From positions 1-31,207 of the IMG/VR virus record IMGVR_UViG_3300032896_000426: a DNA stretch of 31,207 nt; one strand, 5' to 3'. Of this stretch, positions 1 through 31,207 are shown piece by piece. This stretch comes from a virus. Every line of letters starts with the position of its first letter. Positions within the stretch are counted from its first letter, which is position 1. The translations under genes were made by a program, and so were the position numbers. The notes beneath the pieces were generated by a model. That model worked only from the letters and a program-made list of their open reading frames with translations, made no database searches and was not told where the DNA came from.

Positions 1-138
1 GTGGATCCTGTTGTCCTGCTGCGCCTGACGGCGGGCGTGCTCGGGCTGGTTGAGCGGGCATCGGCGGGTGACCCGGAGGCGGCGGCCGAGGCGGAGCAGC
101 TGGCGGCGATGGTCGGAGGCAACAGTGGATTGAGCTGA
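1..138 (+). CDS. small ORF at window edge, possibly truncated
   Basis: An open frame runs from the first base (GTG) to a TGA at 136-138. It encodes 45 residues that begin VDPVVLLRLTAGVLG and are Ala/Glu rich, consistent with one or two helices. Because it reaches the window edge, the GTG at base 1 may be internal and the real gene longer. Its last codons overlap the ribosome-binding region of the next gene (GGAGG at 115-119), which suggests translational coupling. I recognise no family. It could be the end of a small hypothetical phage protein or a chance frame. Confidence 0.35.
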   Translation: MDPVVLLRLTAGVLGLVERASAGDPEAAAEAEQLAAMVGGNSGLS

Positions 139-146
139 TCGCGTTC

Positions 147-416
147 GTGAAGGCGCAGCTGGACGATCTGGAGTGGACTGCCGAGGACCGGGGCGACAAC
201 GGGCAGTGCGACTACCTGGATGGCTTCCACTTTGCGCCCGAGGAGATGCGTCGGCTGATCGACTCTTTCCGCGCCACCCTGGCCGCGTACGAAGACGCGA
301 TCAACGGCGCGCTTGACTATGCCATGGTCGGCGCGCTTGAAAGCATCGTGCGTCACGCCGCCGCGATCTGGAATGACGAGGCGGACTACCGGCAGGAGTG
401 GGCCCCCCAGCCGTAA
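147..416 (+). CDS. DUF6221-like hypothetical protein
   Basis: The 89-residue product resembles the DUF6221 family of small actinomycete and actinophage proteins of unknown function. The C-terminal pattern DEADYRQEW is close to the family's HPDYREEW ending, and the N-terminus reads as the family's amphipathic AFVKAQL helix. The first canonical start is the GTG at 147, but the frame is open upstream and reads IELIAFVKAQL from an ATT at 129. That ATT lies nine bases after GGAGG, and the extension matches the family N-terminus better. Translation may therefore start at a non-canonical AUU. The gene is co-directional with the ORF before it and convergent with the late operon. Function unknown. Confidence 0.7.
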   Translation: MKAQLDDLEWTAEDRGDNGQCDYLDGFHFAPEEMRRLIDSFRATLAAYEDAINGALDYAMVGALESIVRHAAAIWNDEADYRQEWAPQP

Positions 417-436
417 ATTTTTCTGTCGCGAGGCCA

Positions 437-464
437 GAAGGCCTAGGCCTTCGCTCCAGGAGCG
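437..464. terminator. 16-bp perfect palindrome plus adjacent hairpin
   Basis: GAAGGCCTAGGCCTTC at 437-452 is a perfect palindrome. It is followed directly by CGCTCC-A-GGAGCG (452-464), which can form a second stem. Flanking tttttctgtcgcg and cgcgaaaaga tracts could extend the structure. It sits just after the stop of the plus-strand gene and downstream of the minus-strand late operon, so a bidirectional terminator is the simplest reading. There is no clear U-tract, and a protein-binding site is an alternative. Confidence 0.45.
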
Positions 465-593
465 CGAAAAGATTTCCTGCGGCCCAGCGCGGCTTCCGCG
501 ATACGCTGACCGGGCGGACGCGCTCCGAGGACATTTCCGAACCTGGCCAGGCGGGCGCACCATCCGCAGTGCTAAGGCTCTCTGGGCCTGAAC

Positions 594-630
594 GGGGCGG
601 CAGCCGTCCGGACGGGCGGTGGGCCGCCCC
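594..630. terminator. nested GC hairpin in the convergent region
   Basis: The arms GGGGCGGC (594-601) and GCCGCCCC (623-630) are perfectly complementary. They enclose a second perfect palindrome, CCGTCCGGACGG (604-615). The structure lies about 95 bases beyond the endolysin stop on the minus strand, as expected for a late-operon terminator. No T-run follows, which is common for actinobacterial terminators, so the call rests on structure and position only. Confidence 0.45.
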
Positions 631-639
631 GAGTGCTGA

Positions 640-720
640 CCAGCCAATTTAACCTAGTTGGCCGAAGACTTAAATTTGGCCGTCGAGATTTAACCCTTAT
701 TCAACTTTCCTTTAAGACCG
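640..720. other. AT-rich block with TTTAA repeats
   Basis: This roughly 80-base tract is much richer in A/T than anything else nearby. It carries CAATTTAACC (645-654), TTAAATTTGG (670-679) and GATTTAACCC (687-696). The first two are imperfect inverted copies and the first and third are near-direct repeats. It lies immediately downstream of the endolysin stop. I see no convincing ORF in 417-724. It may be an easily melted site, a regulator-binding site or remnant DNA, and I cannot choose between these. Confidence 0.4.
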
Positions 721-724
721 CAGG

Positions 725-1471
725 TCAGATGCCCAGCGCTGCGCGGGTCTGCGGCCCTGCGATCCCGTCGACGGTCAGGTGCCTGTCGTTCTGGTAGTCC
801 CTGGTCGCCATGAGCGTGACCGGCCCGAACGCCCCGTCGATCGGTTCCAGGCCGCGTGCCCCGTACTCGCCGGAGTCGTGGAGCGCGCGCTGGAGGACGA
901 GGACGGCGCCGCCGGTGTCGCCTTCGCGGAGCACGACCCCGGCCGGCCACACGGCGTTTACTGACGCGGGCGCGGCGAAGAAATCACCGGCGAGCACGGA
1001 CATGTCGACCGGCGCGCCGGTGCCGGGATAGGTGTCGGTCCACTGGGTGCCGTCGGCCTGGAACGAGGCCTTGCAGGTGGCCGGGCCGCAGATGTGCTCG
1101 CCGGCCCCGTAGTGGGCGGTCAGCAGCCGCACGGAGGCGCGCTCCACGCCGAGCTGGCCGAGCTCGCCGAGCACCGAGGGCATGGTGTCGCGGGAGGCGT
1201 AGGCGACGGGCCGCTGCCCGATCTGGCCGTGGAGCCATGCGGCGCCGGAGGCGGGGGTGAGGTCGCCGGGCTCGATGTCGTCACCGGCCGCGATCTTCGC
1301 GCCGTGGGCTGCGGTCGCCCCGGTGACGGTGAGGATGACGAGCTGCGCCTGGGGGAAGCGGGCGCGGAGGGCGGCCTGGGTGGGCCAGTCGCCGTCGCCG
1401 TAGCCGAGGTAGGCCGTGTAGCCGGGCGGGAGATTTCCTACGGTGATGGAGTCGGGCATGGCGAGGGTCAC
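725..1471 (-). CDS. endolysin: GH25-like domain plus peptidoglycan-binding domain
   Basis: This 248-residue protein probably degrades host peptidoglycan at the end of infection. Residues about 9-165 match the glycoside-hydrolase-like (DUF1906/GH25-like) fold seen in actinophage lysins, with the hallmark HICGPATC at 126-133 and GTQWTDTY at 141-148, followed by the VDMSVLAGDFF strand. Residues about 180-246 are a PG_binding_1 repeat (LREGDTGGAVLVLQRAL, IDGAFGPVT, VDGIAGPQT). There is no signal peptide, so release should need a holin or other membrane permeabiliser; the genes just upstream are membrane proteins. The GTG start has an AGGAGG box and overlaps the preceding 22-residue ORF by four bases (GTGA). 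It is the last gene of the late operon. Confidence 0.88.
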   Translation of the reverse strand: MTLAMPDSITVGNLPPGYTAYLGYGDGDWPTQAALRARFPQAQLVILTVTGATAAHGAKIAAGDDIEPGDLTPASGAAWLHGQIGQRPVAYASRDTMPSVLGELGQLGVERASVRLLTAHYGAGEHICGPATCKASFQADGTQWTDTYPGTGAPVDMSVLAGDFFAAPASVNAVWPAGVVLREGDTGGAVLVLQRALHDSGEYGARGLEPIDGAFGPVTLMATRDYQNDRHLTVDGIAGPQTRAALGI

Positions 1472-1536
1472 GGCTGCCTCCTTGCGGCGTGAATCGTCGC
1501 GGCGTCGCTGTTGATGCCGTACAGCATTGTTCTCAT
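1468..1536 (-). CDS. 22-residue leader ORF coupled to the endolysin
   Basis: An ATG at 1536 is preceded by an AGGAGG box five bases away and opens a 22-codon frame beginning MRTMLYGINSDAAT. Its TGA stop overlaps the endolysin GTG start as GTGA, and its last codons contain the endolysin's own AGGAGG. This is the architecture of a translationally coupled leader peptide that could set or delay lysin synthesis. The coding evidence is the ribosome site and the precise coupling; the peptide matches nothing I know. It may simply be a tiny gene product. Confidence 0.5.
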   Translation of the reverse strand: MRTMLYGINSDAATIHAARRQP

Positions 1537-1545
1537 GGTTGCCTC

Positions 1546-1851
1546 CTAGCAGCCCAGGCTCTTGTGCAGCGTCACGAACCGCTCATACCACTCGTAACTG
1601 GTTTCCCTGCTCGGGTTGGCGGCAGCGTCGGCCGGGCGCGGCACCGGGACCGCCGTCACCCCGTCCACCACGCCGCAGAACTTGCGTTGCGTGTCCGCCA
1701 GCGCCTGCCGCCAGTGCGCGTCATCCGCCGCGATCGCCTGATGCCAGCGGGCATTGTCGGTCTGCACCTGGTGCGAGTTCCAGAACAGGCTGGCCAGCGC
1801 CAGCGCGATCGCGATCGACGTCAGCACCACGTAAGCCCTCCGCTCCCTCAT
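1546..1851 (-). CDS. membrane-anchored hypothetical protein in lysis region
   Basis: The 101-residue product has an N-terminal signal-anchor (about residues 6-24, YVVLTSIAIALALASLF) preceded by Arg-rich residues. The rest is a soluble domain of about 75 residues with a helical WHQAIAADDAHWRQALADTQ segment, predicted outside the cytoplasm if the positive-inside rule holds. Two cysteines are present, one at the very C-terminus. The ATG at 1851 overlaps the TGA of the preceding frame as ATGA. The anchor-plus-periplasmic-helix layout and the position next to the endolysin suit an accessory lysis protein (spanin-like or holin regulator). That role is inferred; no family recognised. Confidence 0.65.
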   Translation of the reverse strand: MRERRAYVVLTSIAIALALASLFWNSHQVQTDNARWHQAIAADDAHWRQALADTQRKFCGVVDGVTAVPVPRPADAAANPSRETSYEWYERFVTLHKSLGC

Positions 1852-2119
1852 CGCGGCCCCCACTCGGCGACGGCGGCGAAAGCGACGCCGAAGACGGTGA
1901 CGGCGAGGATTCCCCATGACCAGGCGCGGGAGCCGAGGGCCCGGACGACAGCAGCGTGAGCAGATGCGACAGCCCCGCCGGGGCCAGCAGGATCGCGCCG
2001 GTCGTAAGCGCCGTCGTAGACGGGTCGGTGCGCGTGCCCTGGACCAGGATCAGCCACACCCCCAGCCCCGTCGCGATCACGTCCCGCAGCAGCTTCCACG
2101 CGGTATCCGCCCACTTCAC
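1848..2119 (-). CDS. small multi-TM protein, probable -1 frameshift (holin candidate)
   Basis: Translation from the GTG at 2119 (GTGA overlap with the channel gene) gives two clear membrane helices, at residues about 13-28 (VIATGLGVWLILV) and 37-58. In the original frame the protein then runs into a Ser/Pro-rich tail and stops only at 1721, about 130 bases inside the next gene. In the -1 frame the same DNA encodes a third hydrophobic segment (SWGILAVTVFGVAFAAV) and stops at 1848 in an ATGA junction with the next start, the coupling used throughout this operon. The coordinates given assume that -1 product (about 90 residues). Programmed frameshifting, a mutation or a sequencing error could each explain it. 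Size, topology and place beside the endolysin suit a holin. Confidence 0.55.
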
Positions 2120-2409
2120 CGGCCCTCGCTCTCTGTCTTTTCCTGCTGCCGCATCTTCTTGTGCCGGTGCAGGTGCACGTGGCTGAAGGCGTTCGCCAGC
2201 AGCGGGATCGCCGTCAGCATCGTCGCGACCGCGATCAGCTTCCCCGTCGCGTTCCGCGGGGCCACATCCCCGTAGCCCGTGGTGGACGCTGTCGTGACCG
2301 CCCAGTAGACGCCGTTCAGCAGCCCCACATGCTGGGTGATGCCGAACGCCGCGCCGCCCGCGAGGATGCACGCGGCGGCGGCCGCCAGCGAGACGAGAGC
2401 GGCCTTCAC
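2116..2409 (-). CDS. minimal K+ channel-like pore protein
   Basis: This 97-residue protein has the layout of a two-helix potassium channel: TM1 at residues about 4-24, a pore helix VYWAVTTAS (34-42), the selectivity filter TTGYGD (43-48), and TM2 at about 57-78. A short His/Lys/Arg-rich cytosolic tail follows. TTGYGD is the K+ channel signature, and the length is close to the 94-residue chlorovirus Kcv channel. A functional tetramer would let K+ cross the inner membrane. The GTG start overlaps the upstream stop as GTGA, and the stop overlaps the next start the same way, so it is an integral part of the lysis cluster. It may depolarise the membrane during lysis or act in exclusion; both roles are inference. 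The signature itself is unmistakable. Confidence 0.85.
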   Translation of the reverse strand: MKAALVSLAAAAACILAGGAAFGITQHVGLLNGVYWAVTTASTTGYGDVAPRNATGKLIAVATMLTAIPLLANAFSHVHLHRHKKMRQQEKTESEGR

Positions 2410-2780
2410 ATGCGCCTCGCATGGTGCTCGCGGTGTAGCTGATCGAGTACCGCGCCGTGCCGTTCACGTGGATGATCACGCAGGTCAGGGTGATGCTTGT
2501 GGCATTTCTTCCCGACGCCGCCCGCAACCTCATATGCGCCCCACCGCAGGCAGGACGGCTTCTCATGGCAGGTGTTGTGGTAGTACCAGAGCGTCACGGC
2601 GGGGAAGATCATGATGTACGCCGCGCCGCCGAATCCCGAGTGGAAGCCGTACCAGCCGCCGGACTCGTTCCGGCTGCCCAGCAGCACGAAGAACTCGTTC
2701 CGCACGTGCGGCCACCAGTCCGCGCAGGCGAGGACGATGCACGCGGCAGCGAGCATCGCCGGGATCCGCCAGCGCTTCAT
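2406..2780 (-). CDS. small membrane protein with Cys/His-rich tail
   Basis: The 124-residue product has two hydrophobic stretches (about residues 7-20 and 50-66). A Cys/His cluster follows: C71, H72, C77, C93, H94, H96 and H97, a spacing compatible with metal binding. Related small proteins with an HNTCH...CHKHHP pattern occur near lysis genes of actinophages, but their function is unknown to me. The ATG at 2780 is preceded by GGAAGGAG, and the start overlaps the upstream stop as ATGA. The C-terminal 30 residues are rich in Arg, His and Asp. It could be a holin accessory or a membrane-associated metal-binding protein. Confidence 0.7.
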   Translation of the reverse strand: MKRWRIPAMLAAACIVLACADWWPHVRNEFFVLLGSRNESGGWYGFHSGFGGAAYIMIFPAVTLWYYHNTCHEKPSCLRWGAYEVAGGVGKKCHKHHPDLRDHPRERHGAVLDQLHREHHARRM

Positions 2781-3076
2781 CGCTGCTCCTTCCGCCGGTC
2801 GAGCCGCTCCCCGAGCCGCACCCCGGACCACGTCCCGATGTAGTCAGCCGCCAGCGTCGCCGCGATCACGGCCGCCGACAGCGCCACGTCCCGCCCGACG
2901 AGCACCGTGGAGCCGATGATCATCAGCGACGTGATCCGGCAGGCGTCCTGCGCCACGTCGCACGCCGCCGCCCGGTGCGCCCGGTAGGAGGCCTCGGCCT
3001 GGACCATGAGCACGCCGAGCACGTCCTGGCAGACCATCGCGGCCGCCGAGACGGCGGGGAGCCACCAGCCGCTCAC
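2777..3076 (-). CDS. small membrane protein, holin-like
   Basis: The 99-residue product carries hydrophobic segments at about residues 4-25, 48-61 and 64-80, and a basic C-terminus (GERLDRRKEQR). The closing ADYIGTWSGVRLGERL is a pattern I associate with small membrane proteins in actinophage lysis modules. The GTG start at 3076 overlaps the stop of the preceding tail gene (GTGA), and its own stop overlaps the next ATG. Several consecutive small membrane proteins make it impossible to say which one is the true holin. Length and topology are compatible. Confidence 0.65.
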   Translation of the reverse strand: MSGWWLPAVSAAAMVCQDVLGVLMVQAEASYRAHRAAACDVAQDACRITSLMIIGSTVLVGRDVALSAAVIAATLAADYIGTWSGVRLGERLDRRKEQR

Positions 3077-3564
3077 GCGATCCTCCGCGCCGACAGCGAG
3101 CTGCCCGCCCCCAGGATCGTCGAGTTCGCCCCGGTGCCGTTCGCCCAGTTCAGCCCAAACGTGCCGGCCGTGGCGCCCGTCCAGATCCTGCCCTGCAGCA
3201 ACATCCCCCCGTTGGGGCTCGACTGGTTGCCTGCGCTCGGCGTCGCCGTCCACGCGTACCCGTAGGCACTCGACCCGGTGCCCGCCAGGTCGAACACCGC
3301 CGTGTACGCGCCGGCGATACCGGCCGGCGCCGTCCACCCGAACCCGAACCCGCCCGTCGACACCTCGTAGTTCAGCGCGGCCTCGATGTCGTAGGTGGCG
3401 TTCGCCGCCAGGGTCACCTGCAAGTCCGGGTCAACCGACTGCGTCGACGTCGACCGGGTCGTCGCCGACGTCTTCCACGCCTCCAGCGGCGCGAACGACT
3501 GCAGCACCGCCGCGCCGGGCAGCGCGCCCGCGTTGATCACCGGGTACTGCTGATTGGACGGCAC
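3073..3564 (-). CDS. tail-tip or fibre accessory protein, beta-rich
   Basis: The 163-residue product is rich in Gly, Ala, Ser and Thr, with alternating strand patterns (LQVTLAANATYDIEAALNYE, GGFGFGWTAPAG, RIWTGATAGTFGLNWANG). That composition is typical of small beta-sandwich proteins following the minor tail genes in actinophages. There is no signal peptide or membrane segment. The GTG at 3564 has a GAGGAGG box upstream. Lying between the large tail-tip protein and the lysis cluster, it is most likely a receptor-binding or tail-tip decoration subunit. Exact function unknown. Confidence 0.65.
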   Translation of the reverse strand: MPSNQQYPVINAGALPGAAVLQSFAPLEAWKTSATTRSTSTQSVDPDLQVTLAANATYDIEAALNYEVSTGGFGFGWTAPAGIAGAYTAVFDLAGTGSSAYGYAWTATPSAGNQSSPNGGMLLQGRIWTGATAGTFGLNWANGTGANSTILGAGSSLSARRIA

Positions 3565-3575
3565 CGGCTACCTCC

Positions 3576-6500
3576 TCACAGCGCGATCACCGCGGCCGGG
3601 TAGACGGTCACCGCGGCACCCGCGGCCTGGCTCTTGACGACGCCGTTCACGCTGCGCGTCACGGTCGCGGCCTGCGGTGAGCTCGCCCCGGTGATGTCCG
3701 TGACGGTGACCCGCTCGCCGGCGATCATCACGTCGAACGGGAAGTCGGCCGCCGACGTGGTCCACAGCGGGTAGCCCGCATCGGTGGCGAAGGACAGCGA
3801 CGTCGCCGTGCTGCTGGCCGCGGACCCGAGTGCCGTGCCGTCCGTGGCGATATGCGACGTGCCCGCCTCGAACACCTGGTACGGCGATTCCGGGACCGCG
3901 TTCCATTCCGCCGTGTGATGGAGTCCGCCGAGTGCTTCCTTCATCCCCCACGCCAGCTGCTGAACCGGGTCGTACAGCACCAGGTCCGGCGCGTTCGCCA
4001 TCTCCAGGAAGTCGCCGATGTCCGCGCTGAGCACCGGGTAGTACAGGCTGTTGTCCTGGATCTGCGGCCGGGCGAGGTTGACGGGGATCACCGGCCAGCG
4101 CGCCTCGTCGACCGTGCCCGTGTGCACCTTCCACCAGGCGAGGTCCGCCAGCTGACTGTCGAGCTCGACGTTGCAGTCGAGGGTGTCCGCGTAGTCGCCG
4201 ACCCCCACTGGCGGCGGGCTGATGGACATCGCCGAGCCGTCGTTCAGCTGCGCCTGGTAGGTAGCGCCATCCGAGCCCGTGCCCGCGGTGCGGGTCAGCG
4301 ACCAGTCGTTCCTCGTCAAGGCGTCGTCGTAGGTGGGGTCAAGGCCGGAGTCGTCGGCGCTGCCGTTCACCCCGCCGGGCTCGGACTGCGCGTAGTCCAG
4401 CGTCACCGCCACCGCCTGGTTGTACATGCTGGCCAGCGTCCGGTAGCCCAGCGCCAGGATCTGCCGCGGCTCGAAAATCTGCCCGGCGTCCGCGTCCTCG
4501 CAGGCCTGCAGCAAGTTGGACAGCGTGTCGATCGCCTGCGCGCCCATCGCCGCCGAACCGGACGGGGCGCCGATGATGCGCGCCTGGTAGCCGTTTTCGG
4601 CCGCCAGCCGCGCGAACCGCACCGCGGCGGGCTCCCCGGTCCATGCCGACAGCGCCCCGGTCGGAACCCCGTTCGGCGTCGTGTAGGAGAACAGGTCATA
4701 CAGCTGCTGGTAGGCGGTCAGCACCGCGCAGTGCCCGATCGCCGTCGACGTCAGCGCCCCCGTCGGCGCGAACTGCACCCCCGTCACCTTGCCGACCGTG
4801 CCGCTGACGGTGCCGGACGCGCCGTCCGGCGTCGCGGCCCCGGGAGCCCAGCCGTCCACATGCCACGTGATATTGCCGCCGCCCGCGTCCTGCAGCGCGA
4901 TCGAGATCAGGATCGGGTTCCCCGCGGCACCGAAGGCCACCGTCTCGTTGAACACGCCCGTGCCCGCCGAGTTGTAGCCGGTCACGTTCAGGCCGCCGCC
5001 GGACTCATAGAACAGTGCCAGCGTCGTGATCGTGCCCGTGGTGGACACCGCGCAGATAGCCGCGCCGTTCGCCTCTCCGCCGGACGGGATGTCCAGCAGG
5101 AAGAAGACCTGGTTGTCCGTCCAGCTGCCCGCGTAGGACACCGCGCCGGAGAACGAGGCCCCGTTCACTTCCGGCAGCGGCGCCGAGCACGCGAAGTCGC
5201 TGCTGTCGGCCAGGCTCGGCGACCCGGAGATCTGCATCGGCAGCCCGCCGATCCCCGACCCGAAGACGGTCGCGCCCGCGGCGTCTTCCATCGGCCAGTA
5301 CGCCACCGGCGCCTTGCTCCCGGCCAGCAGCGTGATCGCCCGCTTCATCGGCGAGTCGAGCGGCGCGTTGCCCTGGGTGATGCGCCGCAGCACCCCGCCT
5401 GCCTGCGCCGCCACCGCCATGTCCGCGCCTGTCACGTCCCACTTCGGCGGCTGCGCGGACATCTCGCCGTGGAACCGGTAGTCCCTGCTGCTGATCGCCG
5501 CGGTGCCGTTCAGCGTCCACGTGTTGCCCTGCGCGTCGGCGAACGACGTGGCGCCCGCGGACTGGGCGGAGAAGACCGGGCCGGCTTCCAGCGTGCCGCC
5601 GATGCCGGAGTAGAGGCGGAACTCGCTCACGCCGCCGAGCAGGCTGGCGGGCGTCGCCCCGTTGTTGAACCAGGATTCGCTGAACGCGGAGTTGTAGCCG
5701 ATCGTCACCGGCGCCGAGCCCGTCCCGCCGCCGAAGATGCTCGTCGAGCCGTAGACCTGCGCGGCGCCCAGCTGCGTCCACGTGCCGCCGAGCGACGTGC
5801 CCGTGTAGAAAGTGACCGTGCCCGTCGACACCTGCAGCGTCGCGCGCACCGCCGCCGTGCCGTACGGCAGCGGGATGCTCGACGTCGCCGACGCGATCGA
5901 CGACCCGTCCGGCGTCCACACCAGGCCGATCGTGCCCGTGCTGTTCAGCACCAGCACCCACGACCGGTAGCTGCTCGCGCTGTTCCACTTCGACGCCAGC
6001 AGCGTGTTGCGCCAGTCGGACAGGTGCAGCTGCAGCTGGATGTCAATGTCGCCGGTGATCGACAGCCCGGTCGCCGGCGGGCACGAGACGTAGCTGACCG
6101 CGTCGTCCTCCAGGCGCAGGTAGTTGTTCTGCGCGGGGACGGAGAACCTCACGCCGGTGTTGCGGCCGAGCAGCCCGTAATAGGGCGAGACCGGGTTCTT
6201 CGGGCTGAACCTGCCGTCGCGGTTGTTCCACTCCCAGGTGCTCCTTCCCGGGTTCGCCTGGTCCGAGGATTCGTCCTGGCGGCCGCGGGTCAGCGTCACC
6301 GCGGGCTGCTGCCCTTCCCGCTGGTACACGTAGGTGCTGACGTCCGTCCAGAGGCCGCCGAGGTTCAGCTCGCAGTCCAGGTCAAGCGGCGAGGCCGGGA
6401 ACGGCGCGGCGGCCGCCGCCTGGTACGCGCCGGCTGACAGCGGGACGGCCAGCGCGTCGCCGAAGAAATCCTGGCTGCCCGGGCTGATGCCGAAGCCCGC

Positions 6501-8063
6501 CAGGTCCAGGCCTGCGGCGGCCAGCGGCGACGCGGACGACAGCCGCAGCCCGTAGGCGGGCGCCAGGCTCCCCGGCGTGGTGACCGCGGGCTGCGTGAGC
6601 GGACTGGCCAGCTTCGGGTCAAGGTCCCATCCCAGCGCCTGGGTGCCGCTGGCCTCATTGCCCGTCGCGGCGCGCCACGCGGTCAGCGACGGGTAGGCCG
6701 TGCCGCCCCAGTCGATGGCGAACGTCCCGGCGGCGGCGTAGTAGTCGTTCCCGGCCAGGTACAGCTCGCTCGTGGTCCACGCCTGCGCGGCCGACACGAC
6801 CGGGCCGCCGGACGCCCCGTAGAAGATGTTGTTGAGCACCTGGACGTTCTCGAGCGTGCCGTCGACGGGGAACGACAGGCACGGCGGCTGCACGGAGCCG
6901 TTCGGCTGGCTGACACACGTGTTGCCGTAGATCGCCAGGTTGCTCATGTTGCCGCCGGGGGTGATCTCCCCGTAGTACCCGGCGACGGCCAGCGGGTTCT
7001 GCCCGTTGCCCCACGTCAGGTTGTACCGCACGGTATTCGGCCCGGCGCCCCAGTAGGAGTCGGCGGCGCCGCCCCAGGCGAGGATGCCCGCGCCGCCGTT
7101 GCCGTAGCTGATGTTGTACTGCACGGTGCAGCCGGTGCAGTCGACGTCCAGGTCGAACCCGTCGCCGTCCGCGCCGGTCCCCGACCCGTTGCCGGACGAG
7201 ACGCAGTTCTCGATCACCGAGTTGCGGCTGGCGTAGAACCAGCAGCCGACCGGCCCCTCATAGGTGTCGCCGTTGTCCAGGCCGTTGCCGCTGGTCACGC
7301 AGTACTCGATCACCGACGCGTCACAGTTCCCGAGGATGATCCCCGACCCGGTGAACACGCCGGTGATCAGCGACGAGCCCAGGTTGTCATTCGCCGTGCA
7401 GTTGCTCACGACCACGCTGCGGTGGTTATAGGCCGGGGCCGAGGGATTGAACGCGGTGTTGCTGTAGGTGCAGATCCCGGCGTAGACGTTCCCGCTCGCG
7501 TCGCAGCCGGAGACCGTGATCCCGTTCCAGCCGTCGGCGGGGCCCTGGCCGCCGAACAGGATCCCGTACTGCCAGCCGCCCGACGCCTGCACGTTCTGGA
7601 CGGTGACCGCGGGCAGCGGGCCGGTGCCCGAGCAGAAGAACGAGATCCCGTCCCAGGCGCCGGAGTCAGTGCCCGGAATGGCCAGGTTCTCGATGGCGTA
7701 GCCGCCGACGTTGTAGCCGTAGACCGCATTGCCGGACGTGTTCGCGATCGTCGCTTCGCCGGTGCCGTAGGACCCGATAGTTATCGGCTGCGCCGCGGTG
7801 CCGGGCCACGTCAGCTCCAGAGTGGTGCCGGTCCACGCCTGACCGCCCTGGAACAGGACCGCGTCGCCCGGGTTCAGGCGCTGCGCGTTGACCCGGGCGA
7901 TCGTCTGCCATGGCGCGGCGGCACTGGTGCCGTTGTTACTGTCGGAGCCGGATGGTGACACGTAGTAGACGGTCCCGGACGGCGCCGGGGAAGCCGGGGC
8001 AGCCGTCAGCGCCCGGGGCAGCCGCAGCTGCCGCGGGACGCGAGCCGGCACCGGGATCTGCAT
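3576..8063 (-). CDS. giant minor tail protein with N-terminal beta-helix and LamG-like domains
   Basis: This 1495-residue protein is a mosaic. Residues about 30-555 begin YYVSPSGSDSNNGTSAA and continue with repeating N-G-I/V strand units (NCTANDN, NCVSSGNGSG), the right-handed parallel beta-helix of pectate-lyase and depolymerase tailspikes. From about 562 (LDLDCELNLGGLWTDVS) it reads as an actinophage minor tail protein with the NNRDGRFSPKNP motif. Residues about 670-860 and 900-1105 look like two concanavalin/LamG-type lectin folds (APVAYWPMEDAAG). The rest (1110-1495) continues the tail-hub part. The beta-helix probably binds or cleaves a surface polysaccharide, but I cannot identify catalytic residues. 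The ATG at 8063 starts one base after the upstream stop. Confidence 0.82.
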   Translation of the reverse strand: MQIPVPARVPRQLRLPRALTAAPASPAPSGTVYYVSPSGSDSNNGTSAAAPWQTIARVNAQRLNPGDAVLFQGGQAWTGTTLELTWPGTAAQPITIGSYGTGEATIANTSGNAVYGYNVGGYAIENLAIPGTDSGAWDGISFFCSGTGPLPAVTVQNVQASGGWQYGILFGGQGPADGWNGITVSGCDASGNVYAGICTYSNTAFNPSAPAYNHRSVVVSNCTANDNLGSSLITGVFTGSGIILGNCDASVIEYCVTSGNGLDNGDTYEGPVGCWFYASRNSVIENCVSSGNGSGTGADGDGFDLDVDCTGCTVQYNISYGNGGAGILAWGGAADSYWGAGPNTVRYNLTWGNGQNPLAVAGYYGEITPGGNMSNLAIYGNTCVSQPNGSVQPPCLSFPVDGTLENVQVLNNIFYGASGGPVVSAAQAWTTSELYLAGNDYYAAAGTFAIDWGGTAYPSLTAWRAATGNEASGTQALGWDLDPKLASPLTQPAVTTPGSLAPAYGLRLSSASPLAAAGLDLAGFGISPGSQDFFGDALAVPLSAGAYQAAAAAPFPASPLDLDCELNLGGLWTDVSTYVYQREGQQPAVTLTRGRQDESSDQANPGRSTWEWNNRDGRFSPKNPVSPYYGLLGRNTGVRFSVPAQNNYLRLEDDAVSYVSCPPATGLSITGDIDIQLQLHLSDWRNTLLASKWNSASSYRSWVLVLNSTGTIGLVWTPDGSSIASATSSIPLPYGTAAVRATLQVSTGTVTFYTGTSLGGTWTQLGAAQVYGSTSIFGGGTGSAPVTIGYNSAFSESWFNNGATPASLLGGVSEFRLYSGIGGTLEAGPVFSAQSAGATSFADAQGNTWTLNGTAAISSRDYRFHGEMSAQPPKWDVTGADMAVAAQAGGVLRRITQGNAPLDSPMKRAITLLAGSKAPVAYWPMEDAAGATVFGSGIGGLPMQISGSPSLADSSDFACSAPLPEVNGASFSGAVSYAGSWTDNQVFFLLDIPSGGEANGAAICAVSTTGTITTLALFYESGGGLNVTGYNSAGTGVFNETVAFGAAGNPILISIALQDAGGGNITWHVDGWAPGAATPDGASGTVSGTVGKVTGVQFAPTGALTSTAIGHCAVLTAYQQLYDLFSYTTPNGVPTGALSAWTGEPAAVRFARLAAENGYQARIIGAPSGSAAMGAQAIDTLSNLLQACEDADAGQIFEPRQILALGYRTLASMYNQAVAVTLDYAQSEPGGVNGSADDSGLDPTYDDALTRNDWSLTRTAGTGSDGATYQAQLNDGSAMSISPPPVGVGDYADTLDCNVELDSQLADLAWWKVHTGTVDEARWPVIPVNLARPQIQDNSLYYPVLSADIGDFLEMANAPDLVLYDPVQQLAWGMKEALGGLHHTAEWNAVPESPYQVFEAGTSHIATDGTALGSAASSTATSLSFATDAGYPLWTTSAADFPFDVMIAGERVTVTDITGASSPQAATVTRSVNGVVKSQAAGAAVTVYPAAVIAL

Positions 8064-8064
8064 G

Positions 8065-8646
8065 TCAGTTCAGCGGGATGACCGTCAGCTGGTACAGCTG
8101 CGCGAAGTTGGACGCCGACGCGGTCCCGAACGTGCCCCACGCCTCCACGTAGTTGTCGACGGTCGTGTTCACCGCGACGTCGCTGACGTTGCCCAGCGCG
8201 TACACCGACGCCGCGGTGGTGGCCGCGTTCCCCGCCGCGCCGACCGTCAGCTTCCCGCCCACCGTCAGGTAGCCGCTGCTGCCCACCCCCTGCAAGGTGC
8301 AGTCGGCGTCCAGGTCGAACAGGGCACCCGACGCCCCCGACGGCATCGTGACCGCCCCGGTCGCCGCCAGCACCGTCCCGAAGCTGCCCTGCGTCGTGTC
8401 CAGCGACACCGCGAACGTGAACGTCGGCGTGCCGGTAGTGGACAGGAACCCCTTGGCGATGATCTTGAACGCCTGCCCGACACGGTCCTGCTCCCAGAAC
8501 GACGGGAACAGCCTGCACGGCTCGCCGCCCGTCGCCGACGACGCCAGCGACATCAGCGCCCGGCTGCTGCTGTTGGACAGCAGCGCGCCCGACAGCGGCA
8601 TCGAGTACAGCGCCTCCGCGTAGCCGCCCTTGGTCTGCCCTCTCAC
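8065..8646 (-). CDS. minor tail protein, distal-tail type
   Basis: The 193-residue product follows the tape measure directly and precedes the tail-tip protein, the usual place for a distal-tail or adaptor subunit. The sequence is strand-rich: FKIIAKGFLSTTGTPTFTFAVSLD in the middle and AWGTFGTASASNFAQLYQLTVIPLN at the end, a pattern shared by actinophage minor tail proteins. The GTG at 8646 is chosen because AAGGAG lies about eight bases upstream. The longer frame to 8703 would overlap the tape-measure end and looks non-coding. Role inferred from order and fold; no catalytic motif seen. Confidence 0.7.
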   Translation of the reverse strand: MRGQTKGGYAEALYSMPLSGALLSNSSSRALMSLASSATGGEPCRLFPSFWEQDRVGQAFKIIAKGFLSTTGTPTFTFAVSLDTTQGSFGTVLAATGAVTMPSGASGALFDLDADCTLQGVGSSGYLTVGGKLTVGAAGNAATTAASVYALGNVSDVAVNTTVDNYVEAWGTFGTASASNFAQLYQLTVIPLN

Positions 8647-8659
8647 CTGCGATCTCCTT

Positions 8660-11600
8660 TCACGACCGGTACGCCACCTTCCGCATGAACATGTTCGGGT
8701 CACCGCCCTGCGCCCGGACCCCGTTCTTCAGCCACGTCCAGAACAGGCTGTCCAGCCCGTTCGCGCTGCTGCCCTGGATCTGCACCACGATCGGCTGCGG
8801 GCCGCCGCCCCCGGCCGCATAGGCGCCGTAGCCGCCGCGCGGGGCGAGCGCCCCGGCGACGTGGTTCATGGCGGAGGTGACGTCCGGCTTGCCGGCCAGG
8901 ATGCCCGCCGCCATCATGCGGGGGATCGACCGGCCGGAGTTCATCGGATCCCCGGCGCCGGACAGCGGCCCCTTCTTCGCGGGCGAGAACGGCAGGAAGT
9001 TCTTGATCTCGCCGACGACGGAGCTCATCGTCGAGCCGACGTCGCCGATCATGTTGGTGATGCCGTGCAGCAGCCCCCGGATCACCGACTCCCCCGCGCT
9101 GACCAGCAGCGAGCCGAGGTCGCCGACCGCGTGCAGGATCCGGCCCGGCAGCCCTTCGAACCAGTGGACGATGTTGTCCAGGCCGGAGACCTCCCGGGAC
9201 AGGAAATCGTCGAAGGTGCGCCGCACCCAGGCGATCAGGTCGCCGTACCAGCGGGCCGCGGTGCCCACCACGTCGTCGAACATGGACTCGAACCAGTGCA
9301 GCACGTCGCCCGCGAACCGGCCGATGTCGCCGAGCACGCCGGAGATGAACCGCTCCGCGTCCTTCTTGATGGTGTCCCAGTGCTTCGCGATCTCCAGGAC
9401 CGCGACGGCGATCGGGCCGAGGAGGATCGCCAGCAGCAGCTCCCAGTGGGACTTCACGAAGTTCACCACCGTGGAGACCGCTTTCGACACGGCCCGGTAG
9501 ACGTCGTCCCACGCTTCCTCGACGCCGTGGACGATCGACTTCCAGTGCGTGACGATCTCGTAGACGGCCAGCGCGACCGCGGCGACGACCAGGACGATCC
9601 CCGCGGTCATCAGAGCGTTCGCGGCGATCCACGCGCCGGCCGCTGACAGCGCCCCCGCGACGTTGGTAGCGACGACGACGGCGACCTTGGCGACGTTCGT
9701 GGCGACCCACACGGCCGCTGAAGCGATCATCTGGCCGGCCGCCACCGCCCACCGGGCCACTGCCTGTCCCGCCGCCACGGCGTAGGAGGCGGCCGCCTGC
9801 CCGGCCTTGACCGCCGACTGCGCCGCCCACTTCGCGCCTGAGGCGATCATCTGCCCGGCCGACGTCGCCCACGACCCCGACGACTCCGCGGCCGCCGTCT
9901 CGTTCGCCGCCGCCACCTCCGCGGCGTCTGCCTCCTGCTCCGCCGCCGCGGTGTCAGCCGCCGCGGCCGCCTCATCCGAGGCCGCCGCTTCTTCCTTTCC
10001 GGCGGTCTTCGCCTCGGCCGCCGCCTTCTTCGACGACGCCGCGGCCTTGTCGTTCGCGCCGGCCAGGGAGCTGATCTTCTTGATCGCCCCCTCGACGCCA
10101 TCGGCGACCTGCTTCATGGCGTCTTTCATGCTGGTCAGCGCATGAACGGCCTTGGTGCCGACCGCCCCGGCGAGGACGCCGCCGACCACGACGGCGAACG
10201 CGATCGCCGCCGCCTTGTTGCCCGCGATGAAACTGAGCATGGACGACAGCGGGCCGAGGATCGCGTTGACCGCAGGCAGCAGGACCATCCCTAGCTGAGT
10301 CCCGGCCGCCTCAACCGCCTTCACGGTGCTGCCGAGTTTGAACGCAGTCGTGGCGCTCGCCGCCCCGAAGCCGGCAACCTTGCCGCTTGCTCCGTCCGCA
10401 GATGCCGAAATCGCTTTTACGTTCGCGTTGAATGTCGCCGCATGGCTGCCGGTCAGCATCAGCCCGACGTTCAGGCCGGTGGCGCCCCCCAGCATCTTCG
10501 ACATGGCCGCGGCATAGGTCTGCGCCGCCGGGGTGCCGGAGGCGAGCAGCTGGTTGAACCCGTTGGCCTTCCCGGCCACGGACGCGAACTGCAGCCCCAT
10601 TTCCCGGGCCTGCAGCCCGGAGCCCTTGAGCGCGTTGTTGAAGTCGGTGTAGCTGGCCTTCCCGTCCAGGTAGGACTTCGCGATCCCCTGAATCGACGGC
10701 GGCAGTTTCCCGAGCATCTCCTCCGCATCCGCCGCGGCGCTCTTGCTCTGGTTCATCGCGTTGGCGATGACGGTGCCGCTCGGCCCCATCTTCGCCAGGA
10801 CCGCGTCCGACAGCTCGGAGATGGTACCGGTCAGGCCCTTCTTGCCGAGCTGGCTGGCGACGGTGGTCGAGTTGAGCCCGAACATGGACATCTCGTTCGT
10901 CGCCACGCTGGTCGGGTTGGCCAGCGACCGGATCGTGGAGGCGAGGTCCTGCGTGCCCTGGCGGGCCGAGATGCCCATCGACGTCATCGTGGCCAGCGCG
11001 CCGCCCACCTCGCTGTAGCTGATCTTGTTCGCTGCCGCGATCGGCAGCACGGCGCTCAGCGACCCGGCGAGGTCCTGGAACGTCATCTTGCCGCGGGAGA
11101 CCGTGGCGAGCATCTGGTTCATCATCGATGTGGCGCTGACGGTCGCCTCGGCGCTGGTTTTGGTTTTCATGCCGTAGGCGTTGATCCCGGACGTCAGCGC
11201 ATTCGTCACCTCAGACAGGTCGGCGCCCTCGGCCTGCGCGCCCTGCGCCGCTGCCTTCAGCACGCCCAGGCCGCCCGCGCCGGTGATCCCCGCGGAGCTG
11301 ATCATGTACAGGCCCTGGGCCAGCTGCGACGTGCTCGTGTTGGTCGTCGACGACAGCGCCAGGATGCCCTGCTGCAGCATCCCCAGCTGGCTCGCCGACT
11401 CGCCCGCGGACGTGACCAGCGTGGTGGTCTGCTTCTGGAAGTCCATCGCCGACTTGACCGCCAGGCCCATGCCGACCGCGACGCCCAGGCCGGCCAGCTT
11501 CATCTTGGAGCCCATCCCGGCGAACGCGCCGCCTGACTCCTCCGCCTTGACCCCGGACGCGACCTGCTCATCGCCCGCGGTCTTCTCCATGGCCGCGACC

Positions 11601-12151
11601 TGCGCATCGGCGGCCGCCACCTCGCGTCGTGCCGCCGCCGCCTCCAGGGACGCCTGTGTCACCCGGACCTGCGCCGCCGCCAGCTCATCGGCCGACGCGA
11701 CACCGGCTTCCTGCAGCTCCTCCAGCGACGCCGACGCGTCCCGCAGCTCCGCCTGCGCCGCCGTCAGCTTGTCCGACGCGGCGGCCGCCCCGGTCACCGC
11801 CTGCGCATACGAGCCCGCCATGTAGACGGACCGCTCCTGCGCGGCCGCGACCTTGTCCTGCGCGGCCGACACCAGGTCAGCCGCGGCCGCCGCGCGCTCC
11901 TCCGCCGCTGCCAGCTCGTCCTGCGCGGCGCCTAGCTGCTCGCCTGTCGACGCCGCGTCTTGCTGGATCGCCGCGATCTGCGCCTGCGCATCGGTCACCG
12001 CCTGCGCCGCCGCGGCCTCATCAGCCTGCGCCGCGGTCAGCTCCGCCGTCGCGTCGGTCAGCTCCTGGGTCTGGCCGACCGCGCCGTCGATGCCGGGGCC
12101 GGTATCGTTGGTCGCCTTGACCAGGATCTCGACAATGTTCTGGCCGGCCAT
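8660..12151 (-). CDS. tape measure protein
   Basis: At 1163 residues this has the standard tape-measure design. Residues about 20-210 are an Ala/Gln/Glu-rich coiled coil (AAQAVTDAQAQIAA repeats). Residues about 225-430 match the TP901-type minor tail domain (LGVAVGMGLAVKSAMDFQKQ, ISARQGTQDLASTIRSL). Several hydrophobic helices follow at about 640-870, and the C-terminal region holds amphipathic helices (VLHWFESMFDDVVGTAARWY) and an SPAKKGPLSGAGDP linker. It sets tail length and guides DNA ejection; at about 1.5 angstrom per residue the tail would be near 170 nm. The ATG at 12151 has GGAGG boxes in the preceding bases and follows the frameshifted chaperone stop. Confidence 0.93.
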   Translation of the reverse strand: MAGQNIVEILVKATNDTGPGIDGAVGQTQELTDATAELTAAQADEAAAAQAVTDAQAQIAAIQQDAASTGEQLGAAQDELAAAEERAAAAADLVSAAQDKVAAAQERSVYMAGSYAQAVTGAAAASDKLTAAQAELRDASASLEELQEAGVASADELAAAQVRVTQASLEAAAARREVAAADAQVAAMEKTAGDEQVASGVKAEESGGAFAGMGSKMKLAGLGVAVGMGLAVKSAMDFQKQTTTLVTSAGESASQLGMLQQGILALSSTTNTSTSQLAQGLYMISSAGITGAGGLGVLKAAAQGAQAEGADLSEVTNALTSGINAYGMKTKTSAEATVSATSMMNQMLATVSRGKMTFQDLAGSLSAVLPIAAANKISYSEVGGALATMTSMGISARQGTQDLASTIRSLANPTSVATNEMSMFGLNSTTVASQLGKKGLTGTISELSDAVLAKMGPSGTVIANAMNQSKSAAADAEEMLGKLPPSIQGIAKSYLDGKASYTDFNNALKGSGLQAREMGLQFASVAGKANGFNQLLASGTPAAQTYAAAMSKMLGGATGLNVGLMLTGSHAATFNANVKAISASADGASGKVAGFGAASATTAFKLGSTVKAVEAAGTQLGMVLLPAVNAILGPLSSMLSFIAGNKAAAIAFAVVVGGVLAGAVGTKAVHALTSMKDAMKQVADGVEGAIKKISSLAGANDKAAASSKKAAAEAKTAGKEEAAASDEAAAAADTAAAEQEADAAEVAAANETAAAESSGSWATSAGQMIASGAKWAAQSAVKAGQAAASYAVAAGQAVARWAVAAGQMIASAAVWVATNVAKVAVVVATNVAGALSAAGAWIAANALMTAGIVLVVAAVALAVYEIVTHWKSIVHGVEEAWDDVYRAVSKAVSTVVNFVKSHWELLLAILLGPIAVAVLEIAKHWDTIKKDAERFISGVLGDIGRFAGDVLHWFESMFDDVVGTAARWYGDLIAWVRRTFDDFLSREVSGLDNIVHWFEGLPGRILHAVGDLGSLLVSAGESVIRGLLHGITNMIGDVGSTMSSVVGEIKNFLPFSPAKKGPLSGAGDPMNSGRSIPRMMAAGILAGKPDVTSAMNHVAGALAPRGGYGAYAAGGGGPQPIVVQIQGSSANGLDSLFWTWLKNGVRAQGGDPNMFMRKVAYRS

Positions 12152-12157
12152 TATCCG

Positions 12158-12732
12158 CTATTCACCTCCCTCCTTCCGCCAGCCCATGAGGTCCTCGATG
12201 TCCAGCTGCGCCAGCACATCGGCGTCCTGCCGGTACGCCTCCCGCGGCGTGCACCCGAACCGGTTGCAGATCCGCAGGATGACGGCGGCCTCTACGACGT
12301 CCCAGAGATCGAATCCGTGCTCGGCTGCGACATCAGCCCAGCGGCTGCCTCCAGCGGATCCGCCGCCGGCGTCGCCGGCCCGCTGGGCTCCGTAGGGACC
12401 GCGATGTTCGTCGCCCTCTGCATCCAGGCGAGGAAGATCTTGTATGCCTCGTCCATGTCCCAGTCGAGGAAGGCGTCGATGGTGACCGGCACCGGCACCG
12501 CGTTACCGTCCTCGTCCTCGTCCTCCAGCGTCCAGGACACGACCCGGCTGACGAACGGGGCGAACAGGTCGGCGGCCTGCTCTTCGGTCATGCTCTGGAT
12601 ATCGGCCTCGCCAAGGTCCGCGAACTTCCGCGTGACCTCCAGCGACTTGCGGACGCTCAGCGACCGCGCCCAGACCTCCAGGCCCGGGGTGTCCTCGAAC
12701 GTGAAGTGCAGGACCTTCCGCTTGTAACCCAC
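12158..12732 (-). CDS. tail assembly chaperone, frameshifted long form (gpGT-like)
   Basis: The -1 frame overlapping the end of the short chaperone is open through the linker and continues past its stop. It encodes a clear helical domain (DLWDVVEAAVILRICNRFG, YRQDADVLAQLDIEDLM) ending in TAG at 12158-12160, nine bases before the tape measure ATG. This extension is typical of the T-like part of actinophage chaperones. Both frames are open together over roughly 100 bases, so the slip probably lies in about 12,290-12,440. I see no perfect X-XXY-YYZ heptamer there, so the slip site is undetermined. There is no good independent start for the extension, which favours slippage. Confidence 0.7.
12292..12732 (-). 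CDS. tail assembly chaperone, short form (gpG-like)
   Basis: This 146-residue protein sits between the tail tube gene and the tape measure, the position of lambda gpG-type chaperones that keep the tape measure soluble during assembly. It is acidic and helical (TEEQAADLFAPFVSRVVSWTLE, DWDMDEAYKIFLAWMQ). The final residues after about 115 (PSGPATPAADPLEAAAG) are a low-complexity linker, the typical place for ribosomal slippage. The GTG at 12732 lies just downstream of the tail tube stop. The longer product made by -1 slippage is listed separately. Role from order and architecture rather than residue identity. Confidence 0.8.
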   Translation of the reverse strand: MGYKRKVLHFTFEDTPGLEVWARSLSVRKSLEVTRKFADLGEADIQSMTEEQAADLFAPFVSRVVSWTLEDEDEDGNAVPVPVTIDAFLDWDMDEAYKIFLAWMQRATNIAVPTEPSGPATPAADPLEAAAGLMSQPSTDSISGTS

Positions 12733-12735
12733 CGG

Positions 12736-13152
12736 TCAGGCCCAGGTCGGCACGTTGCCGTCGGCGAGCGTCCCGTCCGCCTGGAACGTGAGCGCACCGT
12801 CAGCCGCCCTGGCCATGTTGTACGCCGAGAACAGCAGGTTCGCCGTCATCACCGGCGTGCTGTCGTTCGACGTCGGGTACACCGACGCCGCCCGGTTGTT
12901 CGGCGACGTCGTGATGGTGGAGAACACGTAGTGCGACATGTCGGCCGCGAAGTTGCACACGCCCTTGAACGACTCCGTCAGGTCCCGCAGCAGCGCCAGC
13001 TTCTGGTGCGCGGACACGTCGACGCCGGTGACGTCCTGCAGCGCGACCGGCGTGGCCAGCGTGAAGTCGGTGATGTCATCGCTGATGGTGCGGCTGGTGC
13101 CGCCCGAGTCGGCGACGTCGATCGTGGCCCCGAGGCCGCTTGTCTTTGCCAC
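12736..13152 (-). CDS. major tail tube protein, short paralogue
   Basis: The 138-residue product resembles small tail-tube subunits of siphoviruses, beginning KTSGLGATIDVADSGG and ending near AADGALTFQADGTL. It is followed by the chaperone and tape measure genes, exactly where the tube gene lies in lambdoid order. It is a paralogue of the gene at 13752-14684: both open with a GLGA motif, share DVT and LLRD segments in the middle, and share the AADGALT signature. The GTG at 13152 has GAGAGGG upstream. Because this copy is the simpler, single-domain version next to the chaperone, it is a good candidate for the main tube subunit. Confidence 0.75.
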   Translation of the reverse strand: MAKTSGLGATIDVADSGGTSRTISDDITDFTLATPVALQDVTGVDVSAHQKLALLRDLTESFKGVCNFAADMSHYVFSTITTSPNNRAASVYPTSNDSTPVMTANLLFSAYNMARAADGALTFQADGTLADGNVPTWA

Positions 13153-13155
13153 TGG

Positions 13156-13581
13156 TCACCCTCTCTTTTTCTGCTCGGCCAGGCGGCCGACGTGCTCGGT
13201 GTAGTCCTCGGCCAGGAAGCCGAGGCTGGTGTGCTCGCGGAGAACCCGGCCGCGCCGCTGCACGACCAGCCGGCCCGGCCGGGTGCGGTGCTCGCTGAAG
13301 CACCGCTGCCCGGACTCGAAGCGGAACACGACGACGGTCGCGTCCGGCGCGTGCGCCAGCTCGCGGTACGCGCGCCCGGAGCGGCCGGAGCGGATCATCT
13401 CCGCCACCATCCGGCCGGCGTCGGTGCCCAGGTCGCAGACCGTGTCCCAGCCGTGGAACCACTGCAGGCACCCCACGTCCTCGCAGGCGGCCTTGACAGT
13501 GATGTCGTGCGGCATGTGGATGCGGTAGTTCCGGTTGTCCGACTGCCACAGCGGCGGCGGGAGCTTGCCGAATTGCAGCAT
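13156..13581 (-). CDS. conserved hypothetical protein between tail tube paralogues
   Basis: The 141-residue protein has no membrane segment. Its first half (YRIHMPHDITVKAACEDVGC) and WFHGWDTVCDLGTDAGRMVA look like a compact mixed alpha/beta domain. Its second half has strands around VVVFRFESGQRCFSEH and a charged tail ending in KKRG. Four cysteines are present, but they do not form an obvious zinc site. The ATG at 13581 overlaps the stop of the small upstream gene (TGATG). Genes of this kind occur in actinophage tail modules; the function is unknown. It separates the two tail tube paralogues. Confidence 0.6.
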   Translation of the reverse strand: MLQFGKLPPPLWQSDNRNYRIHMPHDITVKAACEDVGCLQWFHGWDTVCDLGTDAGRMVAEMIRSGRSGRAYRELAHAPDATVVVFRFESGQRCFSEHRTRPGRLVVQRRGRVLREHTSLGFLAEDYTEHVGRLAEQKKRG

Positions 13582-13751
13582 CAGGCGCTCACCCCCTCGA
13601 CGGTGCGCACCTCGGTAGCGCGGACCTCACAAGACGGCTTCTGGCACCGCGGGCAGGCGAACTGGATCCGGCTCTGCTTCTGCGGCAGGTACTCGCGGGC
13701 GCCGTACCAGACGACGCACCCGCAGCTGAGGTAAGCGACTATGACCTGCAT
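13581..13751 (-). CDS. 56-residue zinc-ribbon-like protein
   Basis: The ATG at 13751 directly follows the tail protein stop. The frame encodes MQVIVAYLSCGCVVWYG and later CPRCQKPSCEV, ending in a TGA that overlaps the next ATG as TGATG. The C-G-C and CPRC pairs are spaced like a small zinc ribbon. Precise packing between its neighbours and high third-position GC support real coding. Small zinc-ribbon proteins recur in this structural operon (see 17975-18214 and 18231-18701). Role unknown; a structural or assembly cofactor is possible. Confidence 0.65.
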   Translation of the reverse strand: MQVIVAYLSCGCVVWYGAREYLPQKQSRIQFACPRCQKPSCEVRATEVRTVEGVSA

Positions 13752-14684
13752 TTACGGTTCCAAAGCTGCCTGATTGACGTCGGCCATCGCGGCGAAGGTC
13801 GCGGAGCTGAACGTGCCCGCGGTAATCATCCGCAGGTAGCGGTCCACCGTCCCGGTGACGGCCACCCGCTGCCAGGCGGGCGCGGCGGTCATCGCGGTGA
13901 ACGCGGCCAGCGTCGACCAGGTCGAGTTGTCCGGCGCGTGCTGCACCGTCGCCGTCACGCTCGTCCCGGTGAACCCGGTCACCTGCAGGTAGGCCTGCGC
14001 GCCGTAGACGGTCTGCAGCGTCCACGTCCACGTCGGCGCCACCGAGTAGGTGATCGAGATCGTCTGGCCGGACGGAACCGTGTACGTGCCGTCGCCGGTG
14101 CCCGCCTCGACACCGTTGACGTAGACGGCCGACACGGTGCCGCCGCTGATGACCACCGACGCCGCGATCGGCGACGTGTTCGTGACCGGCGTCGTCGACG
14201 CGGGCACGGCGGGCGTGGTGAACCCGGCGCCCTGGTCGAGGCTGGAGCCGTCCGTAGCGGTCGTATCGGTGCGCAGGCCGGGCGTGAGCGCCACGCCCCA
14301 CTCCAGGCCGTAGCCGTCGCCCTGGCCCTCCACCTTCATTGTCAGCGCGCCGTCAGCGGCCCGGTTCGGGTCGTAGTTCACCTGCCTGGCGACCAGGGCC
14401 GCCACGGGATTGCCAATGGCCTGCGGCGGCAGCAGGGCTTCCATCGCCGTGTCCGCGGTCGGCAGCGCGGACAGCACCGGGTGCGCGTTCGCCACATCCA
14501 TGAACACGGTGAAGCCCATCGACCCGTCCCGCAACAGCGGCAGCCGCGAGTGCGCCAGCTGGGTGATGTCGGTGACGTCGCCGAGTGCCACGCCGCCGTT
14601 GATCTGGTCGATGGCCGACACGTCCCCCGATATGTCGTAGCCGCCCACCAGGAAGCGCGCGCCCAGGCCCGACTGCTTGCTCAC
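13752..14684 (-). CDS. major tail protein, long paralogue with C-terminal beta domains
   Basis: The 310-residue product starts KQSGLGARFLVGGYDISGD, the usual opening of actinophage tail-tube subunits. Its first ~150 residues carry the tube fold, with DVTDITQLAHSRLPLLRDGS and the RAADGALTMKVEGQ signature. The remainder (about 175-310) is strand-rich (PVTNTSPIAASVVISGG, YTVPSGQTISITYS, ATVQHAPDNSTWSTLAAF) and resembles surface-exposed decoration domains. The first half is paralogous to the 138-residue protein at 12736. The GTG start at 14684 directly abuts the previous TAG. It may be the main tube protein with decoration, or a minor tube-end subunit. Confidence 0.75.
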   Translation of the reverse strand: MSKQSGLGARFLVGGYDISGDVSAIDQINGGVALGDVTDITQLAHSRLPLLRDGSMGFTVFMDVANAHPVLSALPTADTAMEALLPPQAIGNPVAALVARQVNYDPNRAADGALTMKVEGQGDGYGLEWGVALTPGLRTDTTATDGSSLDQGAGFTTPAVPASTTPVTNTSPIAASVVISGGTVSAVYVNGVEAGTGDGTYTVPSGQTISITYSVAPTWTWTLQTVYGAQAYLQVTGFTGTSVTATVQHAPDNSTWSTLAAFTAMTAAPAWQRVAVTGTVDRYLRMITAGTFSSATFAAMADVNQAALEP

Positions 14685-15140
14685 CTACGCCACCTCCGGG
14701 AGCACGTCGTTGATCTCGATCGGCACCGTGATGCTCATCGTGCGGAATTCCTTGTCGGCGAAGTTCACGTAGCCAGGTGCCGCGGACAGGCCAGGCAGCC
14801 TGATATCCCGCACCGTCTCGCCGAGCGTGAAGCCGCCCGCGAACGCGGCCATCAGCGAGCACGCCGCCGCGAGGACCTGCGGGTCCACCTTGTCCAGCGG
14901 CCGCCTGGCCGCCAGCGACCAGACATGCACCATCAGCGTCACCTCGAGGGAGATCGAGGCCAGCCCGGACGACGTCGGCTTCACCGGGCCCAGCGCGATC
15001 GAGCACGCCAGCCCCGTCGTCGGCGGGCCCTCCGGGTCGTGCCCGATCGTGGCGTCGAAGATGTGCAGCTGCTTGGCCATCGACCGGATCGCGCTAAACA
15101 GCGCCTCAGCGTCGGCGGCCGTGAAGTTGCTGCCGCTCAT
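14685..15140 (-). CDS. tail terminator/completion protein candidate
   Basis: The 151-residue product lies between the HK97 gp10-like neck gene and the tail tube, the standard position of the tail terminator that caps the tube and joins it to the head. It starts MSGSNFTAADAEALFSAIRSM, has an alternating beta core (LACSIALGP, ISLEVTLMVHVWSLAA) and ends in a strand pair (YVNFADKEFRTMSITVPIEI), matching the alpha/beta fold of terminators. The ATG at 15140 overlaps the upstream stop (ATGA). The assignment is positional and fold-based. Confidence 0.6.
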   Translation of the reverse strand: MSGSNFTAADAEALFSAIRSMAKQLHIFDATIGHDPEGPPTTGLACSIALGPVKPTSSGLASISLEVTLMVHVWSLAARRPLDKVDPQVLAAACSLMAAFAGGFTLGETVRDIRLPGLSAAPGYVNFADKEFRTMSITVPIEINDVLPEVA

Positions 15141-15544
15141 GCCGCACCGCCCATCTCGGCGAGGTACTTCTGCAGTACCTCCCCGATGCGCGGGCCGGCC
15201 TGCCTGCGCAGCCGCAGCCTCGTCCGGCGGAACGAGTGGTATCCCTTGAAACCGGTCGACTGATTCCGCTTGCTGTCGCCTTCCAGCCACGGCCACGCGT
15301 ACTGGCCCTCGCGGATGCCGCCCCGGATCACCCAGTTCGGCCCCTGCCCGACGATCTCCACGCCGCCCGCGGCCCGGCCGGTGCCGCCCCGCCCGGACTT
15401 GTCCATCCGCTGCGTGTCCAGCTTGATCCACGTCGCGCCGATCTCCGCCAGCTCGCGGGTTATCTCCGCGCAGAACCGGTCAGCCGCCTCCTGCGCGTGG
15501 CCGTCGAACAGCGGCCCGGACAGCGTGATGCGGGTCGTCGCCAT
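15137..15544 (-). CDS. HK97 gp10-like neck/head-tail joining protein
   Basis: This 135-residue protein has the HK97 gp10-like signature arrangement. An N-terminal helix (AQEAADRFCAEITRELAEIG) is followed by strands, a basic loop around WPWLEGDSKRNQ, a GYHSFRRTRLRLRRQ segment, and a C-terminal helix (AGPRIGEVLQKYLAEM). It probably forms part of the head-tail interface ring. The ATG at 15544 overlaps the upstream TGA, and its stop overlaps the next ATG. No conflicting motifs seen. Confidence is moderate because the family is very divergent. Confidence 0.65.
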   Translation of the reverse strand: MATTRITLSGPLFDGHAQEAADRFCAEITRELAEIGATWIKLDTQRMDKSGRGGTGRAAGGVEIVGQGPNWVIRGGIREGQYAWPWLEGDSKRNQSTGFKGYHSFRRTRLRLRRQAGPRIGEVLQKYLAEMGGAA

Positions 15545-15837
15545 CAGGCACGCCCCCCGGCAGCCATCGCGCAGCCATCGGGCGCACTGTGCGGCAGCCG
15601 CAGGCCGCAGCCTGGCACGTGCCCGGGCGCGGCCCTGCCGTCGCGCATCATCTCGCCGAGCAGCCCCGCCACCTGCTCCAGCTCCGGCCCGGCGACCCGC
15701 TGCACGTACACTTGCACGACATTGGCGGGGTCGACGTCGATGACGATCCGCGTGATCGTGTCCAGATCGCTGATGACCCCGGCCTCTTCGAGTGCCTTCG
15801 CGAACTGGACCGCCGGAAGCAAGCCGTTATACGCCAC
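15544..15837 (-). CDS. small head-tail region hypothetical protein
   Basis: The GTG at 15837 is chosen for its GGAAGGGG box about ten bases upstream and gives 97 residues starting VAYNGLLPAVQFAKALEEAG. A mixed core (DTITRIVIDVDPANVVQVYVQ) is followed by a helix (GPELEQVAGLLGEMM) and a disordered, Gly/Ala-rich tail with two cysteines. It overlaps the end of the connector gene by 11 bases. No family recognised. In the conserved gene order it lies among the head-completion and neck genes, so a small neck component is plausible. Confidence 0.6.
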   Translation of the reverse strand: MAYNGLLPAVQFAKALEEAGVISDLDTITRIVIDVDPANVVQVYVQRVAGPELEQVAGLLGEMMRDGRAAPGHVPGCGLRLPHSAPDGCAMAAGGRA

Positions 15838-16987
15838 GGATGCGCCCCTTCCTGCCGTGCCTGGTCCTGGCCTCGCCCCACTTGTCGGCCAGGCCCGCGC
15901 CCGGCGCCGGCCGCTCGCCCTCACCGGACCCGACCGTCCGCGCGTACGCGCAGCCCTCCTGCATCAGCTGGTTCTCGACCTCGGCGATGGACACGTCGCG
16001 GATCAGCTGCGGCACCCGGTGCCGGTACACGTCCGCGCCGGAGCTGTAGGTGGACGCGGTGGTGCCGAGCAGGCCGCGCAGCACCGAAAACTCGCGCATC
16101 GCGTAGATTTCCGCGTCCGAGTGAGTGGCCAGCATCGTGCCGCCGTAGGCCCGCCGCACCGTCGCTATCGAGTTCACGATCTGCTCGACGAGCATCTGCT
16201 CCTGGTCCAGGACGATCACCTCACCCGCGTTGAGCGACCCGGACCCCGTCCACTGCAGCGCGATGTCGTTGTCCTCCGCCGTCGTCACCCCGGAACCCGT
16301 CTGCGCCAGCCCGGTATCAGCCGCCGACACGTCGGTGATCAGCACCCGCTCGCCCGTGTAGGGCTGGATAGCGCCTGCGTGCGGGTCGGAGCCGGGGAAC
16401 GGGGCGTCGCCGCGGCCGTAGCCGAGCACGATCAGGTCACCCGGCGCGGCCGTCGACCCGTCCGACACGGTGACGGTCGTATCGTCGTCGCCGACGTCCG
16501 CCGCCAGCGTGCTGGCGTAGTCGGCGTCCGCCCCGTACCCCCACGTGCTGGTCAGCGCGATCGAGTACTGGGGGGTCTGCGCGTTCCCGCCGAACGCCGC
16601 GTTGCTCGAGCGGTCCAGTTCGATGCCCGGATAGCAGGGGATGCCCTTGCGCGGGTTGCTGTACTGCATCAAGAACACCTGGTCCAGCGGGATCGTCACC
16701 CCGCCGGTCACCAGCGCCGTCAGGCACACCAGGTCGTCGTCGTCCAGCCACAGCCGCCACGGGTCCGCGTACTGGCCGCCGCTGGTCCCGCCCTGATTCG
16801 GCCAGTCGTAATACCTGGTGTCATCGGACGGGTAGAAGACCCGCTTCATCTGGCCGTCGATGTTCTCCGCCGCGCTGATCGTCGCCCGGTCGATCGCCGA
16901 GTTCACGTCGATGCCGGGCGCGAAGTCCAGCGACCGCTGCGCCTCATACCGGTTGCTGTAGCCCGGGCGGTTGATGTAGATCGTCAC
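15827..16987 (-). CDS. head-tail connector/adaptor protein, enlarged
   Basis: This 386-residue protein lies in the connector position downstream of the capsid genes. The opening half (IYINRPGYSNRYEAQRSLD, AIDRATISAAENIDGQ, RYYDWP, WRLWLDDDDLVCLTAL) resembles adaptor proteins of the gp6/HK97 connector type seen in actinophages. The middle is strand-rich, and the end (VRRAYGGTMLATHSDAEIYA, RVPQLIRDVSIAEVENQLM) returns to helices. Typical connectors have about 100-180 residues, so this version carries a large extra domain (about 160-300). The GTG start at 16987 overlaps the upstream stop (GTGA). Role from order and the N-terminal pattern. Confidence 0.6.
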   Translation of the reverse strand: MTIYINRPGYSNRYEAQRSLDFAPGIDVNSAIDRATISAAENIDGQMKRVFYPSDDTRYYDWPNQGGTSGGQYADPWRLWLDDDDLVCLTALVTGGVTIPLDQVFLMQYSNPRKGIPCYPGIELDRSSNAAFGGNAQTPQYSIALTSTWGYGADADYASTLAADVGDDDTTVTVSDGSTAAPGDLIVLGYGRGDAPFPGSDPHAGAIQPYTGERVLITDVSAADTGLAQTGSGVTTAEDNDIALQWTGSGSLNAGEVIVLDQEQMLVEQIVNSIATVRRAYGGTMLATHSDAEIYAMREFSVLRGLLGTTASTYSSGADVYRHRVPQLIRDVSIAEVENQLMQEGCAYARTVGSGEGERPAPGAGLADKWGEARTRHGRKGRIRGV

Positions 16988-17313
16988 CGGGCATCACCGG
17001 CCGCGCCCTCAGCCGACACCCTGAGGACTTCCAGCCCGGAGGCGTGCGCCACCGGCTCGCCGGTGCCGATCATGAACATCTCCGGCACGGTCCACGTGGC
17101 CCGCTCGCTGCCCGACGCCTCAAGGGTCAGGTGGTGGCGTCCCGTGAATCGCCGGTGGACCGCGCTGCATCCATCGCAGCCGGCATCGGCACAGGTGATG
17201 TCCTCGATGTCAGACGGCGTGCTCACCTGCCACTTGTCGGCATCGAACACGAGCGTGGTGCCGTCGGGGATGTGCGCGTCGCCGCTATCCGTGACGATGA
17301 CCGTGATCTTCAT
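16984..17313 (-). CDS. small hypothetical protein in head-completion region
   Basis: The ATG at 17313 overlaps the upstream stop (ATGA) and yields 109 residues starting MKITVIVTDSGDAHIPDGTT. The protein is strand-rich with an acidic character and holds three cysteines (CADAGCDGC) that could bind a metal. Its C-terminus (GLEVLRVSAEGAAGDAR) overlaps the connector start. No family recognised. Precise coupling on both sides supports it as a real late gene, probably a minor head or neck component. Confidence 0.55.
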   Translation of the reverse strand: MKITVIVTDSGDAHIPDGTTLVFDADKWQVSTPSDIEDITCADAGCDGCSAVHRRFTGRHHLTLEASGSERATWTVPEMFMIGTGEPVAHASGLEVLRVSAEGAAGDAR

Positions 17314-17978
17314 GACCAGCTCACCGCCCACGCCTCGTCGATCCGGCACGGCCACGGCGACCAGAGGCCGCCCCACGACCACCAGCCGTCAGGCGTCGCC
17401 AGCACCGCATGCGGGCCGGGCCGGTCCACGCCTAGGATCAGGCCATGGACGGACGGACGATCGCCGACGAGGCCGCCGAGCGCCTGGAGTTGCGCGGCAT
17501 CACCCCGGAACAGGTGCTCACCGATCCGTTCGCCGAGCTGGAGTTCTGCCAGGTCGTCACTCAGATCTGCGAAGACCTGCTCATCCAGCGGGGAGTGGAC
17601 CCGGACACCGGCCAGCCCGGACCGGGCGGTAGCCGCTAGCGCCTCTCCGATCGTCACTCCCTCCTGCCGCGCGCCCGCCAGCGTCCACACCTGTCCAACC
17701 TCGTCCTCGTGCACCCGCTGGCCGACCAGCCGCAGCGACTGGGCTACCGCCTCGAACGCGCACACCGGCAGCACATCGCCGATCGCGAACGACCGCGGCT
17801 TCGCGTGCGCGGCGGGCTTCGCCACGGTCGTGACCGTCGTCGTGACCGTCGTTTTCGTCGTCACCGTGGACGTCGCCGTGCTGCGCTTGATCGTGGTCGT
17901 GTGCTTGGTCGTGGTCGTGTGCTTGCCCGTCGCCGAATGCTTGGCGCTGGAAGTCCACGTGGCCGCCTTCGCGCTCAC
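17310..17978 (-). CDS. protein with Thr/Lys-rich N-terminus and papain-like-fold candidate domain
   Basis: The GTG at 17978 (GTGA overlap upstream) gives 222 residues. Residues 10-55 are a low-complexity Thr/Lys/Val tract built from near-repeats (KHTTT, TVTT). From about 66 on, IGDVLPVCAFEAVAQSLRL places a Cys (C73) at the head of a helix, and GPHAVLATPDGWWSWG places a His (H190) on a strand, the geometry of C39/papain-like peptidase folds. No activity is proven. Residues about 114-178, between the two, are the reverse complement of a coding-like plus-strand ORF (17445-17639) and look like an insertion relative to the usual spacing. If functional it could process a structural or host protein; this is inference. 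Confidence 0.55.
   Translation of the reverse strand: MSAKAATWTSSAKHSATGKHTTTTKHTTTIKRSTATSTVTTKTTVTTTVTTVAKPAAHAKPRSFAIGDVLPVCAFEAVAQSLRLVGQRVHEDEVGQVWTLAGARQEGVTIGEALAATARSGLAGVRVHSPLDEQVFADLSDDLAELQLGERIGEHLFRGDAAQLQALGGLVGDRPSVHGLILGVDRPGPHAVLATPDGWWSWGGLWSPWPCRIDEAWAVSWS
17433..17438 (+). promoter_or_regulatory. TAGGAT -10 element, leaderless-type promoter
   Basis: TAGGAT at 17433-17438 matches the actinobacterial -10 consensus. It ends six bases before the ATG at 17445, a spacing that places the transcription start on the A of the ATG, as in leaderless genes. The -35 region has no clear TTG motif. It lies antisense inside the minus-strand gene at 17310-17978. Confidence 0.4.
17445..17639 (+). 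CDS. possible antisense-encoded small protein
   Basis: This plus-strand ORF lies wholly inside the minus-strand gene 17310-17978. Its 64 residues read like a genuine helical protein (IADEAAERLELRGITPEQVL, FCQVVTQICEDLLIQRGVDP) rather than a shadow. Third-position GC is about 87% (8 of 63 sense codons end in A/T), while the opposing gene's third positions over the same stretch are only about 75% G/C. A TAGGAT -10 element sits at leaderless distance. The simplest reading is a nested antisense gene or an insertion that kept the host frame open. Alternatively it is chance. Function unknown. Confidence 0.4.
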   Translation: MDGRTIADEAAERLELRGITPEQVLTDPFAELEFCQVVTQICEDLLIQRGVDPDTGQPGPGGSR

Positions 17979-18214
17979 CCGGCACGCCCCCTGCCGAGCC
18001 GCACCGGCGCAACCCAGTCGCGCGGGTACTGCCAGCCGCAGTACTTGCAGTACAGTTCCATGGTCGCGCCCGACGGCCGGTTCGGCGGCGGGCTGAGCGG
18101 CTCGCCGTCGTTCGGGCACGCGAGCGGCGGCCGCGACACGAACGCCTCGAACTCCTGATCGGACTGCTTCAGGACGCTGTCCAGGCCCCACCAGGACCCG
18201 GTCTGCTCGCTGAT
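17975..18214 (-). CDS. zinc-ribbon protein with apparent ATC start
   Basis: The frame encodes SEQTGSWWGLDSVLKQ, then PPLACPNDGEPLSPPPN and MELYCKYCGWQYPRDWV. The C-x2-DGEPL and CKYCGWQYPRD segments define a small two-part zinc ribbon I know from actinophage structural operons. The helical SWWGLDS start belongs to the family, but no ATG, GTG or TTG precedes it. An ATC at 18214 lies a few bases after GGTGAGG and is the best start; the next canonical start is a GTG at 18139 (VSRPPLACP), which would cut that helix. The stop overlaps the next GTG (GTGA). Role unknown, probably structural. Confidence 0.6.
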   Translation of the reverse strand: MSEQTGSWWGLDSVLKQSDQEFEAFVSRPPLACPNDGEPLSPPPNRPSGATMELYCKYCGWQYPRDWVAPVRLGRGRAG

Positions 18215-18230
18215 GGCGCCTCACCGCCCC

Positions 18231-18701
18231 TCAGCTGCCCGCCGCGGGCGGCGGCGTGCGCCGCGGCGGCCGCGACACCGCAGGTGCCACGGCAGGCTCA
18301 GGAGGTGCCTCCGGCTCCGGCGGCGCCGCGCCGTCCGTCTGTGCGGGCCCCGGGTCGGCATTCGGGTCGCTAAGGGGCTCCGGCGTGGCGTACTCGCCGG
18401 GCGGCAGCTGCTCAACCTGCTGCGGCGCCGGAGCGCCCTCCGGCGCCTCGTTGCCCACCGGCGGCGACATGGTGCCGTCGGCCGGGTGCTCGACGCCCTC
18501 CACCGGCACGCCGGTACCCGGGTGCACCTGCGCGCCGGCCGGCTCCCGGCGCGCGTCCGCCTCATACGACACCACGCCCTGCCTGTTGATCTTCGGCACC
18601 TGCTCCGCCTCCTCCACATGGTTCGTGCCGCGGCACTCCGGGCAGCACGGCGCGCCAGGCGCCCACTGCGCCCCGCACGCCGCGCACCGCCAGGCAGCCA
18701 C
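18231..18701 (-). CDS. zinc-ribbon protein with Pro-rich C-terminus
   Basis: The GTG at 18701 gives 156 residues beginning VAAWRCAACGAQWAPGAPCC. CAAC and CPEC pairs form a rubredoxin-like zinc ribbon at residues about 6-25. The rest is a Pro/Glu/Ala-rich, probably disordered tail (EAPEGAPAPQQVEQLPPGEY, PPEPEAPPEPAVAPAV). Such linkers are common in capsid-associated or scaffolding-like proteins. It lies immediately downstream of the decoration gene and just before the next zinc-ribbon gene. Function unknown; a capsid-surface or assembly accessory is plausible. Confidence 0.6.
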   Translation of the reverse strand: MAAWRCAACGAQWAPGAPCCPECRGTNHVEEAEQVPKINRQGVVSYEADARREPAGAQVHPGTGVPVEGVEHPADGTMSPPVGNEAPEGAPAPQQVEQLPPGEYATPEPLSDPNADPGPAQTDGAAPPEPEAPPEPAVAPAVSRPPRRTPPPAAGS

Positions 18702-18703
18702 CG

Positions 18704-19147
18704 TCAGGAACTCGCGCCCGTCAGCGGCAGCAGGTTCGCCGGGGTCCGCTGCACCGCCAGGTCGTGCACGATCGCCATCACCGTCGCCGTGCCCGACCCC
18801 GACGCCGTCAGCGACACGTAGTTCGCGCCCGCGGGCAGGTCGCTGGAGTCGACGTAGACCGTCGCCGACGACCCGGCCGCCACCGTGAACGTGTCCGCCG
18901 CCGCCTGCGTCTCCGTCGTCCAGCCGTCCGCGCCCGACTGCGACGCGTTCACGTACCACTGGGTGATCGTCGCCAGGACCGACGGCGACCCGGCCTCGCC
19001 CGACGCCGACTTCAGGGTGAACGTCTCGGTGTCCGTCGTCGCCGTCACCACGAACGTGACGCCTGCCGCGTTCTCCAGCGCGATCAGCGTGCCGCCCGCC
19101 ACGGGAACGACGTCGAACAGGCGCCCGTGTCCCTCCATACCAGCCAT
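18704..19147 (-). CDS. capsid decoration-type protein
   Basis: The 147-residue product follows the capsid genes directly. It is a strand-rich Gly/Thr/Ser/Val protein (LFDVVPVAGGTLIALENAAG, TFVVTATTDTETFTLKSASG, YVDSSDLPAGANYVSLTASG) of the type found as head decoration or stabilisation subunits. There are no cysteines or membrane segments. The ATG at 19147 is preceded by AGGAG with about eight bases of spacing. Position and composition support decoration; the family is not identified with certainty. Confidence 0.6.
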   Translation of the reverse strand: MAGMEGHGRLFDVVPVAGGTLIALENAAGVTFVVTATTDTETFTLKSASGEAGSPSVLATITQWYVNASQSGADGWTTETQAAADTFTVAAGSSATVYVDSSDLPAGANYVSLTASGSGTATVMAIVHDLAVQRTPANLLPLTGASS

Positions 19148-19158
19148 GTGATGTTCTC

Positions 19159-20289
19159 CTAACTTGCCTTCGGGCCCAGCACCACGACCGGGCTCACCGT
19201 GCTGCTGTCACTGCTGTTCTCCGGGGTCACCGGTCCCGGAACGAAATACCGGCCATCCACGCGTGCCCGGAACCGGTAGTTAGTGACGTCCTGGACGAAC
19301 CCGGAGCCGCGTCCGGAACGGTCCACCGTCAGCTCCATCCGGTCACCGATCAGGTAATTCCGGAAATCGGCCAGCGCGATATCCCCGGTGTCGCCGAGCG
19401 CCGGTGAATGGTCGGAAACGAACGCGGGCAGCCCGAGAATCGACGGGCCGGTGTCGTGGCCGTCGCCCAGGTTCAGCCACGGGGGCAGCGCCGCCGGGGC
19501 ACCGGCCGTCGCCGCCGAGCCGCCCGGCACCAGGTACGCCTGCAGGACATCGGTCAGCACCGACTCCGACACCAGCCAGCCGATATCGGTGACGCCCGCC
19601 TGCAGCCCCGCCGCGAGCGCCGCCGGGTGAAGCGCGCTGGCCATGCCGGCGATGTCCGCCGACCCCACCGCGCCGGACGCGGCCCGGGCTACCGTCACCG
19701 CGCAGCCGGCGTTCAGCACTCCCTGAGGCTGTCCCGCCCCCGTGCCGCTGATGAAGTAGTCCTCCTCCGCCCAGCTGTAGCCGAGCGCCACCACGCGGGA
19801 GAAGAAGTCGCCGAGCGCCCCGGCCGCGTCGGAATCCAGCTCATCCGGCACCCCGACGAAGGCCGCCAGCTTGTTCGCCTCCAGCAGCACCCGGCCGAAT
19901 GACGGGCTGGACGACGGGATCGACGCGTCATTCTCGGTGAACGCGAACGTGAGGCCGCCGAGCGCCTGGCTGCCGGAATCCTGGGTGGCATTGTCCAGGA
20001 CAGGCACGCCGAGGCGCAGCGACCCCATCGGCAGCACCATCGCCCGCGGCCGGATGACCGCGGGCGTGACGTACGCCATCACCTGGGCGCGCAGCTGCTC
20101 GGGCACCAGGAAACCGCCCTCGGACGGGACGCGTTCCGTCCAGGCGTTCATGATGAACTGCCGCGCCGACGCGTCTTGCTGGTCGTAGACCGCCGCCAGG
20201 AACGCATGCCAGGACCGGGCCCACGGCTGGCCGTCCAGCCGCGCGCCCGGGGCGTCCGCCCTGTAATGCGGCGAGTCGCGCAGATTCAT
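19159..20289 (-). CDS. HK97-type major capsid protein, short paralogue
   Basis: At 376 residues this has the HK97 capsid fold: SEGGFLVPEQLR at the start of the core, LPMGSLRLGVPVLD, ANKLAAFVGVPDELDSD in the spine region, EDYFISGTGAGQPQGVLNAG, and NYLIGDRMEL plus FRARVDGRYF at the C-terminal end. The N-terminal region is only about 50 residues and lacks a delta (scaffold) domain. It aligns end to end with the 505-residue paralogue immediately upstream, and only six bases separate the genes. It could form pentamers or another specialised position in the shell. The ATG at 20289 is the obvious start. Confidence 0.88.
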   Translation of the reverse strand: MNLRDSPHYRADAPGARLDGQPWARSWHAFLAAVYDQQDASARQFIMNAWTERVPSEGGFLVPEQLRAQVMAYVTPAVIRPRAMVLPMGSLRLGVPVLDNATQDSGSQALGGLTFAFTENDASIPSSSPSFGRVLLEANKLAAFVGVPDELDSDAAGALGDFFSRVVALGYSWAEEDYFISGTGAGQPQGVLNAGCAVTVARAASGAVGSADIAGMASALHPAALAAGLQAGVTDIGWLVSESVLTDVLQAYLVPGGSAATAGAPAALPPWLNLGDGHDTGPSILGLPAFVSDHSPALGDTGDIALADFRNYLIGDRMELTVDRSGRGSGFVQDVTNYRFRARVDGRYFVPGPVTPENSSDSSTVSPVVVLGPKAS

Positions 20290-20295
20290 CTCCGG

Positions 20296-21813
20296 TCAGG
20301 AGCCCGTGGTGGTGTCGAGCAGGACGTACGGCGACAGGGTGTTCTCCGATTCGTTCGCCGGGGTGATCGCCGACTGCACCCACGGGCGGCCGTCGAGCCG
20401 CTCAATGACCCGGTAGGCGACCATGTCGTCCTGAAACTTGTACTCGGCAGAGCTGGCCACCTGCATTGCCTGCCGGTCGCCGACCAGGTACTTGGACAGG
20501 TCGTAGAGCCCGAGCGACCCGGCCTGCGTGGTGCTGCTGATCGACGGCACCTTTTCGGAGATGATCCCGGGACGGCCGAACAGGGTGAACGTCCGGCCGT
20601 CCTCGATGCCGCCCGGCGCGCCGTCGATCGCCGACATGCCCGGCAGGAACACCGGAGGCGCGATCGCCGTGCCGCCCGGTGCCACGTTCAGCTGCGCCAG
20701 CTGCGGGATCGTGTCCGGCGCGGCCAGCCACACCGATTTCTTCAGCGACCCGGGCCACATCCGGGAGAACACCGCCGCGATGTCCGCGAACACGATCTCG
20801 TGCGCGGTCGCCGACGACTGCGCCACCGTGACCGCCCCCGGCGCGTTGACCAGGCCGAGCGGCTGGTTGACGCCGTCGCCGGTGATGAACGCCAGGTCGC
20901 GGAAGAAAGCCAGTGCCTGCGGGAAGAACGTGTTGAACCACACGTCCATCGCCGTCACCGAGTCCTGCAGCAGCTCATTCGGGATCTCGGTGTAGGCGGT
21001 GAGCTTGTTCGCGATCAGGACGAGGCGGGAAAACGACGGCGCCGACGTGCTCAGCGCCGCGCCCTCAGCCGTCCACGCGGCGGAAACGCCGCCGAAGACG
21101 CTGCCCACGTGGGTCGTGTCGTCGATCGTGGGCAGCGGCACCCGCAGGCTGTCCATCGGGATCGTGGTCGCCTGCCCGCTGACCACCGACTCCTCAAGCG
21201 TCAGCGCCAGGATCGTCGACCTGAGCGTCTCCGGGACGAGAAAGCCGCCCTCGGCGGGAATCCGCTCGGACATGCCCGCATTCCGGATCTGCAGCGTGTT
21301 CGCGATCTTCGCCTTGAGCGCCAGCAGCCTGGCGGCAAGCTCGCTGTTGCCGTCCCTGGCCGCGACCGCCTCCCCCTTCAGGGTCGCCCAGATGAACTCG
21401 CGCAGGCTGTCGCCGTACTCGGCGTCCTCCAGCTCGGCGCCCATCGCCGTCGCGCTGAACAGGTGATGCTGCTCGAACACCGCCGCCGCGTTCCGCAGCC
21501 GCGACCTCGACAGCGCCTGCTGCCTCTTCTGGCCGCCGAACGCCGCAGCCGCGCCCGGATGCCAGCCCTCTGGCGGCCGCGCGCCGAACCGGTCGGCCTG
21601 GTCGCGCATGAAACCCTGCAGGCCCGCCTGGACCTGCTCGTCAAACTGCTTCCGCAGGTCCCCGCCGTCCGCAGTGCCGGCGAACTTCTCGACGTAGTTC
21701 CTGACCAGGCCGGGGAACGAGCCGTCCTCAAGCACCGCCTTCAGCCGGGGCTTGTCATGGAACAGCTCTTCGAGCTCGTCTGGGGCCTGCGGGGTGGCCG
21801 CTGGGGTTGTCAC
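20296..21813 (-). CDS. HK97-type major capsid protein, long paralogue with delta-like domain
   Basis: The 505-residue protein carries a helical N-terminal region of about 170 residues (KPRLKAVLEDGSFPGLVRNY, helices to about 170), probably the delta or scaffolding domain removed by the prohead protease. The HK97 core follows from about 185: AEGGFLVPETLRSTIL, PMDSLRVPLPTIDD, ANKLTAYTEIPNELLQDS, DLAFITGDGVNQPLGLVNAP, SKYLVGDRQAMQ and AYRVIERLDGRPW. The GTG at 21813 overlaps the protease stop (GTGA). With the protease just upstream this is the main shell protein, probably the hexamer former. Confidence 0.9.
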   Translation of the reverse strand: MTTPAATPQAPDELEELFHDKPRLKAVLEDGSFPGLVRNYVEKFAGTADGGDLRKQFDEQVQAGLQGFMRDQADRFGARPPEGWHPGAAAAFGGQKRQQALSRSRLRNAAAVFEQHHLFSATAMGAELEDAEYGDSLREFIWATLKGEAVAARDGNSELAARLLALKAKIANTLQIRNAGMSERIPAEGGFLVPETLRSTILALTLEESVVSGQATTIPMDSLRVPLPTIDDTTHVGSVFGGVSAAWTAEGAALSTSAPSFSRLVLIANKLTAYTEIPNELLQDSVTAMDVWFNTFFPQALAFFRDLAFITGDGVNQPLGLVNAPGAVTVAQSSATAHEIVFADIAAVFSRMWPGSLKKSVWLAAPDTIPQLAQLNVAPGGTAIAPPVFLPGMSAIDGAPGGIEDGRTFTLFGRPGIISEKVPSISSTTQAGSLGLYDLSKYLVGDRQAMQVASSAEYKFQDDMVAYRVIERLDGRPWVQSAITPANESENTLSPYVLLDTTTGS

Positions 21814-23153
21814 GTGAATGCCTCCTTCAAGGCGTTGCCGAGCTTCTCCAGGTCCACCCCGGAGGTCAGGTTCATGTGCTGGCTGTTGTCCGCGTCCTCA
21901 TCGCCGTGGCCGGCGTCCTTGAGGTGGGCGCGCAGGTGCGCCTCGACGCCCGCGCGGTCGCCGCCGGGGATGTCCGCGCCGGACAGCCTGGCCAGCCCGT
22001 TGTTGCAGGCGTTCACGTTCGCCGGGGCGCCCTTGGTCTTGTGGTGCGGGAACTTGTAGTTGCCCTTCTGGTCATCGGCGTCGTCATCGCCCTCGCGGTG
22101 CGGGGCAGACGCCGCCTCATCGGATTCCCAGGCGTGGCAGTACTCCAGGACCGTGTCGTCGTTCGGCATCGCCGCCACCGCGGCCGGGCCGTCCCACGCC
22201 TCATCGACCGTCGCCGTGTGATGGACCGGGAGCGCCTTGTCGGCCAGCGGCATCGACTCGATGCCCAGCACCCGCCGCCGCGCGCGGTCTCCCGTGGCGC
22301 CGTCGTCCTGACCGTCCTCGTCCGCGCCGTCGTCATCGCCGCTGTCCGGCGAGTAGGTGCCGGAGCCGCCGCAGCCGGGGCACTTCATGCCGTTCTTGCC
22401 GGTGCCCGGGTGCTTCAGCCGCCCGCTGCCGCCGCACGTCTTGCACGGCGCCCCGCCGCCCTCGCCGTCCGCGGCGCGCACCCAGGACGGGACGCGCGCG
22501 AACATCGACAGGTCAAACGACGCGGCCGTACCCTCCGGCGCCGGGCGCTCCAGCAGCCGGTCAGCCAGGCCGGCCTCGACGGCCTCGGCCGCCTTGTACC
22601 AGGTCTCCGCCTGCATCGCATCCCGCCAGCCGGGCGCGGGCTTGCCGGTGTGCGCCGCGTAGATGTCGGCCAGGTTCCCCGACACCTGGTCGAGCAGGTC
22701 CGCGACCTCCCGCATGTCCGCCGCGTTGCCGATGCAGATCCCCGACGCGTCGTGGATCATCAGCATCGACCCCGGGCTGACGACGCGCTCCTTGCCCGCC
22801 TGGGCGATGAAGCTCGCCGCGGACGCCGCCAGGCCGTCCACGACCGTCGTGACCGGGCCCGGGCGCTGCGCGATCGCGTTGTAGATCGCGATCGCGTCGA
22901 AAACGTCGCCGCCCGGGCTGTTGATGTGCACGTGCAGCTCGCGGGACGCAGGGAGCGCGGCGAGCTGCGCCACGAAGTCGCCGGCCGACACGCCGTCGCT
23001 GAACCACGAGCCGCCGATCTCGTCGTACACGTCGACCCGGGCCGGGCCGTCGCCGTCGTCGAGGTTGACGATCCGGTACCAGGGGCGTCCTTGCGCCGCA
23101 GGACGTCCCGCGAGGGCCTTCAGCCGCCGGATCTGCTCGGCACGGTTCATCAT
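21810..23153 (-). CDS. ClpP-type prohead protease with DnaJ-like zinc motif and C-terminal domain
   Basis: The 447-residue protein has a ClpP/S14 protease fold at residues about 25-205: HINSPGGDVFDAIAIYNAI, the catalytic serine in GLAAS (S111) and a histidine in MLMIHDA (H134). Residues 237-266 carry two CxxCxGxG units (C237/C240 and C258/C261), a DnaJ-type zinc motif. The rest (about 300-447) is a conserved-looking domain (PVHHTATVDEAWDGPAAVA, NACNNGLARLSGADIPGGDR) with an acidic linker. It probably matures the capsid by removing the delta-like domain. The ATG at 23153 overlaps the portal stop (ATGA). It is much longer than usual prohead proteases (about 200-250). Confidence 0.87.
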   Translation of the reverse strand: MMNRAEQIRRLKALAGRPAAQGRPWYRIVNLDDGDGPARVDVYDEIGGSWFSDGVSAGDFVAQLAALPASRELHVHINSPGGDVFDAIAIYNAIAQRPGPVTTVVDGLAASAASFIAQAGKERVVSPGSMLMIHDASGICIGNAADMREVADLLDQVSGNLADIYAAHTGKPAPGWRDAMQAETWYKAAEAVEAGLADRLLERPAPEGTAASFDLSMFARVPSWVRAADGEGGGAPCKTCGGSGRLKHPGTGKNGMKCPGCGGSGTYSPDSGDDDGADEDGQDDGATGDRARRRVLGIESMPLADKALPVHHTATVDEAWDGPAAVAAMPNDDTVLEYCHAWESDEAASAPHREGDDDADDQKGNYKFPHHKTKGAPANVNACNNGLARLSGADIPGGDRAGVEAHLRAHLKDAGHGDEDADNSQHMNLTSGVDLEKLGNALKEAFT

Positions 23154-25105
23154 CGGGCCGCTCCAACCGCGTTCCAGGCGGCCAGCCGCCGCCGCAGGTC
23201 ATCCATCCGCGCCGACGGGCCGTCACCGCGGCCTGCGCCGCCCCCGGCCGACGGCGTGAACTGGTGCTCGTGCATGGTTTCCCAGTCGCCGTGATCGGCA
23301 TCGACCGTGCCGATCCACGCCCGCGGCGCCTCACCGAGCTCCGCTTCCGCTAGGTACCGGTGATGACCGTCGATCAGCTTCAAAAGCGGGTCACCCGGCG
23401 TCTTGACCAGCAGCAGCGGCTTGAGTTTCTTGCCCTTCCGGCGCCGCGCCACGAACTCGGCGACGTGACCGGGGTCGGCGCCGTCCATCCACTGCAGGTC
23501 CGGCTCGATGTGCTCCAGCGGCACCCGCACCGGCCCTGTCCAGGTGGCGTGATGCATCCACGCCATCGCGCTCGCCGGATAGTCCTCCGCGACCTGCTCG
23601 AACACCTTCGCGGCCGCGTTCTTGTCCATCACCTGAGGCGCGCCGCCGCCCGCGGGAAGCGCCCGGCGGGGCGCCATGACGCCCAGCGCGCGGGCGTCCA
23701 TGTCCGCCCACAGCGGCGACCCCCACCCGGCCGCGGACCGCAGCGCCCCCTGCGCGGCCGCCGGGGCGGCAGGAGCCGCATCAGTGGCGGCGGGCGCGGC
23801 CAGCGGAGCCGTCCACCGCGGCGGCAGCGCCGGCTGGCTGCTCAGCGTCAAAGCCACCTTCATGTCCGGCAGCCCCACCGCCGCCAAGACGTCGTGCTGG
23901 TCATAGCCCGCCGTCACGAACGCCAGCGCCGCGTTCGCCTTCGCCGTCAGCTCCAGCGCGTCCGCTTCCCGGTTCTCGACGCGCGGGTAGATGAAGTCGA
24001 ACTCCACGTCCTGCGCGGTCTTCCCGAACAGCGGCAGGAACTGGGTGTTGAGGACGTTCCGCCACCGCTTCAGGCGCGGCTCAACCTTCCACGAGGCGAA
24101 AACCTCCTGCCCCGTCTGCGCGTTCGCCCGGTTCACGTCATCCGACACGCCGGTCATGACTTTCGCCATGCCGAGCGCCTCCCGGATGATGTCCCGCATC
24201 GTCTCGCGGAGCTTCGCGAAATCCATGTCCTTAACTGAGGACTTGTCGTTCGGCACCCACGTGACGCCCGCCTCGAGGACCGCGATCCGGTGCGCCCGCG
24301 CGACCCCCCGGTGCGTCTCCCGCCACTGGGACACGATCCGGTTGAACTCGCCTTCCTCGAACGAGTGGTCCAGCTGGATCACGCCGCCCGGCTCCGCGGA
24401 GTTGACGAAGAAGTTCCGGTTCCACTGGCCGGCGTAGTCGGCCGCCTCGATGTCGGTCAGCACCGACTGGACCGGGCCGCAGCCGCCGTACAGGTCCTCC
24501 GGGTCGCTGAACCGGTTGAAAATGACCTCGGTCGGCAGCAGCGGCACCTGCTCACGGCCGTCCGGTGAGGTGTAGATCCAGCCGGCGAGGAACTTGTTGC
24601 GGTCCGGGACCGGCGTCATCCGGTCCGGGCGCACCGGCCACAGCCCCAGCGGGATCTTCGACGCGCCCTCCGCGAAGTCCACGACCCAGTGGCACTTCCC
24701 GGTCTGCGTCATCCAGATGTCCGACAGCTCGAACAGCATGAACCGGTCGAAAATGGGCTTCCTGATGCCGTCCACGACCACGCTGGCGGGCATCTCCAGC
24801 ACGTTCAGCGCCGCGTGCACCGTCACCTGCTTGCGCTGGTCGCTGCCCCGGTCCGACGTCGTGTACCGCTGCTGCGGGCCCGGCTTGCGGAACAGCACCC
24901 AGTCCTGCTCCGCCACCGACTCCGCGATCAGCCCCACATTCGAGCGGACCGTGCCGTTCGTCTTGTAGGTGCGGATCAGCGCCAAGTCCGGGTTCGCGCC
25001 CGCCGTCATCCCCGGGGCAATCATCATCCCGCCGCCCATCGGCACCGGCGCGCTGCCCTGGGCGGCGTTCCGCGGGCCCAGCATCATGCCCAGCAGCGAG
25101 CCCAT
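23150..25105 (-). CDS. portal protein with C-terminal ParB-like domain
   Basis: The 651-residue product starts at the ATG at 25105, which overlaps the upstream TGA. Residues about 40-440 are an HK97-type portal: YKTNGTVRSNVGLIAESVAE, IFDRFMLFELSDIWMTQTGK, FNRFSDPEDLYGGCGPVQS, LRETMRDIIREALGMAKVMT. A Pro/Ala linker leads to a second domain at about 500-610 with VPLEHIEPDLQWMDG, KLKPLLLVKTPGDPLLKLID and DGHHRY (from 579), the pattern of ParB/Srx-like nuclease or NTP-binding domains. The portal forms the dodecameric DNA gate; the ParB-like tail could act on DNA during packaging or after entry. The downstream protease overlaps it by four bases. Confidence 0.87.
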   Translation of the reverse strand: MGSLLGMMLGPRNAAQGSAPVPMGGGMMIAPGMTAGANPDLALIRTYKTNGTVRSNVGLIAESVAEQDWVLFRKPGPQQRYTTSDRGSDQRKQVTVHAALNVLEMPASVVVDGIRKPIFDRFMLFELSDIWMTQTGKCHWVVDFAEGASKIPLGLWPVRPDRMTPVPDRNKFLAGWIYTSPDGREQVPLLPTEVIFNRFSDPEDLYGGCGPVQSVLTDIEAADYAGQWNRNFFVNSAEPGGVIQLDHSFEEGEFNRIVSQWRETHRGVARAHRIAVLEAGVTWVPNDKSSVKDMDFAKLRETMRDIIREALGMAKVMTGVSDDVNRANAQTGQEVFASWKVEPRLKRWRNVLNTQFLPLFGKTAQDVEFDFIYPRVENREADALELTAKANAALAFVTAGYDQHDVLAAVGLPDMKVALTLSSQPALPPRWTAPLAAPAATDAAPAAPAAAQGALRSAAGWGSPLWADMDARALGVMAPRRALPAGGGAPQVMDKNAAAKVFEQVAEDYPASAMAWMHHATWTGPVRVPLEHIEPDLQWMDGADPGHVAEFVARRRKGKKLKPLLLVKTPGDPLLKLIDGHHRYLAEAELGEAPRAWIGTVDADHGDWETMHEHQFTPSAGGGAGRGDGPSARMDDLRRRLAAWNAVGAAR

Positions 25106-25287
25106 CAGGGTATCTCCGTGTCCAGCGGCACCGCGCCGGGCGGATAGGCGCTCTCCGGCAACGGCGGAAGCGGCACGCCCGGCCATGCCATCCGGGGCTG
25201 CGCTTCCAGGTCTTCGCGCATCCTGCGCAGGCGCGGCGATGGGTCGAGAGACAGGTAACCGAAGCCTTGGAGGATGCGCCGCAGCAC
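25105..25287 (-). CDS. 60-residue hypothetical protein
   Basis: The GTG at 25287 follows the stop of the preceding gene by two bases and gives 60 residues starting VLRRILQGFGYLSLDPS. The rest (MREDLEAQPRMAWPGVPLPP) is Pro-rich and ends in an acidic tail. Its TGA overlaps the portal ATG (TGATG), so the two are coupled. No family recognised and too short for a confident role. It may help produce the portal or be a minor packaging protein. Confidence 0.5.
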   Translation of the reverse strand: MLRRILQGFGYLSLDPSPRLRRMREDLEAQPRMAWPGVPLPPLPESAYPPGAVPLDTEIP

Positions 25288-25289
25288 GG

Positions 25290-25538
25290 TCAGCCCCGGA
25301 TCTTCAGCTCGGCGACCAGCACGGCGACCCCGGTCCCCAGCCATCCCCAGAAATCGCCTTCATGCCACATCGCGGTGACCATGAAACCCAGCGCCGTCAG
25401 CGTCCCCGTGTGATCGGTGATGAACGCCGCCGCCCTGCTCGGCTTGCCGCCGCGGCCGGCGCGCGCCCTCAGCGCCAGCGCCACCTTGCCCAGCAGCGAC
25501 TTGCCCGTCAGCTGCTGCGGGGCGGCCGACAGCGCCAT
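25290..25538 (-). CDS. small membrane protein at the operon head
   Basis: The 82-residue product has a basic N-terminal half (LLGKVALALRARAGRGGKPS) and a C-terminal hydrophobic segment (DFWGWLGTGVAVLVAELKI), with a weaker hydrophobic stretch around GTLTALGFMVTAMW. It is the first gene of the minus-strand late operon and lies next to the divergent regulatory region. The ATG at 25538 has only a weak GGGAACG upstream. No family recognised. A membrane-linked role is possible, but coding confidence is only moderate. Confidence 0.5.
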   Translation of the reverse strand: MALSAAPQQLTGKSLLGKVALALRARAGRGGKPSRAAAFITDHTGTLTALGFMVTAMWHEGDFWGWLGTGVAVLVAELKIRG

Positions 25539-25571
25539 GTCAGGCGTTCCCGGGAAAGATCACGCGACCAG

Positions 25572-25615
25572 GTTAATCTAACGATGGATGCAAACTCAAT
25601 CTAACTATCGTTAGA
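25572..25615. promoter_or_regulatory. operator-like TAAC/GTTA array between divergent operons
   Basis: TCTAACGAT (25577-25585) and ATCGTTAGA (25607-25615) are perfect inverted arms. AATCTAAC occurs twice as a direct repeat (25575-25582 and 25598-25605). GTTAATCTAAC (25572-25582) and CTAACTATCGTTAG (25601-25614) are local inverted pairs. The region is AT-rich and lies between the portal operon (minus) and the terminase operon (plus), so it should contain both promoters. A minus-strand TAGATT (25580-25575) could serve as a -10. It probably binds a regulator that controls packaging and structural gene expression together. Confidence 0.6.
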
Positions 25616-25623
25616 CACGCCAG

Positions 25624-25983
25624 GTGGTGACGATGGCCCCGCTGCGCGACGCGAGCGAGCTGCTCTACCCCGCCGTCTACGCCACCGTCATGTCCCTCGG
25701 CATCGACCTCGGACCGGACAACGCGGGCGGCAAGGACAGCGGCATGGCCAAGCTCGCCCTGCGCCTCGCCCGCGTCATCGACCAGGCGCCCGACGGCAAA
25801 GCGCAGGCATCCGCGCTCTGGCACCTCGGCGCCGAGCTCCACAAGGTCCTCGAATCACTCGGCGCATCCCCCGCCGCCCGCGCCGCCATCAAGCGCGGCG
25901 CCAGGGACAGCGACGGCAAGGGCAAGCCCAAGACCCAGCTCGACATCATGCGCGAGAACCGCGCCCGCAGAACCCGTGCCTAA
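25624..25983 (+). CDS. terminase small subunit
   Basis: The 119-residue protein resembles actinophage small terminase subunits: APLRDASELLYPAVYATVMS, helical MAKLALRLARVIDQAP, a helical ALWHLGAELHKVLESLG with ASPAARAAI, and a basic tail. It recognises the packaging site and loads the large subunit onto DNA. It overlaps the large subunit by eight bases. Candidate starts are GTG at 25624, GTG at 25627 and ATG at 25633; AGGTGGTG upstream of the ATG makes 25633 quite likely. It is transcribed away from the portal operon, unlike in most related phages. Confidence 0.8.
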   Translation: MVTMAPLRDASELLYPAVYATVMSLGIDLGPDNAGGKDSGMAKLALRLARVIDQAPDGKAQASALWHLGAELHKVLESLGASPAARAAIKRGARDSDGKGKPKTQLDIMRENRARRTRA

Positions 25984-27463
25984 AAAGCTCCTCGGATCCA
26001 CGAGGCCACGGCTGTACACCCCCGAGCTCCGCCGGCTCGACCGGCGCACCTCCCTCGGATACGAGGCCGCCGACTTCGCCGAGCAGGTCATCGGCGTCCC
26101 GCTGCTGCCCTGGCAGCGGTGGGCCGCCATCCACGCCATGGAACTCCTGCCCGACGGCAGCTTCCGGTTCAGGAAAGTCCTCATCATCGTCGCCAGGCAG
26201 AACGGCAAATCCCACCTGAAACGGGCCGTCAGCCTCTGGCGCATGTACATGGAACCCAAAACCCAGGTCTACGGCGTCGCCCAGGAAGTAAAACTCGCCC
26301 GCAAGCAGTGGAACTTCTGCCAGGAAGCCATCCACGACTCCCCCCAGCTCGAGGCCGAATGGGGCGACGTCCGCAACGTCAACGGCGACGAGTACTTCTG
26401 GCTCGCCAACAACTCCCTCTACGCCATCGGCGCCGCCAGCCGCAAATCCGGCCGCGGCAGCAGCAACGACGAAGTCAACATCGACGAACTCCGCGAGCAG
26501 CGCAGCTGGGCAGCCTGGGCAGCCCTCTCCAAGACCATCAACGCCCGCCCCAACCCCCAGATCTGGTGCATGAGCAACGCCGGCGACGACCAGTCCGTCG
26601 TCCTCAACCAGCTCCAGGACGCCGGGCACGCCGGCCGCGACGAATCCCTCTGCGTCCTCGAATGGTCCGCCCCCGACGGCTGCGAACTCGACGACTGGAC
26701 CGCCATCCGCCAGGCCAACCCCGGCCTCGGCTACATCATCAGCGCAGCAGCCATCCGCAGCGACCTCGCCAGCGACCCCCCCGAAATCTCCCGCACCGAA
26801 ATCCTCTGCCAGCGCGTCCCCAACCTCAACGCCGCCATCGACCCCCAACGGTGGGACGCCTGCGCCGACGCCATGGGCACCCTCGCGCACTCCCGCGGCC
26901 GCATCGCCGCCGTCTTCGACGTCGCACCCGACGGCCAGCACGCCACCCTGGCGGTCGCCGCCCGGCTCGCCGACGGCCGCGTGCGAGCCGAGATCGCCGC
27001 CGCGTGGAAGAGCACCGAGGAAGCACGCGCCGAGCTGCCCGCGAAACTCGCCGAGATCAGGCCCGCGGCGTTCGGATGGTTCCCCGGCGGCCCGTCAGCA
27101 GGCATGGCCACCACCCTCCGGCCCCTGGCCATCAGGTACAACCGCCACCTGCACACCGTCAAGCGGCGTCCGGGCGACCCTCCGCCGCCGCCAGAAGACG
27201 GCACCATCACCGGAGCGCGCGCCAGCGAGGTCTGCCAGGAACTCGCCGACCTCGTCAAAGCCCTCCGCGTCGTGCACCCCGCCGACCCGCTCCTCGACGC
27301 CCACATCCGCGGCGCATCCAAGCTGTACACCGGCGACGGATGGAGATTCACCCGCAAGGGCGAAGGGCACGTCGACGCCGCCTACGCAGCGGCGGGAGCC
27401 GTGTCGCTCGCGCTGACCATCCCCGAACCGCGCCGCGGCGGAATCAGGGGATTCGCCGCCTGA
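25976..27463 (+). CDS. terminase large subunit
   Basis: The 495-residue ATPase-nuclease has Walker A VARQNGKS (72-79), Walker B NIDE with the catalytic glutamate (168-171), and a C-terminal RNase H-type nuclease half with an acidic strand VFDVAPD (D316, D320) and a late aspartate in HVDAAY. It pumps DNA into the prohead and cuts it. The GTG at 25976 overlaps the small subunit. Length and motif order match actinophage TerL proteins. The gene runs on the plus strand against the structural operon, and 219 bases separate it from the next, convergent gene. Confidence 0.93.
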   Translation: MPKKLLGSTRPRLYTPELRRLDRRTSLGYEAADFAEQVIGVPLLPWQRWAAIHAMELLPDGSFRFRKVLIIVARQNGKSHLKRAVSLWRMYMEPKTQVYGVAQEVKLARKQWNFCQEAIHDSPQLEAEWGDVRNVNGDEYFWLANNSLYAIGAASRKSGRGSSNDEVNIDELREQRSWAAWAALSKTINARPNPQIWCMSNAGDDQSVVLNQLQDAGHAGRDESLCVLEWSAPDGCELDDWTAIRQANPGLGYIISAAAIRSDLASDPPEISRTEILCQRVPNLNAAIDPQRWDACADAMGTLAHSRGRIAAVFDVAPDGQHATLAVAARLADGRVRAEIAAAWKSTEEARAELPAKLAEIRPAAFGWFPGGPSAGMATTLRPLAIRYNRHLHTVKRRPGDPPPPPEDGTITGARASEVCQELADLVKALRVVHPADPLLDAHIRGASKLYTGDGWRFTRKGEGHVDAAYAAAGAVSLALTIPEPRRGGIRGFAA

Positions 27464-27502
27464 AATAGCGAAAGTGCGCCCCAGTGAGACGCGCCCTCGC
27501 CT

Positions 27503-27528
27503 GCTCTGCCAATTGAGCTACGGTCACC
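27503..27528 (-). pseudogene. tRNA D-arm remnant
   Basis: On the minus strand, TAGCTCAATTGGCAGAGC (27520-27503) is a textbook tRNA D-arm with preceding TA, and GGTGACCG before it could be an acceptor strand. The DNA beyond has only a defective anticodon-like hairpin (GCGAG/CTCAC with a mismatch, extra spacing and no U33) and no T-arm or matching acceptor 3' strand. It therefore looks like a decayed or truncated tRNA. Such fragments can mark phage integration or recombination near tRNA genes. Confidence 0.5.
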
Positions 27529-27588
27529 ATCCGGACCAGTCCCGGCGTCACGCAGCGTGACCAAAACAGCGATGGTGACCATCCGGGG
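27522..27588. repeat. GGTSACC-type repeats and hairpin downstream of terminase
   Basis: GGTCACCATCCGG (27522-27534) and GGTGACCATCCGG (27574-27586) differ only in the central S base and lie 52 bases apart. Between them GTCACG-CAG-CGTGAC (27547-27561) forms a perfect six-base-pair hairpin with the same GTCAC half-site. The element sits in the convergent region after TerL. It may be a terminator, a packaging-recognition cluster or a regulator site; the shared half-sites argue for protein binding. Confidence 0.5.
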
Positions 27589-27681
27589 AGGGAAAAATGG
27601 AGCCGTGCGACTCTGATGCGCCCCCTTCTGCTGGACATTTTCTGTTTATCTGCCCGATAGGCCACGTCGCATTATCGCAGG

Positions 27682-27951
27682 TCAGCGTGGCACTGTTACG
27701 CAGATGAGCCGGAGCCGCACGAACTCAGCCTCGTCCTCAAGGCACGTGATCTCGAACGGCTCGTCTTCTGTGCCGATGTCCTGCAGGTAGACGATCGTGC
27801 GTTCGCCGGGGTCGTCGGCGAGGGTGTGGCCGTGGTCTGCTGCGATGCTCTGGCAGGCGTCGCGGAGCGTGGTCCATAGGAAGTCGCGGACCTGCTCGTC
27901 GTGCCACATCTCGAGGTTCACTTCGTTCATCGCGACGACGCGTTCGCCCAT
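27682..27951 (-). CDS. hypothetical protein
   Basis: The 89-residue product is mostly helical at the start (MNEVNLEMWHDEQVRDFLW, LRDACQSIAADHG) and strand-rich later (RTIVYLQDIGTEDEPFEITC, EFVRLRLICVTV). The ATG at 27951 has CTGGAGACC upstream. It is acidic and soluble, and no family is recognised. It is the last gene of the right-hand minus-strand block, before the convergence with TerL. Confidence 0.6.
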   Translation of the reverse strand: MGERVVAMNEVNLEMWHDEQVRDFLWTTLRDACQSIAADHGHTLADDPGERTIVYLQDIGTEDEPFEITCLEDEAEFVRLRLICVTVPR

Positions 27952-27997
27952 GGTCTCCAGTCCTGGTCGTAGTCCGGGTGGCTGGCCTCGGTCTCGC

Positions 27998-28300
27998 CTA
28001 GTCGTGCGGTGATGAACGCGGCCAGGTCTCTGCTCGCAGCGTGGCCTCGCGGGCGATGCGCGCTGTCTCCAGCGGCGGCCTGGCGGTGATCATCGCTTGC
28101 AGGAAGTCCTCTGGTACGCCCGCGTCGCGGATGAGGTGGTCGGCGGTCTCGGCGAGGTAGGCCGATGTGAGATCGCCGTTGGGCGGTTTCAGTTCGGTGA
28201 GGACGTCGGCGGCGTCGCGGAGGATCATGAACTGGGTGATCTTTCGGGCGAGGCCGGGGTTGAGCTCGAGCAGCCGCTGCATGAAAGTGGCGTCGCTCAC
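27998..28300 (-). CDS. hypothetical helical protein
   Basis: The GTG at 28300 overlaps the upstream stop (GTGA) and yields 100 residues, almost entirely helical: FMQRLLELNPGLARKITQFM, AADVLTELKPPNGDLTSAYL, AETADHLIRDAGVPEDFLQA. There is no membrane segment. The alternative longer frame upstream is a shadow of the neighbouring genes. No family recognised. Tight coupling to the upstream small gene supports it as real. Confidence 0.6.
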   Translation of the reverse strand: MSDATFMQRLLELNPGLARKITQFMILRDAADVLTELKPPNGDLTSAYLAETADHLIRDAGVPEDFLQAMITARPPLETARIAREATLRAETWPRSSPHD

Positions 28301-28461
28301 CGCCTGCGCTCTTCCTGCTCGCCGAGCCCGATCCTGATGGCGAACCGGTTGAGCGCGTCGAGGATGCGGTACAGGCCGAGCGGCCTGGCGATCTCGTCGA
28401 GCAGCTTCAGGCTGAGCGCACGGAACTCGGCGCATTCCTCGGCGAGCGTCTTCCCGCTCAC
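28297..28461 (-). CDS. small helical hypothetical protein
   Basis: The GTG at 28461 overlaps the TGA of the DUF4236-like gene (GTGA) and gives 54 residues: VSGKTLAEECAEFRALSLKL, ARPLGLYRILDALNRFAIRI and a charged tail EERRR. A longer start at 28512 lacks a ribosome site and would overlap the upstream gene. Its stop overlaps the next start. It is probably a small helical partner of its neighbours, function unknown. Confidence 0.55.
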   Translation of the reverse strand: MSGKTLAEECAEFRALSLKLLDEIARPLGLYRILDALNRFAIRIGLGEQEERRR

Positions 28462-28631
28462 CGTGTCGTCCTGCGCCTGCGACCGCCGACTGGTGCTGAC
28501 ACGGACGTCCATCCGCGGCGTCCGGTCCTGGTTCCGGCTGTGGCCCAGACGCGGCCTTTGCCGGTGGCGGGTGCGGACAGGCGGAGGCGGATCGGGCCGA
28601 GCTTTACTGATTCACTGATCCTGAGTGCCAT
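28458..28631 (-). CDS. 57-residue DUF4236-like protein
   Basis: The ATG at 28631 follows an AAGGGA box and encodes MALRISESVKLGP and later GRVWATAGTRTGRRGW and PVGGRRRR. The L-R-x-S-x-S-V-K-L-G-P start and the glycine-rich basic repeats match the DUF4236 pattern seen in actinobacterial genomes and phages. It overlaps the end of the XRE gene by about 20 bases and couples to the next gene by GTGA. It is probably a small beta-rich, possibly nucleic-acid- or surface-binding protein; function unknown. Confidence 0.6.
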   Translation of the reverse strand: MALRISESVKLGPIRLRLSAPATGKGRVWATAGTRTGRRGWTSVSAPVGGRRRRTTR

Positions 28632-29055
28632 CGGGGTTTCCCTTCGCTAGATGGTGCAGGCGCTTCTCGGCTTCCGATAGCCGTTGCACGGCCTGCTTGT
28701 GCAGGACTTCCAGTTCCTCTATGCGCCTGCGGCGGTCATCGGCCTCGCGGCGCAGTGACGCGACGGCTAGCTGTGCGTCGAGTAGCGCCTGCTGTTTCCG
28801 CTCGGCATGCTCGGTGATCAGCTCCGCGAGCGGAACGCCGAGGATTCCGGCGATCTGCACGGCCTGGCCGATCGTCACCGGCTGGTCGCCGATCTCGATC
28901 TTGCCGATCGTGCTCCGGTGGATCTTGCTCCCGGCGCGCGCCATGAGGTCGGCTAGCCGCTGCTGGGTCATGCCGGCCTGCCGCCGGACCTCGCGCAAGC
29001 GCCGGGCGAAAGTCGCGTTCAGGAGAACTGTAGTGTCCTGCACGGGAACCAGCAT
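28612..29055 (-). CDS. XRE-family transcriptional regulator with coiled coil
   Basis: Residues about 15-80 form an XRE/Cro-type helix-turn-helix: FARRLREVRRQAGMTQQRLA, STIGKIEIGDQPVTI and VPLAELITEH. Residues about 82-140 are a long charged coiled coil (LRREADDRRRRIEELEVLHK), suggesting a dimeric regulator. Candidate starts are ATG 29055 and GTG 29043; neither has a strong ribosome site. The gene overlaps the DUF4236-like gene start. It may control the divergent packaging/structural region or early genes, possibly through sites such as the TAAC/GTTA array; that link is inference. Confidence 0.82.
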   Translation of the reverse strand: MLVPVQDTTVLLNATFARRLREVRRQAGMTQQRLADLMARAGSKIHRSTIGKIEIGDQPVTIGQAVQIAGILGVPLAELITEHAERKQQALLDAQLAVASLRREADDRRRRIEELEVLHKQAVQRLSEAEKRLHHLAKGNPDGTQDQ

Positions 29056-29083
29056 ACGCGCCCCGGATTGTTGCAGAGCGGCT

Positions 29084-29410
29084 TTACCAGACGGTTCTCG
29101 GCCGTGGCGCGGGGTCCTGCGTGCTGCCGCGCCCGCGCTGCCGGTACCCGCCGCCCTCCTGCGCGGTCTTCTGCTCGTGACACTGGCACGTACCTGGCCC
29201 CTTGCAGAGCATGCGCAGGTTGTCCGGGTGGTGCGACCCTCCCTGCGAGCGCGGGATGATGTGGTCGCATTCGAGCTTCGCGTGGCGGTGGTGGCAGCCT
29301 TCGCACACGCCGTTGGCGCGGCGGCGGGCGATCTCGCGGTTCCGCCTGTAGTCGGGGCCGTAGTTGCGGGCGTCAGCCTGCCGGTCAGCGCGGGTTTTCT
29401 TCCAGGTCAC
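29084..29410 (-). CDS. HNH endonuclease
   Basis: The 108-residue protein has a zinc/HNH core: CEGC (C36, C39), CDHIIPRSQGG with the catalytic His (H50), N64, and CQCHEQK (C77, H78, K81). HNH proteins close to terminase genes often cut concatemeric DNA or assist terminase, which fits here, although this copy lies beyond TerL and on the opposite strand. The GTG at 29410 directly follows the upstream TAG. The C-terminus is a basic, Pro/Arg-rich tail. Confidence 0.9.
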   Translation of the reverse strand: MTWKKTRADRQADARNYGPDYRRNREIARRRANGVCEGCHHRHAKLECDHIIPRSQGGSHHPDNLRMLCKGPGTCQCHEQKTAQEGGGYRQRGRGSTQDPAPRPRTVW

Positions 29411-29716
29411 CTAGTCTGGCCACCTGCACACCCAGGAGCGCCTGCTGATCCCGAGCGCTTCGGGTACCGGCTCGCCAGTGACCCGGTAGACGACCTGGCG
29501 GTTGACTCCGGCGATCCGCAGCACCGATCCCTGGATCGTGCCGATGCCGCCAGTCCCGCCCAGCTCTAGTGACACTCCTGGGTCATCGCCACGGAAGGCG
29601 GCGAGCACGGATTCTTCGTCGAGCACGACGCAGGGGTGGGCTCTGTCGACGTGCAGCCTGCCGTCGCTGTCCCATTCCAGGATGAGCATGCCGTTGAACT
29701 CGCTGCTCACGCTCAC
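29411..29716 (-). CDS. hypothetical protein
   Basis: The GTG at 29716 overlaps the upstream stop (GTGA) and gives 101 residues starting VSVSSEFNGMLILEWDSD. It is strand-rich (GVSLELGGTGGIGTIQG, VLRIAGVNRQVVYRVTG) with a basic, Trp-containing C-terminus (RRSWVCRWPD). No family recognised. It may be a small beta-barrel or nucleic-acid-binding protein. Coupling to its neighbours supports expression. Confidence 0.6.
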   Translation of the reverse strand: MSVSSEFNGMLILEWDSDGRLHVDRAHPCVVLDEESVLAAFRGDDPGVSLELGGTGGIGTIQGSVLRIAGVNRQVVYRVTGEPVPEALGISRRSWVCRWPD

Positions 29717-29916
29717 CGTAGTTTCGCTTTCCACATTTCGGCGGCGGACTCGTGCATGCCGACGGCGAGGATGACGTCGACGCCTTCGGTGTACAGCAGC
29801 CAGGTGCGGACCTTGCCGGCGTCGTCGAGGCCGCGGACGACGGCGACGGCGGTGAGCGGGGTCATGAGGCCGGGCGGCTCGGCGGCGACGGCCAGCCCGG
29901 CTATCTCGGTGCTCAC
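29713..29916 (-). CDS. small hypothetical protein
   Basis: The GTG at 29916 overlaps the upstream TGA (GTGA) and yields 67 residues: TEIAGLAVAAEPPGLMTPLT, RTWLLYTEGVDVILAVGMHE and SAAEMWKAKL. A compact mixed alpha/beta protein with no family recognised. The longer upstream frame is a shadow of the preceding gene. It is part of the right-hand cluster of small genes. Confidence 0.6.
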   Translation of the reverse strand: MSTEIAGLAVAAEPPGLMTPLTAVAVVRGLDDAGKVRTWLLYTEGVDVILAVGMHESAAEMWKAKLR

Positions 29917-30227
29917 AGCGGCACCCCGTGCTTCCGCTCGTACCGTCGCCGCTCGGCGTTCTTGCGGTGCCGGTAGGTGAAGGCGGGCAGCCAGTCGAGC
30001 CGGCAGCTCACGCCGTCCTTGCACACGCGCTCCCAGAGACGACCGGAGCGCTTTTCCAGCCACCACCACATTTCGACTCGCCAGCCGAGCCAGGTGCTCA
30101 CGGCTGCCTCAGCAGACGGTCGGGCGAGCGCGACGGCCTGGGCGTTCTGCTCACGCACGGCGTCGCGGAACTCGCCCGGCACGGCCGTGGTGACCGTGCC
30201 GGGCGTCTCCGCCGCGCTTGCGCTCAC
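29913..30227 (-). CDS. hypothetical basic Trp-rich protein
   Basis: The GTG at 30227 overlaps the upstream stop (GTGA) and gives 104 residues starting VSASAAETPGTVTTAVPGEF. A helical middle (FRDAVREQNAQAVALARPSA) is followed by a Trp-rich segment (WLGWRVEMWWWLEKRSGRLW) and a strongly basic tail (YRHRKNAERRRYERKHG). This could bind nucleic acid or a membrane surface. No family recognised. Confidence 0.6.
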   Translation of the reverse strand: MSASAAETPGTVTTAVPGEFRDAVREQNAQAVALARPSAEAAVSTWLGWRVEMWWWLEKRSGRLWERVCKDGVSCRLDWLPAFTYRHRKNAERRRYERKHGVPL

Positions 30228-30691
30228 TGGCCTGCCGGGGCTGCCTGCGTGACCGCCTGCGCCGGGTCCGGCTGCGCGTACAGGCCGAGCACGGTCTTCA
30301 GCCCTTGCGCCACGCCGGTGATGGTGCCGGGCGGGATGCCGACCGCGGTGGCGAGGCCGCTGAGGTCGTTGAGGACGTCGGCGGTCTCCGGGTTGGCGAG
30401 GACGGTGGTGACCTTGGTCAGGGCGTCCTCGTCGAGGCCCTGGAGCTTGGCCTTGACGTCGGCGAAGTCCTTGTCGAGCGTGTCGAACAGTGACATGGGT
30501 TCCTCCTGGGTTGCTGTGTCCACGGTAGCCGGGTGGACGTCCGGGGCTTGTGAGGTCAGCTGCCGTATGGCGGCCTGGCGGTGGTGGCCGGGGCGTTCGA
30601 ACCAGCCGGTGACGGCGTGCCCGGCTTCTTCAGCTGCGTGTTCGGCGCTGCCCCAGACGGCATGGGCGGCTTCGCGGGCGATGTTGACCAT
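30224..30691 (-). CDS. hypothetical protein with a second internal start
   Basis: The ATG at 30691 has GGAGG upstream and gives 155 residues. Its N-terminal part (EAAHAVWGSAEHAAEEAGHA) is Ala/His-rich and helical. In the same frame the ATG at 30496 is preceded by AGGAGG six bases away and would give a 90-residue protein beginning MSLFDTLDKDFADVKAKLQG and continuing with helices (ALTKVTTVLANPETADVLND). Both products may be made, one nested in the other. The start at 30691 lies inside the end of the upstream gene. No family recognised. Confidence 0.6.
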   Translation of the reverse strand: MVNIAREAAHAVWGSAEHAAEEAGHAVTGWFERPGHHRQAAIRQLTSQAPDVHPATVDTATQEEPMSLFDTLDKDFADVKAKLQGLDEDALTKVTTVLANPETADVLNDLSGLATAVGIPPGTITGVAQGLKTVLGLYAQPDPAQAVTQAAPAGQ

Positions 30692-31082
30692 GGTCTAGTC
30701 CTCCGGTCCCGTGCTGAGTCTGATCTTGGTCCAGTTGTTGGAGGTCGAGGACGGTGCTCAGCAGCCAGTCGGCATGCGCCTCGGTGTAGGGCCCGAATAC
30801 GCCGTCGATGGTGCCGCTGTCGTGGTAGCCCTTGACGAGCACCCAGCGGGCGGCCGGCCAGACGGGCTCAGGCGAGCCGGTCGTGAGGATGCGGTAGATC
30901 GCGGCAGCCCTGGCGTCGATCGCCGTGAGCGTGGCGAGCACCGTCTCGGCGTCCCCGGGCCGCACCAGGGCGTCCGGGCGCAGGGTGACGCGGGCGTGCT
31001 CGCAGGCATGGACGAGCGTTTCCTCGCCGACGTGGATGCTGTCGATCTCCACCCTGAGCGGCTCGTGCGGCTCTGTGCTCAC
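30630..31082 (-). CDS. hypothetical protein
   Basis: The GTG at 31082 overlaps the stop of the partial gene (GTGA) and yields 150 residues: EPLRVEIDSIHVGEETLVHA, VTLRPDALVRPGDAETVLAT, TAIDARAAAIYRIL and RWVLVKGYHDSGTIDGVFGP. It is a mixed alpha/beta protein. The final ~25 residues (PRSRPCRLGQRRTRS) are basic and overlap the next gene, so the real protein could end in a disordered tail. No family recognised. Confidence 0.55.
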   Translation of the reverse strand: MSTEPHEPLRVEIDSIHVGEETLVHACEHARVTLRPDALVRPGDAETVLATLTAIDARAAAIYRILTTGSPEPVWPAARWVLVKGYHDSGTIDGVFGPYTEAHADWLLSTVLDLQQLDQDQTQHGTGGLDHGQHRPRSRPCRLGQRRTRS

Positions 31083-31207
31083 GTTGCGTTCCTGGTCGTG
31101 CGCCTGCGCGGCGCGGTAGCTGGCTTGGCGCGCAGGGCGGCCGGGGCCTGGTCCGCCGGGATCTCAGGTGCCGGGACCGACGCGAACAGCGACAGGACGC
31201 GGGCGCT
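31079..31207 (-). CDS. partial gene, C-terminus only
   Basis: An open frame enters from the right edge and stops at 31079 in a GTGA overlap with the next gene. The 42 visible residues (SARVLSLFASVPAPEIPADQ, then APRRRTTRNAT) are Ala/Pro-rich with a basic end. This is too little for a family call. Coupling suggests it heads or continues the same operon. Confidence 0.4.
   Translation of the reverse strand, partial: SARVLSLFASVPAPEIPADQAPAALRAKPATAPRRRTTRNAT

Follow-up and report, generated by a model that had tools for sequence, protein, structure and literature searches.

A putative miniature K+ channel and its Cys/His membrane partner in the late-gene region of a tailed actinophage

Phage genes for K+ channels were catalogued by Greiner et al. 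(2018), whose list includes Streptomyces phage BillNye, Mycobacterium phages Myrna and Phabba, Vibrio phages, Acinetobacter phage ME3 and Pseudomonas phage ventosus; any function was called speculative (PMC6163359). The chlorovirus channel Kcv is thought to sit in an internal membrane of the virion and to act at entry (PMC3369850, PMC7019647), and its depolarization of the membrane has been proposed to exclude other viruses by blocking second infections (PMC7019647). In a published tree the phage channels are separated from those of eukaryotic viruses, including algal ones (PMC7650704).

The channel gene and its neighbourhood

The stretch analysed here (the window) covers an entire IMG/VR record, 31,207 bases long and 70% GC. 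Its terminase matches those of Arthrobacter, Gordonia and Microbacterium phages, and a head protease, capsid, tape measure and tail proteins are also encoded; judged from these genes, the window is of the tailed actinophage type. The terminase and portal genes lie on opposite strands (23150-25186, minus, and 25976-27463, plus), and two tandem genes (19159-20289 and 20296-21813) both match the major-head-protein family phrog_10. The genes around the channel gene, kch, follow one another on the minus strand in this order, the filter being listed beneath its gene:

3576-8063, minus strand: tail protein
3073-3564, minus strand: tail-associated protein of 163 residues, upstream of the module; homologues follow the same tail gene in many relatives
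2777-3076, minus strand: mem_2777, a 99-residue protein with two transmembrane segments, in the same place in the phage relatives L002 (58%) and L003 (54%)
2406-2780, minus strand: mem_2406, the 124-residue Cys/His partner membrane protein (ATG at 2780; its stop overlaps the kch start in GTGA)
2116-2409, minus strand: kch, a 97-residue K+ channel pore with two transmembrane segments (TM1 helix, residues 2-26; pore helix, 30-42; filter, 43-48; TM2 and tail helix, 54-96)
2266-2283, minus strand: selectivity filter TTGYGD, residues 43-48 of kch
1848-2119, minus strand: holin-like protein with two transmembrane segments in frame from the GTG at 2119 and a third in the -1 frame ending at 1848
1546-1851, minus strand: 101-residue protein with one N-terminal transmembrane segment; its start overlaps the -1-frame stop of the holin-like gene
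725-1471, minus strand: endolysin-type protein with a glycoside-hydrolase-like N-terminus and PG_binding_1

The open reading frame of kch starts with GTG at 2409 and stops at 2116-2118, exactly where a reading of the sequence alone (the sequence-only reading) had placed a miniature K+ channel. The product scores 52.4 bits against Pfam Ion_trans_2 (PF07885; E = 5.1e-14; curated cut-off 22.5) and matches phrog_14690 'Kef-type K+' (E = 1.9e-15); among PDB sequences, phmmer returned KvAP (2e-8) and KcsA (~1e-6). A chance reading frame is ruled out by these profile matches and by 28 distinct homologues of the same subfamily, and the GC3 of 0.94 is the coding signature of a phage whose window has 70% GC. 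The GTGA overlaps that the sequence-only reading had noted with both neighbours are present, at 2409-2406 with the upstream gene and at 2119-2116 with the downstream gene. The filter region reads TTASTTGYGD. Other members with an intact filter carry TVGYGD, or SVGYGD in one case, so that the window has T where those have V. An HxH motif in the cytosolic tail is common to the window and to L254, L259 and L333-335.

A monomer was predicted with AlphaFold using a 20-member alignment (A5), in which a Pro in TM2 is invariant. The model has a pLDDT of 90, and its helices, together with the filter read in the reading frame, bear out the earlier description of a TTGYGD filter, a pore helix and two flanking helices within 97 residues. 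The best 50 Foldseek matches listed from the PDB were all K+ or NaK channels, including open KcsA (TM 0.82) and NaK2K (TM 0.73); the E-values are only 3e-3 to 9e-3 (probability 1.0), as expected because the protein is so small. Taken from sequence and model, the assignment of kch as a K+ channel pore is well supported; its role is what we infer below.

The endolysin-type gene matches PG_binding_1 (1.6e-11) and a PHROG endolysin family (1.7e-12), and the profile of its N-terminal domain is common to the lysins of L254, L259 and L003. Two other membrane genes separate it from kch. For the lysins encoded by the window, L259 and L270 no N-terminal transmembrane or SAR segment is predicted, so a separate holin would be needed and a K+ channel could only modulate its action. 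In the holin-like gene, the layout with the third transmembrane segment in the -1 frame recurs in L002 (13473-13740) and L003 (14540-14841), and in all three phages the -1-frame stop overlaps the start of the next gene. This third segment is conserved and hydrophobic, with RAWSWG common to the window and L002, and is a candidate for a programmed -1 frameshift or an overlapping gene. No canonical slippery heptamer was found for it, the sole XXXYYYZ site being out of register.

The channel subfamily, its partner and its genomic placement

The subfamily was found by scanning with an alignment of phage channels (A1) and then with a tighter alignment (A2), and occurs in soil actinophage contigs of up to 143 kb; when viral contigs were scanned for close relatives with single queries (the channel, the protein encoded upstream of it, or the lysin), no match appeared. 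In 26 of the 29 distinct members the partner gene lies directly upstream of the channel, and its stop usually overlaps the channel start; the three exceptions (L090, L258 and L261) form one clade. In the window the partner has two predicted helices followed by a C..C...C..HHP Cys/His cluster. Two reverse scans with the Cys/His protein, using queries taken from channel-linked members, yielded eight new contigs, seven of them with a channel directly downstream. The Cys/His family can also stand alone: two sets of actinobacterial genomes (395 and 396) gave seven clear chromosomal matches, only two of them with a channel. These two pairs (L337/L353 in G130 and L339/L352 in G141) lie on ordinary chromosomal contigs of two actinobacteria, flanked in both cases by pirin-like and CrcB-like genes (both names given by eye). 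No PDB fold match was obtained for the partner, nor was it found in GenBank phages by tblastn with three versions of the query. Two variant arrangements were seen. In L256 (3695-4351) a partner fragment and the channel share one open frame of 218 residues, a possible partner-channel fusion, although a full reading of the partner may be frame-shifted; L329 (3959-4476) has two tandem Cys/His membrane proteins and no channel.

A frequent third neighbour is a relative of VIT1-like transporters (best E = 2.1e-7, above the cut-off in L332). This truncated protein of the Fe/Mn transporter-like VIT1 family has three or four transmembrane segments and often precedes the pair, which suggests a three-gene ion-related unit. 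Examples of the gene are as follows:

L254, 3205-3624: VIT1-like gene
L259, 3236-3667: VIT1-like gene
L249, 3094-3594: VIT1-like gene
L332, 3534-3980: VIT1-like gene
L099, 3984-4439: VIT1-like gene

The position of the channel varies. In L254, L259 and L270 its stop overlaps the start of the lysin gene; the L270 lysin is a GH25 muramidase (E = 8.6e-23) and that of L259 gives a weak Rv2525c-like match. In 11 distinct members it immediately precedes the gene for the tail terminator, which was recognized by a PHROG connector match. In L333-335, whose structural genes, judged from translations, appear to be shared with the window, the pair lies among those genes and not in the lysis module, which indicates that its position shifts within regions of late genes. 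The earlier placement of the gene inside a lysis cluster holds for the window, and the lysis link recurs in L254, L259 and L270, but most relatives have the channel before the tail terminator. Lysis linkage is real but not universal, and the shared features are the partner protein and a late-gene position.

In a tree with KcsA as the outgroup, the window channel groups with L254 and L259 (support 94/82) and L270 falls elsewhere. A second tree was calculated without the KcsA outgroup and without the filter columns. Its main splits stay, but the grouping of the window with L254 and L259 is not resolved once the filter columns are removed. In this second analysis a single group of the four lysis-linked members was rejected (AU p = 0.024); read from the channel tree, lysis placement has arisen at least twice. 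Direct capture of an ordinary actinobacterial channel with two transmembrane segments is not favoured: ordinary channels of hosts lie outside the subfamily, and the two chromosomal channels that have a partner branch from within the phage sequences.

The phage relatives nearest to the window, L002 and L003, conserve the flanking genes and are missing the channel; L002 is also without the Cys/His protein. None of the 80 phage loci that share the tail protein of the window carries the channel, which is therefore dispensable. In L003 the very junction that the channel occupies in the window holds an HNH-type reading frame (13916-14515, minus strand; named by eye) that runs on the opposite strand.

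An intact T/S-x-G-Y-G-D filter with its flanking aromatic residues is kept in 25 of the 29 members, the window included. The four filter-less homologues are as follows:

L324, 4374-4721: channel homologue with TVGGD
L327, 4368-4748: channel homologue with TVGGD
L332, 4330-4914: channel homologue with TAGC
L336, 4318-4644: channel homologue with TAGC

The partner gene is retained in each of them, and each has a Cys adjacent to the Tyr of the pore helix. A single clade for them is disfavoured (AU p = 0.031), moderate evidence given the long branches. In two lineages, then, four members have lost the filter but not the pair, so selectivity for K+ is dispensable in some members, and judged from the filters conduction would usually, not always, be retained. 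The dN/dS values of the broken-filter pairs are 0.41 and 0.60 (saturated); among L333-335, which have intact filters, selection is purifying (~0.25-0.33). The sequence-only reading of the module was right about the channel itself; the conserved upstream partner and these broken-filter relatives it overlooked.

Possible roles of the channel pair

Our best reading, held tentatively, is that a late-expressed K+ pore and its partner set the late membrane potential and the loss of K+, and hence the timing of lysis. The kch product would be the pore-forming subunit of a tetramer selective for K+. It would be expressed late from the structural/lysis operon along with the partner encoded at 2406-2780, which probably assembles with it or gates it. 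Once open in the host membrane, the pore would let K+ run down its gradient and keep the membrane close to the equilibrium potential of K+. Membrane potential has long been known as a holin trigger, and in the window phage and the lysis-linked relatives the channel would most likely tune holin firing by delaying or advancing the loss of potential, while adding loss of K+ and turgor as infection ends. Which way the potential shifts depends on the K+ outside the cell: a low concentration would hyperpolarize the membrane and could delay holin firing, and a high one would depolarize it and could advance firing. Membrane depolarization, as suggested earlier from the sequence, is one possibility but is not automatic, because a K+-selective pore clamps the membrane toward the K+ equilibrium potential and may hyperpolarize it. 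A K+ pore is far too narrow for kch itself to release the lysin, and the channel as the holin proper is ruled out on this ground. The reading builds on the pore fold, the intact filter, the overlapping genes, the recurring pair, its late-gene position, the lysin genes that repeatedly abut the channel and the purifying selection; late expression, conduction, a complex with the partner and an effect on lysis timing are what we infer. Against lysis timing, most members lie before the tail terminator, so that the lysis linkage may just reflect late expression; the four filter-less members keep the pair, and the channel is dispensable.

Late exclusion of superinfecting or competing phages, in which the pair would alter the membrane potential and so block DNA injection, seems unlikely. 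The Kcv precedent (PMC7019647), the two-gene membrane exclusion systems of other actinophages (Sbash gp30/31 and CarolAnn gp43/44, unrelated proteins) and the sporadic, mobile occurrence of the channel gene speak for it. The exclusion genes of temperate phages, however, lie in lysogeny or early regions, whereas the pair lies in late structural/lysis operons, where exclusion would bring little gain; moreover, the Sbash and CarolAnn membrane proteins have four transmembrane segments and are not described as K+ channels.

We give as little credence to homeostasis of K+ or turgor in the late phase (K+ for virion assembly or DNA packaging, or osmotic adjustment) with no specific role in lysis. The pirin-like and CrcB-like neighbours of the pair in the two chromosomes, the VIT1-like relative that often precedes it and the tail terminator beside most phage copies are consistent with such a function, which nevertheless leaves both the lysin adjacency in two lineages and the retention of the pair after filter loss unexplained.

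That the channel serves as a scaffold or regulator of the partner or the holin, with K+ conduction secondary and the pore retained in only some lineages, is improbable. The destroyed filters of L324/L327 and L332/L336, with the pair kept and the Cys beside the pore-helix Tyr in all four, point in this direction, but 25 of the 29 members, including the window, have the filter and aromatic residues intact, and the degenerate genes look less constrained by their saturated dN/dS. Passive or accidental cargo from an insertion hot spot, useless to the phage, is the least credible account and very improbable: the HNH-type frame at the same junction in L003 and the lack of the channel there in L002 and in the tail-protein relatives would suit it, but recurrent pairing across many divergent phages, overlapping starts and stops and purifying selection do not, and the earlier argument against passive carriage is upheld by translational coupling in the lysis cluster and by a lysin adjacency that recurs with at least two origins.

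One further scheme, which we regard as rather unlikely in its entirety, would combine several of these elements: a two-component K+ channel, consisting of the pore and a Cys/His subunit gated by metal, redox state or pH, would have been recruited at least twice into a lysis cassette as a timer and would have decayed in two other lineages to a pseudochannel that lacks the filter and is maintained for the regulatory contact it makes with its partner. If the channel does set lysis timing, as in our tentatively preferred reading, membrane potential would be linked to a dedicated phage ion channel.

Comparison with known systems

Like the channels listed by Greiner and coworkers, kch is a small K+ channel pore protein of a tailed phage. 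The name of phrog_14690, which kch matches, is the annotation of BillNye, Muntaha and Myrna; BillNye and Muntaha share ~36% identity or less with kch (BLAST). Muntaha, BillNye, Myrna and LAh8 split from the kch subfamily with support of 99/94 in the first tree, and Muntaha and Myrna with 100/99 in the second. The BillNye and Muntaha channels lie among tRNAs and hypothetical genes and that of Myrna among nucleotide-metabolism genes, all without the partner protein. In GenBank phages, 40 records had matches to kch; identity was below 60% in every case, and no match extended over 80% of the query. The subfamily was absent from this collection at the sensitivity of tblastn. Among the papers searched, none described a K+ channel within the lysis module of a phage or a conserved partner for such a channel; this absence is weak evidence.

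With the pore module of KcsA, NaK and MthK, kch shares the fold, the filter layout and the aromatic residues before the filter. It differs from this module in having T instead of V at the second filter position, a short His-rich tail and a partner gene; in an alignment with KcsA made by eye the position of E71 would be T, with no E71 equivalent, and the TM2 of kch carries a Pro.

Kcv (PBCV-1, ATCV-1) is likewise virus-encoded, with 82-94 residues, two transmembrane segments, a pore helix and a TxxTxGY/FG filter (PMC3369850, PMC7019647), and the 97 residues of kch fall within the single pore module of ~80-100 residues that characterizes the Kcv type (PMC7019647). The close likeness to Kcv drawn in the sequence-only reading stands for form (size and fold) but probably not for descent, given the published separation of phage from algal-virus channels (PMC7650704), and probably not for mode of use. 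Unlike Kcv, kch lies in a late operon with a partner. To our knowledge, tailed phages have no internal virion membrane.

Sbash gp30/31, CarolAnn gp43/44 and lambda RexAB resemble the kch pair as two-gene phage units in which a membrane protein is proposed to alter the membrane potential (PMC6426596, PMC6426606). These units differ in their four-segment membrane proteins not described as K+ channels, a non-membrane partner and lysogenic expression. Holin/endolysin cassettes also have small membrane genes directly before the lysin gene, as is the case for the channel in L254, L259 and L270; in contrast to holins, kch has a K+ pore fold too narrow for lysin, and the window has separate holin-like genes. 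The family offers handles in a co-expressible partner, a late or lysis position that predicts timing, chromosomal homologues and filter-less variants that separate conduction from other roles. K+ channels of phages are already known; what is new is the partner conserved upstream, the repeated placement next to a lysin gene, the copies on chromosomes and the relatives that have lost the filter.

Follow-up and report, generated by a model that had tools for sequence, protein, structure and literature searches.

The late region of an uncultured phage (record IMGVR_UViG_3300032896_000426, whose 31,207 bases with about 70% G+C are called here the window) contains a small plus-strand open reading frame, P0001, that falls entirely inside a minus-strand gene. 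As judged from sequence comparison and codon-level analysis, this frame is very probably a real nested antisense protein-coding gene. Together with a survey of related loci, the data suggest with good confidence that P0001 is a strand-inverted cassette gene, placed in register inside a late-region gene of predicted papain/C39-like fold, with a leaderless start and at a site of accessory gene exchange. The open frame, its conservation, its substitution pattern and the exchange of inserts are the parts of this reading that the compared sequences evidence directly. The original prediction for this DNA had proposed a nested antisense gene or a true overlapping pair, and that proposal is upheld by the substitutions, the inverted codon composition, the retained start and stop, the predicted fold and the unrelated inserts or tRNA found at the same place in relatives.

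Genomic context and host gene

The minus-strand late genes of the window include those encoding a portal, a head maturation protease, two major-head-protein homologues and a tape measure. Two adjacent minus-strand genes, at 19159-20289 and 20296-21813, both match major head protein families, and in the portal gene (23150-25186, minus strand) the C-terminal residues 559-628 match the ParB-like family phrog_1033 (E 5e-6). A repressor-like gene at 28612-29055 on the minus strand (PHROG transcriptional repressor, E 1e-11) hints at a temperate phage.

The minus-strand gene that contains P0001, referred to below as the host gene, overlaps with its start the stop of the upstream gene (GTGA) and with its end the next gene (ATGA), two overlaps that give it the appearance of a usual late-operon gene. 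Its product (P0002) gave no match at a meaningful score in Pfam, NCBIfam or PHROG, and neither P0002 nor a short form of it (L026) matched any of 50,697 phage records. The predicted fold of the host protein matched the C39 peptidase domains of PCAT1 (Z 9.9) and ComA (Z 9.8), the best C39 structure match having 117 aligned residues, an rmsd of 3.2 and about 9% identity (Foldseek E 0.034), and papain-like enzymes came next in the comparison with Z about 9. The likeness to these proteases comprises the predicted fold and the order of Cys and then His; however, the C39 domains matched are transporter-linked, and the host protein has no sequence-family match to them. Thus, the protein is predicted to have a papain/C39-like fold, and its putative protease activity is deduced solely from that fold.

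In the predicted structure, the variable segment between the invariant Cys and His appears as blocks of pLDDT 39-62 within an otherwise confident domain, and the insert links the helix that follows the Cys-containing part with the strand that leads up to the His. An insertion-like segment between these residues was part of the original prediction, and its length, 56 codons compared with 10-34 codons in 38 distinct relatives, bears this out. The features of the locus are collected in Table 1.

Table 1. Positions of the nested gene, its signals and the elements of the host gene in the window.
Feature	Position	Strand	Description
Nested antisense gene P0001	17445..17639	+	64 aa, ATG to TAG
TAGGAT, -10-like element of leaderless type	17433..17438	+	Six bases 5' of the P0001 ATG
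Host CTA codon, TAG stop of P0001	17637..17639	.	With 17433-17435, one of the host gene's only two CTA codons
Terminator-like hairpin and T run	17824..17849	+	Downstream of P0001; weak, in the window alone among 15 leaderless-type loci
Host gene (P0002)	17310..17978	-	222-aa Cys/His protein; GTG start at 17978, stop 17310-17312
Invariant Cys codon, candidate nucleophile	17760..17762	-	Invariant in a 41-row alignment of host proteins
Invariant His codon	17409..17411	-	Invariant in a 41-row alignment of host proteins
Variable segment, probable exchange site	17439..17606	-	56 codons, GLAG to ILG, between Cys and His

Composition and signals of the nested frame

The G+C fractions at codon positions 1/2/3 were 0.75/0.45/0.875 in the plus frame and 0.875/0.45/0.75 when the same bases were read in the minus frame, in agreement with the third-position values of about 87 and 75% claimed at the outset; in 13 other minus-strand genes of the window GC3 ranges from 0.86 to 0.96. 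The antisense strand was open in the phase of P0001 in 878 of 1028 sampled 60-codon stretches from 11 window genes, and since such openness is common, neither the open state of P0001 nor its length is remarkable by itself. The hexamer TAGGAT was present where predicted, and a -35 element sought upstream of it was not found. The TAG of TAGGAT (17433-17435) is the antisense of a CTA leucine codon of the host gene, which has only one other CTA codon, the one supplying the TAG stop of P0001. CTA is rare in the window, with 4 of the 447 leucine codons of 11 other genes.

Conservation and coding capacity

The P0001 family comprises four members: the window, L003, L004 and L005. In the nearest relative (L002/L003, two views of one locus) the frame is kept at the same length with its start and stop, TAGGAT stands at the same spacing, and the amino acid identity is 78% over all 64 residues. 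The window and L003 show 33 differences over 195 shared bases, and the codon changes were 11 synonymous and 14 nonsynonymous in the plus frame compared with 3 and 22 in the minus frame, so that the codon-substitution check suggested with the original prediction revealed a plus-frame synonymous excess; outside the overlap, the host gene of this pair gave 10/18 and 8/11. Evolution was simulated with sense-frame constraint of several strengths or with none, and no constraint yielded the observed plus/minus combination in more than 0.3% of the runs, or in more than 0.2% of them when the plus frame was also intact or stop-free. The pair of the window and L005 also leans to a plus-frame excess (P 0.015 with sense constraint and 0.059 without it). 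No clear excess was obtained for five further pairs, namely L014-L015 (0.066 with constraint and 0.18 with none), L003-L005 (0.09 and 0.27), window-L004 (0.20 and 0.33), L014-L121 (0.32 and 0.53) and L015-L121 (0.57 and 0.79), and these were counted as neutral, as expected at higher divergence. Purifying selection in the antisense frame is seen for the window and L003, the closest pair and the only one for which the substitution test is strong.

The claim that the plus frame reads like a helical protein agrees with the AlphaFold model of P0001, in which three helices (residues 6-16, 21-26 and 28-48) and a disordered tail are predicted with a mean pLDDT of 88.3, and the minus-frame reading of these bases is predicted as an unordered loop of the host protein (pLDDT 39-62). 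P0001 had no family match in Pfam, PHROGs, NCBIfam or PADLOC. A tblastn search of P0001 against the 50,697 phage records gave six matches, all with E 8 and attributed to chance, and in the fold search the best viral match had E 0.59 and the best of two PDB chains compared had Z 3.9. In addition, the profile of the family was not found in any of the 394 genomes of the class of G001, a Kitasatospora genome, in a search run without a positive control. The original prediction had also proposed looking for P0001 as a free gene elsewhere; in the viral-contig scans the family was met solely in nested form. As for the suggestion that the nested gene regulates the late operon, the gene itself stands while the regulatory role gained no direct support from the family searches, in which the insert product of another locus (L021) weakly matched an HTH regulator.

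Variation of the host gene among relatives

A total of 131 host-gene entries, including the window, were obtained from protein, alignment and DNA-pattern scans of viral contigs and from a scan of genome contigs; L001 and L002, which duplicate the window and L003, respectively, were removed first. The GLAG and ILG anchors of the variable region were placed automatically in 110 loci and by hand in 16, and five loci were left out, either cut at contig ends (L025 and L113) or second copies of included contigs (L072, L082 and L131). The 126 loci were collapsed to 65 distinct variable regions, 38 of them short (10-34 residues) and 27 long (36-114 residues), the cut at 36 residues having been set after the lengths were seen. 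No version placed has a stop of the minus frame within its insert.

A start signal was defined as an antisense ATG or GTG behind TANNNT with a gap of 5-7 bases and followed by an open frame of at least 36 codons. Of the 27 long versions 15 contain it, with a gap of 6 or 7 bases and in a single shared phase, and the 38 short versions contain no such signal. The long variable regions contain these 15 signals in 1619 codons, compared with 1 in 6390 flank codons; in a broader control on other open frames of these loci, each 200 codons or longer, 5 were counted over 508,668 bases. Moreover, 14 of the 15 leaderless-type inserts, and none of their 15 flanks, have an inverted composition when read as sense codons, with GC1 exceeding GC3.

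A tree was built on the core of the host gene, excluding its variable stretch; it has at least 12 switches between long and short versions and at least 25 changes of insert type, counts that are rough because only 22 of the 62 inner branches are well supported. The 12-member clade of the window (support 100/100) includes four inserts of the P0001 type, three of the WQ type, four others and one empty version (L132), so that the presence of P0001 in the window and the absence of an insert at the same place in L132, within one clade, follow a moron-like pattern. The sister pair formed by L004 and L023 carries unrelated inserts with a flank identity of 85%. From these comparisons, the variable region of the host gene is in all likelihood an exchange site for such nested antisense genes.

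Some further traits of individual loci were observed. The short version L129 retains the CTA and the RPAGSAP residues of the L012 insert and looks like the scar of a lost cassette; the L019 insert has a duplicated-looking stretch (DAQIH...AQIH) and no clear antisense gene; and the peptide (E/K)VMP recurs in the otherwise differing loops of L007, L016, L018, L029 and L030. The only cellular match of the genome-contig scan was L054, an empty version in Kitasatospora, and the profile of the host-gene family matched one of the 394 genomes of the class of G001 and one of the 394 of its family, in both cases the Kitasatospora G001 itself.

Content of the inserts

Inserts with a WQ motif are those of L014, L015 and L121, and similar ones were found in L005, as a second antisense ORF, and in L012. 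The WQ-like products of L012 and L005 match weakly the N-terminal part of the terminase large subunit (phrog_9, E 0.025 and 0.1, respectively), and it is possible, as a lead from matches of this weakness, that the WQ-type products are packaging or terminase mimics. The L021 product is HTH-like, with matches to Pfam HTH_31 (E 0.0015, below its cut-off), to a PHROG transcriptional regulator (E 0.0005) and to a PADLOC control protein (E 0.00016), and no match among PDB sequences. The L008 insert encodes a hydrophobic 38-residue peptide (membrane peptide) and that of L032 a Cys-rich product, and inserts of a single type occur in L006, L020, L023, L028, L031, L056 and L119. The phage records gave no match for the products of L021, L015 and L032, and eight partial matches with E 0.6 for that of L119. 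Several antisense proteins end alike (e.g., GQPEPGGSR) because their reading crosses a conserved host segment before reaching the TAG.

A tRNA-Gly was identified with ARAGORN and Rfam at 3322-3404 of L014, on the minus strand, antisense in the host gene and ahead of the WQ-type ORF. A stretch resembling a T-arm and acceptor was noticed by eye in L013, and ARAGORN and Rfam did not confirm it as a tRNA; a tRNA match in L034 was below the threshold (26.4 bits vs. 29). In L004, L031 and L121 the antisense ORF has no TANNNT element, and the first of these, a relative of P0001, has CAGAAT. In the other nine of the 27 long versions (L010, L013, L016, L019, L022, L034, L057, L081 and L087), a mixed remainder, neither kind of antisense ORF was found. 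L010 has a 35-codon out-of-frame ORF on the sense strand, with a hydrophobic segment and behind AAGGAG, and from this locus the exchange site may also host same-strand genes.

Start signal and alternative explanations

The arrangement TANNNT-N6-ATG is conserved among the relatives. TANNNT without a -35 element is a pattern described in mycobacteria, where it occurs at 76% of antisense start sites and ends about 7 bases before the start (PMC3898074); the spacing of TAGGAT fits this actinobacterial leaderless pattern, which may or may not apply in the bacterial host of the window phage, a host of Kitasatospora/Streptomyces type being a guess from the single cellular match. With the nested gene being real, TAGGAT could otherwise act as a Shine-Dalgarno sequence on a longer antisense transcript, since AGGA sits shortly 5' of the ATG and many loci permit both readings. 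However, it is a rare codon, CTA, that provides the T at the start of TAGGAT; CTA is found at the promoter site in 16 of the 27 long versions and in 1 of the 38 short ones, and the CAT supplying the ATG is found in 14 and none, respectively. The Fisher p values of about 3e-7 exaggerate these associations owing to kinship, and for CTA on independent pairs the median p of 0.25 is not significant. With the common codon CTC the hexamer would be GAGGAT, a Shine-Dalgarno sequence no worse than TAGGAT, so we argue that a T kept in the first place is better fitted by a -10 element. In addition, AGGA is absent from TAGAAT (L006) and from TACGTT and TACGCT (L021 and L028). The Shine-Dalgarno reading seems unlikely, and TAGGAT is rather likely a putative leaderless promoter from its sequence pattern; we infer likewise that the bacterial host of the window phage would use it in this way. 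A conserved terminator 3' of the nested gene was considered and rejected, as it was found in 1 of the 15 leaderless-type loci (the window), in 2 of the 12 other long versions and in 2 of the 38 short ones.

P0001 might also be a chance by-product of an ordinary expansion of the minus-strand protein, as GC-rich coding leaves the opposite strand open; the frequency of open in-phase antisense stretches and the open minus frame in all placed versions would accord with it. Against this explanation, already disfavoured and highly improbable in our opinion, stand the plus-frame synonymous excess with a minus-frame deficit, the inverted codon composition, the restriction of the start signals to long versions, the unrelated inserts and tRNA at one site and the confident fold of the plus product only. 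Selection at the codon level also opposes the idea that the plus transcript is mainly an antisense RNA against the late mRNA, its own or that of a superinfecting relative, with the protein being secondary. This idea draws on the antisense position in the late operon and on the precedent of STnc6030 of prophage BTP1, as described in PMC7067206, but the inserts of close relatives differ wholly and encode proteins or tRNA; it is hence quite improbable, and an RNA role could coexist with that of the protein. Finally, the insert could spread by itself as a homing element, like the out-of-frame HNH insertions of phage methylases. Homing would be compatible with the way in which inserts are gained, lost and exchanged at a single position in a conserved gene, and with the host frame left open as in ShiLan (PMC11855218). 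However, no nuclease or recombinase was found among the scanned products, most of which have fewer than 120 aa and are mutually unrelated, and searches with Rfam for group I or II introns found none in the whole window or, at E up to 1, in the region 17000-18250, which makes a mobile element very unlikely.

Proposed mechanism

According to the preferred reading of a leaderless nested cassette gene, the -10 element TAGGAT would direct RNA polymerase to initiate with the A of the P0001 ATG, and the resulting leaderless mRNA would give the 64-aa three-helix protein. The TAG of the promoter and that of the stop are both provided by the host gene through its two CTA codons, which are rare. As the antisense of a GC-rich gene rarely has stops in this phase, the host reading frame would remain uninterrupted, and in the host protein the cassette would form a flexible loop between the Cys and the His. 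Related phages have other genes or a tRNA at this position, or are empty there, and would be exchanging accessory, moron-like genes. We find it fairly probable that the host gene is a docking site whose codons double as promoter, start and stop of the cassette, and in which inverted genes and tRNA are exchanged and tolerated as a loop. The doubling codons would lie around the catalytic His and in the helix preceding the variable loop, and the cargo would include small regulators, membrane peptides, possible terminase mimics and tRNA, all within one coding sequence. Expression in the prophage state may be guessed from the repressor-like gene of the window and from the orientation of the cassette, opposed to the late genes; a prophage-expressed accessory function is accordingly worded here as a tentative guess, albeit a quite conceivable one. 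It is likewise a guess that P0001 could be a small helical protein aimed at the host or at a competing phage.

Comparison with known systems

Searches of the open-access literature listed no description of antisense genes that are nested within a single phage gene and exchanged there. If the host gene pays almost nothing for an inverted, in-register insertion, because a GC-rich antisense stays open in this phase, GC-rich phages could gain accessory genes at little genome cost, and gene callers may be missing a class of small phage proteins.

The ShiLan domain, as described in PMC11855218, is an HNH gene inserted out of frame in phage methylase genes with the host frame left open; the hidden gene shares the strand of the methylase gene and encodes an HNH endonuclease of about 160-195 aa, for which leaderless translation was proposed. 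The resemblance with P0001 comprises the insertion in a phage gene, the open host frame, the loop and a real gene hidden in another frame. In contrast, the genes nested at the present site are antisense, have their own -10-like start, give a product that varies by phage and show no nuclease match. The accessory (moron) loci of prophages are described as small exchangeable genes that have a promoter of their own and run opposite to the lytic genes, and there are also antisense transcripts that target structural genes, such as STnc6030 of prophage BTP1 (PMC7067206); these are, as described there, separate loci or RNA, whereas P0001 lies wholly inside one open coding sequence. The antisense overlapping genes of Escherichia coli O157:H7 (PMC9927249, PMC6294744) are likewise protein-coding and antisense in another gene. 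The cases described there are single, as antisense overlapping genes are usually argued one by one, while here many unrelated antisense genes are exchanged among relatives at one site, and a site with unrelated products and a tRNA allows such genes to be tested comparatively.

Follow-up and report, generated by a model that had tools for sequence, protein, structure and literature searches.

Tandem HK97-type capsid paralogues, only one with a delta-like domain, and a predicted division of labor in a phage shell

Head genes of the window

The window, by which we mean the whole stretch of DNA analysed here, is a 31,207-base record of an uncultivated bacterial virus with 70% G+C. Two major capsid genes lie six bases apart at the coordinates claimed for them in an earlier note on this DNA, on a strand (minus) which that note had left unstated (Table 1). 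Portal, ClpP-type protease, long and short capsid genes follow one another in an order that, from portal through protease to capsid, matches HK97-type modules, and the maturation protease directly adjoins the capsid gene, as is characteristic of HK97-type assembly; the GTG start of the long gene overlaps the protease stop. By analogy, the ClpP-type protease is a candidate for delta-domain cleavage. The 147-residue protein encoded beyond the short gene gave no matches in Pfam or PHROG.

Table 1. Features of the head and tail region of the window, with coordinates (residue numbers where so stated) and the basis of each assignment
Feature	Coordinates	Strand	Basis or remark
Portal protein	23150..25186	-	PF04860 8e-38, PHROG 2662
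ClpP-type head maturation protease	21810..23153	-	PF00574 5.6e-33, PHROG 2976 3e-80
Shine-Dalgarno AAGGAGG of long gene, within protease gene	21821..21827	-	
Long major capsid protein, 505 aa, GTG start	20296..21813	-	PF05065 3.2e-41, PHROG 10 5e-43
Delta-like N-terminal region of long copy, residues ~1-112	21478..21813	-	Alignment and model
N-arm of long copy, residues ~113-188	21250..21477	-	Alignments; homologous to short N-terminus
HK97 core of long copy	~residues 189-505	-	
Six-base gap, long to short gene	20290..20295	-	GGAG abuts ATG
Short delta-less capsid paralogue, 376 aa, ATG start	19159..20289	-	PF05065 2.7e-28, PHROG 10
N-arm of short copy, residues 1-56, motif YR-DAPGA-LDGQPWARSW	20122..20289	-	
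147-aa protein, function unassigned	18704..19147	-	In relatives, homologues follow the short copy or sit between the two capsid genes
Tape measure, among tail genes	12151-8660	-	
Large protein with beta-helix stretch, among tail genes	8063-3576	-	

Several neighboring features were recorded in passing. The large terminase (PHROG 9, 1e-68) is a plus-strand gene at 25976-27463, the portal and capsid genes being on the other strand. The portal carries a C-terminal extension (residues ~559–628, including the stretch IDGHHRYLAE) with a weak ParB-like match (PHROG 1033, 5e-6) and none in Pfam; related locus L010 likewise has a long portal (648 aa), against ~475 aa in L006 and L007. The protease contains a zinc-ribbon-like CxxC stretch (residues ~235–265) and, behind its ClpP domain, a long acidic C-terminal part.

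Paralogy and predicted folds of the two proteins

The two proteins resemble each other from end to end, as had been proposed: BLASTP aligns them with 120/339 identities (35%, E 7e-53), well past chance, and all of the motifs singled out in the earlier note (EGGFLVPE, PM-SLR, NKL-A, G-G-QP-G-N, YL-GDR and the matching C-termini) are present. Both exceed the cut-off of the Phage_capsid family PF05065 (142 bits for the long copy and 99.6 bits for the short, against a threshold of 24.2). The alignment and the trees described below identify them as true paralogues. Strong alignment extends from EGGFLVPE to the C-terminus; ahead of this the N-arms (long 'A-GA-L', short 'DAPGARLD') align weakly from long residue ~113, such that long residues 113–188 are matched to the N-terminal ~56 residues of the short copy. 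Alignment from this point implies that the short protein begins approximately where a delta-cleaved, mature long protein would begin.

AF2 models of moderate confidence were obtained for both copies (pLDDT 73.6 for long, 70.7 for short). The long model places helices at residues 11–19, 21–30, 33–45, 50–76, 94–103 and 109–115 (residues 11–76 and 94–115 being mostly helix), and those falling within residues 1–112 agree with the expectation for a delta domain. The helical extra region had been put at ~170 residues; its helical character stands in the model, whereas its length has to be reduced, only ~112 residues being without counterpart in the short copy. By analogy with HK97 and phi12, we infer that this region serves as a delta domain and is cleaved. 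Using VIA-align, the long model matches the RcGTA capsid (6tsu, Z 18.5) and HK97 prohead I (8fqk, Z 16.9, aligned from residue 135), and the short model matches the RcGTA capsid (6tb9, Z 17.5), Mycofy1 (9lw6, 16.5) and HK97 (1ohg, 15.4), in addition to both encapsulin chains (9bje, Z 15.8; 9bix, Z 15.4). The top region of a viral-structure search with the short model contains HK97-type capsids only, which gives no hint of a place in the shell, and a sequence search of solved structures returned RcGTA, Mycofy1 and T5-type capsids with weak to moderate E-values. Structure prediction, which the earlier note had suggested as a check, thus gives an HK97 fold for each copy, and we take both to be predicted HK97-fold capsid proteins. 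An unrelated fold for the short copy, an outcome which that note had regarded as fatal to its model, is rejected by the structural matches of the short model.

That only one copy bears a delta-like domain is borne out in the window, where the short reading frame opens just two codons before its ATG; with a stop so close upstream, a hidden delta domain is impossible on this copy and that option was discarded. At 37 short loci examined (L075 lacking the N-arm motif and L073 matching the pattern as a variant), a plausible start lies no more than ~42 residues from the N-arm motif; the proteins start either 12–13 residues ahead of the DAPGA motif or, mostly, ~30–36 ahead. At many of these loci the open frame extends upstream inside the overlapping long gene; only a nearby stop (as in, e.g., the window, L005, L027, L028, L033 and L072) strictly excludes a start further up. 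The emptiness of 111 of 112 delta columns in the short proteins arises partly by construction (15/26 short rows began at the blast match, not at the start codon) and is not used as evidence.

Distribution, history and selection among relatives

IMG/VR was scanned with each protein and with alignments, and the loci recovered were then profile-searched. Two capsid copies are present in 39/87 related loci (a count that includes the window and the near-duplicate pairs L005/L014, L032/L034 and L075/L076), and two further contigs outside the 87, L164 and L191, also carry the pair. Within the two-copy clade of the tree every locus with >1.7 kb beyond the long gene carries a short gene, any locus without a visible one having ≤1.7 kb of DNA at this side; the 19 loci that lack a second copy despite >5 kb after the long gene (some of them near-copies of one another) all fall outside that clade. 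No short copy was found in the 50 related loci of cellular genomes (47 titled actinobacteria), 49 of which have one long open frame. The remaining one, L160 (Streptomyces sp. SW4), has its long-type capsid gene split into two overlapping frames, like a decaying prophage. In phage records each match occupies a single place (221/221 with the long query, 55/55 with the short), and a search of genome contigs for prophages using the short alignment gave 188 pattern matches and no relatives. A separate case is L179, an 18,710-base contig whose one capsid gene is of the "second copy" type; the locus includes 6 kb upstream of it, and a long copy is absent from the whole contig.

The tandem layout proved dispensable to the pair, most sister phages having genes between long and short. 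In the window's own subclade of long proteins the gap is ≤40 bases in 13/18 loci (often a one-base stop–start overlap) and 0.3–0.9 kb in the others; in the sister group the short gene lies 0.7–2.6 kb downstream of the long one, with L028 (3 bases) as an exception, and where genes are readable this interval holds homologues of the 147-residue protein and other small genes. A conserved set recurs there (L030:3187-4798, also L053, L055 and L064), comprising the 147-aa homologue, a 'KIS--AG-TGG...RKDG-Y' protein, a cysteine-rich protein and one of ~87 aa. The first two gave no Pfam matches; the 'KIS--AG-TGG...RKDG-Y' protein could be a decoration protein.

Phylogenetically, the long proteins separate from the short ones, as expected of paralogues. 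A split of 73 long proteins from 34 others has support of 100/99, the short and second copies form one clade (100/99), and long and short together are set apart from the capsid proteins of other phages (100/100). The position of the duplication depends on the outgroup: eight outgroups, two of which are long branches, place the root between long and short (with a Bradyrhizobium row, L106, straying into the longs on a long branch), whereas six cleaner outgroups nest the short clade among the longs, beside the single-copy L065, and a single clade of longs is not rejected (AU p 0.43). The second copies L067, L073 and L075 sit at the base of the longs with eight outgroups or in the short clade with six. 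In L008 the short copy (7809-8936) occupies a part of the short tree other than the one predicted by its long partner, and this mismatch indicates that the short gene can probably be exchanged independently. The 147-aa neighbor in L008 is 59% identical to that of the window, others being about 30–38% identical, and from these sequences it looks as though the short gene was swapped together with its neighbor.

Inactivating changes, which the earlier note had considered incompatible with a two-subunit shell, were not encountered: both frames are intact and under purifying selection. Relative to the nearest relative (L004), dN/dS is 0.26 for the long gene and 0.27 for the short, with the remaining pairs at 0.27–0.72, the estimate being limited by third-position G+C bias; internal stops are lacking in 24/24 pairs. 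On these two grounds a pseudogene reading was rejected. Of the alignment columns, 58 are conserved across both families and 15 hold a different fixed residue in each; conservation is private to the longs at 64 columns and to the shorts at 49.

Signals for translation are unequal. The window's long gene has a strong AAGGAGG, whereas the GGAG of its short gene stands directly against the ATG, making a weak ribosome-binding site, and short genes elsewhere mostly have a weaker site or a mere stop–start overlap. Shine–Dalgarno energy favors the long gene in 25/28 pairs (means of −12.0 for long and −6.6 kcal/mol for short genes; p 2e-5 by the Wilcoxon test), with three reversed, L011 strongly so, and in 18/24 pairs the long gene has the higher GC3 (p 0.02); both p values are uncorrected for relatedness and, the pairs being mutually related, too small. 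The stronger site on the long gene suggests that the short product is probably the minor one, although translational coupling could raise its expression despite the weak site.

A proposed two-component shell and its precedents

We propose that this module would build a two-component HK97-fold shell with the long protein as its main subunit. The ~112-residue helical N-terminus of the long protein would act as an in-built scaffold (the delta domain) during procapsid assembly, to be cut off afterwards by the ClpP-type protease from the gene immediately upstream. The short protein would be made scaffold-free, starting at about the mature long N-terminus; probably unable to organize a shell alone, it would join assembly on the scaffold of its partner in small amount, most likely at the vertex pentamers (11 pentamers, 55 subunits), leaving the hexamers to the long protein. 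Retention of the pair across a whole group of related viruses suggests a special, minor place in the shell for the short protein; for a scaffold-less, probably less-expressed protein that persists beside a scaffold-bearing partner, the role of minor shell subunit is the best reading. A minor component would most naturally sit at the vertices, and two solved precedents with a pair of HK97-fold proteins in one shell, T4 gp24 and SaPIbov5 Ccm, have it there; no sequence feature points specifically to a pentamer, the Ccm precedent is inexact in that Ccm keeps a shorter delta domain of its own (87 aa), and single-copy relatives build heads without a short protein, such that the wider family can do without a dedicated pentamer. 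On balance we lean, if only somewhat, towards the short protein being a minor component of the shell, assembled together with the long protein on the scaffold of the latter, with pentamers, by analogy, as its likeliest place. The division of labor suggested in the earlier note gains partial support from paralogy, a delta-like domain on one copy, intact and selected genes, clade-wide occurrence, family-specific residues and unequal translation signals, with the hexamer and pentamer roles themselves standing as a prediction.

Random co-assembly of the two proteins into mixed capsomers, giving shells of variable composition, is in our estimation unlikely: a phage shell needs a reproducible volume, and the 15 positions fixed differently in the two families point to distinct niches. 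Such mixing nevertheless has an HK97-fold precedent in an actinobacterium, the two-component Family 2B encapsulin of Streptomyces lydicus (PMC12407261), and the encapsulin chains 9bje and 9bix match the short model, a resemblance which shows the fold only. We would give still less credence to a determinant of head shape or size, by which the short protein would occupy a subset of hexamers or set curvature and so yield a prolate or otherwise altered head; Ccm, in filling the pentamers, does make the otherwise prolate phi12 heads isometric (PMC8569155), and the solved structures of the structural relative Mycofy1 treat its top cap and bottom cap separately (9lw6, 9lw8), but most of our contigs are fragments and their genome sizes are consequently not comparable.

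A weak translation signal would also suit a protein with no place in mature virions, acting as an assembly regulator or as a decoy, for example against capsid-hijacking satellites, which use capsid homologues to redirect assembly (PMC8569155). Retention of the complete predicted fold including its C-terminal strands, purifying selection, and the constant position of the short gene inside the head module in the loci examined render such a role improbable. There is very little to recommend a redundant duplicate heading for loss, or an artefact of contig assembly: diverged second capsid copies do exist, as in Caulobacter phage Colossus (PMC3556154), but here the pair occurs in loci from many metagenomes with no internal stop in any pair compared and dN/dS below 1, and its recurrence in 39/87 loci refutes an assembly artefact.

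Returning to a short protein placed at the vertices, a broader scenario can be sketched to which we assign a little under an even chance: that an uncultivated, probably actinobacterial clade evolved a dedicated pentamer subunit independently of T4, through duplication of a scaffold-fused gene and loss of the scaffold from one copy, such that a "pre-matured" vertex protein enters only via scaffold-bearing partners. If true, this would be a genetic separation of scaffold-bearing hexamer from scaffold-free penton. The choice of a capsid protein between rings of five and of six, and the part played by the scaffold in each, is a long-standing question in phage assembly; a clade with the scaffold on one paralogue only would make the need for delta in hexamers and in pentamers separately testable, with natural variants from >30 contigs and single-copy relatives, including the cultured Dagobah, as comparison material.

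Among known systems, the nearest isolate is Streptomyces phage Dagobah (MT711977), which along with related actinobacterial prophages shares the portal–ClpP–capsid order and a long copy with an N-terminal extension (36–37% identity to our long copy over nearly the whole length); unlike the window, it has a single capsid gene and no short copy. Caulobacter phage Colossus (gp36/gp81), by its published description, has a diverged second major capsid gene, but ~21 kb away (PMC3556154). In the literature searched, which took in few subscription papers, no description was found of such capsid paralogues in actinobacteriophages, nor of an HK97-type lineage with a delta domain on one paralogue only or of a clade-wide delta-less penton candidate. 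One protein of phage RazzB bears the annotation "major capsid hexamer protein" (PMC13014141). Papers on JBD30 and P1 deal with subjects other than capsid paralogues.

The Family 2B encapsulin of S. lydicus resembles our pair in that two HK97-fold shell proteins co-assemble, and differs in being a T=1 cellular compartment with irregular mixing (PMC12407261); encapsulin shell genes lie outside a phage head module, whereas those of the window are accompanied by portal, protease, terminase and tape measure. In mixed shells of phi12 and the satellite SaPIbov5, Ccm is confined to pentamers and phi12 CP to hexamers (PMC8569155). As described there, this is an HK97-type capsid with a delta domain and without a separate scaffold, in which a 24%-identical homologue fills all pentamers; unlike our short protein, Ccm is satellite-encoded and loses by cleavage a delta domain of its own (87 residues), for which the window's short frame leaves no room, and here one phage carries both genes. 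T4 also has two HK97-fold relatives in one phage, gp23 forming hexamers and gp24, a minor vertex protein, pentamers; T4 uses a separate scaffolding core (PMC3012670), where in the window just one of the paralogues carries a fused delta-like domain. According to a 2025 paper, no virus other than T4 has two HK97-fold proteins that play separate structural roles (PMC12407261). Capsid paralogues with divided labor are thus already known from T4; what is new here, as judged from the papers searched, is a delta-like domain on only one of the two, in a pair whose division of labor is predicted.
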